NCBI GenBank assembly: GCA_963691705.1
Contig: OY829538.1
Span: forward strand, 49,503,151 to 49,567,150
Origin: Viola odorata
Taxonomy: Eukaryota > Streptophyta > Magnoliopsida > Malpighiales > Violaceae
Length of the DNA stretch: 64,000 bases
Direction of reading: 5' to 3'
Below are positions 1-64,000 of this stretch, piece after piece (positions within the stretch are counted from its first letter, which is position 1; every line of letters starts with the position of its first letter). Both the position numbers and the translations under genes were made by a program. The notes beneath the pieces were generated by a model, which worked only from the letters and a program-made list of their open reading frames with translations, was not told the origin of the DNA and did no database searches.

Positions 1-790
1 GCATTCTTCTCCTCCCAGAGCGACCTTAGTTTAAATTCCGCATCTCGCGCCTTCTCCTACGGGAATCGGCGTTGTTTAAGTTTTCAGCATTAGCATTCTT
101 CTCCTCCCAGAGCGACCTTAGTTTAATTTCCGCATCTCGCGCCTTCTCCTATGGGAATCGGCATTGTTTACCTTTTTCAACCTCAGCATTTCTCCTCCTC
201 CCAGAGTGACAGCATTTAGTTTCCAGCGTAGCATTTCTCCTCCTCCCAGAGTGACAGCATTTAATTTCCAGCATAGCATTTCTTCTCCTCCCAGAGTGAT
301 AGCATAGCGTAGTTCTACCTTTGTCAACCTTAGCATTTCTTCCCCTCCCAGAGCAACATCATTCACACAATTCTACATTTCTGCATAAGCATTTTCCTCC
401 TCCTAGAGTGACGCCACTAGGACAAATCATTCATACTTCTGCGAATCGCGCATTATCTTCTGAAGCAACATCAATGACATGTCAAGTGATCATCCCCCCA
501 GTGGAGCTATCGTTTGCATTTTCGTAAAATTACTTTCCGTCCCCGGTAGAGTAGTTGTCATTTACATTTCCTGCAACTTATGTTTCTCTCGATATCCGAA
601 TAGATCTAAATTTATATATATCTTTGCAGGATCAACAACCTATCTCCCCCCAGAGCGACAACAATCTCCTCCTCCCAGAGTGACGTCAAGTAAGCACCTT
701 TTATCCCCAGTGACAGCATCAATCAATTTCCTCCTCCCAGAGCGACATCAATCAACTACCTCCTCCCAGAGCGACATCATCACTGTAAGT
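1..790 (+). repeat. Minisatellite in 3' region of element A, copy 1
   Basis: Irregular tandem repeats built on the core CTCCTCCCAGAGYGAC, spaced by roughly 30-60 bp of AGCATTTAGCATT-like sequence. The array lies between pol and the 3' LTR, just before the polypurine tract. Satellite-like arrays in the 3' untranslated region are established for Ogre/Tat elements. Short open frames crossing the array are by-products of the repeat and are not called. The array continues left of the window; the complete version is at 19741-20757. Confidence 0.9.
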
Positions 791-842
791 TTGAGGTAAG
801 ACATGCCGTGTCGCCAAAATTCGGATATCTAGGGGCAACTGT

Positions 843-890
843 CTTTACTGCTTATCAAATACTTCGATAAGACAGTAAAGAGGGGGCATC
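843..890 (+). promoter_or_regulatory. Polypurine tract with abutting hairpin, element A copy 1
   Basis: AAAGAGGGGG (877-886) followed by CATC lies immediately before the LTR start TGTTGATACC at 891, the expected position of the plus-strand primer. The preceding bases form a hairpin: 843-856 (CTTTACTGCTTATC) pairs with 866-880 except for one bulged A at 872, with a 9-nt loop. The right arm runs into the purine tract. The same arrangement occurs in element B (56950-56997). Confidence 0.8.
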
Positions 891-1356
891 TGTTGATACC
901 CGAATTTTGACGCCATTGTTACTTAATTTTAGCATTTCTGTCATTTATTTAATTTACCATCATTTTTACTTAATTTACAGTCATCTGTAGTTAGTTTACT
1001 ATCGCTAGCATTTTTAGGGTTTTCCTCGCATTTTAGCAACATCGTTAGCTTCGTCAGCTTTCGAAAATCACGCTTTTAATTTTTCGGCAAGTATTTTCAT
1101 TATTATTATCATTATTATTTTTAGCCTTAAAAATCACATTTTTAATTATCCGGCAGTCGTTTGCTAACTTTTTCTTCGTTTTAGGTCATCACACGAATTT
1201 TAGGATTTTTTATATTTTAGCACATTTTTTAGTATTTTTATTATTTTATTATTATTCTTATTCGAGCTTTTATTGGACCCGAGTAAGCTTGCTCGGACAA
1301 TGGCTTGACTTTAAAATATTTTCCATCAACTAGTTGCTAGCTTCTTTTCTGCTCAC

Positions 1357-1484
1357 AACGGTCTACAGCGTTTCGTGTAATTTTCGGCGTAACGTCTTTA
1401 TTTTTCCGTTCAAACGTTTCACGTTTTTGAACGCAAAAATAAACACGTTAAACGAAAAATTCTCGTCCTTCGCTGTAGACGGTT
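1357..1484. repeat. 128-bp foldback in LTR of element A
   Basis: Outer arms AACGGTCTACAGCG (1357-1370) and CGCTGTAGACGGTT (1471-1484) pair at 13 of 14 positions. Inside, TTTATTTTT and AAAAATAAA, then GTTCAAA and TTTGAAC, continue the pairing towards a short centre, making one long imperfect hairpin. Element B has a foldback of the same 128-bp length at 56379-56506, and the second copy of A has it at 21333-21460. Confidence 0.8.
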
Positions 1485-1598
1485 AAACCCGTCGTATTTT
1501 TCTCTACGCGACGGTACCTTCGGCTCGAAAAGTCAAAACGTTTGGTCGCGGGAACCGGCTCGAGGCCATTTAAATCAGATGAAAGGTCATTTGATCAT

Positions 1599-1644
1599 GG
1601 CCATTGATCTGGTCAACCAAGGAAAGTCAACCAGATCAATGGCC
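1599..1644. promoter_or_regulatory. Inverted-repeat hairpin with W-box cores in LTR A
   Basis: GGCCATTGATCTGGT (1599-1613) and its exact reverse complement (1630-1644) flank a 16-nt loop. Two W-box cores recognised by WRKY factors (TTGACC and TTGACT on the minus strand) lie in and next to the loop, about 220 bp upstream of the TATA box. The element is conserved in LTR B (56219-56264) and, with a different arm sequence, in LTR D (12805-12846). A regulatory role is inferred. Confidence 0.6.
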
Positions 1645-1866
1645 CTTGATTTAATGTGCATAATGCACATGCACAGTGCCAAGGGAGTGCAGCGAAGCAG
1701 CCCACGCCCGAGCCACCTGCTCCCGTAGCTCCTGTCCCTCCGCCATCATCACCGCTAGCGCCCTAGCTCCGCCACCTCACGCAGCCGTAGACCCGACGTC
1801 ATCACAGCGACGTCATCACGGCCTCCACGCGCAGCACCCGCACCTCCTCCTCACGCGATCTTCGGC

Positions 1867-1875
1867 TATAAATAG
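1867..1875 (+). promoter_or_regulatory. TATA box of LTR A
   Basis: TATAAATAG in a GC-rich setting about 980 bp into the LTR. Transcription should begin about 30 bp downstream, near the A-run at 1903-1912. The second copy is at 21843-21851, and LTR B has the same box in reverse at 56001-56010. Confidence 0.75.
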
Positions 1876-2394
1876 CCCCCTCCTCCAACGCATTCAGGGC
1901 ACCAAAAAAAAAACAGCAAGAAACCTTGCTTTCTTCCCTCCCTCTGATCAGTTGCTCATATTGAGCGAAGATCGTCAAAGTTCAAAGTTTGAGAGTGAGT
2001 TTCTCTCTCTAGCATTTCTCAGTTTTTAGCCACTTTCTTGTTTAATTTCGTTTGGCTCTTGTTTGAGCAAGTTAATTGTTTTCTTTTATGTCATTAATTC
2101 ATATGCATAACGTAGATTAAATACACTCCTTCAATTTTAAAAATTGTTGGATAGATCGCTCAAATTAATTAGTTTTCGATAATTAACAGTTTTGTCGTTT
2201 TTTCGAAATTAAATTTTGTACGAGTCAAACTAAAAATCGGGGTTGGTATAATCGGGAAGTCATCGAAGAGACGAACATTTCGGTACGAACGATTTTTAAA
2301 TCGGCCACTTGTGGCCGGAGCTTTGCCGCCGGCAGTACGCTGGCGACCAAGAAAGGTGACGAATGAACAGTGCCAGGCCAACGGCACTGTTCAC

Positions 2395-2500
2395 GCGGGA
2401 ATGGGCTTGGCCCATTCCCTTTTAAATTCTCATGGGCCAGGCACTATTCCTGGCCCATTTTTCACTTCTTTTCATTCTTCAATTGGGCCCAGCCCATTTT
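2395..2500. repeat. GGGCC/GGCCC palindrome cluster in LTR A
   Basis: TGGGC and GCCCA words recur in palindromic pairs (for example ATGGGCTTGGCCCAT and AATTGGGCCCAGCCCATT) downstream of the presumed transcription start. TGGGCY is the core of plant site II elements bound by TCP factors. Comparable clusters are seen in LTR D (11690-11960), LTR C (47280-47460) and solo LTR F (38400-38540). Confidence 0.5.
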
Positions 2501-2559
2501 CAATTGTTTTCAAAACTTCGGATCACGTTTTTTCGTAAAATACTCATATGCGTTGTATG

Positions 2560-3290
2560 ATTATTTGTCGTACTAACACTTTTAATTTTCTGTAATATCA
2601 ACTGTTTATTTTCTGTAAATATCAACTGTTTAATTTTCCGCACTTTAATTTTCTGCAATTTACTTTCGGCAATTTAAATTCAATACCGCCTACATGGTCG
2701 GTCGCACTTATCAACTGTTTAATTTTCTGCACTTTAATTTTCTGCACTTTAATTTTCCGCAATTTACTTTCGGCAATTTAAATTCAATACCGCCTACATG
2801 GTCGGTCGCACTTATCAACTGTTTAATTTTCCGCACTTTAAATTCCAGCAATTTACTTTCAGCAATTTAAATTCAATACCGCCTACATGGTCGGTCGCAT
2901 TTTAATTTTCGTAAACATTCAACTGCTTTAATTTTTCGCACACTGCTGGAAATCCTTCCGCAAATTATCAACTGTTTACTTTTCCGCACTTTACTTTTCC
3001 GCACTTTAAATTTCAGCAATTTAAATTCAATACCGCCTACATGGTCGGTCGCAATATCAACTGTTTATTTTCTGCAATATCAACTGCTTTAATTTTTCGC
3101 AAAACTGCTGGAAATCCTTCCGCAAATTATCAACTGTTTACTTTTCCGCACTTTAAATTTCAGCAATTTACTTTCAGCAATTTAAATTCAATACCGCCTA
3201 CATGGTCGGTCGCAATATCAACTGTTTATTTTCCGCAAATATCCAACTGTTTATTCCCGCATTATCAACCTGTTTTATTTTCTGCAAATC
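2560..3290 (+). repeat. Minisatellite 1 in LTR A (five 'CCGCCTACATGG' units)
   Basis: About five irregular units of roughly 90-160 bp, each ending in ACCGCCTACATGGTCGGTCGCA-like sequence and built from ATCAACTGTTTA and TTTCCGCACTTTA words. Element B's LTR has only one such junction (about 55558). The second copy (22536-23281) carries 15 extra bases near 23130, the largest difference between the two 20-kb copies. Confidence 0.85.
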
Positions 3291-3349
3291 ATTAAACTTT
3301 TTTTCTTCCCTGTAAATCGCCAATAGCATTTAATTTTTCTGCACTTATC

Positions 3350-3825
3350 AAAACAGCATTTCATTTTCGTATGCGTAAAATCCATCATTTTTCGCATGCA
3401 ATCAACCCAGCATTTAAATTCTCGTATGCGTAAAATCAATCATTTTTCGCATGCAATTAACCCAGCATTTAAATTCTCGTATGCGTAAAATCAATCATTT
3501 TTCGCATGCAATCAACCCAGCATTTAAATTCTCGTATGCGTAAAATCACTCCTTTTTCGCATGCAATCAACCTAGCATTTAAATTCTCGTATGCGTAAAA
3601 TCAATCATTTTTCGCATGCAATCAACACAGCATTTAAATTCTCGTGTGCTTAAAATCAATCATTTTTCGCATGCAATCAACTCAGCATTTAAATCTCGTA
3701 TGCGTAAAATCCATCATTTTTCGCATACAATCAACTGTCATCATTTTATCAAACTCAGCATCTCACTTTCGTATGCGTGAAATCCATCATTTCTCGTATG
3801 CAATCAACTGTCATTTAAATTTTTG
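3350..3825 (+). repeat. Minisatellite 2 in LTR A (about eight 55-58-bp units)
   Basis: Units read roughly AAATTCTCGTATGCGTAAAA, TCAATCATTTTTCGCATGCA, ATCAACCCAGCATTT. Each contains the pair CGTATGCG/CGCATGCA, so each unit can fold on itself. LTR B has a homologous, separately diverged array at about 54860-55245. The second copy of A has it at 23341-23816. Confidence 0.85.
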
Positions 3826-4338
3826 CACTCATAAAATGGTTTATTTATTTCTCGAGCTATCACTAACACTCTCCTTTTGTAGGTTAATTTCAAGCTTCGC
3901 TCGAAAGTACGCCTCACAAGTCCTTTTTATTTATTCGATGCTTTCTGCGAATATCAACTGCATGCATGATATATAGAACTGCTAGAATTAAAATCAACCC
4001 ACATGAACAACGTGTTTAAAGAGTTGCTTAAAATGCCATGTTCATATGATTTTAAATTCTCGCTTGTATTGACTGCATGTACATGGGGATTTTCGATCCC
4101 ACATCAGTTTTCCACTATTAAAATCAATCATTTAAATCTGTACTCTGTTAGCAATCCATGATAGGATCACGTAGTAATTAGGTTAATCATGCATGGCCCG
4201 ATGATGAAAAAAGAGGGCGCTCATTCAGTCTTACGGAAAATTCAGTCCCATCACGATCATAAAAAAGACTAAAGTGACGATTCCTCTAAGGGCCCCCTTT
4301 TTCAAAACGCATTTCTCAAACACCTTTTTAAACACCTC

Positions 4339-4535
4339 TCTCATCAACCGGTAACCGTTTTCGGATGTGTCTCGGGTGCCTAACACCTTCCCGAGACCAT
4401 AATACGACCCCGAACCTTTGTCTGGGGTCCAGACCCCTTTTTTTTGTGCCTTTAGTTTTTTACTTATTATATTTCCTATGCCATGACGATTAGGGTTCCC
4501 TAAGCCTAGCAACCAAATTAGGGTGGCGAATTTAT
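4339..4535 (+). promoter_or_regulatory. Conserved U5 block of LTR A with primer-site-like motif
   Basis: The sequence around GTGCCTAACACCTTCCCGAG and the following GACCATAATACGACCCCGAA are shared, with small changes, by LTRs A, B, C, D and F. They are followed by AATTAGGGTGGCGA. In A the motif at 4524-4534 is TGGCGAATTTA; in B, C, D and F it is TGGCGACTTCA, the first 11 nt of the primer binding site of element C. It lies 95 bp from the LTR end. A role in termination, polyadenylation or priming is inferred. Confidence 0.6.
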
Positions 4536-4649
4536 TGCATGCTGCGAGGCGTCCTTTTACGCCGAGCATCTGAAGGTCTCAAATTTCGTTGCACACTCGC
4601 GAATTTTTTTAAATTTCCGAGGCGCGACACATGTCATCCAATTTTCTGT

Positions 4650-4905
4650 CATACAAGCATGCTTGACACAAGCCTAGAAAAGCATCTGCATCTTGCCCAG
4701 GAAATAACGACCTCCAGGATAAGACTTTCCCACATCATGTAGACATAAGCAATCCTTACCAGATATTGGTGTTTGCGCTCACACTTAGAAGTAAGGCTAT
4801 GTGTTTACACTCGTAAAAATGCAACAAACATAGCACAAAGTCAGATTTGCATTGTCAATCCGAGTGAATAAACCTCATACGAAGATGCACATGCATGGGC
4901 ATTCA
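4650..4905 (-). other. Conserved 3' block 2 (CB2) of element D, copy 1
   Basis: Non-coding sequence homologous to 19480-19720 of element A, 57945-58170 of B and 52960-53185 of G. Recognisable words on the minus strand are GTGAGCGCAAACACCAATAT, GGGAAAGTCTTATCC and GGTCGTTATTTCC. It lies between the ancestral pol position and the 3' LTR. Function unknown. Confidence 0.7.
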
Positions 4906-5204
4906 TATAATCGAGAGGACTTTGCAAGAGAATAGAAATATGTAGTGGATAGACAGAGAGAAGAAAAGAAGAAGGAATCTGTTTTAGGAAGAGAGTGCTT
5001 TTTGGCAGAAGAAAGGGTTGTTAATGAGCAAGGCTCAACTGAGGTTACTAACCGGAGGTAAGGTGTACCTCGAGCGCAGTTTGCGAGAGTTTGGTGAAAC
5101 TCTGAAGCTTTCCTTTGAAATGTCAGCATTCTTCTCCGCAAATTGTTATTTAAATACAACCTGAGACCCTTTCTTCGAAATACCCAACCGGGTTTTTGGA
5201 TCTT
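4906..5204. other. Non-coding spacer in 3' region of element D
   Basis: Purine-rich stretches (4930-4990) and a short segment with GGTAAGGTGTACCTCGAG at about 5054, related to TTCGAGGTGCACCTTACCTT at about 5675. I see no gene. Confidence 0.5.
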
Positions 5205-5410
5205 CACAAGGAATGATCTCTTTTACTTTTTAAGACCATTTTGATGGCAAAGTGCCCAAATTTTTGATCTTTGATGGGGATCTCTTGATTGTTTTGAGAC
5301 CATTTTGAGGGCAAAGTGCCCAAGTTTTTGAATCTTCGCGGGAGATGCTTCATCTTGATCGTCTTGAGGGCGCTGTGCCCAAGTTCTTGGATTTTCACAG
5401 GAGTGATTTT
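5205..5410 (-). repeat. Three-unit tandem repeat in 3' region of element D, copy 1
   Basis: Three units of about 65-70 bp sharing AGACCATTTTGAGGGCAAAG and GTGCCCAAGTTTTTG. Position and style match the 50-65-bp arrays in the 3' regions of A (19000-19400) and B (58270-58745), but the unit sequence differs. It is followed by T-rich tracts at 5490-5520 and 5593-5611. The second copy is at 25196-25400. Confidence 0.75.
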
Positions 5411-5854
5411 TTGATGGAGAGCTGACCCTGGGGCCCCTTTTGCGCTTGCTTTTGCTTTTGTTTTGCTGTGTTCTTTGAACACTTTTGATTTGATTTTTTT
5501 ATTTTATTATTTTTTTTTGAGCGAGCAAAGCAAGTGCAATTTTTGTTTGGTCCGTTGTCACTTCCGTCCTTGGCAGAAGCCCTCAAATCTTGATTTTTTT
5601 TTTTTTTTTTTGCTGGGTTTCCTTCTGGCGTTGATGATCAGCGATCTTCGGAGATTTTGGAATCCCTCTTGCACAACCCAAGTTCGAGGTGCACCTTACC
5701 TTCAGTTAACAAACTTAGTTGGGCACTGCTCATTATTTAGGGAGTTCAAGTGGATGTAAAAGATTTTACAAGTGGCTTAAAAATGAATCGAACGAAATGC
5801 AAAGGCAAGTGTCTGAGGACAAAAGAACGAGAAGACCAAAGAAAGGTGGAAGCA

Positions 5855-6065
5855 AAGAGCAAAGTCCCATGTCATCTTACTGCTATCCCATGTCTAATGG
5901 TGCATGTACCCTGGATATTATGCAAATCCCACTAGCACTTAGTCAGGCATTTGCACTCATGAAGGAAGTATGGCGTGAAGGCCCAAAATGCTCACAGGGA
6001 TGTATTTGTGACTGCTTACGTCTAAACATGCCGCAGATATAAGAGCTAACAGGCGAGATCATGCA
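5855..6065 (-). other. Conserved 3' block 1 (CB1) of element D, copy 1
   Basis: Homologous to 18290-18545 of A, 59215-59430 of B and 51915-52100 of G. On the minus strand it contains the TCCAGGGTACATG-type motif, CATTAGACATGGGATAGC and GTGGGAC... related words, plus TCATGAGTGCAAATGCC. It is non-coding with no conserved frame. Second copy at 25845-26055. Confidence 0.7.
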
Positions 6066-7230
6066 TGTCATACAATTTCAAATGGATGCACAAGTTATCC
6101 ATGATGCAGTAACATGTTGGACATGCTCAATTTAAGGAAGGTTTGAAAATTTTGAAGGTAATGTGGATTTTATTCAAAGAATTTTATGCACATTTTGTAA
6201 CAAATCTTAACAGTTTTAGCAATTTTTTTTTTTTTTTTTTTTTTACAAAAAATGTGAGGGTATGACTACTCACGAAAATTTAGGAATAAATAAAAAGAAA
6301 TGCCCCCAATGCAAGAATGAATGATTGCACAAAAATTAAAGAGGTAGATAGATGAATGGACTTCTCTGGATGTGTGCGGCGGGGCCGCGAGGTCAGAGCA
6401 AGGATGTTGCCGCGGAGAAGTAAGTGTAGACCTCACTTTGACGTTGATGCCCACTGCGATGTTCTTGTAGGAATGTAGATTGAAACCAGGGCGAAGACCC
6501 CGTAAAGTTCGAATGCTGATGTAAAGCGGACAACAGGGTGTGGCCGCCGCAAAGGATAAAAATAGGGGGAACTGAGCTGCCGCAAATGGATGAGAGTGAG
6601 GCATTTCCAAAAGGTTGCCCCCAGCGTAGAATGCATAATGGACTCCCTAATACGCGCGGCAGGGTTGTGAAGGTACACAAGATGGTTATTCAAGATTTGA
6701 TAAGAGGAGGATTCCTTTATTTCGTTGAGCATTATGCAAATAATCATGGTATGCTTCGAGTTCCTGCAAAAATAAAGGAGAGACAATGGGTAGAATTGAA
6801 GAATGATTTAGGAAAATGGACAACGTAATTAATAAGTTTTAGACTCTCCCTTTTCTAGTGAGGCTTTATGCAGGTACTCCCAATATGATTTGGATTCTTA
6901 GACGTCTAGGCTCCCCGATGCTTCGTCGATGCCTACTTGAATGTCTTGGATGCTGCGACTGACTGGGATGTTGATGTCATAACGGCTCCACTTGAATACC
7001 TCGCCGAAAGCAAGTGCACGTCCAATCGGACGCGTTGCAAATTCATCCTTATTTGGATGCTAATGCTCACTCAAAAGTCCTCAGAAATAACTAAATCACC
7101 CTTGAACTTGGTCAAATTGCCAAGGGAAGATGAGCTCGAAATGACCCTTGATACTGGTTGTTTGCAGCTGCAATAGGTTCTACGAAGAAACCATCTCATT
7201 ATGGCGACTGAAGAGTCATATTAACATTTT
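6066..7230 (-). other. 3' region of element D with CCC-loop hairpin, copy 1
   Basis: Non-coding. It includes a 22-T run (6223-6244) and remnants of the repeated units seen downstream of integrase in A and B. At 6376-6388 the minus strand reads GCGGC-CCC-GCCGC, a perfect 5-bp stem with a CCC loop at the position where A and B have GCAGC-CCC-GCTGC type stems. Two further degenerate GC-rich relics occur near 6540 and 6650. Second copy at 26056-27220. Confidence 0.6.
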
Positions 7231-8160
7231 TCCTGATTTGCTCCTCGTTTAGGCGAGGAGAAATATTCCCTGCTGAGGATGGCCAATTGCTGAGGATTGG
7301 TTCAAGAAGCCTAGCTTGAACAACATTGGGAGTGACAAAAGAGAATCCTTGGTTAGCTGGAGATCCAGATCGCCATTAGGGAATCTTGCTTGTTGATTCT
7401 TTACTGAGAAGTTCCAACGCTTCAGCTTTTGTAGCACGAGCTTGCGGATAAAATGAGTGAATGCAGTCCCATCCACGTCAATGCTTACTGGCTCACAAAT
7501 TAAAGGATTGATCTTCACGTGATTATTATCATGTACACGCACAAAGAGGGCTTGCTGAGAATGGTTATTATGGTCAAATTCAAAACACGATGGATTTGAT
7601 CATGTTCGAACTTTGAATTTACAGTCGGGAGCTGTGTAGGGCGTAAATGTCGTTATCGCACGAAACGAGAACGCATTATGTTGACTGGAGTCCCTGAAGG
7701 ACACGCCTCCGTCATTGTTATGAAGGGCACTTTGGTGACAACAAATTTTCTGGCAGAGATCTTTCCAGCGCTGGTAGGAAGACGCCTTCTACGTTCAGTG
7801 ATGACCTGGAGGAGGGATGTGGTGAGCTCTTTGGGGCGAATTACCGCTCCCTATGCCTTGCCCCCCGGTAAAAATGTGTTCAATCTTTGTTGCTCTCTGA
7901 AGCCTTCTTCTGGCCGTCATTTCACTTGCTTGCCCCCCAGTTTACCTGAAAGGGGAAATTAAATAGTAAGCCTGGAGGGAAGGATATCCCAAAATTTGAA
8001 ATTAAAGATTGACAAAAATTGAAATATTTCAGAAGAACATGTGGGTTGCCTCCCACGGAGTGTCCTTGTTTATAATCGTAGGCTTGGCTAATGCCCAAAA
8101 ATATTGGAGATATTCCCGCTGAATGAATAAGCTGAATGGGTCCATTGTGCGCCTGAAGAA
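7100..8160 (-). other. Proximal 3' region of element D, copy 1
   Basis: Minus-strand sequence between gag and the distal 3' region. GAGCAAATCAGGAAAAATGT (about 7240) matches GAGCGAATCAGGAAAGATTT downstream of A's integrase (about 16955). The segment is shared with element C (44849-45760), including AACATGTGGGTTGCCTCCCA and the G-run CTGGGGGGCAAGC preceded by a TTTCAG acceptor-like site. No coding domain is recognised. Second copy at 27090-28150. Confidence 0.6.
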
Positions 8161-9260
8161 TGTTCATTCAAGAGCCGGTGGTCGGGTAGAGTCCTTCGAC
8201 TAACCCTCCTAAAGAGATCCATCCACTCTTGAGTAAGTGATTGACCTTTCCTTCAAGGGGGAAACAGTTTCCTTTTGTGTGGCCCTGGGCTTCAGCATGG
8301 TACTCGCATCTTGCATTAAGATCATACCATTTTGAATAAGGAGGTCATATAAGTTTGAGTGGGTGCAATTTGCTCTGCTACCTATAGATGCTTGTAAATC
8401 TCTCCCAAAGGAAACAGGAAGAGGTGGCGGTTGAGGCAATGGAAAAGGTTGCCTGCATCCTGGTCGGTGGGTGGCAAAGCTGACATCTCTCTCTGTGATA
8501 AGCGATCTCTTGAGTGTTTCCTATAGCAACGATCTTTCCAAATTTGATTCCTTGTTCCACCCTCTCCGCCACTAGGACCGTGTCAGAAAAGTGGTTTGAC
8601 GAGATTGAAGATGCGATGAGTATCGTAAGGAGCTTGAAAGGCGCTTGTAGAAAATGAATTCTTTGTCGCTCAACGGAGGAGAGATTCCATCGGCTAATTC
8701 TTTCCATTTCAGAACATAAGCCATCACCAATTCATCGGTTCTCTTCTCTAGGTTCTGATCTTGACCTTATCCAACCCCATGTATCCAGTCAAGGTGAGCT
8801 TGGCCAGACTCTTTCTGAATAAATTGATCAATAAAGGTTCATGATGCACCACCTCTAACATCTTATTGCAGTAGTTGTTGAGGCAAGTCTAGGGGCACTC
8901 AATCCCGGTGTACTTTTCAAATTCTAGAATCTTAAATTTCTGAGGTATGGTAATCCCTGGTACCATACCCATATCCACAGGGCTGTTGGGTCGACGAGAA
9001 CACTTATTCTTTCAATCTGTTGATACTTGGTCCCTCTTTTTTGGTGGTACCGAAACCAGTAGCTGATGAATACTCAAAGTATGCATGTGGTTGTATCTGA
9101 TTGCCCCTAGGGGTTGAGTTCCCGAAGGCTCCGGAATGGTGAATTGAGTCGAATGCCCCTGAGGCAGTCCTGGGACTCCGGGTGGATCATCTTTTCCAGC
9201 GAGGTCAAGAGCAGGCCCCGTCAAAGAAGGATTGGGAGATGTATCACCTCGTCCAACGGT
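8160..9260 (-). pseudogene. gag: gag pseudogene of element D, copy 1
   Basis: The minus strand keeps pieces of a Tat/Ogre-type gag, which forms the retrotransposon's cytoplasmic particle and packages its RNA. From about 8990 downwards, conceptual translation gives TIPQKFKILEFEKYTGIECP, matching the family motif PPKFK.PEFxKYxGTxCP, then a stop, then NLFRKSLAKLTLTGYMGL. Further on is HFSDTVLVAERVEQGIKFGK (8690-8380), typical of the gag carboxyl part. Near 8300 comes a zinc-knuckle-like CEYHAEAQGHTKGNC (C-x2-H-x5-H-x4-C) followed by HLLKSGWI. Several stops and frame changes break the frame, so it is not translatable as one protein. The leader lies upstream (right); no protease or polymerase follows. 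The family assignment is firm; exact ends are approximate. Confidence 0.75.
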
Positions 9261-9799
9261 GGCAATAGCAGTGTTCGGGATGGCCGATGCGATGTGCTGA
9301 AGGAGATTTAGATTAAAGAATGATGGTTGCCACGAACCGGGAGATGATGGGGTATGGAAGTAACAACGACTGCAGATGAAGCAGATGGCTTGCCCATTTG
9401 AGCAAAACAGGCGTAAAAACCAGGTGGAAAGCTCAATTGTTGCCCCTTCTCACCTTTTTTCCAGCTTGTTCAGCCCTTGTCATAGCAACCCGAACTTGTT
9501 CTTCCAATTCGGTTATCTTGGCTTTCAATGCCTCCTCCGTTCTACCATGCTCTGTCATCTTCCGTGTTTGACGTCTAATCGCGTGAATCTTGCGGGGAAT
9601 AGTTTGCTTTTAGGGAGCAAGGTTTTCCTGAAAAATAAGCAGGTGAAATAATTATAAGTTTAAGCAATGATTGAATGCAAAATCTCATCCCGAGGTCTTC
9701 ACGCTGCGAGAGAAAGAGAGGGTAAGTATAATAACAATGATAATATAGGCATCATAAAACAAAATCACAGACATAGAGAATTATAGAAATAATTGAGGT
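9261..9799 (-). other. Element D sequence upstream of gag, no gene seen
   Basis: Contains the probable amino-terminal remnants of gag near 9260-9560 (a coiled-coil-like stretch in broken frames) and AT-rich leader sequence. I see no intact frame or signal here. Second copy at 29251-29789. Confidence 0.4.
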
Positions 9800-10420
9800 A
9801 ACAATATAAACATGGGAAAATCGCGAAAAAATTTGCACATGAAAAGTTGCAAAAATTTTCTGGACACATGGAAAAATTTACACAGAGAATTTTTGGAAAC
9901 GTTTGTCAATGTGAAAAATCGGGGGAAAAGTTGTACCCGTGGAGCAATTTACGGAGAAATTGCACCCGTAGGAAATATTATGAAAATCATGGATTTTTTT
10001 GGAGAAACGCGACTCAGGTTGAAAAACTGCAGAAATATTTAATACACGTGGGAAAACTGCGGACAAATTTGACACACGTGGAAAAATTGTGGAGAAATTT
10101 GGAAGCGTGAAAAATTGCACGTAAAAGATTGCGGAAAAATTTGTGGATATTAAGAAATTGTGAAAAAAATTGTAAACATGGAGACATTGCATGAAAACTT
10201 GCAAATATGGAGAAATTATGAAAAAATTATAAGTGTGACAAATTTGCGGAAAAATTTGCCAAAGTGGAGATTTTACGGAAAAAATTTCCAACATGGAAAA
10301 TTTGCCGAAAAAGATTTCCAATGTGGAAATTCATGAAAAAATTTATAAACGTGGAGAAATTGCGAAATCAGTGGTAAAATGTGTAAAAATTGAGAAATCA
10401 GTTGTGAAAATTAAGCACAG
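9800..10420 (-). repeat. A-rich degenerate minisatellite in leader of element D, copy 1
   Basis: Strongly diverged units of about 30-35 bp around GTGGAAAAATTGTGGAGAAA and related CATGGAAAATTTGC words. It lies between the leader and gag. The matching place in element C (about 45830-45940) has only a short A-rich stretch, so the array expanded in D. The 147-codon minus-strand frame across it is a by-product. Second copy at 29790-30410. Confidence 0.7.
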
Positions 10421-10436
10421 TCACAATATACGCATT

Positions 10437-10936
10437 TCAATATGATGCATAGCTGGGGTGACACCAACTATATCTAACTGGTTGGAAGGCTCCCGGACGA
10501 TACCATAGAAGTGGTCCCTTAGTAAATGGATACGTGATTGCCTGTCGAACCATCAAAAATTCTAGGCGTTCACCCATTTAGGGGTTCGAGTCCGAGTTTG
10601 GGGTTCGTGAAAACTACCTAGGACACGTGTCCCAGGGCCTCACTACTAACCTCCTAATCTTATTTGGAAAAGGCCCGGTGGTAGGGCATTATGCGTGAGA
10701 TGCGTATGCAATGACAGTTTATCAAAGCGATTAACAACGAATCACGTGAACAAATTATACATGAAAAACAATAATCACGCATAAAGAATCATGTGATAAT
10801 ACAACAATTTATCATATCAATGAAAATAATCATGTGCAAAATCATATGAAATAAATTCGGCAATTTATTGAAAAACTAACACCTAAAAAATAATTCCGGC
10901 TCAGACCCTATTGTGTCCCTAGTGAAGTCGATAAAC
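10437..10936 (-). promoter_or_regulatory. Leader block and primer binding site of element D, copy 1
   Basis: About 500 bp directly inside the 5' LTR, strongly conserved with element C (45940-46433). This includes GGAAGGCTCCCGGACGATAC, GGTCCCTTAGTAAATGGAT and GGGACACGTG-type words. Next to the LTR, the minus strand reads TATCGACTTCACTAGGGA (10933-10916), a mutated form of C's TGGCGACTTCACTGGGGA, the tRNA primer binding site. Conservation without coding potential suggests a packaging or priming role, which is inferred. Second copy at 30427-30926. Confidence 0.65.
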
Positions 10937-13363
10937 TGTCGCACCCCGCGAAAATGAAATAAACGTTCGCGAGTATACGACGAATCTAGGACATTACGAT
11001 GCTCGGCGTAAAAGGACGTGTCGCAACATGCAATGAAGTCGCCACCCTAATTTGTTTCTAGGTTTAGGGAACCTAATGTCATGCATAAAAAATAAAATGC
11101 TAAGGCGAAGTGGGTCTGAACCCAAGAACAGCGGTTCGGGGTCGTATTATGGACTCGGGAAGGTGTTAGGCACCCGAGCCTCATCCTAAAAAGGTTACCG
11201 GATGAAGAGGTGTTTAATCATGCTTTGAAAAATTAAAAGTCCTACTTTAGTCATCATGCCCAATGGATAAAATTTAAATCTAACATTTCTAAATAATTCA
11301 TGCACACAAGCGTATAGGCGGAAAAAAAGCGTGGAATAAATAAAAGGGAAGAAACGTTTACTTGATAAAGGGGTACGGGTGATTTTCCCCTTTTTTTACC
11401 AGAGTTATTGGCATGAGGAAAGAATAACGTTGAACGATTAAATATTTGGCGATTTCTGCACGCGAGTGAGAATAATTAATTAATTTGGATGAACAATTAT
11501 CTAGGCATGCATAGCGGGCGAGAATAAACGAGCATACAAGCATACAAGCAATAAGCATACGAAAAGTAAACAGTACAAGCATGCGGAAAATAAATAAACA
11601 GTACAAGTACGGAAAAATAAATAAACAGTACAAGTATGCGAAAAGTAAATAGACAATACGAGTGCACAAAAAAGTACGAAAAATAAAGGCGACGGGCCAA
11701 AATTGGGACTAGGCCCACTAGGCCTAGAGATTGGGCCCTGGCAGGCCCACGGCTGGGCCCACCAGCAGGCCAGCCCAGCTAGGCTGGCCCTTTCCTTCCT
11801 CTTTCAGCGCTGGGCCTGGGCAGGCCCAGCTTCTCCTTTCTTTCCCGCGTGGGCTGCTTGGCAGCCCACTCTTCTCCTCCAGCTGGGCCAGAAGCGGCTC
11901 AGCTCTCCCTCTCTTGCGCATGGGCTGGACGCACCAACCAGCCCATCCCTTATTATTTCCTTTCCATTGGCCAACGCAGCCTCACCTTCTTCCCCTCTTT
12001 TCTATTTTTCCCAATTCCTTTCCTTTTCCAGTTTTAGGGCTGCAGCACGCAACCCTTTTCTTTCTTTTCCTTTTTATTTCTCTCTCTATTTTATTCCTTT
12101 CTTTCTTTTTCTTTCCGGCTGCCGGCGATGTGCTTGTGTGTTGATGATGGTTTGGCAGTGGGGCGGTTGGGCCACAGCGGTGGGGATGGTTTGGTCGGCG
12201 GGTGTGCGGTTTAGTGGCGGTGGTTGTGCGGCTTCGCAGCAGCGGTGGGGATGGTTTGGTCGGTTGAGGCGGCGGTTGTGTGTGGCGGAGGTGCGGCTTG
12301 GCTGTAGGGCGGCGTGGCTGTGTGTGGCTGTTGGCGGCAGCGGTGGTGAGGCTGGGGCTTGGGTTTGGATTAATTGGAATTGATTTGGTTTGGTTAATTT
12401 AGCTTGATTTTGGATTGGCAGGAGATTTTGGATTTTTGGTAGGGATGGATAATTGGGCAGAAGCTTTGTTCATAATTGAGAAGAGGAAGAGCGTGAATTG
12501 GTGCTGATTGCGGCTTGGCAGTTTAATTGAGTGTTGATTTAATTTCAAAGGATGGAATTGAATTTGTTGGGTGTTTTGATCGAATTAGTGCCGTGTGTGA
12601 ATTGGTGCTTCCATCCCCCTTTTTGATTGAGAAAATAGGAGAGTATTTATAGGGGGGAAATGGAGATTGAGCCGGATGAGGGAGTAGAGATAATGATGAT
12701 CATGGTCAGAGGTAGGCCTGGAAAATGGAGAGGGTGAGGCTCGAGGAGGAGAACAGTAAGGCGATGGAGGATTGTGCATGAACCAACGTGGGAAAATAGG
12801 AGGACCATTGATCTTAGTTGACTTCAAAAGTCAACTAGATCAATGGTGGAGATGAGGTCTTTGGTTTATCATTTAACTATTTAGTTTAAGTAGACGATAC
12901 GAGCAATTTTGCTAGAAAATAAATATAAACTCGAACCGAAAATGTCAAAACGTATAATAAAATAAAATAAAATAATTAGCACACAGTAAATGACGAAAAG
13001 TTTGCTACATAGTTCGATAAAAATATTTTCTTATAAGCAATAAAGGTTCGAGCATAATAAAATAATAAAATAAAAATTGAGCGAAACGGAAAGGGATAGC
13101 GCGAGTTAGACAAATACTAAAAATAAGTAGCTAATGAGCAGAGTTGCTCGACCCTTAGTTTCGAGAATTTGACTCGGGAACCGATATGGGTTCGAACGGG
13201 AAAAGTGATAACAATGTGAAAAAGTGACGAAATAAAATTTAAATAACTGGAGACGTAAACATAAATATCAGATTGACGTAAATAAATGGAAGTACGATTT
13301 TAGAAAATTGATGATAGAAATTCGAGCAATGAAAAATTTAAAATAAAAAATCGGGTAGCAACA
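10937..13363 (-). mobile_element. 5' LTR of element D, copy 1
   Basis: A 2,427-bp LTR read on the minus strand from TGTTGCTACCCG (ending at 13363) to GGGTGCGACA (10937). It contains an inverted W-box hairpin (12805-12846), TATA box (12641-12652, CTATAAATAC on the minus strand), a GGCCC-rich block (11690-11960) and the conserved U5 block (11034-11190) with TGGCGACTTCA at 11044-11034, 97 bp from the LTR end. A 226-codon plus-strand frame at 11703-12383 is a by-product of the GC-rich block and is not called. The flanking DNA beyond 13363 starts GAGTG. Confidence 0.85.
12805..12846. promoter_or_regulatory. Inverted W-box hairpin in LTR D, copy 1
   Basis: CCATTGATCTTAGTTGACTT (12805-12824) pairs with AAGTCAACTAGATCAATGG (12828-12846) with one bulged base and a 3-nt loop. 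Each arm carries a TTGACT W-box core in inverted orientation. It lies about 150 bp from the TATA box (12641-12652) on the upstream side in element orientation. Second copy at 32795-32836. Confidence 0.65.
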
Positions 13364-13945
13364 GAGTGAAAATCCTATCCTTGTGGCAACCGTGCTCACA
13401 CAGACGGCCCATTAAGACGAGGCACGCCCCGGCATCCTTGAGAGTGAAAATCCTATCCTTGTGGTAACCGTGCTCACATAGACGACCCATTAAGATGAGG
13501 CACGCCCCGAGGAGAGACCAACTCCGTCCTGGAAGTGAAAATCCTATCCTTGTGGCAACCGTGCTCACATAGATGACCCATTAAGACGAGGCACGCTCCA
13601 GAGACGCGAGGTTTCAACGCTTGGGAGTGAAAATCCAATCCTTGTGATGTCCGGTCCTGATCAGATGGCTCACTAAGACGAGACACGCCCCCAGCCAATC
13701 TTTGACACATGGAAAGAAAAGATACCCCAGCTAGTAACCGAGCGGTTGATACCCGGTGAAGTAAGAGCTGGAGAGGTATCCATATCACAGCAACACCGTC
13801 GTGGCAAGCCTAGCAGGGCTAGAGAGTTCCCCCTAACAACAAAGGGTGGCATGAATTTGAGCGCAACACGGGCAGAAGTAACGCTAATTCATCCTCGGAA
13901 ATACTACCAGAAGACACAATGATAGGGCCATAAAAAATGTAGCTG
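13364..13945 (+). repeat. Four-unit tandem repeat in 3' region of element E, copy 1
   Basis: Starts at 13365, 13442, 13533 and 13625 with AGTGAAAATCCTATCCTTGT and continues with a GTGCTCACATAGACG.CCCATTAAGACGAGGCACGC-like core; unit length 77-92 bp. The fourth unit is diverged. This is element E sequence flanking the insertion site of D. It ends abruptly at the duplication junction. Confidence 0.85.
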
Positions 13946-13946
13946 C
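13945..13946. other. Junction of the 20-kb tandem duplication
   Basis: Left of the junction the sequence matches 33916-33935 of element E. Right of it, CCACGTACC is the ATYQR codon region of a reverse transcriptase, whose intact form is seen in B near 63855. The two parents share at most one base (G) at the joint, which points to end joining rather than recombination between long repeats. Confidence 0.85.
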
Positions 13947-15366
13947 CACGTACCAACGTGCTACCGTCACCCTTTTCCACGACATGATGCATAAAGAATT
14001 AGAAATATATGTCGACGACATGATAGCCAAGTCTCGCGGCACGCAAGATCATGTGGACATCCTGAGGAAGGTGTTCGAACGGTTGAGGCAATTTCGGCTA
14101 CGGCTAAACCCAGCTAAGTGTACCTTCGGAGTGACTTCCGGGAAGTTATTGGGATTCATCGTCAGCAACAAAGGTATAGAAGTGGATCCTGATAAGATAA
14201 AAGCCATTCAGGAGCTACCCGCTCCCAGCACCGAAACGAAAGTAAGAAGCTTTTTAGGGCGCATCAACTACATCGCTCGCTTTATCAGCCAGTTAACACT
14301 TACTTGCGAGCCGATGTTCAAAATGCTAAGGAAGCACGGAGATGCAGAATGGGACGAAGACTGCCAGGAAGCCTTCGAGAAAATCAAGACGTATCTGCAA
14401 AACTCGCCAGTACTAGTTCCTCCGACGCCAGGACGGCCTTTGCTCATGTATATGACAGTCACGGCTAGCGCCATGGGTTGCGTTTTGGGATAGCACGACG
14501 AGTCCGGAAGGCTTGAACAAGCCATCTATTACCTCAGCAAAAAATTCAACGAATGTGAGATGCGTTACTCTATGTTGGAACGAACTTGTTGCGCCCTAGC
14601 ATGGTGCGACCGAAGGCTCCGGCAGTACATGTTGTATTACACGACTTGGCTAATCTCTCGCATGGACCCCTTGAAATACATTTTCGAAAAGTCGTACCTG
14701 TCAAGTCGCATTTGTAGATGGCAAGTCTTATTAGCTTAGCACGAGATCATCTATGTGACTCAAAAAGCGGTTAAAGCAAGCGCCCTCGCCGATCACTTGG
14801 CCGATCATGCCTCGGACAAGTACGAGTCGTTGAGCTTCGACTTCCCCGATGAGGACATCATAATGATTGAAGATGAGGTCACAGAAAATCTCCGAGAAGA
14901 CGATTGGTGGACCATGCTCTTCGACGGTGCGGTGAACCTCTCGGGCAAGGGAGTGGGAGCCGTGGTCATAGCCCCAGATGGCCGCCAATTCCCCATAGCA
15001 TGCAAATTGAACTTCCCATGCACCAATAACGTCGCCGAGTATGAGGCATGCATCAGCGATCTGACAGCAGCCATCGACTTAAAAGTAAAGAAGCTCCGAA
15101 TCTTCGGCGATTCAACACTCGTCATCTATCAGGCCCAGGATCTATGGCAGACACGGGATTCCAAGCTCATCCCTTATCAAAGGCTACTCACCCAACTCAC
15201 ACGGGAATTCGAGGAAACCGAATTCGACCGAGTCGACAGAGAAAAGAACTGCTTCGCAGATGCATTAGCCACGTTGGCCTCAATGTTTAAGTTAGAATGC
15301 GGAGTAATGCTCCAACCATTGAGAGTGGAAGTAAAGGAAACTCCGGCATGTTGTGTCGCCTTGGAA
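13946..15366 (+). pseudogene. pol: pol pseudogene, reverse transcriptase (partial) and RNase H, element A
   Basis: One reading frame from 13984 encodes reverse transcriptase with the catalytic YVDDM motif (about 14011), the LLGFIVSNKGIEVDP region and the connection KSPVLV-type segment, then RNase H. It is broken by two nonsense changes: TAG at 14491-14493, where element B has glutamine, and TAG at 14737-14739, where B has glutamate. RNase H keeps its four acidic residues: FDGA (about 14920), NNVAEYE, FGDS and FADALA. The frame is then lost near 15360, where about 32 bp present in B are missing between two short GCCTT repeats. In life pol copies element RNA into DNA and degrades the RNA strand. 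The amino-terminal fingers, protease and gag are absent. Not functional. Confidence 0.9.
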
Positions 15367-16603
15367 ACTAGTACAGTTCATCAGAAACCGGGAGTACCCA
15401 CCGGGGGCAAGCCGGGTTAGCAAAAAGACCCTCCAACGCTTAGCACTAGACTTCTACCTCGACGGCGAGGTTCTATATAAAAGGAGAGCTGATGGAGCTT
15501 TGCTTCGCTGCGTCACCATGACCGAGGCAAAGAGAATCATAGCAGAGATCCACGAAGGGGTTTGTTCCACACACGCAAGTGGACACATGATGGCAAGGCA
15601 GATAATGAGGCAAGGTTATTTTTGGCTCACCATCGAACGAGATTGCATCAGCTATTTTCGGAAGTGCCACAAATGTCAAATCTACCCGGACCATCTCCAC
15701 GTCCCTCCAGCCCCTCTCTTCAGCATGACGTCGCCTTGGCCTTTTGCAATGTGGGGAATCGACATCATCGGCCAAATACATCCAACAACCTCTAATGGCC
15801 ATCGCTTCATCCTCGTAGCAATCGACTATTTCACCAAATGGGTAGAGGTCACCTCTTACTCCAACATCACTCAGAAAACTACCATGCGATTCATTGAGAG
15901 AAATATCATTTGCCGTCATGGGGTCCCAGAAACCATCATCACGGACAACGGCACCAATCTCAACGGAAGAATGATCGACGATCTTTGCCAACGTTGGAAG
16001 GTGAAGCACCGAAACTCGTCACCATATCGACCAAAGATGAATGGCGCAGTCGAAGCAGCAAACAAGAACCTGAAGAGGATCATCCAAAAGATGGTAATCA
16101 CTCACAAAGACTGGCACGACATGCTTCCCTTCGCACTACATGCTTATCGGATAGCAACCTGTACGTCCACAGGGGCAACACCCTACTCATTAGTTTACGG
16201 CATGGAAGCCGTAATTCCCCTCGAGGTAGAAATTCCTTCTCTCAGAATCCTGGCAGAATCTGAAGTAGAAGAATCTGATTGGGCGAGAGTGAGGTACGAG
16301 CAGCTGAACCTCCTTCCCGAAAAGCGCTTGGCCGCTATCTGCCATGCGCAATTATATCAGCAAAGAATGGTCAACGCTTATAACAAGAAAGTGCGACCTC
16401 GCAAATTCGAGGCTGGGAATTTAGTGCTAAAGAAAATTCTCCCTCATCAGGAGGCCAGCAAAGGAAAATGGGCCCCAAGGTACGAGGGCCCGTACCTGGT
16501 CAAAAGTGCATTCTCAGGGGGTGCCCTAATGCTAACCAACATGGATGGAGACGATCTCCCTAAACCGGTAAATGCCGATGCAGTCAAGAGATACTTCGCC
16601 TGA
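15353..16603 (+). CDS. pol: Integrase domain of broken pol, element A
   Basis: An open frame of about 416 codons, displaced by one frame from RNase H by the deletion near 15360, so it was originally part of the polyprotein and has no start of its own. It has an amino-terminal zinc-binding HHCC motif (EIHEGVCSTH ... KCHKCQ). The catalytic D-D-E core is present: GIDIIG, TDNGTN and NGAVEAANK. The carboxyl tail has GKWAPRYEGPYLV, FSGGALMLTNMDGDDLP and PVNADAVKRYFA, the signature of Tat/Ogre integrases without chromodomain. Integrase joins the DNA copy to host DNA in the nucleus. All key residues are present, but the upstream lesions mean it could not be made as part of a normal polyprotein. Element B has a 453-codon counterpart at 61156-62517. 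Confidence 0.9.
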   Translation: MSPWKLVQFIRNREYPPGASRVSKKTLQRLALDFYLDGEVLYKRRADGALLRCVTMTEAKRIIAEIHEGVCSTHASGHMMARQIMRQGYFWLTIERDCISYFRKCHKCQIYPDHLHVPPAPLFSMTSPWPFAMWGIDIIGQIHPTTSNGHRFILVAIDYFTKWVEVTSYSNITQKTTMRFIERNIICRHGVPETIITDNGTNLNGRMIDDLCQRWKVKHRNSSPYRPKMNGAVEAANKNLKRIIQKMVITHKDWHDMLPFALHAYRIATCTSTGATPYSLVYGMEAVIPLEVEIPSLRILAESEVEESDWARVRYEQLNLLPEKRLAAICHAQLYQQRMVNAYNKKVRPRKFEAGNLVLKKILPHQEASKGKWAPRYEGPYLVKSAFSGGALMLTNMDGDDLPKPVNADAVKRYFA

Positions 16604-17830
16604 AGCATCGTGGACAGAGCGTCCGGTCAGCCAAAGACATAGGGTTTTATCATGACAATCTAGCACAAACATTTGTCCTGAAATGAATAAAATAAGTTTT
16701 TTTCAAGAGATGCTTTGTTTTAAAATTTGTTGTCCACTGTTTTTTCTTAAAATTGTGAGATGACAAAAGGAGGCATGGCATGGATGGATCCCCAGGAGTA
16801 GCTCGGGACGCAAGACGCGTCACTTAGACTAACACCACTAATCATTCTTCAGTTTTGCAGGGACGTAAGGTCTCACGCCTCAGCTCGTCATCACGATAGA
16901 ACCAGAGAGTTCCACTCGTAGGAGCTGTTGAATTGCCGTAGCAGGCCACCTTCAAGAGCGAATCAGGAAAGATTTTAAGACAAACCATCACCATCTAAAG
17001 CGAGATTTCTTTTCCTCGCAGTGCTACCGGCCCTTCGGTGCATCGCAAATAATCGGTCTCAAAGGACTAAACGTTGGACCAAAGTCACAAAGCTCATCCG
17101 ATGCAAATCACACCGCAATGACCCACGGATAGCCCGTCTAAAAGGGAGAGCTTAAAACTTATCGATCACATTACTTTTGCTAAAAATTGTCTTGCATTTA
17201 CTCCTCATTTGTCATCACCTTGTCTTTTTCAGGGACTAGGTCGTCCCAATTCGTTGCCTGCAGAAGAACGGTAAGCATACACCCTTGCGGCCCCGCTGCA
17301 CATCTCGGAGACAGAGGATTTCCCCTTTACCCCCGAGCAATCACGAAGCCCATCAACGAAGGTCTAACAAGAACCGGTAAGTAAATGGACCAAATGCGTA
17401 TCTCATCATCCCTTCAACCTGGATCGGCGGTTCCCATGAAGCAGCTGAAAAAGAAACCAATCAGCGCATCTAAGCAAGGCATTCTGGAGCTGGGACTACG
17501 TCATAAGCACCCTCAAAAAGCGGAGTTAAAGGAAGGGAGAATCCCTGAACTTATCTTAGTTTTGTTTTTAAATTAATTTCCCTTTCCGTTTTCCCCTCTG
17601 CATCTCACAGGGACGGGAAGCATCTCGCTGTCATCCGCAGGGAGCTTGTGGAAGACGCCCGCGCAGCCCCGCTGCGCGGTTCAGGGGAGTCCCTCTTTCT
17701 TTTCCCTTTATTTAAATTGGTTTTTATTCTTGCTCGCTTTGATTAGCTTTAAGTCGAGTACGGTCGTCTGGCCCACTGGGGGGCAACCTTAGGTCCTCGT
17801 TAGAACGTTGCAAATAAGTCGTCCCCCACA
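16604..17830 (+). other. Proximal 3' region of element A with repeated splice-like units and hairpins
   Basis: Non-coding. Pyrimidine-rich tracts ending in CAG and followed by GGAC occur at 16861 (TTTTGCAG/GGACG), 17233 (TTTTTCAG/GGACT) and 17611 (CTCACAG/GGACG), spaced 372 and 378 bp. Donor-like GGTAAGC (17268) and GGTAAGT (17371) follow the second. Units 2 and 3 each contain a hairpin with a CCC loop: TGCGGC-CCC-GCTGCA (17286-17300) and CCGCGCAGC-CCC-GCTGCGCGG (17659-17679, 9 perfect pairs). All three acceptor-like sites and both hairpins are kept in element B. The 63-65-codon frames here are not conserved in a coding manner and are not called. Confidence 0.6.
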
Positions 17831-18165
17831 TTCTAGCAATCAAACGTCTAGCAATCAAAACATCTAGCAATCAAACATCTGGCCATCAAACATCCAGCAA
17901 TCAAACATCTGGCCATCAAACATCCAGCAATCAAACATCTGGCCATCAAACCATCTAGCAATCAAACATCTGGCCATCAAACCATCTAGCAATCAAAGAT
18001 CTGGCCATCAAACCATCTAGCAATCAAACATCCAGCAATCAAACATCTGGCCATCAAACCATCTAGCAATCAAACATCTGGCCATCAAACCATCTAGCAA
18101 TCAAACATCCAGCAATCAAACGTCTAGCAATCAAACCATCCGGCAATCAAATCATCAATCAATCA
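17831..18165 (+). repeat. 15/30-bp minisatellite in 3' region of element A
   Basis: More than 20 units of 15 bp, mostly CATCTAGCAATCAAA alternating with CATCTGGCCATCAAA, giving a 30-bp higher-order period in the middle of the array. Element B has only about two to three units here (59565-59605), so the array grew in A's lineage after they diverged. Confidence 0.95.
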
Positions 18166-18289
18166 AAAATCAAAAATCAATCAAAAATCCCTCTTTAGCC
18201 CGGCTCAAACAAAAGCATACTACTCTCATAAGCATTTTCATGCACAGCATAGGTTAGGAATATTTAATCCCTCTGTTAACTCCAGCATC

Positions 18290-18545
18290 TATCCAAATTA
18301 CGTGCCATGCATGATATTACTTGTTTGCTCTTATATCCGCGGTTTGCTCCGACGTAAGCAGTCACAAACAAATCCCGGTAAGCATCTTTGAGCCATCACG
18401 TCTTATCCTTCATGAGTGTAAGGGCCTGACTAGATACTAGTTGAGTTCGCATAATATCCAGGGTACATGCGCCATTAGACATGGGATAGCTATAAAATGA
18501 CGTGGGACTTTTATGATTTTCTCCACTCTTTTCGTTTCTTCCCTC
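18290..18545 (+). other. Conserved 3' block 1 (CB1) of element A
   Basis: Contains GTCACAAACAAATCCCGGTA, GAGTGTAAGGGCCTGACTAG, ATAATATCCAGGGTACATG and CGTGGGACTTT. Element G, an Athila-type element, has the corresponding string of words in the same order at 51915-52100 (GTCACAATTTGTACCCTGTG, GCATGATATCCCTGGGTA, CCATTAGACGGGGGA, GAGAGACTTT). B and D also carry it. Not coding. Confidence 0.75.
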
Positions 18546-18990
18546 TTTCCACTATATATGTCATCACTCCCCCCCAAACCGTCAATATCACTCATACCCC
18601 GGGAGCCAAAGAGCAGTTTCAGCTAAAATTGCCAGCCGGAAGCAAAAGCACGCCAAGTTCAAATTCATGATGAAGGAGACGGAAAAGGTCACCAAGAGAT
18701 CGCTAAGGACTATCACCGAAGAAGCAGCAATGACGAAGGCCGAGGCCTCAAGACAGAAGGGGAAGAGATCAAGACAAAGGTTGTGCTTGCTCTACTCTGT
18801 TGCATTTTCAAATCAAATCAAAAAGGGGAGGGATATAAAAAAAAATAAAAAAAATAAAAAAAATAAAAATAAAAATAAAAAAAGAGGGGAAATGAAAAAA
18901 AAAAAGAGAGAGGGGAAAAAGAAGAAGAAGAGAGAAATGCTCAGAGACATTCGAAGAATACAAACAGTCGGAGAGCCAAAGTAAGCACAG
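18546..18990 (+). other. Pyrimidine tract, spacer and long purine tract in 3' region of element A
   Basis: A CT-rich stretch ending near 18580 is followed by spacer, then an almost pure purine run from about 18818 to 18940 with AAAATAAAA and GAAGAAGAAGAGAGA segments. Equivalent tracts stand between CB1 and CB2 in B (58800-58905, reversed) and G (52090-52170 and 52520-52560). The 105-codon frame here is lysine-rich by composition and is not called. Confidence 0.6.
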
Positions 18991-19479
18991 CCCGGGGACA
19001 ACTCAATTCGAGAAAATCTCGAAGACAACTTTCCCCAGTGAACTCGAGTAGAAAAGCCCAAGGCCAACTCGAGAAATCTCAAAGTATCCTTCCCCAGTAA
19101 AGTCAAGCAAAAGAGGCCCAACGCCAACTCAAGGAACCTCAAAGCAAGCATCACTAGTAAAGACCCGAGAAGAAAGGGGCCCCACGCCAACTCAAGTAGT
19201 GAGTCGCAAAAAGAACAGCGACGACACTCCCCAATGAGGACTCAAGAAAAGAGGCCCCAGGCCGAACAAAAAGCACCCCCCAGCAAGGATCCCAGAGCTC
19301 ACGCACTCTATCAAGCAAGCATCCTCAGCGAAAAGCGAAAAGGCTCACGTACCTCGCCCTCATCAGCAAAGCATCAGTCATCAAAAACCTTCCAGCAAAG
19401 CAACCTTTTTCAAAACAAACTCATTTCCGGACGTTTCATGTCCTTTCATTCTTTTCCATAAAAGTCCCATCGATTATTA
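18991..19479 (+). repeat. 50-60-bp tandem repeat in 3' region of element A
   Basis: About six or seven diverged units built on TTCCCCAGTGAACTCGAG, AAAGCCCAAGGCCAACTC and AAATCTCAAAG (about 19000-19400). Homologous to the array at 58270-58745 of B. The tail (19400-19479) shows no clear feature. Confidence 0.75.
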
Positions 19480-19720
19480 GAATGCCCATGCATGTGCATC
19501 TTCATTTGAAGTCTATTCACTCGGATTGACATTGCGAACTGTAAATTATGTATCATGTTAGTTGCATCTTTATGAGTGTAAAACACTTAGCCTTGTTTCA
19601 GAGCGTGAGTGCAAACACTAATATCAGGTGAGGACTGCTTACGGCTGCAAATCGTGGGAAAGTCTTGTCCTTGGGGTCGTTACCTCCTGAGCAGGACGCA
19701 GACGCATTCTAGGTTCGTAT
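19480..19720 (+). other. Conserved 3' block 2 (CB2) of element A
   Basis: Contains GCATGTGCATCTTCATTTGA, CTCGGATTGACATTGCGAAC, GAGCGTGAGTGCAAACAC (19601-19618), ATCAGGTGAGG and GGTCGTTACC. The 18-mer at 19601-19618 is identical to 53067-53084 of Athila-like element G, where the whole block recurs. Present also in B (57945-58170) and D (4650-4905). Non-coding, function unknown. Confidence 0.75.
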
Positions 19721-19740
19721 CAAGGCCGCTGGCGATAGCT

Positions 19741-20757
19741 TTCTTCTCCTCCCAGAGTGGCATCATAGTTTAGTCTTTAGCATTAGCATCTCCTCCTCCC
19801 AGAGCGACAGCATTTAGCATTCCCCTCCTCCCAGAGCTACAGCATTTAGCATTCTTCTCCTCCCAGAGCGACAACATTTAGCATTCCCCTCCTCCCAGAG
19901 CGACAGCATTTAGCATTCTTCTCCTCCCAGAGCGACAACATTTAGCATTCTTCTCCTCCCAGAGCGACAGCATTTAGCATTCTTCTCCTCCCAGAGCGAC
20001 CTTAGTTTAAATTCCGCATCTCGCGCCTTCTCCTACGGGAATCGGCGTTGTTTAAGTTTTCAGCATTAGCATTCTTCTCCTCCCAGAGCGACCTTAGTTT
20101 AATTTCCGCATCTCGCGCCTTCTCCTATGGGAATCGGCATTGTTTACCTTTTTCAACCTCAGCATTTCTCCTCCTCCCAGAGTGACAGCATTTAGTTTCC
20201 AGCGTAGCATTTCTCCTCCTCCCAGAGTGACAGCATTTAATTTCCAGCATAGCATTTCTTCTCCTCCCAGAGTGATAGCATAGCGTAGTTCTACCTTTGT
20301 CAACCTTAGCATTTCTTCCCCTCCCAGAGCAACATCATTCACACAATTCTACATTTCTGCATAAGCATTTTCCTCCTCCTAGAGTGACGCCACTAGGACA
20401 AATCATTCATACTTCTGCGAATCGCGCATTATCTTCTGAAGCAACATCAATCACATGTCAAGTGATCATCCCCCCAGTGGAGCTATCGTTTGCATTTTCG
20501 TAAAATTACTTTCCGTCCCCGGTAGAGTAGTTGTCATTTACATTTCCTGCAACTTATGTTTCTCTCGATATCCGAATAGATCTAAATTTATATATATCTT
20601 TGCAGGATCAACAACCTATCTCCCCCCAGAGCGACAACAATCTCCTCCTCCCAGAGTGACGTCAAGTAAGCACCTTTTATCCCCAGTGACAGCATCAATC
20701 AATTTCCTCCTCCCAGAGCGACATCAATCAACTACCTCCTCCCAGAGCGACATCATC
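19741..20757 (+). repeat. CTCCTCCCAGAG minisatellite in 3' region of element A (complete copy)
   Basis: About 18 copies of CTCCTCCCAGAGYGAC at irregular spacing. The left third (19790-20000) is the most regular, about 33 bp per unit (AGCATTTAGCATTCTTCTC... core). A single CCTAGAG variant occurs near 20380. In element B the CCTAGAG variant is the one that amplified (57430-57905), while CCCAGAG is restricted to 57060-57200. Confidence 0.9.
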
Positions 20758-20818
20758 ACTGTAAGTTTGAGGTAAGACATGCCGTGTCGCCAAAATTCGG
20801 ATATCTAGGGGCAACTGT

Positions 20819-20866
20819 CTTTACTGCTTATCAAATACTTCGATAAGACAGTAAAGAGGGGGCATC
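20819..20866 (+). promoter_or_regulatory. Polypurine tract with abutting hairpin, element A copy 2
   Basis: Identical to 843-890: hairpin arms 20819-20832 and 20842-20856, then AAAGAGGGGGCATC up to the LTR start at 20867. Confidence 0.8.
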
Positions 20867-23800
20867 TGTTGATACCCGAATTTTGACGCCATTGTTACTT
20901 AATTTTAGCATTTCTGTCATTTATTTAATTTACCATCATTTTTACTTAATTTACAGTCATCTGTAGTTAGTTTACTATCGCTAGCATTTTTAGGGTTTTC
21001 CTCGCATTTTAGCAACATCGTTAGCTTCGTCAGCTTTCGAAAATCACGCTTTTAATTTTTCGGCAAGTATTTTCATTATTATTATCATTATTATTTTTAG
21101 CCTTAAAAATCACATTTTTAATTATCCGGCAGTCGTTTGCTAACTTTTTCTTCGTTTTAGGTCATCACACGAATTTTAGGATTTTTTATATTTTAGCACA
21201 TTTTTTAGTATTTTTATTATTTTATTATTATTCTTATTCGAGCTTTTATTGGACCCGAGTAAGCTTGCTCGGACAATGGCTTGACTTTAAAATATTTTCC
21301 ATCAACTAGTTGCTAGCTTCTTTTCTGCTCACAACGGTCTACAGCGTTTCGTGTAATTTTCGGCGTAACGTCTTTATTTTTCCGTTCAAACGTTTCACGT
21401 TTTTGAACGCAAAAATAAACACGTTAAACGAAAAATTCTCGTCCTTCGCTGTAGACGGTTAAACCCGTCGTATTTTTCTCTACGCGACGGTACCTTCGGC
21501 TCGAAAAGTCAAAACGTTTGGTCGCGGGAACCGGCTCGAGGCCATTTAAATCAGATGAAAGGTCATTTGATCATGGCCATTGATCTGGTCAACCAAGGAA
21601 AGTCAACCAGATCAATGGCCCTTGATTTAATGTGCATAATGCACATGCACAGTGCCAAGGGAGTGCAGCGAAGCAGCCCACGCCCGAGCCACCTGCTCCC
21701 GTAGCTCCTGTCCCTCCGCCATCATCACCGCTAGCGCCCTAGCTCCGCCACCTCACGCAGCCGTAGACCCGACGTCATCACAGCGACGTCATCACGGCCT
21801 CCACGCGCAGCACCCGCACCTCCTCCTCACGCGATCTTCGGCTATAAATAGCCCCCTCCTCCAACGCATTCAGGGCACCAAAAAAAAAACAGCAAGAAAC
21901 CTTGCTTTCTTCCCTCCCTCTGATCAGTTGCTCATATTGAGCGAAGATCGTCAAAGTTCAAAGTTTGAGAGTGAGTTTCTCTCTCTAGCATTTCTCAGTT
22001 TTTAGCCACTTTCTTGTTTAATTTCGTTTGGCTCTTGTTTGAGCAAGTTAATTGTTTTCTTTTATGTCATTAATTCATATGCATAACGTAGATTAAATAC
22101 ACTCCTTCAATTTTAAAAATTGTTGGATAGATCGCTCAAATTAATTAGTTTTCGATAATTAACAGTTTTGTCGTTTTTTCGAAATTAAATTTTGTACGAG
22201 TCAAACTAAAAATCGGGGTTGGTATAATCGGGAAGTCATCGAAGAGACGAACATTTCGGTACGAACGATTTTTAAATCGGCCACTTGTGGCCGGAGCTTT
22301 GCCGCCGGCAGTACGCTGGCGACCAAGAAAGGTGACGAATGAACAGTGCCAGGCCAACGGCACTGTTCACGCGGGAATGGGCTTGGCCCATTCCCTTTTA
22401 AATTCTCATGGGCCAGGCACTATTCCTGGCCCATTTTTCACTTCTTTTCATTCTTCAATTGGGCCCAGCCCATTTTCAATTGTTTTCAAAACTTCGGATC
22501 ACGTTTTTTCGTAAAATACTCATATGCGTTGTATGATTATTTGTCGTACTAACACTTTTAATTTTCTGTAATATCAACTGTTTATTTTCTGTAAATATCA
22601 ACTGTTTAATTTTCCGCACTTTAATTTTCTGCAATTTACTTTCGGCAATTTAAATTCAATACCGCCTACATGGTCGGTCGCACTTATCAACTGTTTAATT
22701 TTCTGCACTTTAATTTTCTGCACTTTAATTTTCCGCAATTTACTTTCGGCAATTTAAATTCAATACCGCCTACATGGTCGGTCGCACTTATCAACTGTTT
22801 AATTTTCCGCACTTTAAATTCCAGCAATTTACTTTCAGCAATTTAAATTCAATACCGCCTACATGGTCGGTCGCATTTTAATTTTCGTAAACATTCAACT
22901 GCTTTAATTTTTCGCACACTGCTGGAAATCCTTCCGCAAATTATCAACTGTTTACTTTTCCGCACTTTACTTTTCCGCACTTTAAATTTCAGCAATTTAA
23001 ATTCAATACCGCCTACATGGTCGGTCGCAATATCAACTGTTTATTTTCTGCAATATCAACTGCTTTAATTTTTCGCAAAACTGCTGGAAATCCTTCCGCA
23101 AATTATCAACTGTTTACTTTTCCGCACTTTACTTTCCCGCACTTTAAATTTCAGCAATTTACTTTCAGCAATTTAAATTCAATACCGCCTACATGGTCGG
23201 TCGCAATATCAACTGTTTATTTTCCGCAAATATCCAACTGTTTATTCCCGCATTATCAACCTGTTTTATTTTCTGCAAATCATTAAACTTTTTTTCTTCC
23301 CTGTAAATCGCCAATAGCATTTAATTTTTCTGCACTTATCAAAACAGCATTTCATTTTCGTATGCGTAAAATCCATCATTTTTCGCATGCAATCAACCCA
23401 GCATTTAAATTCTCGTATGCGTAAAATCAATCATTTTTCGCATGCAATTAACCCAGCATTTAAATTCTCGTATGCGTAAAATCAATCATTTTTCGCATGC
23501 AATCAACCCAGCATTTAAATTCTCGTATGCGTAAAATCACTCCTTTTTCGCATGCAATCAACCTAGCATTTAAATTCTCGTATGCGTAAAATCAATCATT
23601 TTTCGCATGCAATCAACACAGCATTTAAATTCTCGTGTGCTTAAAATCAATCATTTTTCGCATGCAATCAACTCAGCATTTAAATCTCGTATGCGTAAAA
23701 TCCATCATTTTTCGCATACAATCAACTGTCATCATTTTATCAAACTCAGCATCTCACTTTCGTATGCGTGAAATCCATCATTTCTCGTATGCAATCAACT

Positions 23801-24620
23801 GTCATTTAAATTTTTGCACTCATAAAATGGTTTATTTATTTCTCGAGCTATCACTAACACTCTCCTTTTGTAGGTTAATTTCAAGCTTCGCTCGAAAGTA
23901 CGCCTCACAAGTCCTTTTTATTTATTCGATGCTTTCTGCGAATATCAACTGCATGCATGATATATAGAACTGCTAGAATTAAAATCAACCCACATGAACA
24001 ACGTGTTTAAAGAGTTGCTTAAAATGCCATGTTCATATGATTTTAAATTCTCGCTTGTATTGACTGCATGTACATGGGGATTTTCGATCCCACATCAGTT
24101 TTCCACTATTAAAATCAATCATTTAAATCTGTACTCTGTTAGCAATCCATGATAGGATCACGTAGTAATTAGGTTAATCATGCATGGCCCGATGATGAAA
24201 AAAGAGGGCGCTCATTCAGTCTTACGGAAAATTCAGTCCCATCACGATCATAAAAAAGACTAAAGTGACGATTCCTCTAAGGGCCCCCTTTTTCAAAACG
24301 CATTTCTCAAACACCTTTTTAAACACCTCTCTCATCAACCGGTAACCGTTTTCGGATGTGTCTCGGGTGCCTAACACCTTCCCGAGACCATAATACGACC
24401 CCGAACCTTTGTCTGGGGTCCAGACCCCTTTTTTTTGTGCCTTTAGTTTTTTACTTATTATATTTCCTATGCCATGACGATTAGGGTTCCCTAAGCCTAG
24501 CAACCAAATTAGGGTGGCGAATTTATTGCATGCTGCGAGGCGTCCTTTTACGCCGAGCATCTGAAGGTCTCAAATTTCGTTGCACACTCGCGAATTTTTT
24601 TAAATTTCCGAGGCGCGACA
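20867..24620 (+). mobile_element. 3' LTR of element A, copy 2
   Basis: 3,754 bp, 15 bp longer than copy 1 because of an insertion in minisatellite 1 near 23130. Internal signals sit at: foldback 21333-21460, inverted W-box hairpin 21575-21620, TATA 21843-21851, GGGCC cluster about 22371-22476, minisatellite 1 at 22536-23281, minisatellite 2 at 23341-23816, U5 block 24330-24526 with the primer-site-like TGGCGAATTTA at 24515-24525. No gene inside. Confidence 0.9.
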
Positions 24621-27600
24621 CATGTCATCCAATTTTCTGTCATACAAGCATGCTTGACACAAGCCTAGAAAAGCATCTGCATCTTGCCCAGGAAATAACG
24701 ACCTCCAGGATAAGACTTTCCCACATCATGTAGACATAAGCAATCCTTACCAGATATTGGTGTTTGCGCTCACACTTAGAAGTAAGGCTATGTGTTTACA
24801 CTCGTAAAAATGCAACAAACATAGCACAAAGTCAGATTTGCATTGTCAATCCGAGTGAATAAACCTCATACGAAGATGCACATGCATGGGCATTCATATA
24901 ATCGAGAGGACTTTGCAAGAGAATAGAAATATGTAGTGGATAGACAGAGAGAAGAAAAGAAGAAGGAATCTGTTTTAGGAAGAGAGTGCTTTTTGGCAGA
25001 AGAAAGGGTTGTTAATGAGCAAGGCTCAACTGAGGTTACTAACCGGAGGTAAGGTGTACCTCGAGCGCAGTTTGCGAGAGTTTGGTGAAACTCTGAAGCT
25101 TTCCTTTGAAATGTCAGCATTCTTCTCCGCAAATTGTTATTTAAATACAACCTGAGACCCTTTCTTCGAAATACCCAACCGGGTTTTTGGATCTTCACAA
25201 GGAATGATCTCTTTTACTTTTTAAGACCATTTTGATGGCAAAGTGCCCAAATTTTTGATCTTTGATGGGGATCTCTTGATTGTTTTGAGACCATTTTGAG
25301 GGCAAAGTGCCCAAGTTTTTGAATCTTCGCGGGAGATGCTTCATCTTGATCGTCTTGAGGGCGCTGTGCCCAAGTTCTTGGATTTTCACAGGAGTGATTT
25401 TTTGATGGAGAGCTGACCCTGGGGCCCCTTTTGCGCTTGCTTTTGCTTTTGTTTTGCTGTGTTCTTTGAACACTTTTGATTTGATTTTTTTATTTTATTA
25501 TTTTTTTTTGAGCGAGCAAAGCAAGTGCAATTTTTGTTTGGTCCGTTGTCACTTCCGTCCTTGGCAGAAGCCCTCAAATCTTGATTTTTTTTTTTTTTTT
25601 TGCTGGGTTTCCTTCTGGCGTTGATGATCAGCGATCTTCGGAGATTTTGGAATCCCTCTTGCACAACCCAAGTTCGAGGTGCACCTTACCTTCAGTTAAC
25701 AAACTTAGTTGGGCACTGCTCATTATTTAGGGAGTTCAAGTGGATGTAAAAGATTTTACAAGTGGCTTAAAAATGAATCGAACGAAATGCAAAGGCAAGT
25801 GTCTGAGGACAAAAGAACGAGAAGACCAAAGAAAGGTGGAAGCAAAGAGCAAAGTCCCATGTCATCTTACTGCTATCCCATGTCTAATGGTGCATGTACC
25901 CTGGATATTATGCAAATCCCACTAGCACTTAGTCAGGCATTTGCACTCATGAAGGAAGTATGGCGTGAAGGCCCAAAATGCTCACAGGGATGTATTTGTG
26001 ACTGCTTACGTCTAAACATGCCGCAGATATAAGAGCTAACAGGCGAGATCATGCATGTCATACAATTTCAAATGGATGCACAAGTTATCCATGATGCAGT
26101 AACATGTTGGACATGCTCAATTTAAGGAAGGTTTGAAAATTTTGAAGGTAATGTGGATTTTATTCAAAGAATTTTATGCACATTTTGTAACAAATCTTAA
26201 CAGTTTTAGCAATTTTTTTTTTTTTTTTTTTTTTACAAAAAATGTGAGGGTATGACTACTCACGAAAATTTAGGAATAAATAAAAAGAAATGCCCCCAAT
26301 GCAAGAATGAATGATTGCACAAAAATTAAAGAGGTAGATAGATGAATGGACTTCTCTGGATGTGTGCGGCGGGGCCGCGAGGTCAGAGCAAGGATGTTGC
26401 CGCGGAGAAGTAAGTGTAGACCTCACTTTGACGTTGATGCCCACTGCGATGTTCTTGTAGGAATGTAGATTGAAACCAGGGCGAAGACCCCGTAAAGTTC
26501 GAATGCTGATGTAAAGCGGACAACAGGGTGTGGCCGCCGCAAAGGATAAAAATAGGGGGAACTGAGCTGCCGCAAATGGATGAGAGTGAGGCATTTCCAA
26601 AAGGTTGCCCCCAGCGTAGAATGCATAATGGACTCCCTAATACGCGCGGCAGGGTTGTGAAGGTACACAAGATGGTTATTCAAGATTTGATAAGAGGAGG
26701 ATTCCTTTATTTCGTTGAGCATTATGCAAATAATCATGGTATGCTTCGAGTTCCTGCAAAAATAAAGGAGAGACAATGGGTAGAATTGAAGAATGATTTA
26801 GGAAAATGGACAACGTAATTAATAAGTTTTAGACTCTCCCTTTTCTAGTGAGGCTTTATGCAGGTACTCCCAATATGATTTGGATTCTTAGACGTCTAAG
26901 CTCCCCGATGCTTCGTCGATGCCTACTTGAATGTCTTGGATGCTGCGACTGACTGGGATGTTGATGTCATAACGGCTCCACTTGAATACCTCGCCGAAAG
27001 CAAGTGCACGTCCAATCGGACGCGTTGCAAATTCATCCTTATTTGGATGCTAATGCTCACTCAAAAGTCCTCAGAAATAACTAAATCACCCTTGAACTTG
27101 GTCAAATTGCCAAGGGAAGATGAGCTCGAAATGACCCTTGATACTGGTTGTTTGCAGCTGCAATAGGTTCTACGAAGAAACCATCTCATTATGGCGACTG
27201 AAGAGTCATATTAACATTTTTCCTGATTTGCTCCTCGTTTAGGCGAGGAGAAATATTCCCTGCTGAGGATGGCCAATTGCTGAGGATTGGTTCAAGAAGC
27301 CTAGCTTGAACAACATTGGGAGTGACAAAAGAGAATCCTTGGTTAGCTGGAGATCCAGATCGCCATTAGGGAATCTTGCTTGTTGATTCTTTACTGAGAA
27401 GTTCCAACGCTTCAGCTTTTGTAGCACGAGCTTGCGGATAAAATGAGTGAATGCAGTCCCATCCACGTCAATGCTTACTGGCTCACAAATTAAAGGATTG
27501 ATCTTCACGTGATTATTATCATGTACACGCACAAAGAGGGCTTACTGAGAATGGTTATTATGGTCAAATTCAAAACACGATGGATTTGATCATGTTCGAA

Positions 27601-28149
27601 CTTTGAATTTACAGTCGGGAGCTGTGTAGGGCGTAAATGTCGTTATCGCACGAAACGAGAACGCATTATGTTGACTGGAGTCCCTGAAGGACACGCCTCC
27701 GTCATTGTTATGAAGGGCACTTTGGTGACAACAAATTTTCTGGCAGAGATCTTTCCAGCGCTGGTAGGAAGACGCCTTCTACGTTCAGTGATGACCTGGA
27801 GGAGGGATGTGGTGAGCTCTTTGGGGCGAATTACCGCTCCCTATGCCTTGCCCCCCGGTAAAAATGTGTTCAATCTTTGTTGCTCTCTGAAGCCTTCTTC
27901 TGGCCGTCATTTCACTTGCTTGCCCCCCAGTTTACCTGAAAGGGGAAATTAAATAGTAAGCCTGGAGGGAAGGATATCCCAAAATTTGAAATTAAAGATT
28001 GACAAAAATTGAAATATTTCAGAAGAACATGTGGGTTGCCTCCCACGGAGTGTCCTTGTTTATAATCGTAGGCTTGGCTAATGCCCAAAAATATTGGAGA
28101 TATTCCCGCTGAATGAATAAGCTGAATGGGTCCATTGTGCGCCTGAAGA

Positions 28150-29250
28150 ATGTTCATTCAAGAGCCGGTGGTCGGGTAGAGTCCTTCGACTAACCCTCCT
28201 AAAGAGATCCATCCACTCTTGAGTAAGTGATTGACCTTTCCTTCAAGGGGGAAACAGTTTCCTTTTGTGTGGCCCTGGGCTTCAGCATGGTACTCGCATC
28301 TTGCATTAAGATCATACCATTTTGAATAAGGAGGTCATATAAGTTTGAGTGGGTGCAATTTGCTCTGCTACCTATAGATGCTTGTAAATCTCTCCCAAAG
28401 GAAACAGGAAGAGGTGGCGGTTGAGGCAATGGAAAAGGTTGCCTGCATCCTGGTCGGTGGGTGGCAAAGCTGACATCTCTCTCTGTGATAAGCGATCTCT
28501 TGAGTGTTTCCTATAGCAACGATCTTTCCAAATTTGATTCCTTGTTCCACCCTCTCCGCCACTAGGACCGTGTCAGAAAAGTGGTTTGACGAGATTGAAG
28601 ATGCGATGAGTATCGTAAGGAGCTTGAAAGGCGCTTGTAGAAAATGAATTCTTTGTCGCTCAACGGAGGAGAGATTCCATCGGCTAATTCTTTCCATTTC
28701 AGAACATAAGCCATCACCAATTCATCGGTTCTCTTCTCTAGGTTCTGATCTTGACCTTATCCAACCCCATGTATCCAGTCAAGGTGAGCTTGGCCAGACT
28801 CTTTCTGAATAAATTGATCAATAAAGGTTCATGATGCACCACCTCTAACATCTTATTGCAGTAGTTGTTGAGGCAAGTCTAGGGGCACTCAATCCCGGTG
28901 TACTTTTCAAATTCTAGAATCTTAAATTTCTGAGGTATGGTAATCCCTGGTACCATACCCATATCCACAGGGCTGTTGGGTCGACGAGAACACTTATTCT
29001 TTCAATCTGTTGATACTTGGTCCCTCTTTTTTGGTGGTACCGAAACCAGTAGCTGATGAATACTCAAAGTATGCATGTGGTTGTATCTGATTGCCCCTAG
29101 GGGTTGAGTTCCCGAAGGCTCCGGAATGGTGAATTGAGTCGAATGCCCCTGAGGCAGTCCTGGGACTCCGGGTGGATCATCTTTTCCAGCGAGGTCAAGA
29201 GCAGGCCCCGTCAAAGAAGGATTGGGAGATGTATCACCTCGTCCAACGGT
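28150..29250 (-). pseudogene. gag: gag pseudogene of element D, copy 2
   Basis: Base-for-base duplicate of the gag relic at 8160-9260 with the same stops and frame breaks, so decay preceded the duplication. It keeps the KFKILEFEKYTGIECP segment, the AERVEQGIKFGK segment and the CEYHAEAQGHTKGNC knuckle-like motif on the minus strand. No intact frame. Confidence 0.75.
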
Positions 29251-29789
29251 GGCAATAGCAGTGTTCGGGATGGCCGATGCGATGTGCTGAAGGAGATTTA
29301 GATTAAAGAATGATGGTTGCCACGAACCGGGAGATGATGGGGTATGGAAGTAACAACGACTGCAGATGAAGCAGATGGCTTGCCCATTTGAGCAAAACAG
29401 GCGTAAAAACCAGGTGGAAAGCTCAATTGTTGCCCCTTCTCACCTTTTTTCCAGCTTGTTCAGCCCTTGTCATAGCAACCCGAACTTGTTCTTCCAATTC
29501 GGTTATCTTGGCTTTCAATGCCTCCTCCGTTCTACCATGCTCTGTCATCTTCCGTGTTTGACGTCTAATCGCGTGAATCTTGCGGGGAATAGTTTGCTTT
29601 TAGGGAGCAAGGTTTTCCTGAAAAATAAGCAGGTGAAATAATTATAAGTTTAAGCAATGATTGAATGCAAAATCTCATCCCGAGGTCTTCACGCTGCGAG
29701 AGAAAGAGAGGGTAAGTATAATAACAATGATAATATAGGCATCATAAAACAAAATCACAGACATAGAGAATTATAGAAATAATTGAGGT

Positions 29790-30926
29790 AACAATATAAA
29801 CATGGGAAAATCGCGAAAAAATTTGCACATGAAAAGTTGCAAAAATTTTCTGGACACATGGAAAAATTTACACAGAGAATTTTTGGAAACGTTTGTCAAT
29901 GTGAAAAATCGGGGGAAAAGTTGTACCCGTGGAGCAATTTACGGAGAAATTGCACCCGTAGGAAATATTATGAAAATCATGGATTTTTTTGGAGAAACGC
30001 GACTCAGGTTGAAAAACTGCAGAAATATTTAATACACGTGGGAAAACTGCGGACAAATTTGACACACGTGGAAAAATTGTGGAGAAATTTGGAAGCGTGA
30101 AAAATTGCACGTAAAAGATTGCGGAAAAATTTGTGGATATTAAGAAATTGTGAAAAAAATTGTAAACATGGAGACATTGCATGAAAACTTGCAAATATGG
30201 AGAAATTATGAAAAAATTATAAGTGTGACAAATTTGCGGAAAAATTTGCCAAAGTGGAGATTTTACGGAAAAAATTTCCAACATGGAAAATTTGCCGAAA
30301 AAGATTTCCAATGTGGAAATTCATGAAAAAATTTATAAACGTGGAGAAATTGCGAAATCAGTGGTAAAATGTGTAAAAATTGAGAAATCAGTTGTGAAAA
30401 TTAAGCACAGTCACAATATACGCATTTCAATATGATGCATAGCTGGGGTGACACCAACTATATCTAACTGGTTGGAAGGCTCCCGGACGATACCATAGAA
30501 GTGGTCCCTTAGTAAATGGATACGTGATTGCCTGTCGAACCATCAAAAATTCTAGGCGTTCACCCATTTAGGGGTTCGAGTCCGAGTTTGGGGTTCGTGA
30601 AAACTACCTAGGACACGTGTCCCAGGGCCTCACTACTAACCTCCTAATCTTATTTGGAAAAGGCCCGGTGGTAGGGCATTATGCGTGAGATGCGTATGCA
30701 ATGACAGTTTATCAAAGCGATTAACAACGAATCACGTGAACAAATTATACATGAAAAACAATAATCACGCATAAAGAATCATGTGATAATACAACAATTT
30801 ATCATATCAATGAAAATAATCATGTGCAAAATCATATGAAATAAATTCGGCAATTTATTGAAAAACTAACACCTAAAAAATAATTCCGGCTCAGACCCTA
30901 TTGTGTCCCTAGTGAAGTCGATAAAC
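29790..30926 (-). other. Leader of element D, copy 2 (minisatellite, conserved block, primer site)
   Basis: Duplicate of 9800-10936. The A-rich minisatellite occupies 29790-30410. The block shared with element C occupies 30427-30926, ending with the mutated primer binding site at 30906-30923 beside the LTR. No coding frame. Confidence 0.6.
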
Positions 30927-33353
30927 TGTCGCACCCCGCGAAAATGAAATAAACGTTCGCGAGTATACGACGAATCTAGGACATTACGATGCTCGGCGTA
31001 AAAGGACGTGTCGCAACATGCAATGAAGTCGCCACCCTAATTTGTTTCTAGGTTTAGGGAACCTAATGTCATGCATAAAAAATAAAATGCTAAGGCGAAG
31101 TGGGTCTGAACCCAAGAACAGCGGTTCGGGGTCGTATTATGGACTCGGGAAGGTGTTAGGCACCCGAGCCTCATCCTAAAAAGGTTACCGGATGAAGAGG
31201 TGTTTAATCATGCTTTGAAAAATTAAAAGTCCTACTTTAGTCATCATGCCCAATGGATAAAATTTAAATCTAACATTTCTAAATAATTCATGCACACAAG
31301 CGTATAGGCGGAAAAAAAGCGTGGAATAAATAAAAGGGAAGAAACGTTTACTTGATAAAGGGGTACGGGTGATTTTCCCCTTTTTTTACCAGAGTTATTG
31401 GCATGAGGAAAGAATAACGTTGAACGATTAAATATTTGGCGATTTCTGCACGCGAGTGAGAATAATTAATTAATTTGGATGAACAATTATCTAGGCATGC
31501 ATAGCGGGCGAGAATAAACGAGCATACAAGCATACAAGCAATAAGCATACGAAAAGTAAACAGTACAAGCATGCGGAAAATAAATAAACAGTACAAGTAC
31601 GGAAAAATAAATAAACAGTACAAGTATGCGAAAAGTAAATAGACAATACGAGTGCACAAAAAAGTACGAAAAATAAAGGCGACGGGCCAAAATTGGGACT
31701 AGGCCCACTAGGCCTAGAGATTGGGCCCTGGCAGGCCCACGGCTGGGCCCACCAGCAGGCCAGCCCAGCTAGGCTGGCCCTTTCCTTCCTCTTTCAGCGC
31801 TGGGCCTGGGCAGGCCCAGCTTCTCCTTTCTTTCCCGCGTGGGCTGCTTGGCAGCCCACTCTTCTCCTCCAGCTGGGCCAGAAGCGGCTCAGCTCTCCCT
31901 CTCTTGCGCATGGGCTGGACGCACCAACCAGCCCATCCCTTATTATTTCCTTTCCATTGGCCAACGCAGCCTCACCTTCTTCCCCTCTTTTCTATTTTTC
32001 CCAATTCCTTTCCTTTTCCAGTTTTAGGGCTGCAGCACGCAACCCTTTTCTTTCTTTTCCTTTTTATTTCTCTCTCTATTTTATTCCTTTCTTTCTTTTT
32101 CTTTCCGGCTGCCGGCGATGTGCTTGTGTGTTGATGATGGTTTGGCAGTGGGGCGGTTGGGCCACAGCGGTGGGGATGGTTTGGTCGGCGGGTGTGCGGT
32201 TTAGTGGCGGTGGTTGTGCGGCTTCGCAGCAGCGGTGGGGATGGTTTGGTCGGTTGAGGCGGCGGTTGTGTGTGGCGGAGGTGCGGCTTGGCTGTAGGGC
32301 GGCGTGGCTGTGTGTGGCTGTTGGCGGCAGCGGTGGTGAGGCTGGGGCTTGGGTTTGGATTAATTGGAATTGATTTGGTTTGGTTAATTTAGCTTGATTT
32401 TGGATTGGCAGGAGATTTTGGATTTTTGGTAGGGATGGATAATTGGGCAGAAGCTTTGTTCATAATTGAGAAGAGGAAGAGCGTGAATTGGTGCTGATTG
32501 CGGCTTGGCAGTTTAATTGAGTGTTGATTTAATTTCAAAGGATGGAATTGAATTTGTTGGGTGTTTTGATCGAATTAGTGCCGTGTGTGAATTGGTGCTT
32601 CCATCCCCCTTTTTGATTGAGAAAATAGGAGAGTATTTATAGGGGGGAAATGGAGATTGAGCCGGATGAGGGAGTAGAGATAATGATGATCATGGTCAGA
32701 GGTAGGCCTGGAAAATGGAGAGGGTGAGGCTCGAGGAGGAGAACAGTAAGGCGATGGAGGATTGTGCATGAACCAACGTGGGAAAATAGGAGGACCATTG
32801 ATCTTAGTTGACTTCAAAAGTCAACTAGATCAATGGTGGAGATGAGGTCTTTGGTTTATCATTTAACTATTTAGTTTAAGTAGACGATACGAGCAATTTT
32901 GCTAGAAAATAAATATAAACTCGAACCGAAAATGTCAAAACGTATAATAAAATAAAATAAAATAATTAGCACACAGTAAATGACGAAAAGTTTGCTACAT
33001 AGTTCGATAAAAATATTTTCTTATAAGCAATAAAGGTTCGAGCATAATAAAATAATAAAATAAAAATTGAGCGAAACGGAAAGGGATAGCGCGAGTTAGA
33101 CAAATACTAAAAATAAGTAGCTAATGAGCAGAGTTGCTCGACCCTTAGTTTCGAGAATTTGACTCGGGAACCGATATGGGTTCGAACGGGAAAAGTGATA
33201 ACAATGTGAAAAAGTGACGAAATAAAATTTAAATAACTGGAGACGTAAACATAAATATCAGATTGACGTAAATAAATGGAAGTACGATTTTAGAAAATTG
33301 ATGATAGAAATTCGAGCAATGAAAAATTTAAAATAAAAAATCGGGTAGCAACA
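30927..33353 (-). mobile_element. 5' LTR of element D, copy 2
   Basis: Duplicate of 10937-13363. TATA box 32631-32642, inverted W-box hairpin 32795-32836, GGCCC-rich block 31680-31950, U5 block 31024-31180 with TGGCGACTTCA at 31034-31024 on the minus strand. Confidence 0.85.
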
Positions 33354-33935
33354 GAGTGAAAATCCTATCCTTGTGGCAACCGTGCTCACACAGACGGCCC
33401 ATTAAGACGAGGCACGCCCCGGCATCCTTGAGAGTGAAAATCCTATCCTTGTGGTAACCGTGCTCACATAGACGACCCATTAAGATGAGGCACGCCCCGA
33501 GGAGAGACCAACTCCGTCCTGGAAGTGAAAATCCTATCCTTGTGGCAACCGTGCTCACATAGATGACCCATTAAGACGAGGCACGCTCCAGAGACGCGAG
33601 GTTTCAACGCTTGGGAGTGAAAATCCAATCCTTGTGATGTCCGGTCCTGATCAGATGGCTCACTAAGACGAGACACGCCCCCAGCCAATCTTTGACACAT
33701 GGAAAGAAAAGATACCCCAGCTAGTAACCGAGCGGTTGATACCCTGTGAAGTAAGAGCTGGAGAGGTATCCATATCACAGCAACACCGTCGTGGCAAGCC
33801 TAGCAGGGCTAGAGAGTTCCCCCTAACAACAAAGGGTGGCATGAATTTGAGCGCAACACGGGCAGAAGTAACGCTAATTCATCCTCGGAAATACTACCAG
33901 AAGACACAATGATAGGGCCATAAAAAATGTAGCTG
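33354..33935 (+). repeat. Four-unit tandem repeat in 3' region of element E, copy 2
   Basis: Duplicate of 13364-13945 with one change (G13755/T33745). Here the sequence continues uninterrupted into the rest of E at 33936, showing that this copy has the original right flank. Confidence 0.85.
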
Positions 33936-34168
33936 AGGAACCTGTATGGAGAGTCACAAGCACAGAACGGACATATCTCCAAAATAGAAACACGGCGGCA
34001 AACGCCATGGGTGAACAATTGCACAAGCAGTATTATGAAACGAAGTAGATAAAGAAATTCCATTCAAAAGCGGCGGCTTAATCAAGAAAAGAAGTGATAT
34101 TGTCAATATTACAAAATAAAGGAGGGCACATCGGCCACAACAATCAAAAAACGCATAAAGCATGATGC
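33936..34168. other. Spacer downstream of antisense gene a
   Basis: About 230 bp of element E between the repeat and the end of the antisense gene. No AATAAA was found on the minus strand here. It presumably holds the 3' untranslated part of the antisense transcript. Confidence 0.4.
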
Positions 34169-36457
34169 CTAAGGAGCGGTTGGTGCATTGCCTCCTCCTT
34201 GCTGAGCGGATTTCCAGCAATAGAAGCCCTCATCGGTGACGGTTGGGACCCTCTTATCAAAGTAGTCAGCAAGAACTTCAACACGAAGGTTCTCTACCCC
34301 ATAGTTATACATAAAAGCGTCCGGCATGATTGCTCCACCTTCCTTCAGATACCAACGGCTCTTCTCAGCGGAAAGAGCAAGCTCGGTAGATAGCTCAGCG
34401 TTCCTCTGTCTCTCCTGACGTAACTCGGTCTCCTCTTGAGAAAAGCGTTTGTTCAGAGCAACACCCTTCTATTTTTCCTCCTCCAAAGCAAGCCTGATAG
34501 CTTCCACCTCTTGCTTAACAGTCGCTGCCTCCTGCTTAGCAGCTGCGGCCTCCTGTTTGGCAGTCTCTGATTCTTGTTTGGCGGTGGTAAGGGCGTCCAG
34601 GTAGCTCTGACGCTCAGACAGCAGCCTATTTATCTCTCCCTGCTCGTTCGCCGTCTCTCTGGCGTTTTCCTCATCCATGTAATGGAGATGGCAGAGTGAA
34701 GAAAACACTTGAGAGCGAAGAAAGTTTATGCGCTCCTGCTGGCTTTTAGCCACAAAGGCATCCCTTTCTCTCTGAAGAAACATCATCTCGGCAGCTAGAA
34801 AAGAGGTAGACGCGAGGATAGCGTCATGATGAGCATCCGCGGGGAACTACAAAACATTATCTCTGAAAGAGCGCAGGTCAATCTGGTGAGTAGCAAGGAG
34901 GGGAGGAACATATGAAGAGGCGCCAGCCATCAAGTTGGGAGCAGGGCCACCTCTCGCGGCAGTAGGAGGAGACATCGGAACAAAAAGCAGAGTAGCAGGA
35001 GAAGGAGGTCGACTGTTGGAACCCCTCGCGTTAGTGGCAAATGATCCATCCCCACCAAGCGTTCCAAGATTAAGGGCACTAGGGTTAAAGCCTGCCGCAG
35101 CAGAAGAAGAATAGATCGGGGAATCACTTAAACGTGAGGATCACCGCCAAAGCTAGCACCTTGCAACTGATCGACAGGTGCACCCCCGCCCCCAAGGACT
35201 GTCAGAAGAGGATTAGCAGCAGACGACGAGGGAATATTTTGAAGCTCATAGCGAGCCTTCTTCTGACGCTCTCGGAGGGATTCCACGATAGACATGTCAC
35301 CCTGGGAGGACGAATGAGCAGAAACAACAACGGTTTCCTAAATAACAGAGCGTAATAAGGAAACTGCGTGAAAAGAAAGAAAACAGTAGGGGAAGGAAAA
35401 TAAATACCTGAGTACCCAAAGTAACTAGAGGAATTCCAGAGGGGATCGTGTCAGCTGTCGCTTCCGAAAATGCGGCAGCCTGGGAAGAAATGAGAGGCGT
35501 AACACGTGTTTTCCCAGCCTTTTTCTTCTTTGCAGCGCGAGTTTGATGAGGCGGCGCTTGGACAGTGTCCGGGGCGGTAGCAGTAGCCTCCCCTTCAGCA
35601 GCGGCAGCGGCAGCGGCAGCGACTGCAGCAGCTCTAGCTTCGGCTTCTGCCTTTTTCTTTTGCTCTTGTTTCCTCTTCCTTCGGAAATACTCAGGCTCCC
35701 AATCGGGTGGAGGCACTGCACAGTTACAAAATGTTAGCGTTAGTACTTCCATATCCAACCCGTTAGCCACTTTACGGGCATCAATGCTGAAGTCTAGCTG
35801 AAGCAGCATCCTCAACCAGCCGTCTTCCGGGTCAGAAAGGGGTTTCCGGTTACCCCAAGCCCCATCTTTAATTTCCTCATTAAAACCGGCCCTCCATAAA
35901 AGCTCAGGCAGGTCAACGATAAAAAACCCCTCATTCCAGCCAGGAACAGAAGATTCAATGCTCATGAGTTTCCAAGTAAAGGGCTTTAGTGAGCCATCTT
36001 CATAATGGGGGGATATTGATATGACCCCCTTACGAGAGTACAGCTGGAAAATATCATGAAGCAATGCCAAAGTGGGAGATTCAATCCCTTTGAAACGACA
36101 CAATGCGGCAAAGGCGCTAACAACGCAAATCGCGTTAGGGCTCAACTGAGCCGGAGCCAAGTTAGAATCAGCCAACAACAATTTCACAAGCGGGTCAAGG
36201 GGAAGACAAAACCCATAATCAAATAACTTAGCATACAGCATTGTACTATTATCTGGTAAAACATTGTTCAGGCGAAGTGATTCAGAAGCAACACGCACAG
36301 GATAATCTTTGGGGAATCGAGCATTAGACTCAGACAACTTGCGATGAATTAAGGGCAGTGTATAAAGAGAAGTGGGTGTACTATCAATTTTTTCCTCCCC
36401 GACAGACCTTTGAGGATCCTCCTCCTCGGCAGATTTTTTAGAACGAGTTTTAGCCAT
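34169..36457 (-). pseudogene. Antisense gene a of element E (gypsy-type transposon-domain protein), broken
   Basis: The start ATG at 36457 opens a 350-codon exon (MAKTRSKKSAEEED...) ending at 35408. A 70-bp intron (35407-35338, GTATTTA...TTATTTAG) follows in phase 0, and exon 2 runs to a TAG ending at 34169. Residues about 70-220 (LFDYGFCLPLDPLVKLLLAD, QLSPNAICVVSAFAALCRF, WNEGFFIVDLPELLW) resemble the plant 'putative gypsy type transposon' domain (PF04195-like). Then come lysine-rich and alanine-rich stretches (about 270-310) and, in exon 2, a heptad-like coiled coil with AKQEAAAAKQEAATVKQE. Breaks: a frame change near 35120, TAG at 34847-34849 and TAG at 34469-34471. Function unknown. Paralogue of gene b. 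Probably transcribed from the TATA-like box at 36624. Confidence 0.65.
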
Positions 36458-36623
36458 GACTAACAAAGGAGAAAGGAAGAGAAAAGAAAGGGGTGTGTAC
36501 CTTAGCAAAAGAAAGCACCAGGAGTCCCAGACCAGAAAAGAAGGAGCGGCGCGGGTTATTTTTCCAGAAGGCAACAACGTACAAGAAAGGAGATTAAAAA
36601 AGAAAGAGGAGATAGGGAAAACA

Positions 36624-36633
36624 TTATATATAA
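36624..36633 (-). promoter_or_regulatory. TATA-like box for antisense gene a
   Basis: TTATATATAA, palindromic, about 170 bp upstream of the ATG at 36457 on the minus strand, followed by a pyrimidine-rich leader. Fits a core promoter of its own rather than read-through from the LTR. Confidence 0.5.
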
Positions 36634-36639
36634 CCCTGA

Positions 36640-37033
36640 AAGGGCACGACCAATTAACAACCGACACATGGCGAAGCAGCGTGACAAAGAGTAAGGCACG
36701 CGCGAGAAGGTACAAGTTTTAAAACAATGATAAAATGCTTCAGCATTCGCGTCCCCCTAGAAGACGCCTGCTTCAAACGCCTCTCCGTGAAAGGACACGT
36801 GTCCTTCTTCATCATTACTTTTCAAATCGCATTAAATGAGGGACTGCGGCATTCACTGACCTAAAAAACAGTGCTAGCCTCACCAAACGGCACGACAATA
36901 CAAAGAGGATAACGAAGAACGAATAACTGTAACATCACAATAAATCAAACGGCGCGATAAGGGTTACATAGCGTCAACATTATTACAGAAGGAATAATGT
37001 CAAATGATTTTCATGGAAGAATAAAAGAAAACA
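36640..37033. other. Spacer between antisense genes a and b (left of solo LTR)
   Basis: Element E sequence without recognisable gene. Together with 40083-40174 it made up the original spacer of about 490 bp before solo LTR F inserted. Confidence 0.4.
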
Positions 37034-37038
37034 GATAG
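37034..37038. repeat. Target site duplication of solo LTR F, left
   Basis: GATAG directly before the LTR start TGTTGCCACC, repeated at 40078-40082 after the LTR end. Confidence 0.9.
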
Positions 37039-40000
37039 TGTTGCCACCTAAATTTTGACTTTTCGTCACCACATTTTCGTATTTTTATGTTTACCGCATT
37101 TAAAAGCTCGTCTAGGTTAAATTTCTATCGATTCTTGGTCCTAGGCTAGCTTGTTCAATATTCCATGTCATTTCGGGTATTTTTAGTTTTTTCATATTTT
37201 TCGACTGTCTTCACGCGAACTTTTCTCGGTCCCGAGTAAGTTTTCTCGGACCGTAGGTCGGACGCGTAATTTCTTTAATTGATAATTACGTGCTATTTTT
37301 CTCTTTTATGCCACCTCGTTCAGTTTCGTTCAATTTTTGTCGTAAGGATATTTATTTTGCGTTCGAACGTTTTACCATTTCCGAAAGGGTAAATAAATAC
37401 GTTAAATCGAACTTTCTATTTATTCGTTGTATGCCATTTATTTCGTCTTATTTTTCTGCACCTTGTAGTCCTTTCGGTTCGAATTCATTTTTATTTCAAG
37501 CGAGACCGTAACTCGAACCGAAAATATCCCATTCGTGCCACAATTAATATGCATTAATGCATAAAATGACAGCCATCATCCCAGCCGCTTGCTCAAACCT
37601 TTTGACTTATTTTTAAGCCAAATCAACGGCTCACCCTTTTTCAAACCATCACATTTATTTTTCATTATAATTTTTCTCCTTAACCGCAAGCATTCAATGC
37701 CAAAGCTAAAGGATTTGCACATACCCATCCTTTCCTTTCCCGTCAACATAAGGTTCCATTTCTTCCTAGCCATAGAATGCAAGACCAGCTCACCATTCTC
37801 ACTGCTCCTTTCCCACTTGCCGTTGAAACCCGGGCCGAAGCCGACGCGCACTTGTTTCACCACATATCACTCTCAGCTCTTGCCTATAAATAGCAAGTTG
37901 TTCACCACCATTCGGGCACGGGTTGACGCACCCTTTCATCACCAGTATCAGTTCAAGCAAAGGAAAGCAAGCACTGTAAGTTTTCTCAAGCTCTCTCTCT
38001 CAAGAATTTCTTTGCAATTTTCGTTTTTCTTCTTAACCTAGCAATAAATGGCTAAAACCTGTTCTAAACCCTTCTTTCTCAAGTTATAATCACTTAGCTT
38101 GCTTCAATTTAAGGGCCTACTACTTAGTTTAATTAATTGCCAATTGTTTGTTTTTGTGCGTATATATATTCAAGAGTCAAATTACTCTTTGTTTATGGAT
38201 AATTTGTTTTAATTTTGGTCGGGTTTTGGTCGTCGCTTCACCCCGGTCGCATTGTGACAGTTTTTACGGTGTTAGGGTGGCCGGAGCTTCTCCCTTGTCG
38301 CCGGCGCAAGGAAGAAGAAGAACACAGCAGCCATGGCTGCTGTCCTTGTGCAAGGAAGGTGACGGGCTAAGCCCGTCCCTTTTCCTTTTATTTTAAAAAC
38401 CACGGATGGGCCTTGGCTTAAGCCAAGCAGATCCGTTCCCTTTCCCTTCCTTTTGTAAATGGCTGGTCCATTTATTTTCTAGTAATGGGCCTAGGATTTA
38501 TTCCTAGCCTATTTTTTATTAAATCCAGCAGGTGGGCCCGGCTCACTTATTTTTTCGTCAACTATTCGAATCACTTTTGATATTGTTTCATTTCATGCTC
38601 GTATGCAATATTTAATTTAATTTGTATGCCATGTGTTTTTATTTTGTTTTTTTTAATTAAAATCTAGGCTTGGCCATTTTTTAATGTCCAAAATTCAAAT
38701 GTGGGACCCACTCATTTTCGTTAAATCACATGAAATATTCATGCTTTTATTGCATGCTTTAAACAATTTGTTTATGCCATATTTTTATTCAATTAAATGC
38801 GTGCATGCGTTTTTATTATTTATTATTTTCGAGTTATTACTAACACTCTCACTTTGTAGGTTAAACTTTTAGATCTTCGCTCGAAAAGTACGTTTACCTC
38901 TCTTTTACTTTTATTCGATATTTTTCATAAATATTCGCATGCATATTTGTCCAAAATTAGGAATCCAAGTATGGGCCTAGCCCGGCCCATTAGAATTGTA
39001 GGCCTTATTTTCCATGGATTCGTATGTGATAATCAATTGTCCACTACTTTTAATTGCATGTATGTGGTAATAATTAATTGCTATACTTGTTGTAATAATT
39101 AATTGCTTATTTTCACTTGTTATAATAAGTAATTACTCATTGTCAACTTGTTGTAATTAATTAGTTATTTCACTTGTTGTAATAATTAGCTTAGATAGTT
39201 ATTCCGACCTCCAATTTGTAATAATTAGATAAGTAGTTATTATTTTGAATTGTGGTTTGTAATAATTAGCTAAGTAGTTAAAAATCGTGTATGCTTGTAT
39301 ATACCTAAGTATTTATGTCAATTGTCGAAAATCGTAGTTCATCCGAAAGGTAAGCTTATCTCAAAACATTTCCTTGTATGTTTATTTAAATGCCAAAACC
39401 GAATCGAATGCATGACCACTTAGAATGCGCTAGAACCACTAAATCGTATGCATGACATATAGAATTGCTAATAAGTAAAATCAACCCACATGCCTACATG
39501 CTTACGTCACTCGCGTTTAATTACCACGAGATTAATCGTTTTCTTGTTAAGTGATATGCATGATGGCTCCAAAGGCCATACCAACCATATGTGCATTCAT
39601 AAAAATGTACGATGCTAGCCTTGCCATGATAGATCACTTAGTAACTAGATAATCATGCATGGTCCAATGAAAAGGGGGGAACGTCCGCTCTAGCATCGAG
39701 ACAAAATGGTAACCCCATCCCTCGAACCCAAACGGAAATAACAAATGCTAAGATGTAACGTCACCTTTAAGGGCTCCAAATTACATGTTAAAACGTTTTC
39801 AAAAACACCTCGTATACCGGTAACCTTTTTAGGATGTGACTTGGGTGCCTAACACCTTCCCAAGTCCATAAATACGACCTCGAACCATCGTTCTTTGGTT
39901 TAGACCATTGTGCCTTAGTTTGTTTATTTTAATGCCATGACGATTAGGTTCCCTAAACCTTAGAAAATTAGGGTGGCGACTTCATTTTTCATGATGTTAA

Positions 40001-40077
40001 GACAAGTCCAACGCTTGTCTCGCATTATGGCCCGTCCCGATCCTAAACTCGTTTTCAACAAAAAAGGGGGTGCGACA
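37039..40077 (+). mobile_element. Solo LTR F (Tat/Ogre-like, 3,039 bp)
   Basis: Runs from TGTTGCCACCTAAATTTTGA to GGGGGTGCGACA and is flanked by perfect 5-bp duplications GATAG, with no internal element sequence. This is the product of recombination between the two LTRs of a full element. It contains TATAAATAG (37885-37893), GGGCC-type palindromes (38400-38540), an imperfect array of TTGTAATAATTAG words (39050-39290), and the conserved U5 block (39815-39990) with TGGCGACTTCA at 39974-39984, 93 bp from the end. A foldback related to that of LTR A lies near 37340-37415. No gene. Confidence 0.95.
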
Positions 40078-40082
40078 GATAG
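40078..40082. repeat. Target site duplication of solo LTR F, right
   Basis: GATAG following the LTR end TGCGACA. Confidence 0.9.
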
Positions 40083-40174
40083 CAATGGGAATAACAATAA
40101 AAGGGGGGATCCAGAAATCCGTTGCAGCACTCGAGACACCCCTTGAAGGAAAAAGTCACGCACCACCGTTATCA

Positions 40175-42289
40175 TCAGCCTCTTTCCCCCTCCGGGGCAG
40201 ATGAACCATTCCCACTTTTGCTAACCTCATCCATTACGGTAGAGACATAATCGGCAACTTGGGATGGATTAGAAGAGTCACCCTTAAAGCGGGCTGCGAA
40301 TCCAGAAGTGAAGGCTTCCAAGACCTTCTTTTTCCACAACTCCTCCTTCAATGGCGCCCTGGCAAACTCCTCATCTCGAGCTAACATCTCTTCGCGGAGA
40401 AGGAGATTTTTCTTCTTTTCCAACGCCAACTCTCCCTCCAGAACCTCCATTTTCACTTTCCCGGCGGACCTCTCTGTTTAGTTCCTTTTGTGACTCGTCA
40501 TAAAGACGCGTTAGCAGCCTCACATGGTCCGTCGTTCGGTCAAGCTGCACCTTTTGAGCGCACATCGTGCTAGAAAAATTTCGTGACTCGCGATCGTGAA
40601 TTTCGAACAGATAGTTCAGATAGCGGAAGGTAACCAGAGAGTCATTCATAACATGCCGGTGACGGGCCTTTGGAGAAAGCTGAAGAAATTTCTCTTTCTC
40701 TTCCCGGGAACTCATCATTTCCCCTATCAAGGGCGCGGTAAACTCATCTCTAGAGAAGGGTTGGGGTACTCCGACAGCACGGAGACCATCAAAGCAGAAC
40801 CCTGTCAGGTTCATACGATAGGCTGGGGTCCCGCTAGGCCCACCGTAGGAAAGATTGACTGACGGAGTTGAAGAAGAACCCTCAGTAAGCACATTCGAGA
40901 TAGGAGTAAAGAACAGCTGCGGAAGGGCTTTAGGCGGCAACCCAGCAGCTGAGTCCGTAGCGGAAGACGTGATCACTATATCAGGAATACAGTGAGAAAT
41001 CGGAGAATCAGGAGCGTTAGCTGTAGGAAGAGGACATGTCATCGGTGGACCCTCCGCCTCAGTAGAACAGGTAGCAGCTGGCGCCTCAGTGGTCTTCACC
41101 GGCTGAGAGGTACTCGCCTTAGACGAAATGATAGGTATAGAAGCAGTCGCCGCATCAACAGAAGATACCCCGGTAGCCTGTTCACTTGTGTCCACTCGAA
41201 GTTTTTTCTGACGCAAGGAAGAAGCATGGCAAAGGTCTGGTTTAGCATCCATATCCTCGTCGTCACTATCAATCACCCTTGTCGTGGTTCGACCGGAGTC
41301 TGTTCCCTTGCAACGATCTGGTAGCCAATTCTTGACGAAACGAGAAGTTCGGGCAGAGCTGCCGAGCCTTCGCCCTCCCCGGGCAACCGTCTTGGTTCTC
41401 CTCCTCGGAGGCCGAACGCTTTGGCGATTGGAGCCTTCGGCAGGAGGAGAGGCTGGTAAAGTTTGGAGTGGCGTTACATTCAAAGGAGCACCAGCGTCAC
41501 CTGGAGATCGACCGTTAGCATCTTCTGTAAAAGAAATGTGTTAAGACAAATGCAAAAGAAAACGCGAAAAGAGGCAGACTCACCCATAACGCACTCCTCC
41601 AGAGGCTTGAACAAAGCAAAGTCGCGGATACGATAGCAGGTATCCTCATCCAACAGAGCGTTAGCCTGCTCTAGCTCAACTCTGGTCAGTATCGCGGGAT
41701 TCGTCCAAAGGGGGCCTATGAGCTCCTGGTTGAAATTAATGTGCCACAAACGGGACGGTAGCTCGAGAACGAAGAAACTACTTTTCCAATCAGCCACAAC
41801 CTTCTTAAAGCCGCGAAACCGCTGCCAGAACGACTGCACGAACGCGTCATCCCATCGAGGAGTGATTTCGATTAAATAATTATGACAATTCATACTAAAG
41901 AATTTGCGAAATAAATTGAGAGATGGGGTGAAAATGTTCTTCAACTCGCAAGCGCGAAGAAAAGCATAAACCGCACACCAGGAAGAAGGAGTTATCTGGG
42001 CAGGATTAAGGTTGTACTCCCGCAGCAGCGTTAGTATTGATTCATGAATGGGAAAGCGGAAACCATAAAGGAACATCTTAAAATAAAGTAGCCTACAGAA
42101 ACCCCACGCCGGATTATGAAGCCGCATATGACTTTCAGGAATAAAAGGTTCATATCTGGGAGGAAAGGTAATACCGTGTTCCTCCAGTTCGGCCTTTAGA
42201 ACCACATCGCATGTAAAAATACTGGGTGATTGTGCGACCTCTGGATCCATGGGTTTCCAGATAGCCTGGCGAGGCCTATTCCTAACCAT
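40175..42289 (-). pseudogene. Antisense gene b of element E (gypsy-type transposon-domain protein), nearly intact
   Basis: ATG at 42289; exon 1 has 235 codons plus one base (to 41584). A 59-bp intron follows (41583-41525, GTGAGT...TTTTACAG), and the split codon G/AA restores the frame into exon 2 (from 41524). Exon 1 carries the same domain type as gene a: LYFKMFLYGFRFPIHESILTL, NPAQITPSSWCAVYAFLRAC, DWKSSFFVLELPSRLWHINF-like segments, about residues 55-200. Exon 2 begins with basic, serine/threonine-rich sequence (PPRRRTKTVARGGRRLG), then a conserved block with YRMNLTGFCFDGLRAVGVP, then a coiled coil. A frame change near 40455 separates the last 90 codons (VLEGELALEKKKNLLLREEM...), which end at TGA 40175. 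The role is unknown; spliced antisense expression is inferred. Sequence similarity to gene a is low but domain order is the same. Confidence 0.65.
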
Positions 42290-42777
42290 AATAAACCAGC
42301 AAATAGGAAATCTGAGAGGATTAAAGTGGTACCTTAGAAGGGAAGACCTACGGGTGAATTGGTGGACGACGGTAGGCGACCAGAAGGTTATTCGGGGAAG
42401 AAGACGAAGGGAAAAATTCGAAGCAAGGGCAAAAGTTTTGGAAAGAGAAAATGGTCCTTCTTACAGGATTAAAATGCCACCGCATTAATTGAGCCACCAA
42501 TCATGCTGAGACGCGTGTAAAAAGAAGTTGGCCACGTGGAAACGCATTAAAGGAATTTGAAAAGAGAAGTTATTCGTCGTGATTCCCCAAAGGGTGACAA
42601 AGTTGACCCAGTCAAAATAACCGCGAAGCGGTTGCCCCGATAAGGCTAACCCCTCGCGTTAGCTATCAACAAGACCAGCATGCTGACGGAAAGATAATCA
42701 CAAAAAGGAAAGATAGAAAGCATCACTTTATTCATAAGATGCCAAAAGGCATGTACAATATGCCTAACGTAAGGGCA
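42290..42777. other. Leader of antisense gene b and 3' tail of gene c
   Basis: On the minus strand the part next to gene b is pyrimidine-rich. No convincing TATA box was found. AATAAA (42732-42727, minus strand) lies about 45 bp downstream of the gene c stop, after a TTGTACATG word, and fits a polyadenylation signal for gene c. Confidence 0.45.
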
Positions 42778-43200
42778 CTAATCCTCATCGGGCCAATAAA
42801 TGCCATAGTGATAAACCCCGTCGTCATCCAGGAAGGGCATCTTCTCGTCAGCAGACGGAGAGGGTTCATCCACCCCCCTCCCTAGGCAGGGGCCTGACTG
42901 GCCTGACTTTCCCTTGGTGCCCGATCCTACCGATCCAGCACCAGCGTCGAGGGAGGAAGTTTTCTCCAGCAAGCGGTCAGATAGAGGAAAGTGTTTGCTA
43001 CCCTCTCGGGTAGTGGAGCCAGAAGAATCTAAAGCCATGATGGACACCTTGGAAGTCTTCTCCCTTTGCCTCTTGCGGCCCTTTCGACGGACCGGAGGCC
43101 TCCATGGTGGCGACGGAGGAGGGTGATCTGAGTCCGGCGAAGTCGGAGGGGTTAGCAGGGGGTCGCGATCCGCGGTACTCAAAAAATAAAAATCTGCCAT
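42778..43200 (-). CDS. Antisense gene c of element E, small unknown protein (140 residues)
   Basis: Intact frame from ATG 43200 to a stop at 42778. I recognise no family. The protein opens MADFYFLSTADRDPLL, is proline/serine-rich (PPTSPDSDHPPPSPPW), has a basic stretch RRKGRKRQREK that could act as a nuclear localisation signal, then a glycine/serine-rich middle, and ends with the acidic-aromatic tail VYHYGIYWPDED. No membrane segment or signal peptide. A TATA-like TATTTAA (43276-43270, minus strand) stands about 70 bp upstream of the ATG with a CT-rich leader between; AATAAA follows the stop. It lies between genes b and d in the same orientation. The frame could be accidental, but promoter and polyadenylation signals on both sides argue otherwise. 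Confidence 0.5.
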   Translation of the reverse strand: MADFYFLSTADRDPLLTPPTSPDSDHPPPSPPWRPPVRRKGRKRQREKTSKVSIMALDSSGSTTREGSKHFPLSDRLLEKTSSLDAGAGSVGSGTKGKSGQSGPCLGRGVDEPSPSADEKMPFLDDDGVYHYGIYWPDED

Positions 43201-43269
43201 GTGACTTGCAAAAAAGTAAAAGAGAAAGAGGAGGATGAAGATGAACAGGAAAAGCAGAAAGCAACTCCC

Positions 43270-43276
43270 TTAAATA
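43270..43276 (-). promoter_or_regulatory. TATA-like box for antisense gene c
   Basis: TATTTAA on the minus strand, within GCTATTTAAGGGAG, about 70 bp before the ATG at 43200. Confidence 0.4.
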
Positions 43277-43702
43277 GCTAAGGAAGCGCTCTGATCCTCG
43301 CGCATGCCCCTGAAAAACAATTAAGGCGCCTGGGAAAAGTAACCGTAATTGCAGAATCCGATCCGGCACAGGCATACCAGACTCGTTAAATGCGCCAATC
43401 AAAAGGCACCAAATAACCGCCCAACCACCTACTCCTAGGAAAGCGGCTCAGGAAAATAGTTGAGGCAGAACATTCATTGCCAGTTCCCGGAACATAACAA
43501 CTGCAATGCTATGTCCCAAGGAAGACTCATTTTCAGTTGGGCTCATAACGAATACCTCCAACTAACGCATCAAGAAATCAAACAAGGGAATAGAAGACTT
43601 GATAATAGAAACAACCATTTATTTATGGCCTGAGCAGCCTTAGCGTCTAGATATGTACAAGAAATCATAAGAAAAAGAAACAAGAGGAAGCGAAGATAGC
43701 GG

Positions 43703-44086
43703 TCAAGCGTGAGACCCAGCATCATCCTCCCATGGCACAACGGGAACTTCCCTCAAGGCATCAGCAACGACGGTCAGTTCGGCAGAACAGGCCCTCATAC
43801 CCTTCAATCAACAAGCCAGTAAGTCCTTCCTCTGCTGCAGCATAGAAGCAACCACCTCAATGCGGGAAGTGGTGGTAGCGAGCTTCGCCAAGCTCTCCAA
43901 AGGATTGAAATCCTCTAGGGACATCCCCAGTTGCCTCGACAGAATGGGGGTCGACATTCCTTGTAGCTCGAGGACATCTTCCGCAGTCTTGGTGATCATC
44001 CTCTCTAGGAAGCCGATGTCACCTTCAGTAAGGTTCTTCAGGGTTAGAGCTTTGGAGATCAGGAAATTCCTGGTCAGCTCATCCAT
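43703..44086 (-). pseudogene. Antisense gene d of element E, small unknown protein with one internal stop
   Basis: From ATG 44086 (MDELTRNFLISKALTLKNL) the frame is open for 92 codons to TGA 43810-43808. The same frame then stays open for 34 more codons to the next stop (43705-43703), ending VPVVPWEDDAGSHA, so the first stop is probably a mutation in a protein of about 127 residues. The visible part is helical and leucine-rich (LTEGDIGFLERMITKTAEDV, LSRQLGMSLEDFNPLESLAK) with no family I recognise. TATAAATT (44154-44147, minus strand) lies about 60 bp upstream, and AATAAA (43623-43618, minus strand) about 80 bp downstream. First of the four antisense genes next to the 3' LTR. Confidence 0.5.
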
Positions 44087-44146
44087 GGTGAAATATAAAA
44101 ATAAAGGACGAAAAGATGTGAGAAAACTTACACGAAGGAAAACTTC

Positions 44147-44154
44147 AATTTATA
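44147..44154 (-). promoter_or_regulatory. TATA-like box for antisense gene d
   Basis: TATAAATT within GTCTATAAATTGAAG on the minus strand, about 60 bp before the ATG at 44086. It lies outside the LTR, which starts near 44243. Confidence 0.5.
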
Positions 44155-44232
44155 GACTCTGGACAACTACGGTCAGGGCAAGCCCACCTCCTGACAAAGA
44201 GTCGCTCCGGTATATGGAAGACCGACGTGCTC

Positions 44233-44242
44233 GAAGAGGGGG
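44233..44242 (+). promoter_or_regulatory. Polypurine tract of element E
   Basis: GAAGAGGGGG directly before the presumed LTR start CGTTAGCCC, where the usual TG appears mutated to CG. Confidence 0.6.
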
Positions 44243-44848
44243 CGTTAGCCCTTGGTAAACACTCGGGCTCATTTTTAGTTGGGCTTATGATAACAATCCG
44301 CCTAACGGCAAGGGCATTTTCGCCTCTTACCCCGTATGGAAAGAAAATGATCATTGTTCCTACCGCTGCGGTAGGGTCGAGGCAGTCGTCTCCTCCCAGG
44401 AGACTGACACCCGGAGGGTTGACGTCACATAGGAGGCCCCCACACGGAACTTCTAGATGACCAGAGGAGCTAGCTCACCGGATTGAAAACCACGCGTTGG
44501 GAGGAACGCACTAGCCATTACCTTGCCTGGGTAACAACTACCCCCACACCTACCGCCATGACCACATATCATAACATGGGCAAACCATGACCCCCTGACG
44601 GGAACGGTTACCCCCTAATAATCCCAATCGTGCAGAAATGCTCATTTCATCTATAAATACCTCCACCACGAAGGAGGAAGGTAAGCGGAATTTACTGGCC
44701 CAAGCTCTGCCAATTTTACCACAAATACTAACTTAAGCATCGGAGTGTTTCCGCCGGAGACCCCCTCCGACGTCTTGCAGGTACAACGGACCACCGCGGA
44801 TCCTGAACTGAAGAAGCCCTTTCCCCTTCTACCCTTCGGCAGTAGACA
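44243..44848 (+). mobile_element. 3' LTR of element E (606 bp)
   Basis: From CGTTAGCCC (mutated TGTTAGCCC) to GGCAGTAGACA. CTATAAATACC at 44651-44661 is the TATA box. The R/U5 part contains CTTAAGCATCGGAGTGTTTC, CCGGAGACCCCCTCCG and TTGCAGGT, as in Tat-lineage LTRs of other plants. Immediately to the right (from 44849, AATTC) sequence of element C resumes. The left boundary is the less certain one. Confidence 0.7.
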
Positions 44849-45939
44849 AATTCTTATCAATTCCATCTTGGGAACATCTGAATCATTTCTGGACTTGGTC
44901 ATGTTGCCAAGGAAAGATGAGCTTATAACGAACCTTGAGTCTGGTTGTTTGCCAATGCAAGATGTTCTGCAAAGAGACCAGCCCATTGTAGCGAATGAAG
45001 AACCATCTTGAAATCATTCCCTGGTCTGCTCCTTGACCGCTCTTGGCGGGGAGACATCTTCTATGCTGGGGAATAACCAACTTGCCGATGATTTGATTCA
45101 TTCAAGAGGTATGGCTTGAACATCATTTTGAGTGATGGAAGAGGACTCTTGGTTAACTGGAGATTCAGGTTGCCATTGGGGAAGATAACTAATCGTTTCT
45201 TTGCAGGGAGGCTTCAACACTTTAGCTTTTGCAGCAAGGAATTGCGAATGGGTGTAATCACCCTTAAAGTCAGCACTTAGTGACCCACAAATTGACCCTC
45301 ACGTGACAACCATCGTGCGTGTATGCGAGGAGTCTCGCGGAGAATGGTTGTGATGGTCAAACCTAAAGCATGAAGGACTTGACTGTGGTTGAACTTTGGA
45401 TTTGCAGCCGAGAGCCGGATGAGCATAAATGTCGTAGGATCGCGTTATGTTGCTTGGGGTCCCGCTCCTGAGGCCTTGCCCCCCCGGTGAAAATGTGCTC
45501 GATTATTGATTTTTCTTGGTCATCATTCACCTGCTTGCCCCCCAGTTCACAAGTCTCGTTGTACCTGAAATAAAGAGGGAATAATAAGTCTTGAGGGAAG
45601 GATATCCCAAATTCCGGAATTAAAAATTGAAATTGACAAAAAATTTAAATATTTGAAAAGAACATGTGGGTTGCCTCCCACGAAGCGCCCTTGTTTATAG
45701 TCATAGGCTCGACTATTATGCGAAGCTTTCTTTCATATCCTTGTTCTGCAAGTAGGAAAGAAAAGAAACTAATCAGTAGCATCTAGATCTTGAATGGATG
45801 GAAAATTTAGATAAAGATTTAATAGATCAGAGGAGTAAAATGTGGAAAATAATGGTAATAATAAAAATATAAAAGTGCAAGGATGGAAAATTACAATAAT
45901 AACGAAGCAAAATTGCAATAACGCATATTATCATGATGC
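44849..45939 (-). other. Proximal 3' region of element C, no gene
   Basis: Homologous to 7100-8160 of element D over most of its length: GTTTGCCAATGCAAGATGTT versus GTTTGCAGCTGCAATAGGTT, the AACATGTGGGTTGCCTCCCA segment, and the CTGGGGGGCAAGC G-run after an acceptor-like TTTCAG. No conserved frame. 45760-45939 is AT-rich spacer. Confidence 0.55.
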
Positions 45940-46433
45940 ATATGCTGGGGTGACATCTACTAATTCTAACTGGCTGGAAGGTTCCCGGACGATACCATAA
46001 AAATGGTCCCTTAGTAAATGGATGATTGCCTGTCGAACCATCAAAAGTTCTAGGCGCTCACCCATTTAGGGGTTCGAGTCCGAGTTTGGGGTTCATGAAA
46101 ACTACCCGGGACACGTGCCCCAGGGCCTCACTAGTACCCACCTATTTCTATTTGGAAAAGGGCCCGGCGATAGGGCATTATGCATGAAATGCATATGAAT
46201 GACAGTTTATCAAAGCAATTAACAAATCATGTGAACAATTTATTAACAAATAAATACATAAAAAATAATAATCACGCATAAAGAATCATGTGATAACAAT
46301 TTATCATATCAATGAAAAATAATTAATCATGGCAAAAATCATATGAAACAAATTCAAAAATTTATTGAAAAAAACAAACACCTTAAAAGAAATTTGGCTT
46401 CGACCCTATTGTTCCCCAGTGAAGTCGCCAAAC
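45940..46433 (-). promoter_or_regulatory. Leader block and primer binding site of element C
   Basis: TGGCGACTTCACTGGGGA (46430-46413, minus strand), 3 bp from the LTR end, is complementary to the 3' end of a tRNA including the CCA. The rest of the leader is close to that of D (10437-10936), far more so than neighbouring sequence. No coding potential. Confidence 0.75.
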
Positions 46434-47658
46434 TGCACCCCCTTTTTGGATTTTTCCTAATGCGACGATGCGTTTGGGACTGGATGTGAGATGAAATCGG
46501 ACTCACCTCACATAATGCAAATGAAGTCGCCACCCTAATTTGTTTCTAGGTTTAGGGAACCTAATGTCGTGGCATAAAAAATAAAAACTAAGGCAAAATG
46601 GGTCTAAACCCGAGAACAGTGGTTCGGGGTCGTATTATGGACTCGGGAAGGTGTTAGGCACCCGAGTCACATCCTAAAAAGGTTACCGGTGAAAGAGGTG
46701 TTTAAAATCATATTTGAGAAATAAAAAGTCCTAATTTAGTGATCATGCCCAATGAATTAAATTCTAACAAATCTATTTATTTATGCATGAGAGTATTTGT
46801 GTAAAAAGCATGAAATAAATAAATAGAGAGGCGAGAAACGTTTACTTGTGAAGAGCACTGGTTGATTTTTCCTACAAAATCGAGATTATTAGTGCGAGTA
46901 AATGGTAGTCGAGAAACAGATAAATATTTAATGACTTATTGCGAGCGAAATAATTAAATTTAGTGATTAAATATGGGTGGAAGAATTTATCTAAGCCTTG
47001 GAAAGCATGCGAAAATAATTAAATAGTACGAACATTCGAGTAATCGGCATCAAAATTATTGTACGCAAGTAAAATAATTATTTTTGATGATTAAACGCAG
47101 GTAGAATAATTAAACACGCAAGCATACGAAAATAATAATTAAACATGAAAGCATACGAAAATTAAATAAACAATACAAGCAGACGGAAATTAAATAAACA
47201 GTACAAGCATACGGAAATTAAATAAATAGTATAAGCATACGGAAATATCAGTACGAAAATTAAACGAGCTGAAGAATTGGACTAGGCCCACTGGCCTAGA
47301 AATTGGGCTCATTGGCAGCCCAGCCCTTTCTTCTTTGCATTTGGGCTTGGCTTAAGCCAAGCCCATGACCAACCAAAATTAAAAATGACACAACCCACTT
47401 CTTTCTTTTTCCTTTCCCGTTTGGGCTTGGCAAGCCAAGCCCATAATTAATTAAAATGAGGCCAAGCCTCTTATTCCCTCTCCCTGTACTGTTCTTCTTC
47501 TTCCTTTGGAAATGGGAGCAACGTGGCAGCAACGACGCCAGGAACAGCACGGCAGAGCACGGCCATTGAGTAGCACAGCGGCGGCTCGGCGAAGTGAGGT
47601 GAGGCACGGCGGCGCGGCAACGTCCCGGTGAAGCACGACAGTGAGGCATGGCTGCACA

Positions 47659-48385
47659 CAGGGACGGATCCAGAAATTATTTTTAGGGGGGGCGGGGGTT
47701 CGGGGGTAGCGCCCCCGAATTTTTTTTTAGAGTATTTTAAAGGGAAAGCAAGCGAGCTGAACCAAAATTGAACAAATGCTTGAGAGTATTTGTATCCGTC
47801 ACTAAATAACGAGCTGGACGATTTTTTTTTTAAGAGTATTTTAAAGGGAAAATAAGCGAACTGAACGAAAAATTGAACAAATGCTTAAGAGTATTTGTAT
47901 CCATCACTAAATAACGAGCTGAACGAATTTTTTTTAGAGTATTTTAAAGGGAAAGCAAGCGAGTTGAACGAAAAATTGAACAAATGCTTAAGAGTATTTG
48001 TATCCGTCACTAAATAACGAGCTGAACAAATTTTTTTTTAAGAGTATTTTAAAGGGAAAACAAGCTAGCTGAACGAAAAATTGAACAAATGCTTAAGAGT
48101 ATTTGAATCCGTCACTAAATAACGAGCTGAACGAATTTTTTTTTAGAGTATTTTAAAGGGAAAGCAAGCGAGCTTAACGAAAAATTGAACAAATGCTTAA
48201 GAGTATTTGTATCCGTCACTAAATAACGAGCTGAACGAATTTTTTTTTAGAATATTATAAAGGGAAAGCAAGCGAGAATGCTTAAGAGTATTTGTATCGA
48301 GCACTTCTGCATCCAATAGATTTTTTTTTTCATCCAGCCCAGGGTGGGCGCTTGCCCACCCTCGCCTGGGCTGGATCCGTGCCTG
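47659..48385. mobile_element. Non-autonomous hAT-like DNA transposon (727 bp)
   Basis: Terminal inverted repeats CAGGGACGGATCCAG (47659-47673) and CTGGATCCGTGCCTG (48371-48385) match at 14 of 15 positions. They are flanked by a perfect 8-bp duplication GCTGCACA (47651-47658 and 48386-48393). An 8-bp target duplication and CAGGG-type ends define the hAT superfamily. The inside has no transposase; most of it is a tandem array (47713-48290). Confidence 0.9.
47713..48290. repeat. Six-unit, about 105-bp tandem array inside the hAT element
   Basis: Units begin TTTTTTTTAGAGTATTTTAA and contain GGGAAAGCAAGCGAGCTGAA, CAAATGCTTAAGAGTATTTG and CCGTCACTAAATAACGAGCT. Five are nearly identical; the last (from about 48240) is truncated. 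Confidence 0.9.
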
Positions 48386-48649
48386 GCTGCACAGCAGCTC
48401 GGCGGGCGAGGCAGCGGTCAGGCGAAACTGCAGCAGTGTGGCAGCGATGGAGAGCAGCTCGGCGGTGACAAGGCAGCAGCCCAGCAGTGGCGAGGCGTGA
48501 CAGCAGCAGCTCCGGCAACAACTACCCGCGACAGTAAGGTGACGACAACAACGCAGTGGCTCGTTCTTCCTCTCGACGTCAAGCAGCAAGCAACAGCAAG
48601 GCAAAAGAAATACAAAGAAAACAGAAAAAATAAATAATAGAGCAAGCAA

Positions 48650-49465
48650 AATGATTTAATGGAAAAGAACAAGATGGAAGTGCTTGCCTTGGTTGTTGCT
48701 TCTGCCGCGAGAGAGAGAGAGAGAAAGTGTGTTGTGTGTATCAATTGTTTGTGTCAACTTGCCCGCTATTTGTAGAGAGGGAAACGGCAAGCAAAGCTAC
48801 AGGGTCCTCATGCTTTGCTGGAGAAAAATGCAAAATGGAGTGAGGTGGCATGTTGCATTTTGGTGTCAGAGATGGGAACATGCATGAATCCTCATGCTTA
48901 ATTTCATGGCCGTTGGATGAGGAGAAAAAGAGGTCAATGCTTGATCGAAGGATGAGATGGGTTGACTTTTGGATAATATTTAATGTTTATTTAATTGGTT
49001 CGAACTATCAACACGAGGAATCTCGTTTGAAATGAACAAAATTCTGAACCAAAAATACTAAAACATGCAATAAAATGCAACAAAATAAATAGTAATCACT
49101 AAATAAAGAAAAAGTTCGATTTAAGATCCGAATTTACTCGCTCGAAATCCTTAAAAGTTCGAACAAAAAATAAATGCTATAACAAAGTAAATTGAATAAA
49201 ATAACATGAGATGACGCGAACGAAAATAATAGTAGATAATTATCAATTAAAGCAAGAAGGCGTTCGATCCACGGTCCGAGGAAATTTATTCGGGACCGAT
49301 AGAAGTTCGAACAAAAAATAATAAAAATACGAAAAACTAAAATGACACGAAATATTAAAACAAATAGCCTAAGATTGAAAATCGATAGAATTTCGATTTA
49401 AATGGGCTAATAATGCGATAAACAAAAAAGTGCGAAAAAAACGCGTCAAAAATCGGGTAGCAACA
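48650..49465 (-). other. Promoter-side half of LTR C, no gene
   Basis: AT-rich sequence of the LTR upstream of its presumed TATA region. A GA microsatellite (48713-48726) lies near the transcription start area. A short foldback-like ATAAA/TTTAT pattern near 49080-49290 is related to that in LTR F. Confidence 0.4.
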
Positions 49466-49475
49466 CAACCAGCAA

Positions 49476-49985
49476 ATGTCTTCCCCTAGACAGCCACCCC
49501 AGCAAAATCAGTATGGAAATTACCCTCTTCCCTTCAACATGCAGAACTTCATGTCCATGCCTAGTTACCACAACAATCAGTACCAACATCAACCTCCTCA
49601 AGGTCAGACCTTCACCGTCCCACCGGTTGATGAAGCATCTCATCTCAAGCATGTTGTTGCAGATTTGCAAAAGCAAATGAGTATCATGGCTGCCGAAATG
49701 AAAGAAATGAAGAATGGGGACAAACTTCCTGAGCATACAGAAGCCAACCCGAGGCATAGCGTATGTGTCATGACACTCCTCAGTGATACTCAACTGCCCT
49801 CGACAATACCTCAGCATCTAGGCCTAGATGCTGAAATATCTGAGTCTGCACATCCAGGCCTTGACACTGAACAAACTGTCGAGACCAAGACAGAAGATAA
49901 GCAACTTCCAGCAAAGAAACCCGAAGTTAATGATGTCATGGTAGACCGCATCCCATCTCCAAGGGGCTCCCAAAAAAAAGAGTGA
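49476..49985 (+). pseudogene. gag: gag carboxyl end, element G
   Basis: About 170 codons. Glutamine/proline/asparagine-rich opening (SPRQPPQQNQYGNYPLP), a short coiled coil (LKHVVADLQKQMSIMAAEMK), then LPEHTEANPRHSVCVMTL, which corresponds to the LP..T..NPR segment at the Athila gag-protease boundary. The amino-terminal part is beyond the insertion of element C. The frame is lost at an eight-A run (about 49973-49980), after which the protease continues in another frame. Gag would form the particle. Not functional. Confidence 0.7.
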
Positions 49986-50007
49986 TGAGCCGGATGAGTT
50001 CACTCAA

Positions 50008-50880
50008 GAATACATCCATAAAATCCTTGAGCCACCTTGCCCTTAAAGGCTAGTCAACTGTAAGAAGCATGATGAAGACCATGAGATTTTTGAGATGTTT
50101 AACAAAGTGCAAGTTAACATCCCTTTGCTGCAGGCTATTAAAAATGTTCCTCGTTATGCTAATTTTTTGAAAAATTGGTGTGCTAACAAGTGTAACATGA
50201 TAGGTGTGAAAAATATTTGTGTAGGTGCAAATGTCAGGGCCGCGATGCAGCGAAAGCTACCATCGAAGTGCAAGGATAAATGTATGTTCTCCACCCTGTG
50301 TAAAATTGGTACTACTGATATTGGTAGAGCTATGTGTGATTCTGGTGCTGGTATCAATGTCATGCCCTTGACAATATACAACAGTCTAGGCCTTGAAAAC
50401 CTCAAGCCCACCGGGACCACGATCCAACTAGCTGAAAAATCCATCATCCGTCCCAAGGGAGTCGTGGAGGACGTCTTGGTCCAGGTTGGAGATTTCATAT
50501 ACCCAGCCGACTTCTACGTTCTTGACATGGAGGATGTCCAATTTGTCAAGGCCTCGGACATGCTCCTAGGCAGACCATTCCTTAGGACCGCCAAGGCCAA
50601 GATCGACGTCCATGACGCCTCCATTACTCTTGAGTTCGACGACGAGACCATCAAGTTCAACATGCTGGAGTCCATGCGATATCCTTCTGAGTTCTCTAGT
50701 GTTAACTTTGTTGATATCGTCGATCCTATTGTTGAGAAAGTTTCTCACTTGCATGTTGATGATCTTCAACATCTTGCCCTCGACAGGAGTATTCCGCCCA
50801 CCATGCTGGACACCTTCGCCTTGACACTTGTGACTTCTGAGCACTCAATTATTGATGTTATTGGCCCTATTGTTACATAA
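50008..50880 (+). pseudogene. pol: Athila-type aspartic protease region, element G
   Basis: The frame continues from gag with TQEYIHKILEPPCP, hits TAA at 50044-50046, then is open from 50047 to 50880. VNIPLLQAIKNVPRYANFLK is the Athila pre-protease motif. CDSGAGINVMPLTIYNSLGL (about 50335-50394) contains the DSG active site of a retropepsin, followed by IQLAEKSIIRPKGVVEDVLV, DFYVLDM and LLGRPFLRTAKAKIDV, all standard for Athila proteases. The enzyme would cut the polyprotein inside particles. The active-site residues are intact but the stop and the frameshift upstream prevent normal expression. Confidence 0.85.
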
Positions 50881-50963
50881 GTTTCCGATCTTAACGCTGA
50901 CAGCTTTACACATCGTGCCCTCGATGGGAACATCACTACTAATGCACTAGCAGAGGCCCTTGG

Positions 50964-51440
50964 ATGGACGACCGTCTAGGTCAAGACACTCTCACCAGTC
51001 CTAGGCGCCCCTCAGCTATCTCCAGTAGCTTTTGTACCCACTTCTGTTGTCCCCAAAGCCATGGCACCAACCCCAGCCCAACTGATACCGATACCGCCTT
51101 GACACGTTTCAAGGCCAAGATGCCCAATACCAACCCAGCTCCACATCTTGCCCATGACAGGATCAAGGGCAAGACGCCTTGTCACGATAAGTTGCTCTCT
51201 CCTAAGACCTTTGCTACTGGACAACATATTTTACTTTACAAATCTCGGCTTAGGCTCTTTTGCAGAAAGTTGAAGCCTCGGTGGACTGGCCCTTACCTTG
51301 TCAAGAAAGTGTATGATCATGGTGTGGTCGCGATTCAGAGTATGGACACAGGTCTCATTTCTAAAGTGCAAGACCACAGAGTGGAGTTGTTACAAGAAGG
51401 TTTCCACCCCCTGAAGGTAGACCCACCTGACCAGGCCTAG
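50964..51440 (+). pseudogene. pol: Integrase carboxyl tail, element G
   Basis: An open frame to TAG 51440. Its last 85 residues (from about 51208: GQHILLYKSRLRLFCRKLKP, RWTGPYLVKKVYDHGVVAIQ, then KVQDHRVELL) are the carboxyl part of an Athila integrase. The earlier residues do not fit any domain and come from the deletion junction. Everything from reverse transcriptase to the integrase core, normally well over 2 kb, is missing between 50880 and about 51200. Confidence 0.75.
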
Positions 51441-51914
51441 ACAGTCAGCACACGTCGAGGTCCCGACGATTAAATAGGCCGCACTAGAGGTATCTCATAT
51501 GTTGTTCCACCCCTTTCTCCTTCCCATATCTTTTTCTTGCCCTCGAGGAGGGTTCAAAATAATTTTTACTACTTTCCTTTAATTTTATGTACTATACTCA
51601 TTTAATTTCTTTTGAACTCTTTCGTATACCCTTCCCGCATTGAGGACAATGCGCTACCTAAGTGTAGGGAGGGATTTATTTATGTTTTCGTTCGTGTGCT
51701 TGCCTGCATGTTTAAATTTCCGCTTGCTGCATGATTCCATGTTCTTCGGATTTTTCAAAAAAATTTCGAATTTTTAGATTTTGCTAGGAATTTTCCCACT
51801 GCACCGTTTTAAAACCCTCATAATTGACATGCATTTTTGATTTCTGATGCATGGGAGAAACTTGTCATTCATTGCATCTATGTCTGACCATGCATATCTA
51901 GACCTGCTAGCCCT
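51441..51914 (+). other. Start of 3' region of element G with purine motif
   Basis: Non-coding. GCATTGAGGACAATGCG (about 51637) followed by TAAGTGTAGGGAGGG is the purine-rich signature commonly found downstream of Athila integrases. No gene. Confidence 0.55.
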
Positions 51915-52100
51915 TATGTCCAGTCATGCCCTAGACACCAGTAGTCACAATTTGTACCCTGTGAGCACATTGAGCTTCATGCCCTTTATTCATGTGTGAT
52001 TTAATGCTCGACTAGGCACTGGCTAGGTTTGCATGATATCCCTGGGTATAGGAACCATTAGACGGGGGAAAGCAATGAAACGACGAGAGACTTTGCAATT
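51915..52100 (+). other. Conserved 3' block 1 (CB1) of element G
   Basis: Matches A 18290-18545 in order and wording: GTCACAATTTGTACCCTGTG, TTCATGTGTGATTTAATGCTC, ACTAGGCACTGGCTAGG, GCATGATATCCCTGGGTATA, CCATTAGACGGGGGA and ACGACGAGAGACTTT. A is a Tat-type element, so the block crosses lineages. Confidence 0.7.
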
Positions 52101-52959
52101 TTATTTTGTTTTATTTTTATCTTTTCTGTTTTCTCTCTTTCTCCATTTTTTCTTTCCTTTTTCATGCCCTCGACACCCTTGTTCTCTCTTCTAACCACTT
52201 GAGCCTTTTCTTTGACCCTTCCTTGGCAGGTGAGTAACACTCTTCATCACAAAAGGCAAGGGCTAGATTCTGAAGAAGATATGCGTGGGGAGGAAAAATA
52301 TAGATCAAGGGCAAGAAAGAGCAAGTGCAGAAATCAAAAATCGAGGCCACGACAGCAACATTAGATTACTTCCTTATTACACCAAAACTCAAGTGTAGGG
52401 AAGTAAAGTCATATATCAAGCCCTCGAAGTCAAACGCTCAAGAAGTATTTAAAGATTGCCAGCTCCAGTTCTGAGAGTGAGCCAAGGAAGAAAGATTCGT
52501 GCCTGCTTACTAGATATTAAAAAAAAAAAAAAGGGAAAAAAAAGGAAAAAAGAAAATCAAATTAAACTTAAATAAAAGTAGAGCACGCACAGCAAAAGGC
52601 AACCATTTCGAGCCCTCGAAGCAGACAAAAGATCTTCCCCACAGAAGAATACTGAAGCCATCGTCTAGCCCTTGCCTTCCGCCCTCTTCAGCGGGTATTA
52701 CTCACCGACTCGCCTTCCTTCTAGCCAAGGAATCCTCCACCTCCAGATTTGTTATCTCCTCCTCTGTTTCTTTTCTTTCTCTTTTCTTCTTTTACTTCTA
52801 TTTTACTTTCCCTCCTCTTCTTTCTTTTCCTTCTCTTTTCTTCTTTTTCTTCTATTTTACTTTCCTTCCTCTTCTTTCTTTTCCTTCACACCTTCCCCTA
52901 CCCCTTATTGCTCTTTTCCTTTTCTCTTTTTCTTTCTGCAAATTCGTCTCTGATCGCTA
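52101..52959 (+). other. Pyrimidine and purine tracts in 3' region of element G
   Basis: CT-rich stretch (52090-52190), a CTCAAGTGTAGGGAAGT purine motif (52389), a purine run (52508-52555), and a long CT-rich stretch (52750-52940) with a duplicated unit of about 60 bp around CTTTTCTTCTATTTTACTTTC. The arrangement of tracts between CB1 and CB2 parallels that of A and B. Short frames here are compositional. Confidence 0.5.
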
Positions 52960-53190
52960 GATTGCCCTTGCATGTGTTCTAATGTACTGGGATTGATGTG
53001 CAAACTTTGCCTCGTGTTGTGTTAATTGCATTTTTGAGTGATTAGCCTAAACACGTATTTTGTTGCGAGCGTGAGTGCAAACACATATCTAGGTGAGGGT
53101 TGCTGGTGAATAGGCTTGGTCTGGAAAAGTCTGATTGATAGGGTCGTTATCCTATTAGTCTGATGCAGGTGCTTTTCTAGGGTTGGATGT
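52960..53190 (+). other. Conserved 3' block 2 (CB2) of element G
   Basis: Contains TTGCATGTGTTCTAATGTAC, GGGATTGATGTGCAAACTTT, TTGCATTTTTGAGTGATTAG and GAGCGTGAGTGCAAACAC (53067-53084, identical to A 19601-19618), then ATCTAGGTGAGGGTTGC and GGGTCGTTATCC. Same order as in A, B and D. Not coding. Confidence 0.75.
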
Positions 53191-53309
53191 GTTTTGGTCG
53201 AGTGTAGTTTGTCGAATGACTTGTCTATTATGTGTGTTATGATGTTGAAGATGTATGTCACTATATGAGGAGGTTTTTTAATTTTGTTAATACTCGAGGA
53301 CGAGCATTG

Positions 53310-53322
53310 GGCAGTGTGGGGA
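53310..53322 (+). promoter_or_regulatory. Polypurine tract of element G
   Basis: GGCAGTGTGGGGA directly before TGTTTGATAG, preceded by CTCGAGGACGAGCA. This is the usual boundary between the internal region and the 3' LTR in Athila elements. Confidence 0.75.
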
Positions 53323-53972
53323 TGTTTGATAGCATGTTTTATGGGTATGATTTTATCCTCTTTTCTAGCCTTTTTGGGGGCTTGATTCTTCTATTTGACC
53401 CTTATTTCTATCTTTATTGCAAATCAGCCCCAAAAGGAGAAAAAGAGCGAAACGATGCATTTTTGGAAGAATTCTTGGGATTTCAAGCTTCAAGGCCTAG
53501 AAGATCAGAATGTCATCGAGCCCTCGACGCTAACCAGACCAGTGAGCAGTCTCGTGCCCGCGACGCTTCTACATCAGTTTTTAATCGAAAGCCAAAGAAA
53601 TGAATCTCCGAAGATTCCCACGGGATTCCTTGCGCATCTAGAAGATCCCAGAATATTCCAACGCACTCCATGTGCTGTCACTCTCTCCCCTTAGCTGGAT
53701 TTTGTCCTCTTGTGGGCTAGACACTATATATACCTTTAGTTTTAGGGTTTTAGGATCATATCTCATTTTTAGTTGTTGGCAGTCGCCTCTTAGGTTTCTT
53801 TTCTGGGGATTTGTTCCTCCCTTTTGTTGGAGCAGCTGCCACCATTAATCCTTCTTTAAACCGGAGCTTTTAAGCTCCGGCCGGTATTTATTAAGCTTTC
53901 ATTCCCTTTCTTGTCTCTTTACTTATATGTTATTTATTAGATTTGTTTTTATTACTTGTTAGCATGAGCGCC
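53323..53972 (+). mobile_element. 3' LTR of element G, first 650 bp (interrupted by element B)
   Basis: Starts TGTTTGATAGCATG; CTATATATACC at 53724-53734 is the TATA box; GTTAGCATGAGCG at the right end recalls the AGCATGAGTAGC segment of Athila LTRs. Element B begins at 53973. The last five bases, GCGCC, are the expected target duplication of B. A hairpin, CCGGAGCTTTTAAGCTCCGG (53861-53880), is a perfect 20-bp palindrome. Confidence 0.75.
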
Positions 53973-54859
53973 TGTCGCGCCCCACGAAAAAGTAATTCGC
54001 GAGTGTGCAACAAAATTTGAGACCTTCAGATGCTCGACGTAAAAGGACGCCTAGCAGCATGCAATGAAGTCGCCACCCTAATTTGGTTGCTAGGCTTAGG
54101 GAACCTTAATCGTCATGGCATAAGAAATATAATAAGTAAAAAAACTAAAGGCACAAAAAGGGGTCTGGACCCCAGACAAAGGTTCGGGGTCGTATTATGG
54201 TCTCGGGAAGGTGTTAGGCACCCGAGTCACATCCGAAAATGGTTACCGGTTGATGAGAGAGGTGTTTAAAAAGATGTTTGATAAAATGCGTTTTGAAAAA
54301 GGAGGCCCTCAGAGGAATCGTCACTTTAGCCTTTTCTATGATCATGACCGTTCAGGAATAATAAAAAAATCTTTCTGACGGGGTTACCTTTTATCAAGAT
54401 TGATTAATTATTCCTGATCGTAACGTGATGGGACTGAATTTTCCGTAAGACTGAATGAGCGCCCTCTTATTTCATCATGGGGCCATGCATGATTAAATTA
54501 ATTCCTACGTGATCCTAACATGGATTGCTAACAGAGTACAAATTTAAATGATAGATTTTTGAAGTGGAAAACTGATGTGGGATCGAAAGTCCCCATGTAC
54601 ATGCAGTCAATATAAGCGAGAATTTAAAATCATATGAACATGGCATTTTAAGCAACTCTTTAAACACGTTGTTCATGTGAGCTGATTTTAATTCTAGCAG
54701 TTCTATATATCATGCGTACGATTGATATTTGCGAAAAGCATTGAATAAATAAAAAGGAACGAAAGGCGTACTTGCGAGCGAAGCTTGAAATTAAAACCTA
54801 CAAAATGAGAGTGTTAGCGATAGCTTGAGAAATAAATAGGCAATTTTATGAGTGCAAAG

Positions 54860-55245
54860 ATTTAAATGACAGTTGATTGTATGCGAGAAATGATGGATTC
54901 AACGCATACGAGAATTAAATGCTGAGTTGATTGCATGCGAGAAATGATGGATTTAACGTATACAAAAATTAAATGTTGCTGATTGCATGCGAAAAGTGAT
55001 TGATTTTACGCATACGAGATTTAAATGATGACATGATTGCATGCGAGAAATAATTTATTTAACGCATACGAGATTTAAATGATGACATGACTGCATGCGA
55101 GACATGATTCATTTAACGCATACGAGATTTAAATGATGACATGATGGCATGCGAGAAATGATTTATTTGACGCATACGAAAATTAAATGATGACATGATT
55201 GCATGCGAGAAATGATTTATTTAACGCATACGAAAATTAAATGCT
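54860..55245 (-). repeat. 57-bp minisatellite in LTR B
   Basis: About seven or eight units with CATGCGAGAAATGATTTATT and AACGCATACGAGATTTAAAT words, homologous to minisatellite 2 of LTR A. Units within each array resemble each other more than units between arrays, as expected for separate homogenisation. Confidence 0.8.
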
Positions 55246-56218
55246 GTTTTGATAAGTGTAGAAAAATTAACTGTAGTTGACGATTTACAGGGAATTAAAA
55301 CAGTTTGATGATTTGCAGAAAATAAACAGTTGATATTTGTGGAAGAATTTCCAGTAGTATGATAAGTGCGGAATTTAAAGCAATTGATATTTTGCAGAAA
55401 ATGAACAAGTGATATTTGCAGAAAATAAAACAATTGATATTTGCAGAAAATAAAACAGTTGATATTGCGGAAGAATTTCCAGCAGTTTGCGAAAAATTAA
55501 AGCAGTTGATAAGTACGAAAATTTAAAGCAGTTGATAACTTGCGGAAAATTAAATGACAACCGACCATATAGGCGGTAAAATGAATAATTGAATTTAAAT
55601 TGCCGAAAGTAAATTGCGGAAAATTTAAAGTGCGGAAAAAGTAAAGTGCGGAAAATTAAACAGTTGAATATAGTTTAATTTCAAGAAAACGTCAAAACCC
55701 GATAATTAACAAAAACCTAAAATTCACTCTTCTTAACCAATAAATCAACGAATGAAAAGCCTGGAAATTATCTACGTCATGTATATGAATTAATAGGAGG
55801 AAAAAAAAGCAATTAATTCGACCAAAAATGCAAGCAAAAAAATAAAGAAAGGAATGGCAGCAAAGCGGCCGGAAAATACTTACGAAGCAAAAGCTTAGAC
55901 TATGGCGACTGACGCTCTAAGTGAGCGATCTATCAAGGAGGGAGGAGAACCAAGGCTTTCTTGGCAATTTCTATACCCATTTTTCGTTGAAGGATGGCTT
56001 GTATTTATAGCCGAAGTCGCGTGGATGGCCGGACGAGGAGCTGCGCGTGGAGGGGCTCGATCGTGAGCTGGCGGGGCTAGGGGAGTCGTGATGATGGCTG
56101 GACGGGATAGGGAGCTACGGGTTCGAGTTAGGAAGCGATGGGAGCAGGTAATCCCGGTGGTCTGCTTCGCTGCACTCTAACGGCCACTGTGCATGTGCAC
56201 CATGCTAGGTAATTCAAG

Positions 56219-56264
56219 GGCCATTGATCTGGTTGACTTTCCTTGGTTGACCAGATCAACGGCC
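56219..56264. promoter_or_regulatory. Inverted W-box hairpin in LTR B
   Basis: GGCCATTGATCTGGT (56219-56233) pairs with ACCAGATCAACGGCC (56250-56264) at 14 of 15 positions. TTGACT and TTGACC cores lie in and next to the loop. It stands about 210 bp upstream (element sense) of the TATA box at 56010-56001. Confidence 0.6.
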
Positions 56265-56378
56265 ATGATCAAATGACCCTTTATCTGATTTAAGTGGCTT
56301 CGAGCCGGTTCCTGCGAACAAACGTTCTGACTTTTCCAGCCGAAGGTACCGTTGCGTAGAGAAAAATACGACGGGTTT

Positions 56379-56506
56379 AATCGTCTACAGCGAATGACGA
56401 GAATTTTTTGTTTAACGTGTTTATTTTCGCATTCAAAAATGTGAAACGTTTGAACGGAAAAATAAAGACGTTACGCCGAAAATCACACAAAACGCTGTAG
56501 ACCGTT
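56379..56506. repeat. 128-bp foldback in LTR B
   Basis: Arms AATCGTCTACAGCG (56379-56392) and CGCTGTAGACCGTT (56493-56506), with inner complementary TTTATTTT / AAAAATAAA segments. Same length as in LTR A (1357-1484). Confidence 0.75.
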
Positions 56507-56949
56507 GCGAGCGGAAAAAAAGCTAGCAACTAGTTGATGGAAAACATTTTAAAGTCAAGCTATTGTCCGAGCGAACTTACTCGGGTCCAATAAAAGCTCG
56601 AATGAAAATAATAATAAAAAAATAAAAATACTAAAAATGCGCTAAAATACTAAAAATCCTAAAATTCATGTGATGACCTAAAACGAAGAAAAAACTAGCA
56701 AACGACTACCGGATAATAAAAAATATGATTTTTAAGGCTAAAAATAATAATGATAATAATAATGAAAATACGTGACGGAAAATTAAAAATGCGATTTCGA
56801 AAGCTGACGATGCTAACGATGATGCTAAAATGCGAGGAGACACTTAAAAATGCTAATGACTGTAAATCAACTGAAAATGCCAGTAAATTAACTAAATAAC
56901 AGAAGTGCTAAAATTAATTAAAAATGGCGTCAAAATTCGGGTATCAACA

Positions 56950-56997
56950 GTTGCCCCCTCTTTACTATCTTATCGAAGGATTTGATAAGCAGTAAAG
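56950..56997 (-). promoter_or_regulatory. Polypurine tract with abutting hairpin, element B
   Basis: On the minus strand AAAGAGGGGGCAAC ends directly before the LTR start. Hairpin arms 56997-56984 (CTTTACTGCTTATC) and 56974-56960 (GATAAGATAGTAAAG) keep the CTTATC/GATAAG and CTTTACT/AGTAAAG pairing seen in A. Confidence 0.8.
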
Positions 56998-57049
56998 ACG
57001 ATTGCCCCTATATATCTGAATTTTTGCGACACAACAGGTCTTACCTCAA

Positions 57050-57910
57050 ACTTAGAGTGATGATGTCGCTCTGGGAGGAGGTAAGTTGCTGCTGTCACTC
57101 TGGGAGGAGATATGTCGTAGATGTCACTCTGGGAGGAGATATGTCATAGATGTCACTCTGGGAGGAGACAGGTGGTTGCTGTCACTCTGGGAGGAGATAG
57201 GTTGTTGATCCTGCAAAGATGTAAACTTAGATCTGCTCGAGTATTGATAAAAACATACGTTACGGAAAATGTAAATGACAACTATTCTACCAGGAATGGA
57301 AGATAGTTTTACGAAAATATAAATGATGGCTCCACTGGGGGGGATAGGCATTTGACATGTAACAGACGTTGCTTTGGGAGGATAATGCGCGGTTCGCAGA
57401 AATACGAATGATTTATCCTGATGATGTCACTCTAGGAGGAGATAATGCAAATGATGTCACTCTAGGAGGAGGAAATGCATGATGTCACTCTAGGAGGAGG
57501 AAATACGTGTTGTCACTCTAGGAGGAGAAAATATAAAGCTGTCACTCTAGGAGGAGGAAATATAAAGCTGTCACTCTAGGAGGCGAAAATATAAAGCTGT
57601 CACTCTAGGAGGAGGAAATATAAAGTTGTCACTCTAGGAGGAGGAAATATAACACTGTCACTCTAAGAGGAGGAAATATAAAGGTGTCACTCTAGGAGGA
57701 GGAAATATAAAGCTGTCACTCTAGGAGGAGGAAATGTAAATGTGGAAATTTAAATGACGTTTAATCCCGTAGGAGAAGACGCGAGGTGCAGAAATTAAAC
57801 TAAGGTCACTCTAGGAGGAGGAAACATAGATGCTATCACTCTAGGAGGAGGGACTGTATGATGTCAACTCTAGGAGGAGAAAAATGCAAATGATCACTCT
57901 AGGAGGATAA
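57050..57910 (-). repeat. CTCCTCCTAGAG/CCCAGAG minisatellite in 3' region of element B
   Basis: More than 20 units on the plus strand as GTCACTCTGGGAGGAGA (57060-57210) and GTCACTCTAGGAGGAGGAAA (57420-57905), the latter with a regular period of about 28-30 bp (ATATAAAGCT spacer). Homologous to the array at 19741-20757 of A, but a different variant has amplified. Confidence 0.9.
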
Positions 57911-57944
57911 AAATGCTTTTGTTACCAGCGGCCTTGATATGAAC

Positions 57945-58170
57945 CTAGAATGCATCTGTATCTTGTTCAGGAGGTAACGACCCCAAGGACAAGACTTTCC
58001 CACGATTTGCAGCCGTAAGCAACCCTCACCTGATATTAGTGTTTGCACTCAACTCTGAAACAAGGCTAAGTGTTTTACGCTCATAAAGATGCAACTAACA
58101 TGATACATAATTTTCAATTCGCAATGTCAATCCGAGTGAATAGACTTCAAATGAAGATGCACATGCATGA
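57945..58170 (-). other. Conserved 3' block 2 (CB2) of element B
   Basis: Minus-strand counterpart of 19480-19720, including GTTGAGTGCAAACACTAATA, TCAGGTGAGGGTTGCTTACG and GTCCTTGGGGTCGTTACCTC. Very close to A. Confidence 0.8.
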
Positions 58171-58269
58171 GCATTCTAATAATCCATGGGACTTTTACGG
58201 AAAAGAATGAAAGGACATGAAACGTCCGGAAATGAGTTTGTTTTGGAAAGGATTGCTTTGCTGGAAGGT

Positions 58270-58745
58270 TTTTGGATGAATGATGTTTTGTTGATTGGCC
58301 CTGATGAGGGCGAAGTACGCGAGTTCCTTCGCTTTCTGGCTGAGGATGCTTTCTTAACAGGGTGCGTGAGCTCTGGGATCCTTGCTGGGGGTGCTTTTCC
58401 GGTCGGCCAGGGGCCCTTTCTTTTCTCGATTCTTTACTGGAGAATGCTTTCTTCAAAATTTCTTGAGCTGGCTCTGGGCCCTTTCTCTTCTAGAGTCTTC
58501 ACTAGGGAGTGTTATCGCGGTTCTCTTCGCGATCTGCTACTTGGATTGGCCTTGGGCCCCTTTTTCTTCTCGGGCCCTCACTGGGGAGGCTTTCTTTGAG
58601 ATTTCTCGAGTTGGCCTTGGGCCTCTTTCGCTTGAGTTCACTGGGGAAGGTTGCTTTGAGATTTCTCGAGTTGGCCTTGGGCCTTTTTACTTGAGTTCAC
58701 TAGGGAAAGTTTTCTTCGAGATTTCTCGAATTGAGTTGTCCCCGG
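58270..58745 (-). repeat. 50-65-bp tandem repeat in 3' region of element B
   Basis: About seven units on the plus strand with TTTGAGATTTCTCGAGTTGG, CCTTGGGCC and TTCACTGGGGA words; matches 18991-19400 of A. The 137- and 180-codon frames on the plus strand are repeat by-products. Confidence 0.8.
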
Positions 58746-59214
58746 GCTGTGCTTGCTTTGGCTCTTCGACTGTTTGTATTCTTCGAATGTCTCTGAGCAT
58801 TTCTCTCTTTTCTTTTCTTTTCCCTTTTCCACTCTCTCTTTTCTTTTCTTCTTTTTTCCTCTCTTTTTTCTTTCCTTTTTTTTTTTTTTTTTATATATAT
58901 TCCCCCATTTTTGATTTGATTTGAAATGCAACAGAGCAGAGCAAGCACACCCTTTGTCTTAATCTCTTCCCCTTTTGTCTTGAGGCCTCGGACTTCGTCG
59001 TTGCTGCTTCTTCGGTGATAGTCCTTAGCGATCTCCTGGTTACCTTTTCCGTCCCTTTCATCGTGTTCTTGAACCTGACGTACTCGTACTTCTGGCTGGC
59101 AATCTTATCTGAAACTGCTCTTTGGCTCCCGGGGCATGAGTGATATTGAAGTTTTGGGGAGTGATGACATATATGGTGGAAAGAGGGAAAAAATGAAAAA
59201 AGTGGAGAAAATCG
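58746..59214 (-). other. Purine tract and spacer in 3' region of element B
   Basis: 58800-58905 is almost pure CT on the plus strand (purine on the element strand), with a TATATATA stretch near 58893. 58940-59214 is the spacer homologous to 18585-18815 of A. No gene. Confidence 0.6.
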
Positions 59215-59430
59215 TAAAAGTCCCATGTCACTTTATAGCTATCCCATGTCTAAATGCGCATGTACCCTGGATATTATGCTAACCCAACTAGTATCTAGTT
59301 AGGCTCTTACACTCATGAAGGATAAGGCGCGATGGCTCAAAGATGCTTACCGGGATTTGTTTGTGACTGCTTACGTCGGAGCAAACCGCGGATATAAGAG
59401 CAAACAGGTAATATCATGCATGGCACGTAA
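59215..59430 (-). other. Conserved 3' block 1 (CB1) of element B
   Basis: Minus-strand counterpart of 18290-18545, with the CCAGGGTACATGCGC and TGACATGGGACTTTTACG words. Very close to A. Confidence 0.8.
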
Positions 59431-61155
59431 TTTGGATAGATGATGGAGTTAACAGAGGGATTGAATATTCCTAAACTATGCGATGCATGAAAATTCTTAT
59501 GAGAGTAGTATGCTTTTGTTTTAGCCGGGCTAAAGAGGGATTTTGATTGATTTTTGATTTGTGACTGATTGATGGTTTGATTGCTAGAGGGTTTGATTGC
59601 TAGACGTTGGGGGACGACTTATTTGCAAGGGTCTAATGAGAACCTATGGTTGCCCTCAGTGGGCCCGACGACCGTACTCGACTTAAAGCTAACAAAGTGA
59701 GCAGGAATGAAAACAAATTTAAATAAAGGGGAAAGAAAGATGGACTCCCCTGAACTGTGCAACGGGGCTGCATGGGCGTCTTCCACGAGCTCCACGCGGA
59801 TGACAGCGAGATGCTTCCAGTCCCTGTGGGGTGCAGAGGGGACAATAGAAAGGGAAATTAATTTGAAAATGAAAATGAGATAAGTTCAGGGATTCTCCCT
59901 TCTTTTAACTCGGCTTTCCGAGGGTGATTATGAGGTGGTCCCGGTTCTGGGATGCTTTGCTTTGATGTGCTGATTGGTTTCTTTTTCAACTGCTTTGCGA
60001 GAACCGCCGATCCGAGCCGTAGTGAGGGCGAGATCTGCATTTGGTCCATTTGCTTACCGGCCCTTGCTAGACCTTCGTTGATGGGCTTCGTGATTGCTCG
60101 GGGATAAAAGGGCAAATCCTCTGTCCCCGAAATGTGCAGCGGGGCTGCAAAGGGGATATGCTCACCGTCCTCATGCAGGCAACAAATGGGGGTGACCCAG
60201 TCCCTGAAAAAGATATGGCGAGCAGAAATGAGGAGTAAATGCAAGATAATTTTTAGCAGAAGTAATGTGATTGATAAGTTTTTAAGCTCTCCCTTTTAGA
60301 CGGGCCATCCGCGGGTCACCGCGGCGTGACTTGCATCGGATGCTGGTTTATGATAGCTTTGCTTTAGATGCTTGGCGGCAGCTCTTGCCTCGACGTGGGT
60401 GATACTTGCAGTCCGGCTGTCTCTCAATTGAAGGATTGACCTTCACCGTGTTGATCATGGTGCGGATGTTGGGAAATGTCTTGAACAAGAGCGCATTAAG
60501 TATGTTGATGGTGGTCCTAGGAGGACAGCTTTTTGTCGTGCCTTTTCCAGGAGTTGCAAGGGTGCATTGGGGGACCATGGCGTTTTGGTGATTAGCTCCT
60601 TCAAATAGGTGAACGAAGATGGGAGCCGATGTTGATAGTGTTCCGACAGCTCGGCTGGCGTAGGATGGGCTTTGTGACTTTGGTCCAGCATTTAGTATTT
60701 TGAGAACGGTTGTTTGCGATGCCGGTTGTGCTCGTAGCACTGCGACGAAAAGAAATTTCGCTTTAGATGGTGATGGTTTGTCTTAAAATCTTTCCTGATT
60801 CGCTCTTGAAGGTGGCCTGCTGCGGCAATTCAACAGCTCCTACGAGCAAAATTCTCTGGTTCTATCGTGATGACGAGCTGAGGCGTGGGACCTTATGCCC
60901 CTGCAAAAATTATGATTGATTAGTGGCGTTAGTCTACGTGACGTGTCTTACGTCTCGAGCTACTCCTGGGGAGCCATCCATGTCATGCCTCCTTTTGTCA
61001 TCTCACAAGTTAAAGAAAAAGGATAACAAAATTTTAAAATAATGAGCATCTCCTGAAAAAACTTGTTTTATTTATCTCAGGACAAATGTTTGTGCTAGAT
61101 TGTCAGGATAAAACCCTATGTCCTTGGTCTGGCCGAATGCGTGACCCGTGACACT
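59431..61155 (-). other. Proximal 3' region of element B with splice-like units and CCC-loop hairpins
   Basis: Non-coding. Only about two to three CTAGCAATCAAAC units remain near 59565-59605. On the minus strand acceptor-like sites CCCACAG/GGACT (about 59827), TTTTTCAG/GGACT (about 60210) and TTTTGCAG/GGGC (about 60905) match those of A, with donors GGTGAGC (about 60160) and GGTAAGC (about 60057). Hairpins: TGCAGC-CCC-GCTGCA (60149-60135) and TGCAGC-CCC-GTTGCA (59772-59758). Confidence 0.6.
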
Positions 61156-62517
61156 TCAAGCGTAGTATATCTTGACCGCGTCGGCGTTTACCGGTCTTGG
61201 GAGATCGTCTCCATCCATGTTGGTTAGCATTAGGGCACCCCCTGAGAATGTACTCTTGACCAGATACGGGCCCTCGTACCTTGGGGCCCACTTTCCTTGA
61301 CTAGCCTCCTGATGAGGGAGAATCTTCTTCAGCACTAAATCCCCAGCCTCGAACTTGTGAGGTCGCACTTTCTTGTTATAAGCGTTGGCCATTCTTTGCT
61401 GATATAATTGTGCATGGCAAATAGTGGCCAAGCACTTTTCGGGAAGGAGGTTCAGCTGCTCGTACCTCACTCTTGCCCAATTTGATTCTTCTACTCTAGA
61501 CTCTGCTAGGATTCTGAGAGAAGGGATTTCAACCTCAAGAGGAATCACGGCTTCCATGCCATAAACTAATGAGTAGGGAGTTGCCCCTATAGACGTACGG
61601 GTTGTTATCCGGTAAGCATGCAGTGCAAAGGGGAGCATGTCGTGCCAATCTTTGTGAGTGATTACCATCTTTTGGATGATCCTCTTCAGGGTTTTGTTTA
61701 CTGCTTCGACTGCGTCATTCATCTTTGGTTGATATGGTGACGAGTTTCGGTGCTTCATCTTCCAACGTTGGCAAAGACAGTTGATCATCTTTCCGTTGAG
61801 ATTGGTGCCGTTGTCCGTGATGGTGGTTTCTAGGACCCCATGACGGCAAATGATATTTCTCTCAATGAATCGCATGGTCGTTTTTTGAGTGATGTTGGAG
61901 TAAGAGGTGACCTCTACCCATTTGGTGAAGTAGTCGATTGCTACGAGGATGAAGCGATGGCCATTAGAGGCTCTTGGGTGAATTTGGCCGATGATGTCGA
62001 TTCCCCACATCACAAAAGGCCCAGGCGATGTCATGCTGAAGAGAGGGGCTGGAGGGACGTAGAGATGGTCCGCGTAGATTTGACATTTGTGGCACTTCCG
62101 AAAATAGCTGATGCAATCTCGTTCGATGGTGAGCCAAAAATACCCTTGCCTCATAATTTGTCTGGCCATCATATGCCCACTTGCGTGTGTGGAACAAACC
62201 CCCTCGTGGATTTTCGTTATGATTCTTTTTGCTTCGACCATGGTGACGCAGCGAAGCAAAGCTCCATCAGCTCTCTTTTTATATAGAACCTCACCGTCGA
62301 GGTAGAAGTCTAGTGCTAAGCTCTGGAGGGTCTTTTTGCTAACCCGACTTGCCCCCGGTGGATACTCCCGGTTTCTGATGAATTGTGCTAAGTTGTGGAA
62401 CCAAGGCTTCCCATCGGGTTCCTCTTCTAAGGCTACGCAACACGCCAGATTTTCCTTTACTTCTAACCTCAAAGGCTGAAGAATTACTCCGCACTCTAAC
62501 TTGAACATTGATGCCAA
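61156..62517 (-). CDS. pol: Integrase domain of broken pol, element B
   Basis: Open frame of 453 codons that starts, as far as it can be followed, in the tail of RNase H (MASMFKLECGVILQPL) and runs to the end of integrase. HHCC zinc motif (KIHEGVCSTH ... KCHKCQ), catalytic D-D-E (GIDIIG, TDNGTN, NDAVEAVNK) and Tat/Ogre tail (EGPYLVKSTFSGGALMLTNM, PVNADAVKIYYA) are all present. The usual NGAVE before the catalytic glutamate reads NDAVE here. The frame has no start of its own; upstream RNase H is broken by a stop at 62694-62692 and a 7-bp duplication, so it cannot be made as part of the polyprotein. Unlike A, the segment linking RNase H and integrase (EEEPDGKPWFHNL) is intact. Confidence 0.9.
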   Translation of the reverse strand: MASMFKLECGVILQPLRLEVKENLACCVALEEEPDGKPWFHNLAQFIRNREYPPGASRVSKKTLQSLALDFYLDGEVLYKKRADGALLRCVTMVEAKRIITKIHEGVCSTHASGHMMARQIMRQGYFWLTIERDCISYFRKCHKCQIYADHLYVPPAPLFSMTSPGPFVMWGIDIIGQIHPRASNGHRFILVAIDYFTKWVEVTSYSNITQKTTMRFIERNIICRHGVLETTITDNGTNLNGKMINCLCQRWKMKHRNSSPYQPKMNDAVEAVNKTLKRIIQKMVITHKDWHDMLPFALHAYRITTRTSIGATPYSLVYGMEAVIPLEVEIPSLRILAESRVEESNWARVRYEQLNLLPEKCLATICHAQLYQQRMANAYNKKVRPHKFEAGDLVLKKILPHQEASQGKWAPRYEGPYLVKSTFSGGALMLTNMDGDDLPRPVNADAVKIYYA

Positions 62518-64000
62518 TGTGGCTAATGCGTCTGCGAAGCGGTTCTTTTCTCTGTCGACTTGGTCGAACTTGGTTTCCTCGAATTCCCATGTGAGTTGGG
62601 TGAGTAACTTTTGATAAGGGATGAGCTTGGAATCCCGTGTCTGCCATAGATCCTGGGCTTGGTAGATGATGAGTGCTGAATCACCGAAGATTCAGAGCTT
62701 CTTTACTTTTAAGTCGAGGGCTGCTGTCAGACCGCTGATGCATGCCTCATACCTCATACTCGGCGATGTTATTGGTGGAGGGGAAGTTCAATTTGCATGC
62801 TATGGGGAATTGACGACCATCTGGGGCTATGACCACGACTCCCACTCCCTTGCCCGAGAGGTTCACAGCACCATCGAAGAACATGGTCCACCAGTCATCT
62901 TCTCGGAGATCTTTTGCGATCTCCTCTTCAGTCACTATGATGTCCTCATCGGGGAAGTCAAAGCTCAACGACTCATACTCGTCCGAGGCATGATCAGCCA
63001 AGTGATCGGCGAGGGCGCTTGCTTTAACCGCTTTCCGGGTTACATAGATGATCTCGTGCTCAGCTAATAAGACTTGCCATCTACAAATGCGACTGGACAG
63101 GTACGGCTTTTCAAAGATGTATTTCAAGTGATCCATGCGAGAGATTAGCCACGTCGTGTAATACAACATGTACTGCCGGAGTCTTCGGGCGCACCATGCT
63201 AGGGCACAACAAGTTCGTTCTAACATGGAGTAGCACGTCTCGCACTCGTTGAATTTTTTGCTGAGGTAGTAGATGGCTTGTTCACGCCTTCCAGACTCGT
63301 CGTGCTGTCCCAAAACGCAACCCATGGCACTAGCCGTGACTGTCATGTACATGAGCAAGGGCCGTCCTGGCGTCGGGGGAACTAGTACCGGTGGGCTTTG
63401 CAGACATGTCTTGATTTTTTCGAAGGCTTTCTGGCAGTCTTCATCCCATTCTGCATCTCCGTGTTTCCTTAGCATTTTGAACATCGGCTCGTAGGTAAGT
63501 GTTAACTGGCTGATAAAGCGAGCGATGTAGTTGATGTGCCCTAAAAAGCTTCGTACTTCCGTTTCGATGCTGGGAGCGGGTAGCTCTTCAATTGCTTTTA
63601 TCTTATCAGGATCCACTTCTATGCCTTTGTTGCTGACGATGAATCCCAACAACTTCTCGGAAGTCACTCCGAAGGTACACTTAGCTGGGTTTAGCCGTAG
63701 CCGAAATTGCCTCAACCTTTCGAACACCTTCCTCAGGATGTCCACATGATCTTGCGTGCCGCGAGATTTGGCTATCATGTCGTTGACATATATTTCCAAT
63801 TCTTTATGCATCATGTCATGGAAAAGGGTGACGGCCGCACGCTGGTACGTGGCTCCGGCGTTCTTTAATCCGAAGGGCATCACTTTGTAGCAGAAGGTTC
63901 CCCAGGGTGTGATGAAGGTCGTCTTTTCACTGTCCTCAGGTGCCATCTTGATCTGGTTGTACCCCAAAAATCCGTCCATGAAAGAGAACATGTCGTTTCT
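62518..64000 (-). pseudogene. pol: pol pseudogene, reverse transcriptase and RNase H, element B (runs off the window)
   Basis: From the window edge the frame reads through MFSFMDGFLGYNQIKM and FITPWGTFCYKVMPFGLKNA, then AATYQR-like motifs of reverse transcriptase. The catalytic motif reads YVNDM instead of YVDDM (near 63785), an Asp-to-Asn change that should abolish polymerase activity. RNase H starts well (MFFDGAVN, NNIAEYE), but a 7-bp tandem duplication (TATGAGG twice, about 62747-62760) shifts the frame, and TGA at 62694-62692 replaces the arginine codon found in A (KKLRIFGDS). Remaining RNase H residues are recognisable down to 62518. The protein start, protease and gag are outside the window. 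Confidence 0.9.

Follow-up and report, generated by a model that had tools for sequence, protein, structure and literature searches.

Why should two long non-coding blocks, about 1 kb apart, recur in the 3' regions of plant retroelements that belong to different lineages? The question is raised by a window of 64,000 nucleotides of Viola odorata DNA (contig OY829538.1), in which four elements, here called A, B, D and G, each carry both blocks, CB1 and CB2. The first-pass annotation considered such sharing between Athila-like and Tat-like elements unexpected. That expectation is weaker than claimed: since Athila and Tat are described as sister clades of the OTA superclade (PMC6317226), sequence shared by them would be old, yet not impossible.

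The assignment of the elements to different protein lineages held for A and B and probably for G. Element A encodes RT, RNase H, an additional RNase H (RVT_3) and integrase, with RVT_3 lying between RT_RNaseH and rve. B has RT, RNase H and integrase, with a partial RVT_3 (model positions 66-122) before rve. An additional RNase H (aRH) domain in the polyprotein is given as the criterion for Tat (PMC6317226), and A and B are Tat by this criterion. For D no pol was recognised within the window; its blocks group with those of Tat-like copies and by these blocks only it is placed, provisionally, with Tat. G possesses a protease and an integrase C-terminus that we take to be of Athila type, and lacks everything from RT to the integrase core. 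Its protease matched Athila copies of a group named H (described below) at 60-62 %, and the end of its integrase and its PPT/LTR junction also resemble those of the H copies. Used as a protein query, the integrase end gave one unnamed match. Two Transposase_28 ORFs were seen elsewhere in the window.

The likeness of the G blocks to those of A, B and D was confirmed by BLAST within the window and by profiles built from A, B and D without G. The BLAST E values were 4e-16 (CB1) and 1.7e-8 (CB2) between G and D, and 2e-7 and 7e-7, respectively, between G and A. With the nhmmer profiles the G blocks were recovered at 6.4e-28 (CB1) and 7.6e-23 (CB2), while in the reversed window, used as a control, the same profiles found no CB1 match better than E 2.9 and no CB2 match at all. 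The blocks of G had been located correctly, and their best bounds are slightly wider than first given, 51860-52100 for CB1 and 52937-53190 for CB2 with its 5' extension, both on the plus strand. On the same strand A has CB1 at 18283-18520 and CB2 at 19457-19725; on the minus strand lie the blocks of B (CB1 59209-59446, CB2 57930-58211) and D (CB1 5850-6091, CB2 4660-4945). Order, orientation and spacing are common to all four. The identical 18-mer reported for G and A was found as an exact match on the plus strand at 53067 and 19601. A second copy of the D module (24650-26086, minus strand, i.e. 24.6-26.1 kb) is part of a repeat of about 20 kb that is 99.86 % identical and was for this reason not counted as independent, which leaves four independent copies in the window.

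Each of the eight blocks has at least one stop in every one of the six frames, and the blocks are therefore non-coding. A coding explanation for CB1 and CB2 was thereby rejected. The G region 51400-53400 gave no matches to Rfam models at E values up to 1, and no tRNA was found in an ARAGORN scan.

Genome copies and the pairing of CB1 with CB2

The source assembly (699,142,476 bases, 699 Mb) contains 1,340 exact copies of the 18-mer (673 + 667) and none of its reversed form; the variant present in D occurs 56 times. From the 1,340 places 40 were sampled, which lie on a single contig; duplicate fetches were counted once. CB2 was found in all 40 places and CB1 upstream of it on the same strand in 39, the extracted arms being 665-984 nt apart. 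The copy without CB1 (L016) was dropped before alignment. L017, in which CB1 is partial, was kept for the groups, the structure fit, the folds, the block trees and the tract scores, and left out of the tree-based change counts, the G-U/A-C branch counts and the Tat-only and Athila-only folds. Because the sample was drawn by an 18-mer of CB2, it is silent on elements without that 18-mer.

The copies fall into three groups: Tat-like (30 copies together with A, B and D), G-like (L042 and G) and H (eight copies). Two H copies followed over 10 kb, L054 and L055, contain PR, RT-RH and integrase and gave no aRH match; after pol they have env-like ORFs of 755 and 743 amino acids, respectively. PF03078 (ATHILA ORF-1) was recognised in the ORF piece L023, within L055, at 20.6 bits (cut-off 20.2), reached 16.8 bits, below the cut-off, in the piece L034 within L054, and had no match in the L028 piece. 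L054 and L055 are Athila. Absence of the module from other Athila elements would have made it a chimera; in this genome eight of the 40 sampled places are H-group Athila copies with the module (L017 with partial CB1), and since sampled Athila and Tat copies have it in common, the module is no single-locus chimera. G and L042, which are on different contigs, both lack RT to the integrase core, have their protease and integrase stretches separated by the same 65 nt, and both keep the module.

Not all Athila families have the module. The soybean element Diaspora, an env-less member of the Athila clade, is described as having only 128 bp between the pol stop and the PPT (PMC1142308); this leaves no room for the module, and at least one large family of the clade does without it. 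For this reason our confidence in common ancestry, in a cis-acting signal and in packaging or export, as expressed below, is slightly lowered. An H pol protein search of genome contigs matched plant DNA in two bacterial assemblies (L057 and L058). In the foreign Athila L057 neither a profile nor Smith-Waterman alignment revealed CB1, the one block that could be assessed there, since an A-rich tract about 0.9 kb past the upstream purine motif forms the end of the scaffold. Searches of viral contigs with the A integrase and H pol proteins returned none, and sequence patterns gave no matches in viral or genome contigs.

CB1 and CB2 are almost certainly the two arms of one paired RNA structure. 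In RNAalifold predictions on single blocks only weak local structures appeared, the blocks folded singly were mostly not stabler than shuffled sequences, and the stem became visible only when both blocks were folded together. In minimum free energy (MFE) folds from CB1 to CB2, the one block paired with the other in A, B, D and G, with 58-127 arm-to-arm pairs; in G the partner of CB1 was 52937-53185. Arm alignments made by MAFFT from sequence only gave, with RNAalifold, 111 arm-to-arm pairs in A, B, D and G, with 420 of 442 cells paired and changes on both sides in 32 of the 111 pairs. The energy was -104.3 kcal/mol, including a net covariation bonus of 11.9, whereas 100 column shuffles averaged -50.3 (sd 5.4) and reached -69.9 at best, i.e. 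a z score of -10. Matching arm segments can be seen by eye in A (GGGACTTTTATG/CATAAAAGTCCC), B (GGGACTTTTACG/CGTAAAAGTCCC) and D (GGACTTTGC/GCAAAGTCC), and the segment pair CGTAAGCAGTC/GACTGCTTACG of A can be compared with CACCAGTAGTC/GGTTGCTGGTG of G.

When sub-arm duplexes were compared with swapped arms, the own partner was best in seven of eight rows, the exception being the basal 5' arm of B, which binds the 3' arm of A better. In G the own-arm duplexes (apical -41.5 and basal -47.4 kcal/mol) were stabler than those formed with a 3' arm taken from A, B or D. In all eight sub-arm tests the sense duplex was stabler than the antisense one. Against tiles of the window, the true partner was equalled by 7, 5, 114 and 5 of 3,528 tiles for the apical sub-arms of A, B, D and G, respectively, and by 0, 48, 35 and 9 of 3,518 for the basal sub-arms; the own partner is thus among the best tiles and not unique, D apical being the poorest (114/3,528). 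Ranking of full-length arms against tiles was worse than that of the sub-arms and uninformative. With the 3' arm reversed no arm-to-arm pairs formed in A, B or G, whereas D still formed 91. When the letters of G were dealt anew among the changed sites, 99 of 133 pairs compared with an expectation of 90.2 (sd 4.1), a modest excess. A lax gapped alignment of the arms scored not far above shuffles, and only its G-U/A-C count was used.

Sequences that took no part in deriving the structure agree with it. The structure derived from the window fitted the H copies at 75-82 % of cells, compared to 32-49 % when the partners were slid by 1-3 positions. Thirteen of the 39 genome copies, folded whole, had from 27 (L017) to 140 arm-to-arm pairs. 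Thirteen genome copies, without L017, and the four window copies were drawn on for separate Tat-only (eight sequences) and Athila-only (nine) alignments, which gave 114 and 109 arm-to-arm pairs, respectively; 52 pairs were identical between the two folds and 69 agreed within one base, compared to 0-2 in six shifted registers. On a tree of 42 sequences, 15 canonical-to-canonical double changes were counted, in 15 pairs. Under a rate-aware null the mean was 2.6 (sd 1.6), with at most 10 in any of 200 runs, and sliding the pairing gave 1-7. Single changes that keep pairing were more numerous than in the null (170 against 125.8, sd 12.4) and those that break it fewer (100 against 128.8, sd 9.8). 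Compensatory changes exceed the phylogenetic expectation, which marks the stem as a conserved RNA structure. The "ancient functional RNA module" of the first-pass annotation thus survives as an RNA module, given the compensatory changes and the stem shared by Tat and Athila, not as two separate blocks, and its function is one that we infer.

Possible functions of the stem

Taken together, the observations are probably best explained by a conserved, long-range, cis-acting stem in the sense RNA of Athila and Tat. It comprises about 110 base pairs with bulges and encloses a loop of some 0.7-1 kb that changes fast and in most copies contains an A-rich purine tract. A side hairpin with the loop U[CGUU]A is found in CB2 (53128-53164 in G, 19661-19697 in A, 57960-57996 in B and 4690-4726 in D) and is closed in 39 of 43 copies, with a sense z score of -3.1 in G and weaker scores (-0.8 to -1.6) in A, B and D. 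The terminal PPT of Athila copies is located about 120 nt beyond CB2. In G it occupies 53314-53321 (plus strand) in the junction GTGTGGGGA-TGTTTGATAG, with the 3' LTR beginning with TG at 53323; the junction is identical in L042, and GTGTGGGG occurs in six of seven H copies and GCGTGGGG in L028.

The balance tips slightly towards the stem acting as a signal in cis on the genomic RNA. This reading is favoured because G and L042, which lack pol from RT to the integrase core, retain the module as they would a cis-acting element: a pol-less family would have to keep its cis-acting signals. Pol-less Athila families are known and are probably mobilised in trans (PMC2410132). Only tentatively can the signal be specified as one for packaging or nuclear export, which we nevertheless favour as the first candidate, with protection of the 3' UTR and plus-strand priming as its rivals. 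The stem may mark full-length RNA for packaging or export, the conserved bulges and the side hairpin may serve as putative binding sites, and the pairing would draw the end of the coding region nearer to the PPT and the 3' LTR. In yeast Ty elements cis signals map to the ends of the RNA, and packaging determinants are described as poorly defined (PMC4974528).

It is possible, if rather unlikely, that the stem serves plus-strand priming, either by displaying a purine tract in the loop or by setting an upstream purine motif as a second PPT. The linkers of Athila4 and Calypso are reported to contain one extra PPT (PMC2829016). In 41 of 43 copies the middle of the loop has a purine run that scored above all of 100 shuffles; in G this is an A-rich tract at 52519-52556 (plus strand, R-run score 38, 100-shuffle maximum 13) and in A a tract at 18820-18937 (plus strand, score 78, maximum 23). 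The upstream motif, a candidate extra polypurine tract, reads ATTGAGGACAATG...AAGTGTAGGGAGGG in G (51639-51673, plus strand); as ATTGAGGACAATG...AAGTGTGGGG it occurs about 200 nt before CB1 in G, L042 and all seven H copies tested (the distance to the extracted CB1 arm being 185-219 nt in the seven H copies and L042), and it is also present in the foreign L057. It was absent from the three Tat-like copies tested. The loop tracts, however, differ greatly between copies in both length and composition; in D and L042 they are marginal, and in L043 and L047 they do not exceed shuffles. Priming also leaves selection on some 110 stem pairs unexplained. Athila copies also have a pyrimidine-rich stretch before CB2, which in G lies directly before the 3' arm at 52755-52924 (plus strand, loop positions 629-799, Y-run score 115).

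About as unlikely is a shield of the 3' UTR, in which the stem would shorten the distance from stop to poly(A) or block decay factors, i.e. act as an insulator against NMD. Retroviral RNA stability elements provide a precedent, and the blocks are located 3' of the last coding stretch: the last stop of G is about 420 nt, and the end of the A integrase stretch about 1.7 kb, before CB1. Such protection would sit less well with A and B, which have further tandem repeats beyond CB2.

Inheritance, exchange and DNA-level alternatives

Whether built from CB1, from CB2 or from the two together, the trees split the 10 Athila sequences from the 33 Tat-like ones, in the same way as pol does. Support for the Athila node was 0.996 (CB1), 1.0 (CB2) and 1.0 (both), and for the Tat node 0.786 (CB1) and 0.55 (CB2). 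Comparison of the blocks with pol, which the annotation had proposed, gave an arm identity of 0.57-0.61 between the Tat element A and Athila H (L034, L023), while RT-RH plus integrase had 0.42-0.45 identity in nucleotides and 0.29-0.38 in residues. At the DNA level, conservation in the arms is about equal to that in pol or higher; we keep this statement modest because freedom of alignment inflates the identity of non-coding sequence. We consider it quite likely that the module was inherited from a common Athila/Tat (OTA) ancestor, and inheritance is favoured over exchange because the block trees split Athila from Tat.

The annotation had also suggested an exchange of 3' regions between the lineages, which these trees speak against. 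A recent exchange, by which one lineage took the 3' region of the other through recombination or template switching, is improbable. Athila families do recombine in Arabidopsis (PMC2410132); against this, all three trees keep the two groups apart, the Tat-Athila block identity of about 0.6 is that of an old relationship and not a recent one, and the loops of Tat and Athila match in purine-rich stretches only. A very old exchange, soon after the Athila/Tat split, may have taken place.

Very improbable is a non-functional inverted repeat, that is, an old inverted duplication with arms kept alike at the DNA level by gene conversion or template switching. The arms are complementary, and inner inverted repeats are present in D and, more weakly, in G. 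Those of D (minus strand; 5' side in sense 5684-5735, 3' side 5022-5073) are 52 nt long and 81 % complementary (E 2e-9). The arms in G (52229-52294 and 52633-52706, plus strand) have gapped complementarity with a score of 19.5, which 0.15 % of 2000 shuffles equalled, the best shuffle reaching 22. In the loops of A and B no inner arms above shuffles were found, and the inner repeat is therefore not general. Gene conversion would bring back Watson-Crick pairs without distinguishing G-U from A-C, whereas changes from Watson-Crick to G-U outnumbered those to A-C by 38 to 10 on internal branches and by 66 to 42 on terminal ones, counts in which the G-U bias is partly built in, as the structure was derived with a sense-RNA energy model favouring G-U. 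The ratio was still 55 to 24 in a symmetric DNA alignment of the arms, where the counts are not fully independent because A and B are close relatives; on branches of genome copies only (66 to 50) and within H (16 to 9) it was not significant. The G-U excess suggests selection on the sense RNA during the activity of the elements, which faded later. In addition, some unpaired positions are invariant among 12 representatives.

An equally improbable reading, a sequence-level DNA signal such as an antisense promoter with pairing as its by-product, could draw on the antisense ORFs that Retand elements have in this region (PMC11963269) and on the two Transposase_28 ORFs elsewhere in the window, but pairing is kept while the letters change and the sense duplexes were the stabler in all eight tests.

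Wider meaning and comparison with known systems

One conserved stem accounts for the joint conservation of two blocks that are about 1 kb apart, and it points to an unrecognised control element in the RNA genomes of Athila and Tat. In many plants such elements account for a large part of the genome, and to our knowledge no cis-acting RNA signal has been described for them beyond primer-binding sites and polypurine tracts. It is conceivable, and we put this forward with some reserve, that a giant stem older than the Athila/Tat split, selected for pairing and with its loop of about 1 kb free to vary, is a major cis control of very abundant plant retroelements and was lost only in certain families, Diaspora among them. 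On this view the hypervariable part of the 3' region, which seeds satellites, would lie in and around the stem because the stem insulates it. The paired structure provides a testable target for studies of RNA export, packaging, protection and copying in Athila and Tat, may help to show how pol-less families are mobilised, and could serve as a marker for finding such elements.

In HIV-1 the RRE, which is closed by a long stem, and in MPMV the CTE are structured RNAs in the 3' part of the genome with known export partners. The stem described here is likewise a structured RNA in the 3' part; the span of RRE and CTE is much shorter, and the relation was checked by the Rfam scan alone.

Within the OTA group (Athila, Tat, Ogre and Retand) the region between pol and the 3' LTR, i.e. 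the same place in the same elements, is described as containing tandem repeats and extra ORFs (PMC6317226, PMC11963269). The available parts of these descriptions show neither a conserved paired structure nor non-coding sequence common to the two lineages as a block. No report of the paired structure was found in searches of the open full-text literature; conserved blocks in this region may be mentioned by Wright and Voytas (2002) and by Macas et al. (2009, hypervariable 3' UTR). Diaspora belongs to the Athila clade, with the H copies and probably G, and differs from them in the short distance from the pol stop to the PPT (128 bp), without room for the module (PMC1142308). Triplex-forming purine/pyrimidine tracts have been described in the 3' UTRs of plant LTR retrotransposons (PMC3902901), and such tracts also occur in the loop and flanks here; that work, in the part available, concerns local tracts, while the feature here is the paired arms around them.

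Like the pol-less, non-autonomous Athila families already known (PMC2410132), G and L042 lack RT to the integrase core. The paper on these families compares gag, env and pol and uses none of the terms non-coding, noncoding, polypurine and secondary structure. A likeness in placement is offered by Sireviruses (PMC2829016). They are Ty1/copia elements, with multiple PPTs, short motifs and an inverted repeat at the PPT/3' LTR junction and, in the available text, no stem of about 110 bp over about 1 kb; like Athila and Tat here, they have conserved non-coding signals ahead of the 3' LTR in an otherwise diverged plant lineage.

The non-autonomous element G and its neighbours

The Athila-like element G is probably a member of a non-autonomous Athila family. 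Its protease continues into the integrase C-terminus (50047-51437), the part from reverse transcriptase (RT) to the integrase core being missing, and L051, a copy on another contig, has the same layout with identical spacing. A sequence starting with TGTCGCGCC is located after the start of the 3' long terminal repeat (LTR) of G (53972-54347) and again immediately after the non-coding block CB2 of element D (4251-4629), and it recurs near 10.9, 39.8 and 46.5 kb. These stretches probably represent the LTRs of a D-type family, with one inserted into G or beside it.

In the loop between blocks CB1 and CB2, D has an inner inverted repeat (52 nt, 81%; loop 4925-5850), and G a weaker one of unlike sequence (loop 52100-52960). 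None was found in the loops of the Tat-like elements A and B.

Other features of the window

A tandem duplication of ~20 kb (1-13945 and 19977-33935, 99.86% identity), with a boundary within the RT domain of A, is either recent and real or an assembly artefact. Two minus-strand ORFs (35300-36718 and 41483-42460) with a Transposase_28 domain (PF04195), typical of Retand antisense ORFs, are part of other elements.

Foreign copies and the purine motif

Two ~9-kb scaffolds, L057 (NZ_QPKJ02000021.1) and L058 (NZ_JABGCL010000066.1), 99.7% identical, each carry a plant Athila-like element. They come from bacterial assemblies named Solirubrobacter and Geminicoccus, with CPCC strain numbers, and the element is almost surely plant contamination there.

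A purine motif starting with ATTGAGGACAATG (51639-51673 in G) lies ~200 nt 5' of CB1 in G-like copies, in those of the second Athila group, H, and in L057. It is a candidate for the 'extra PPT' (polypurine tract) that PMC2829016 reports in Athila4 and Calypso.
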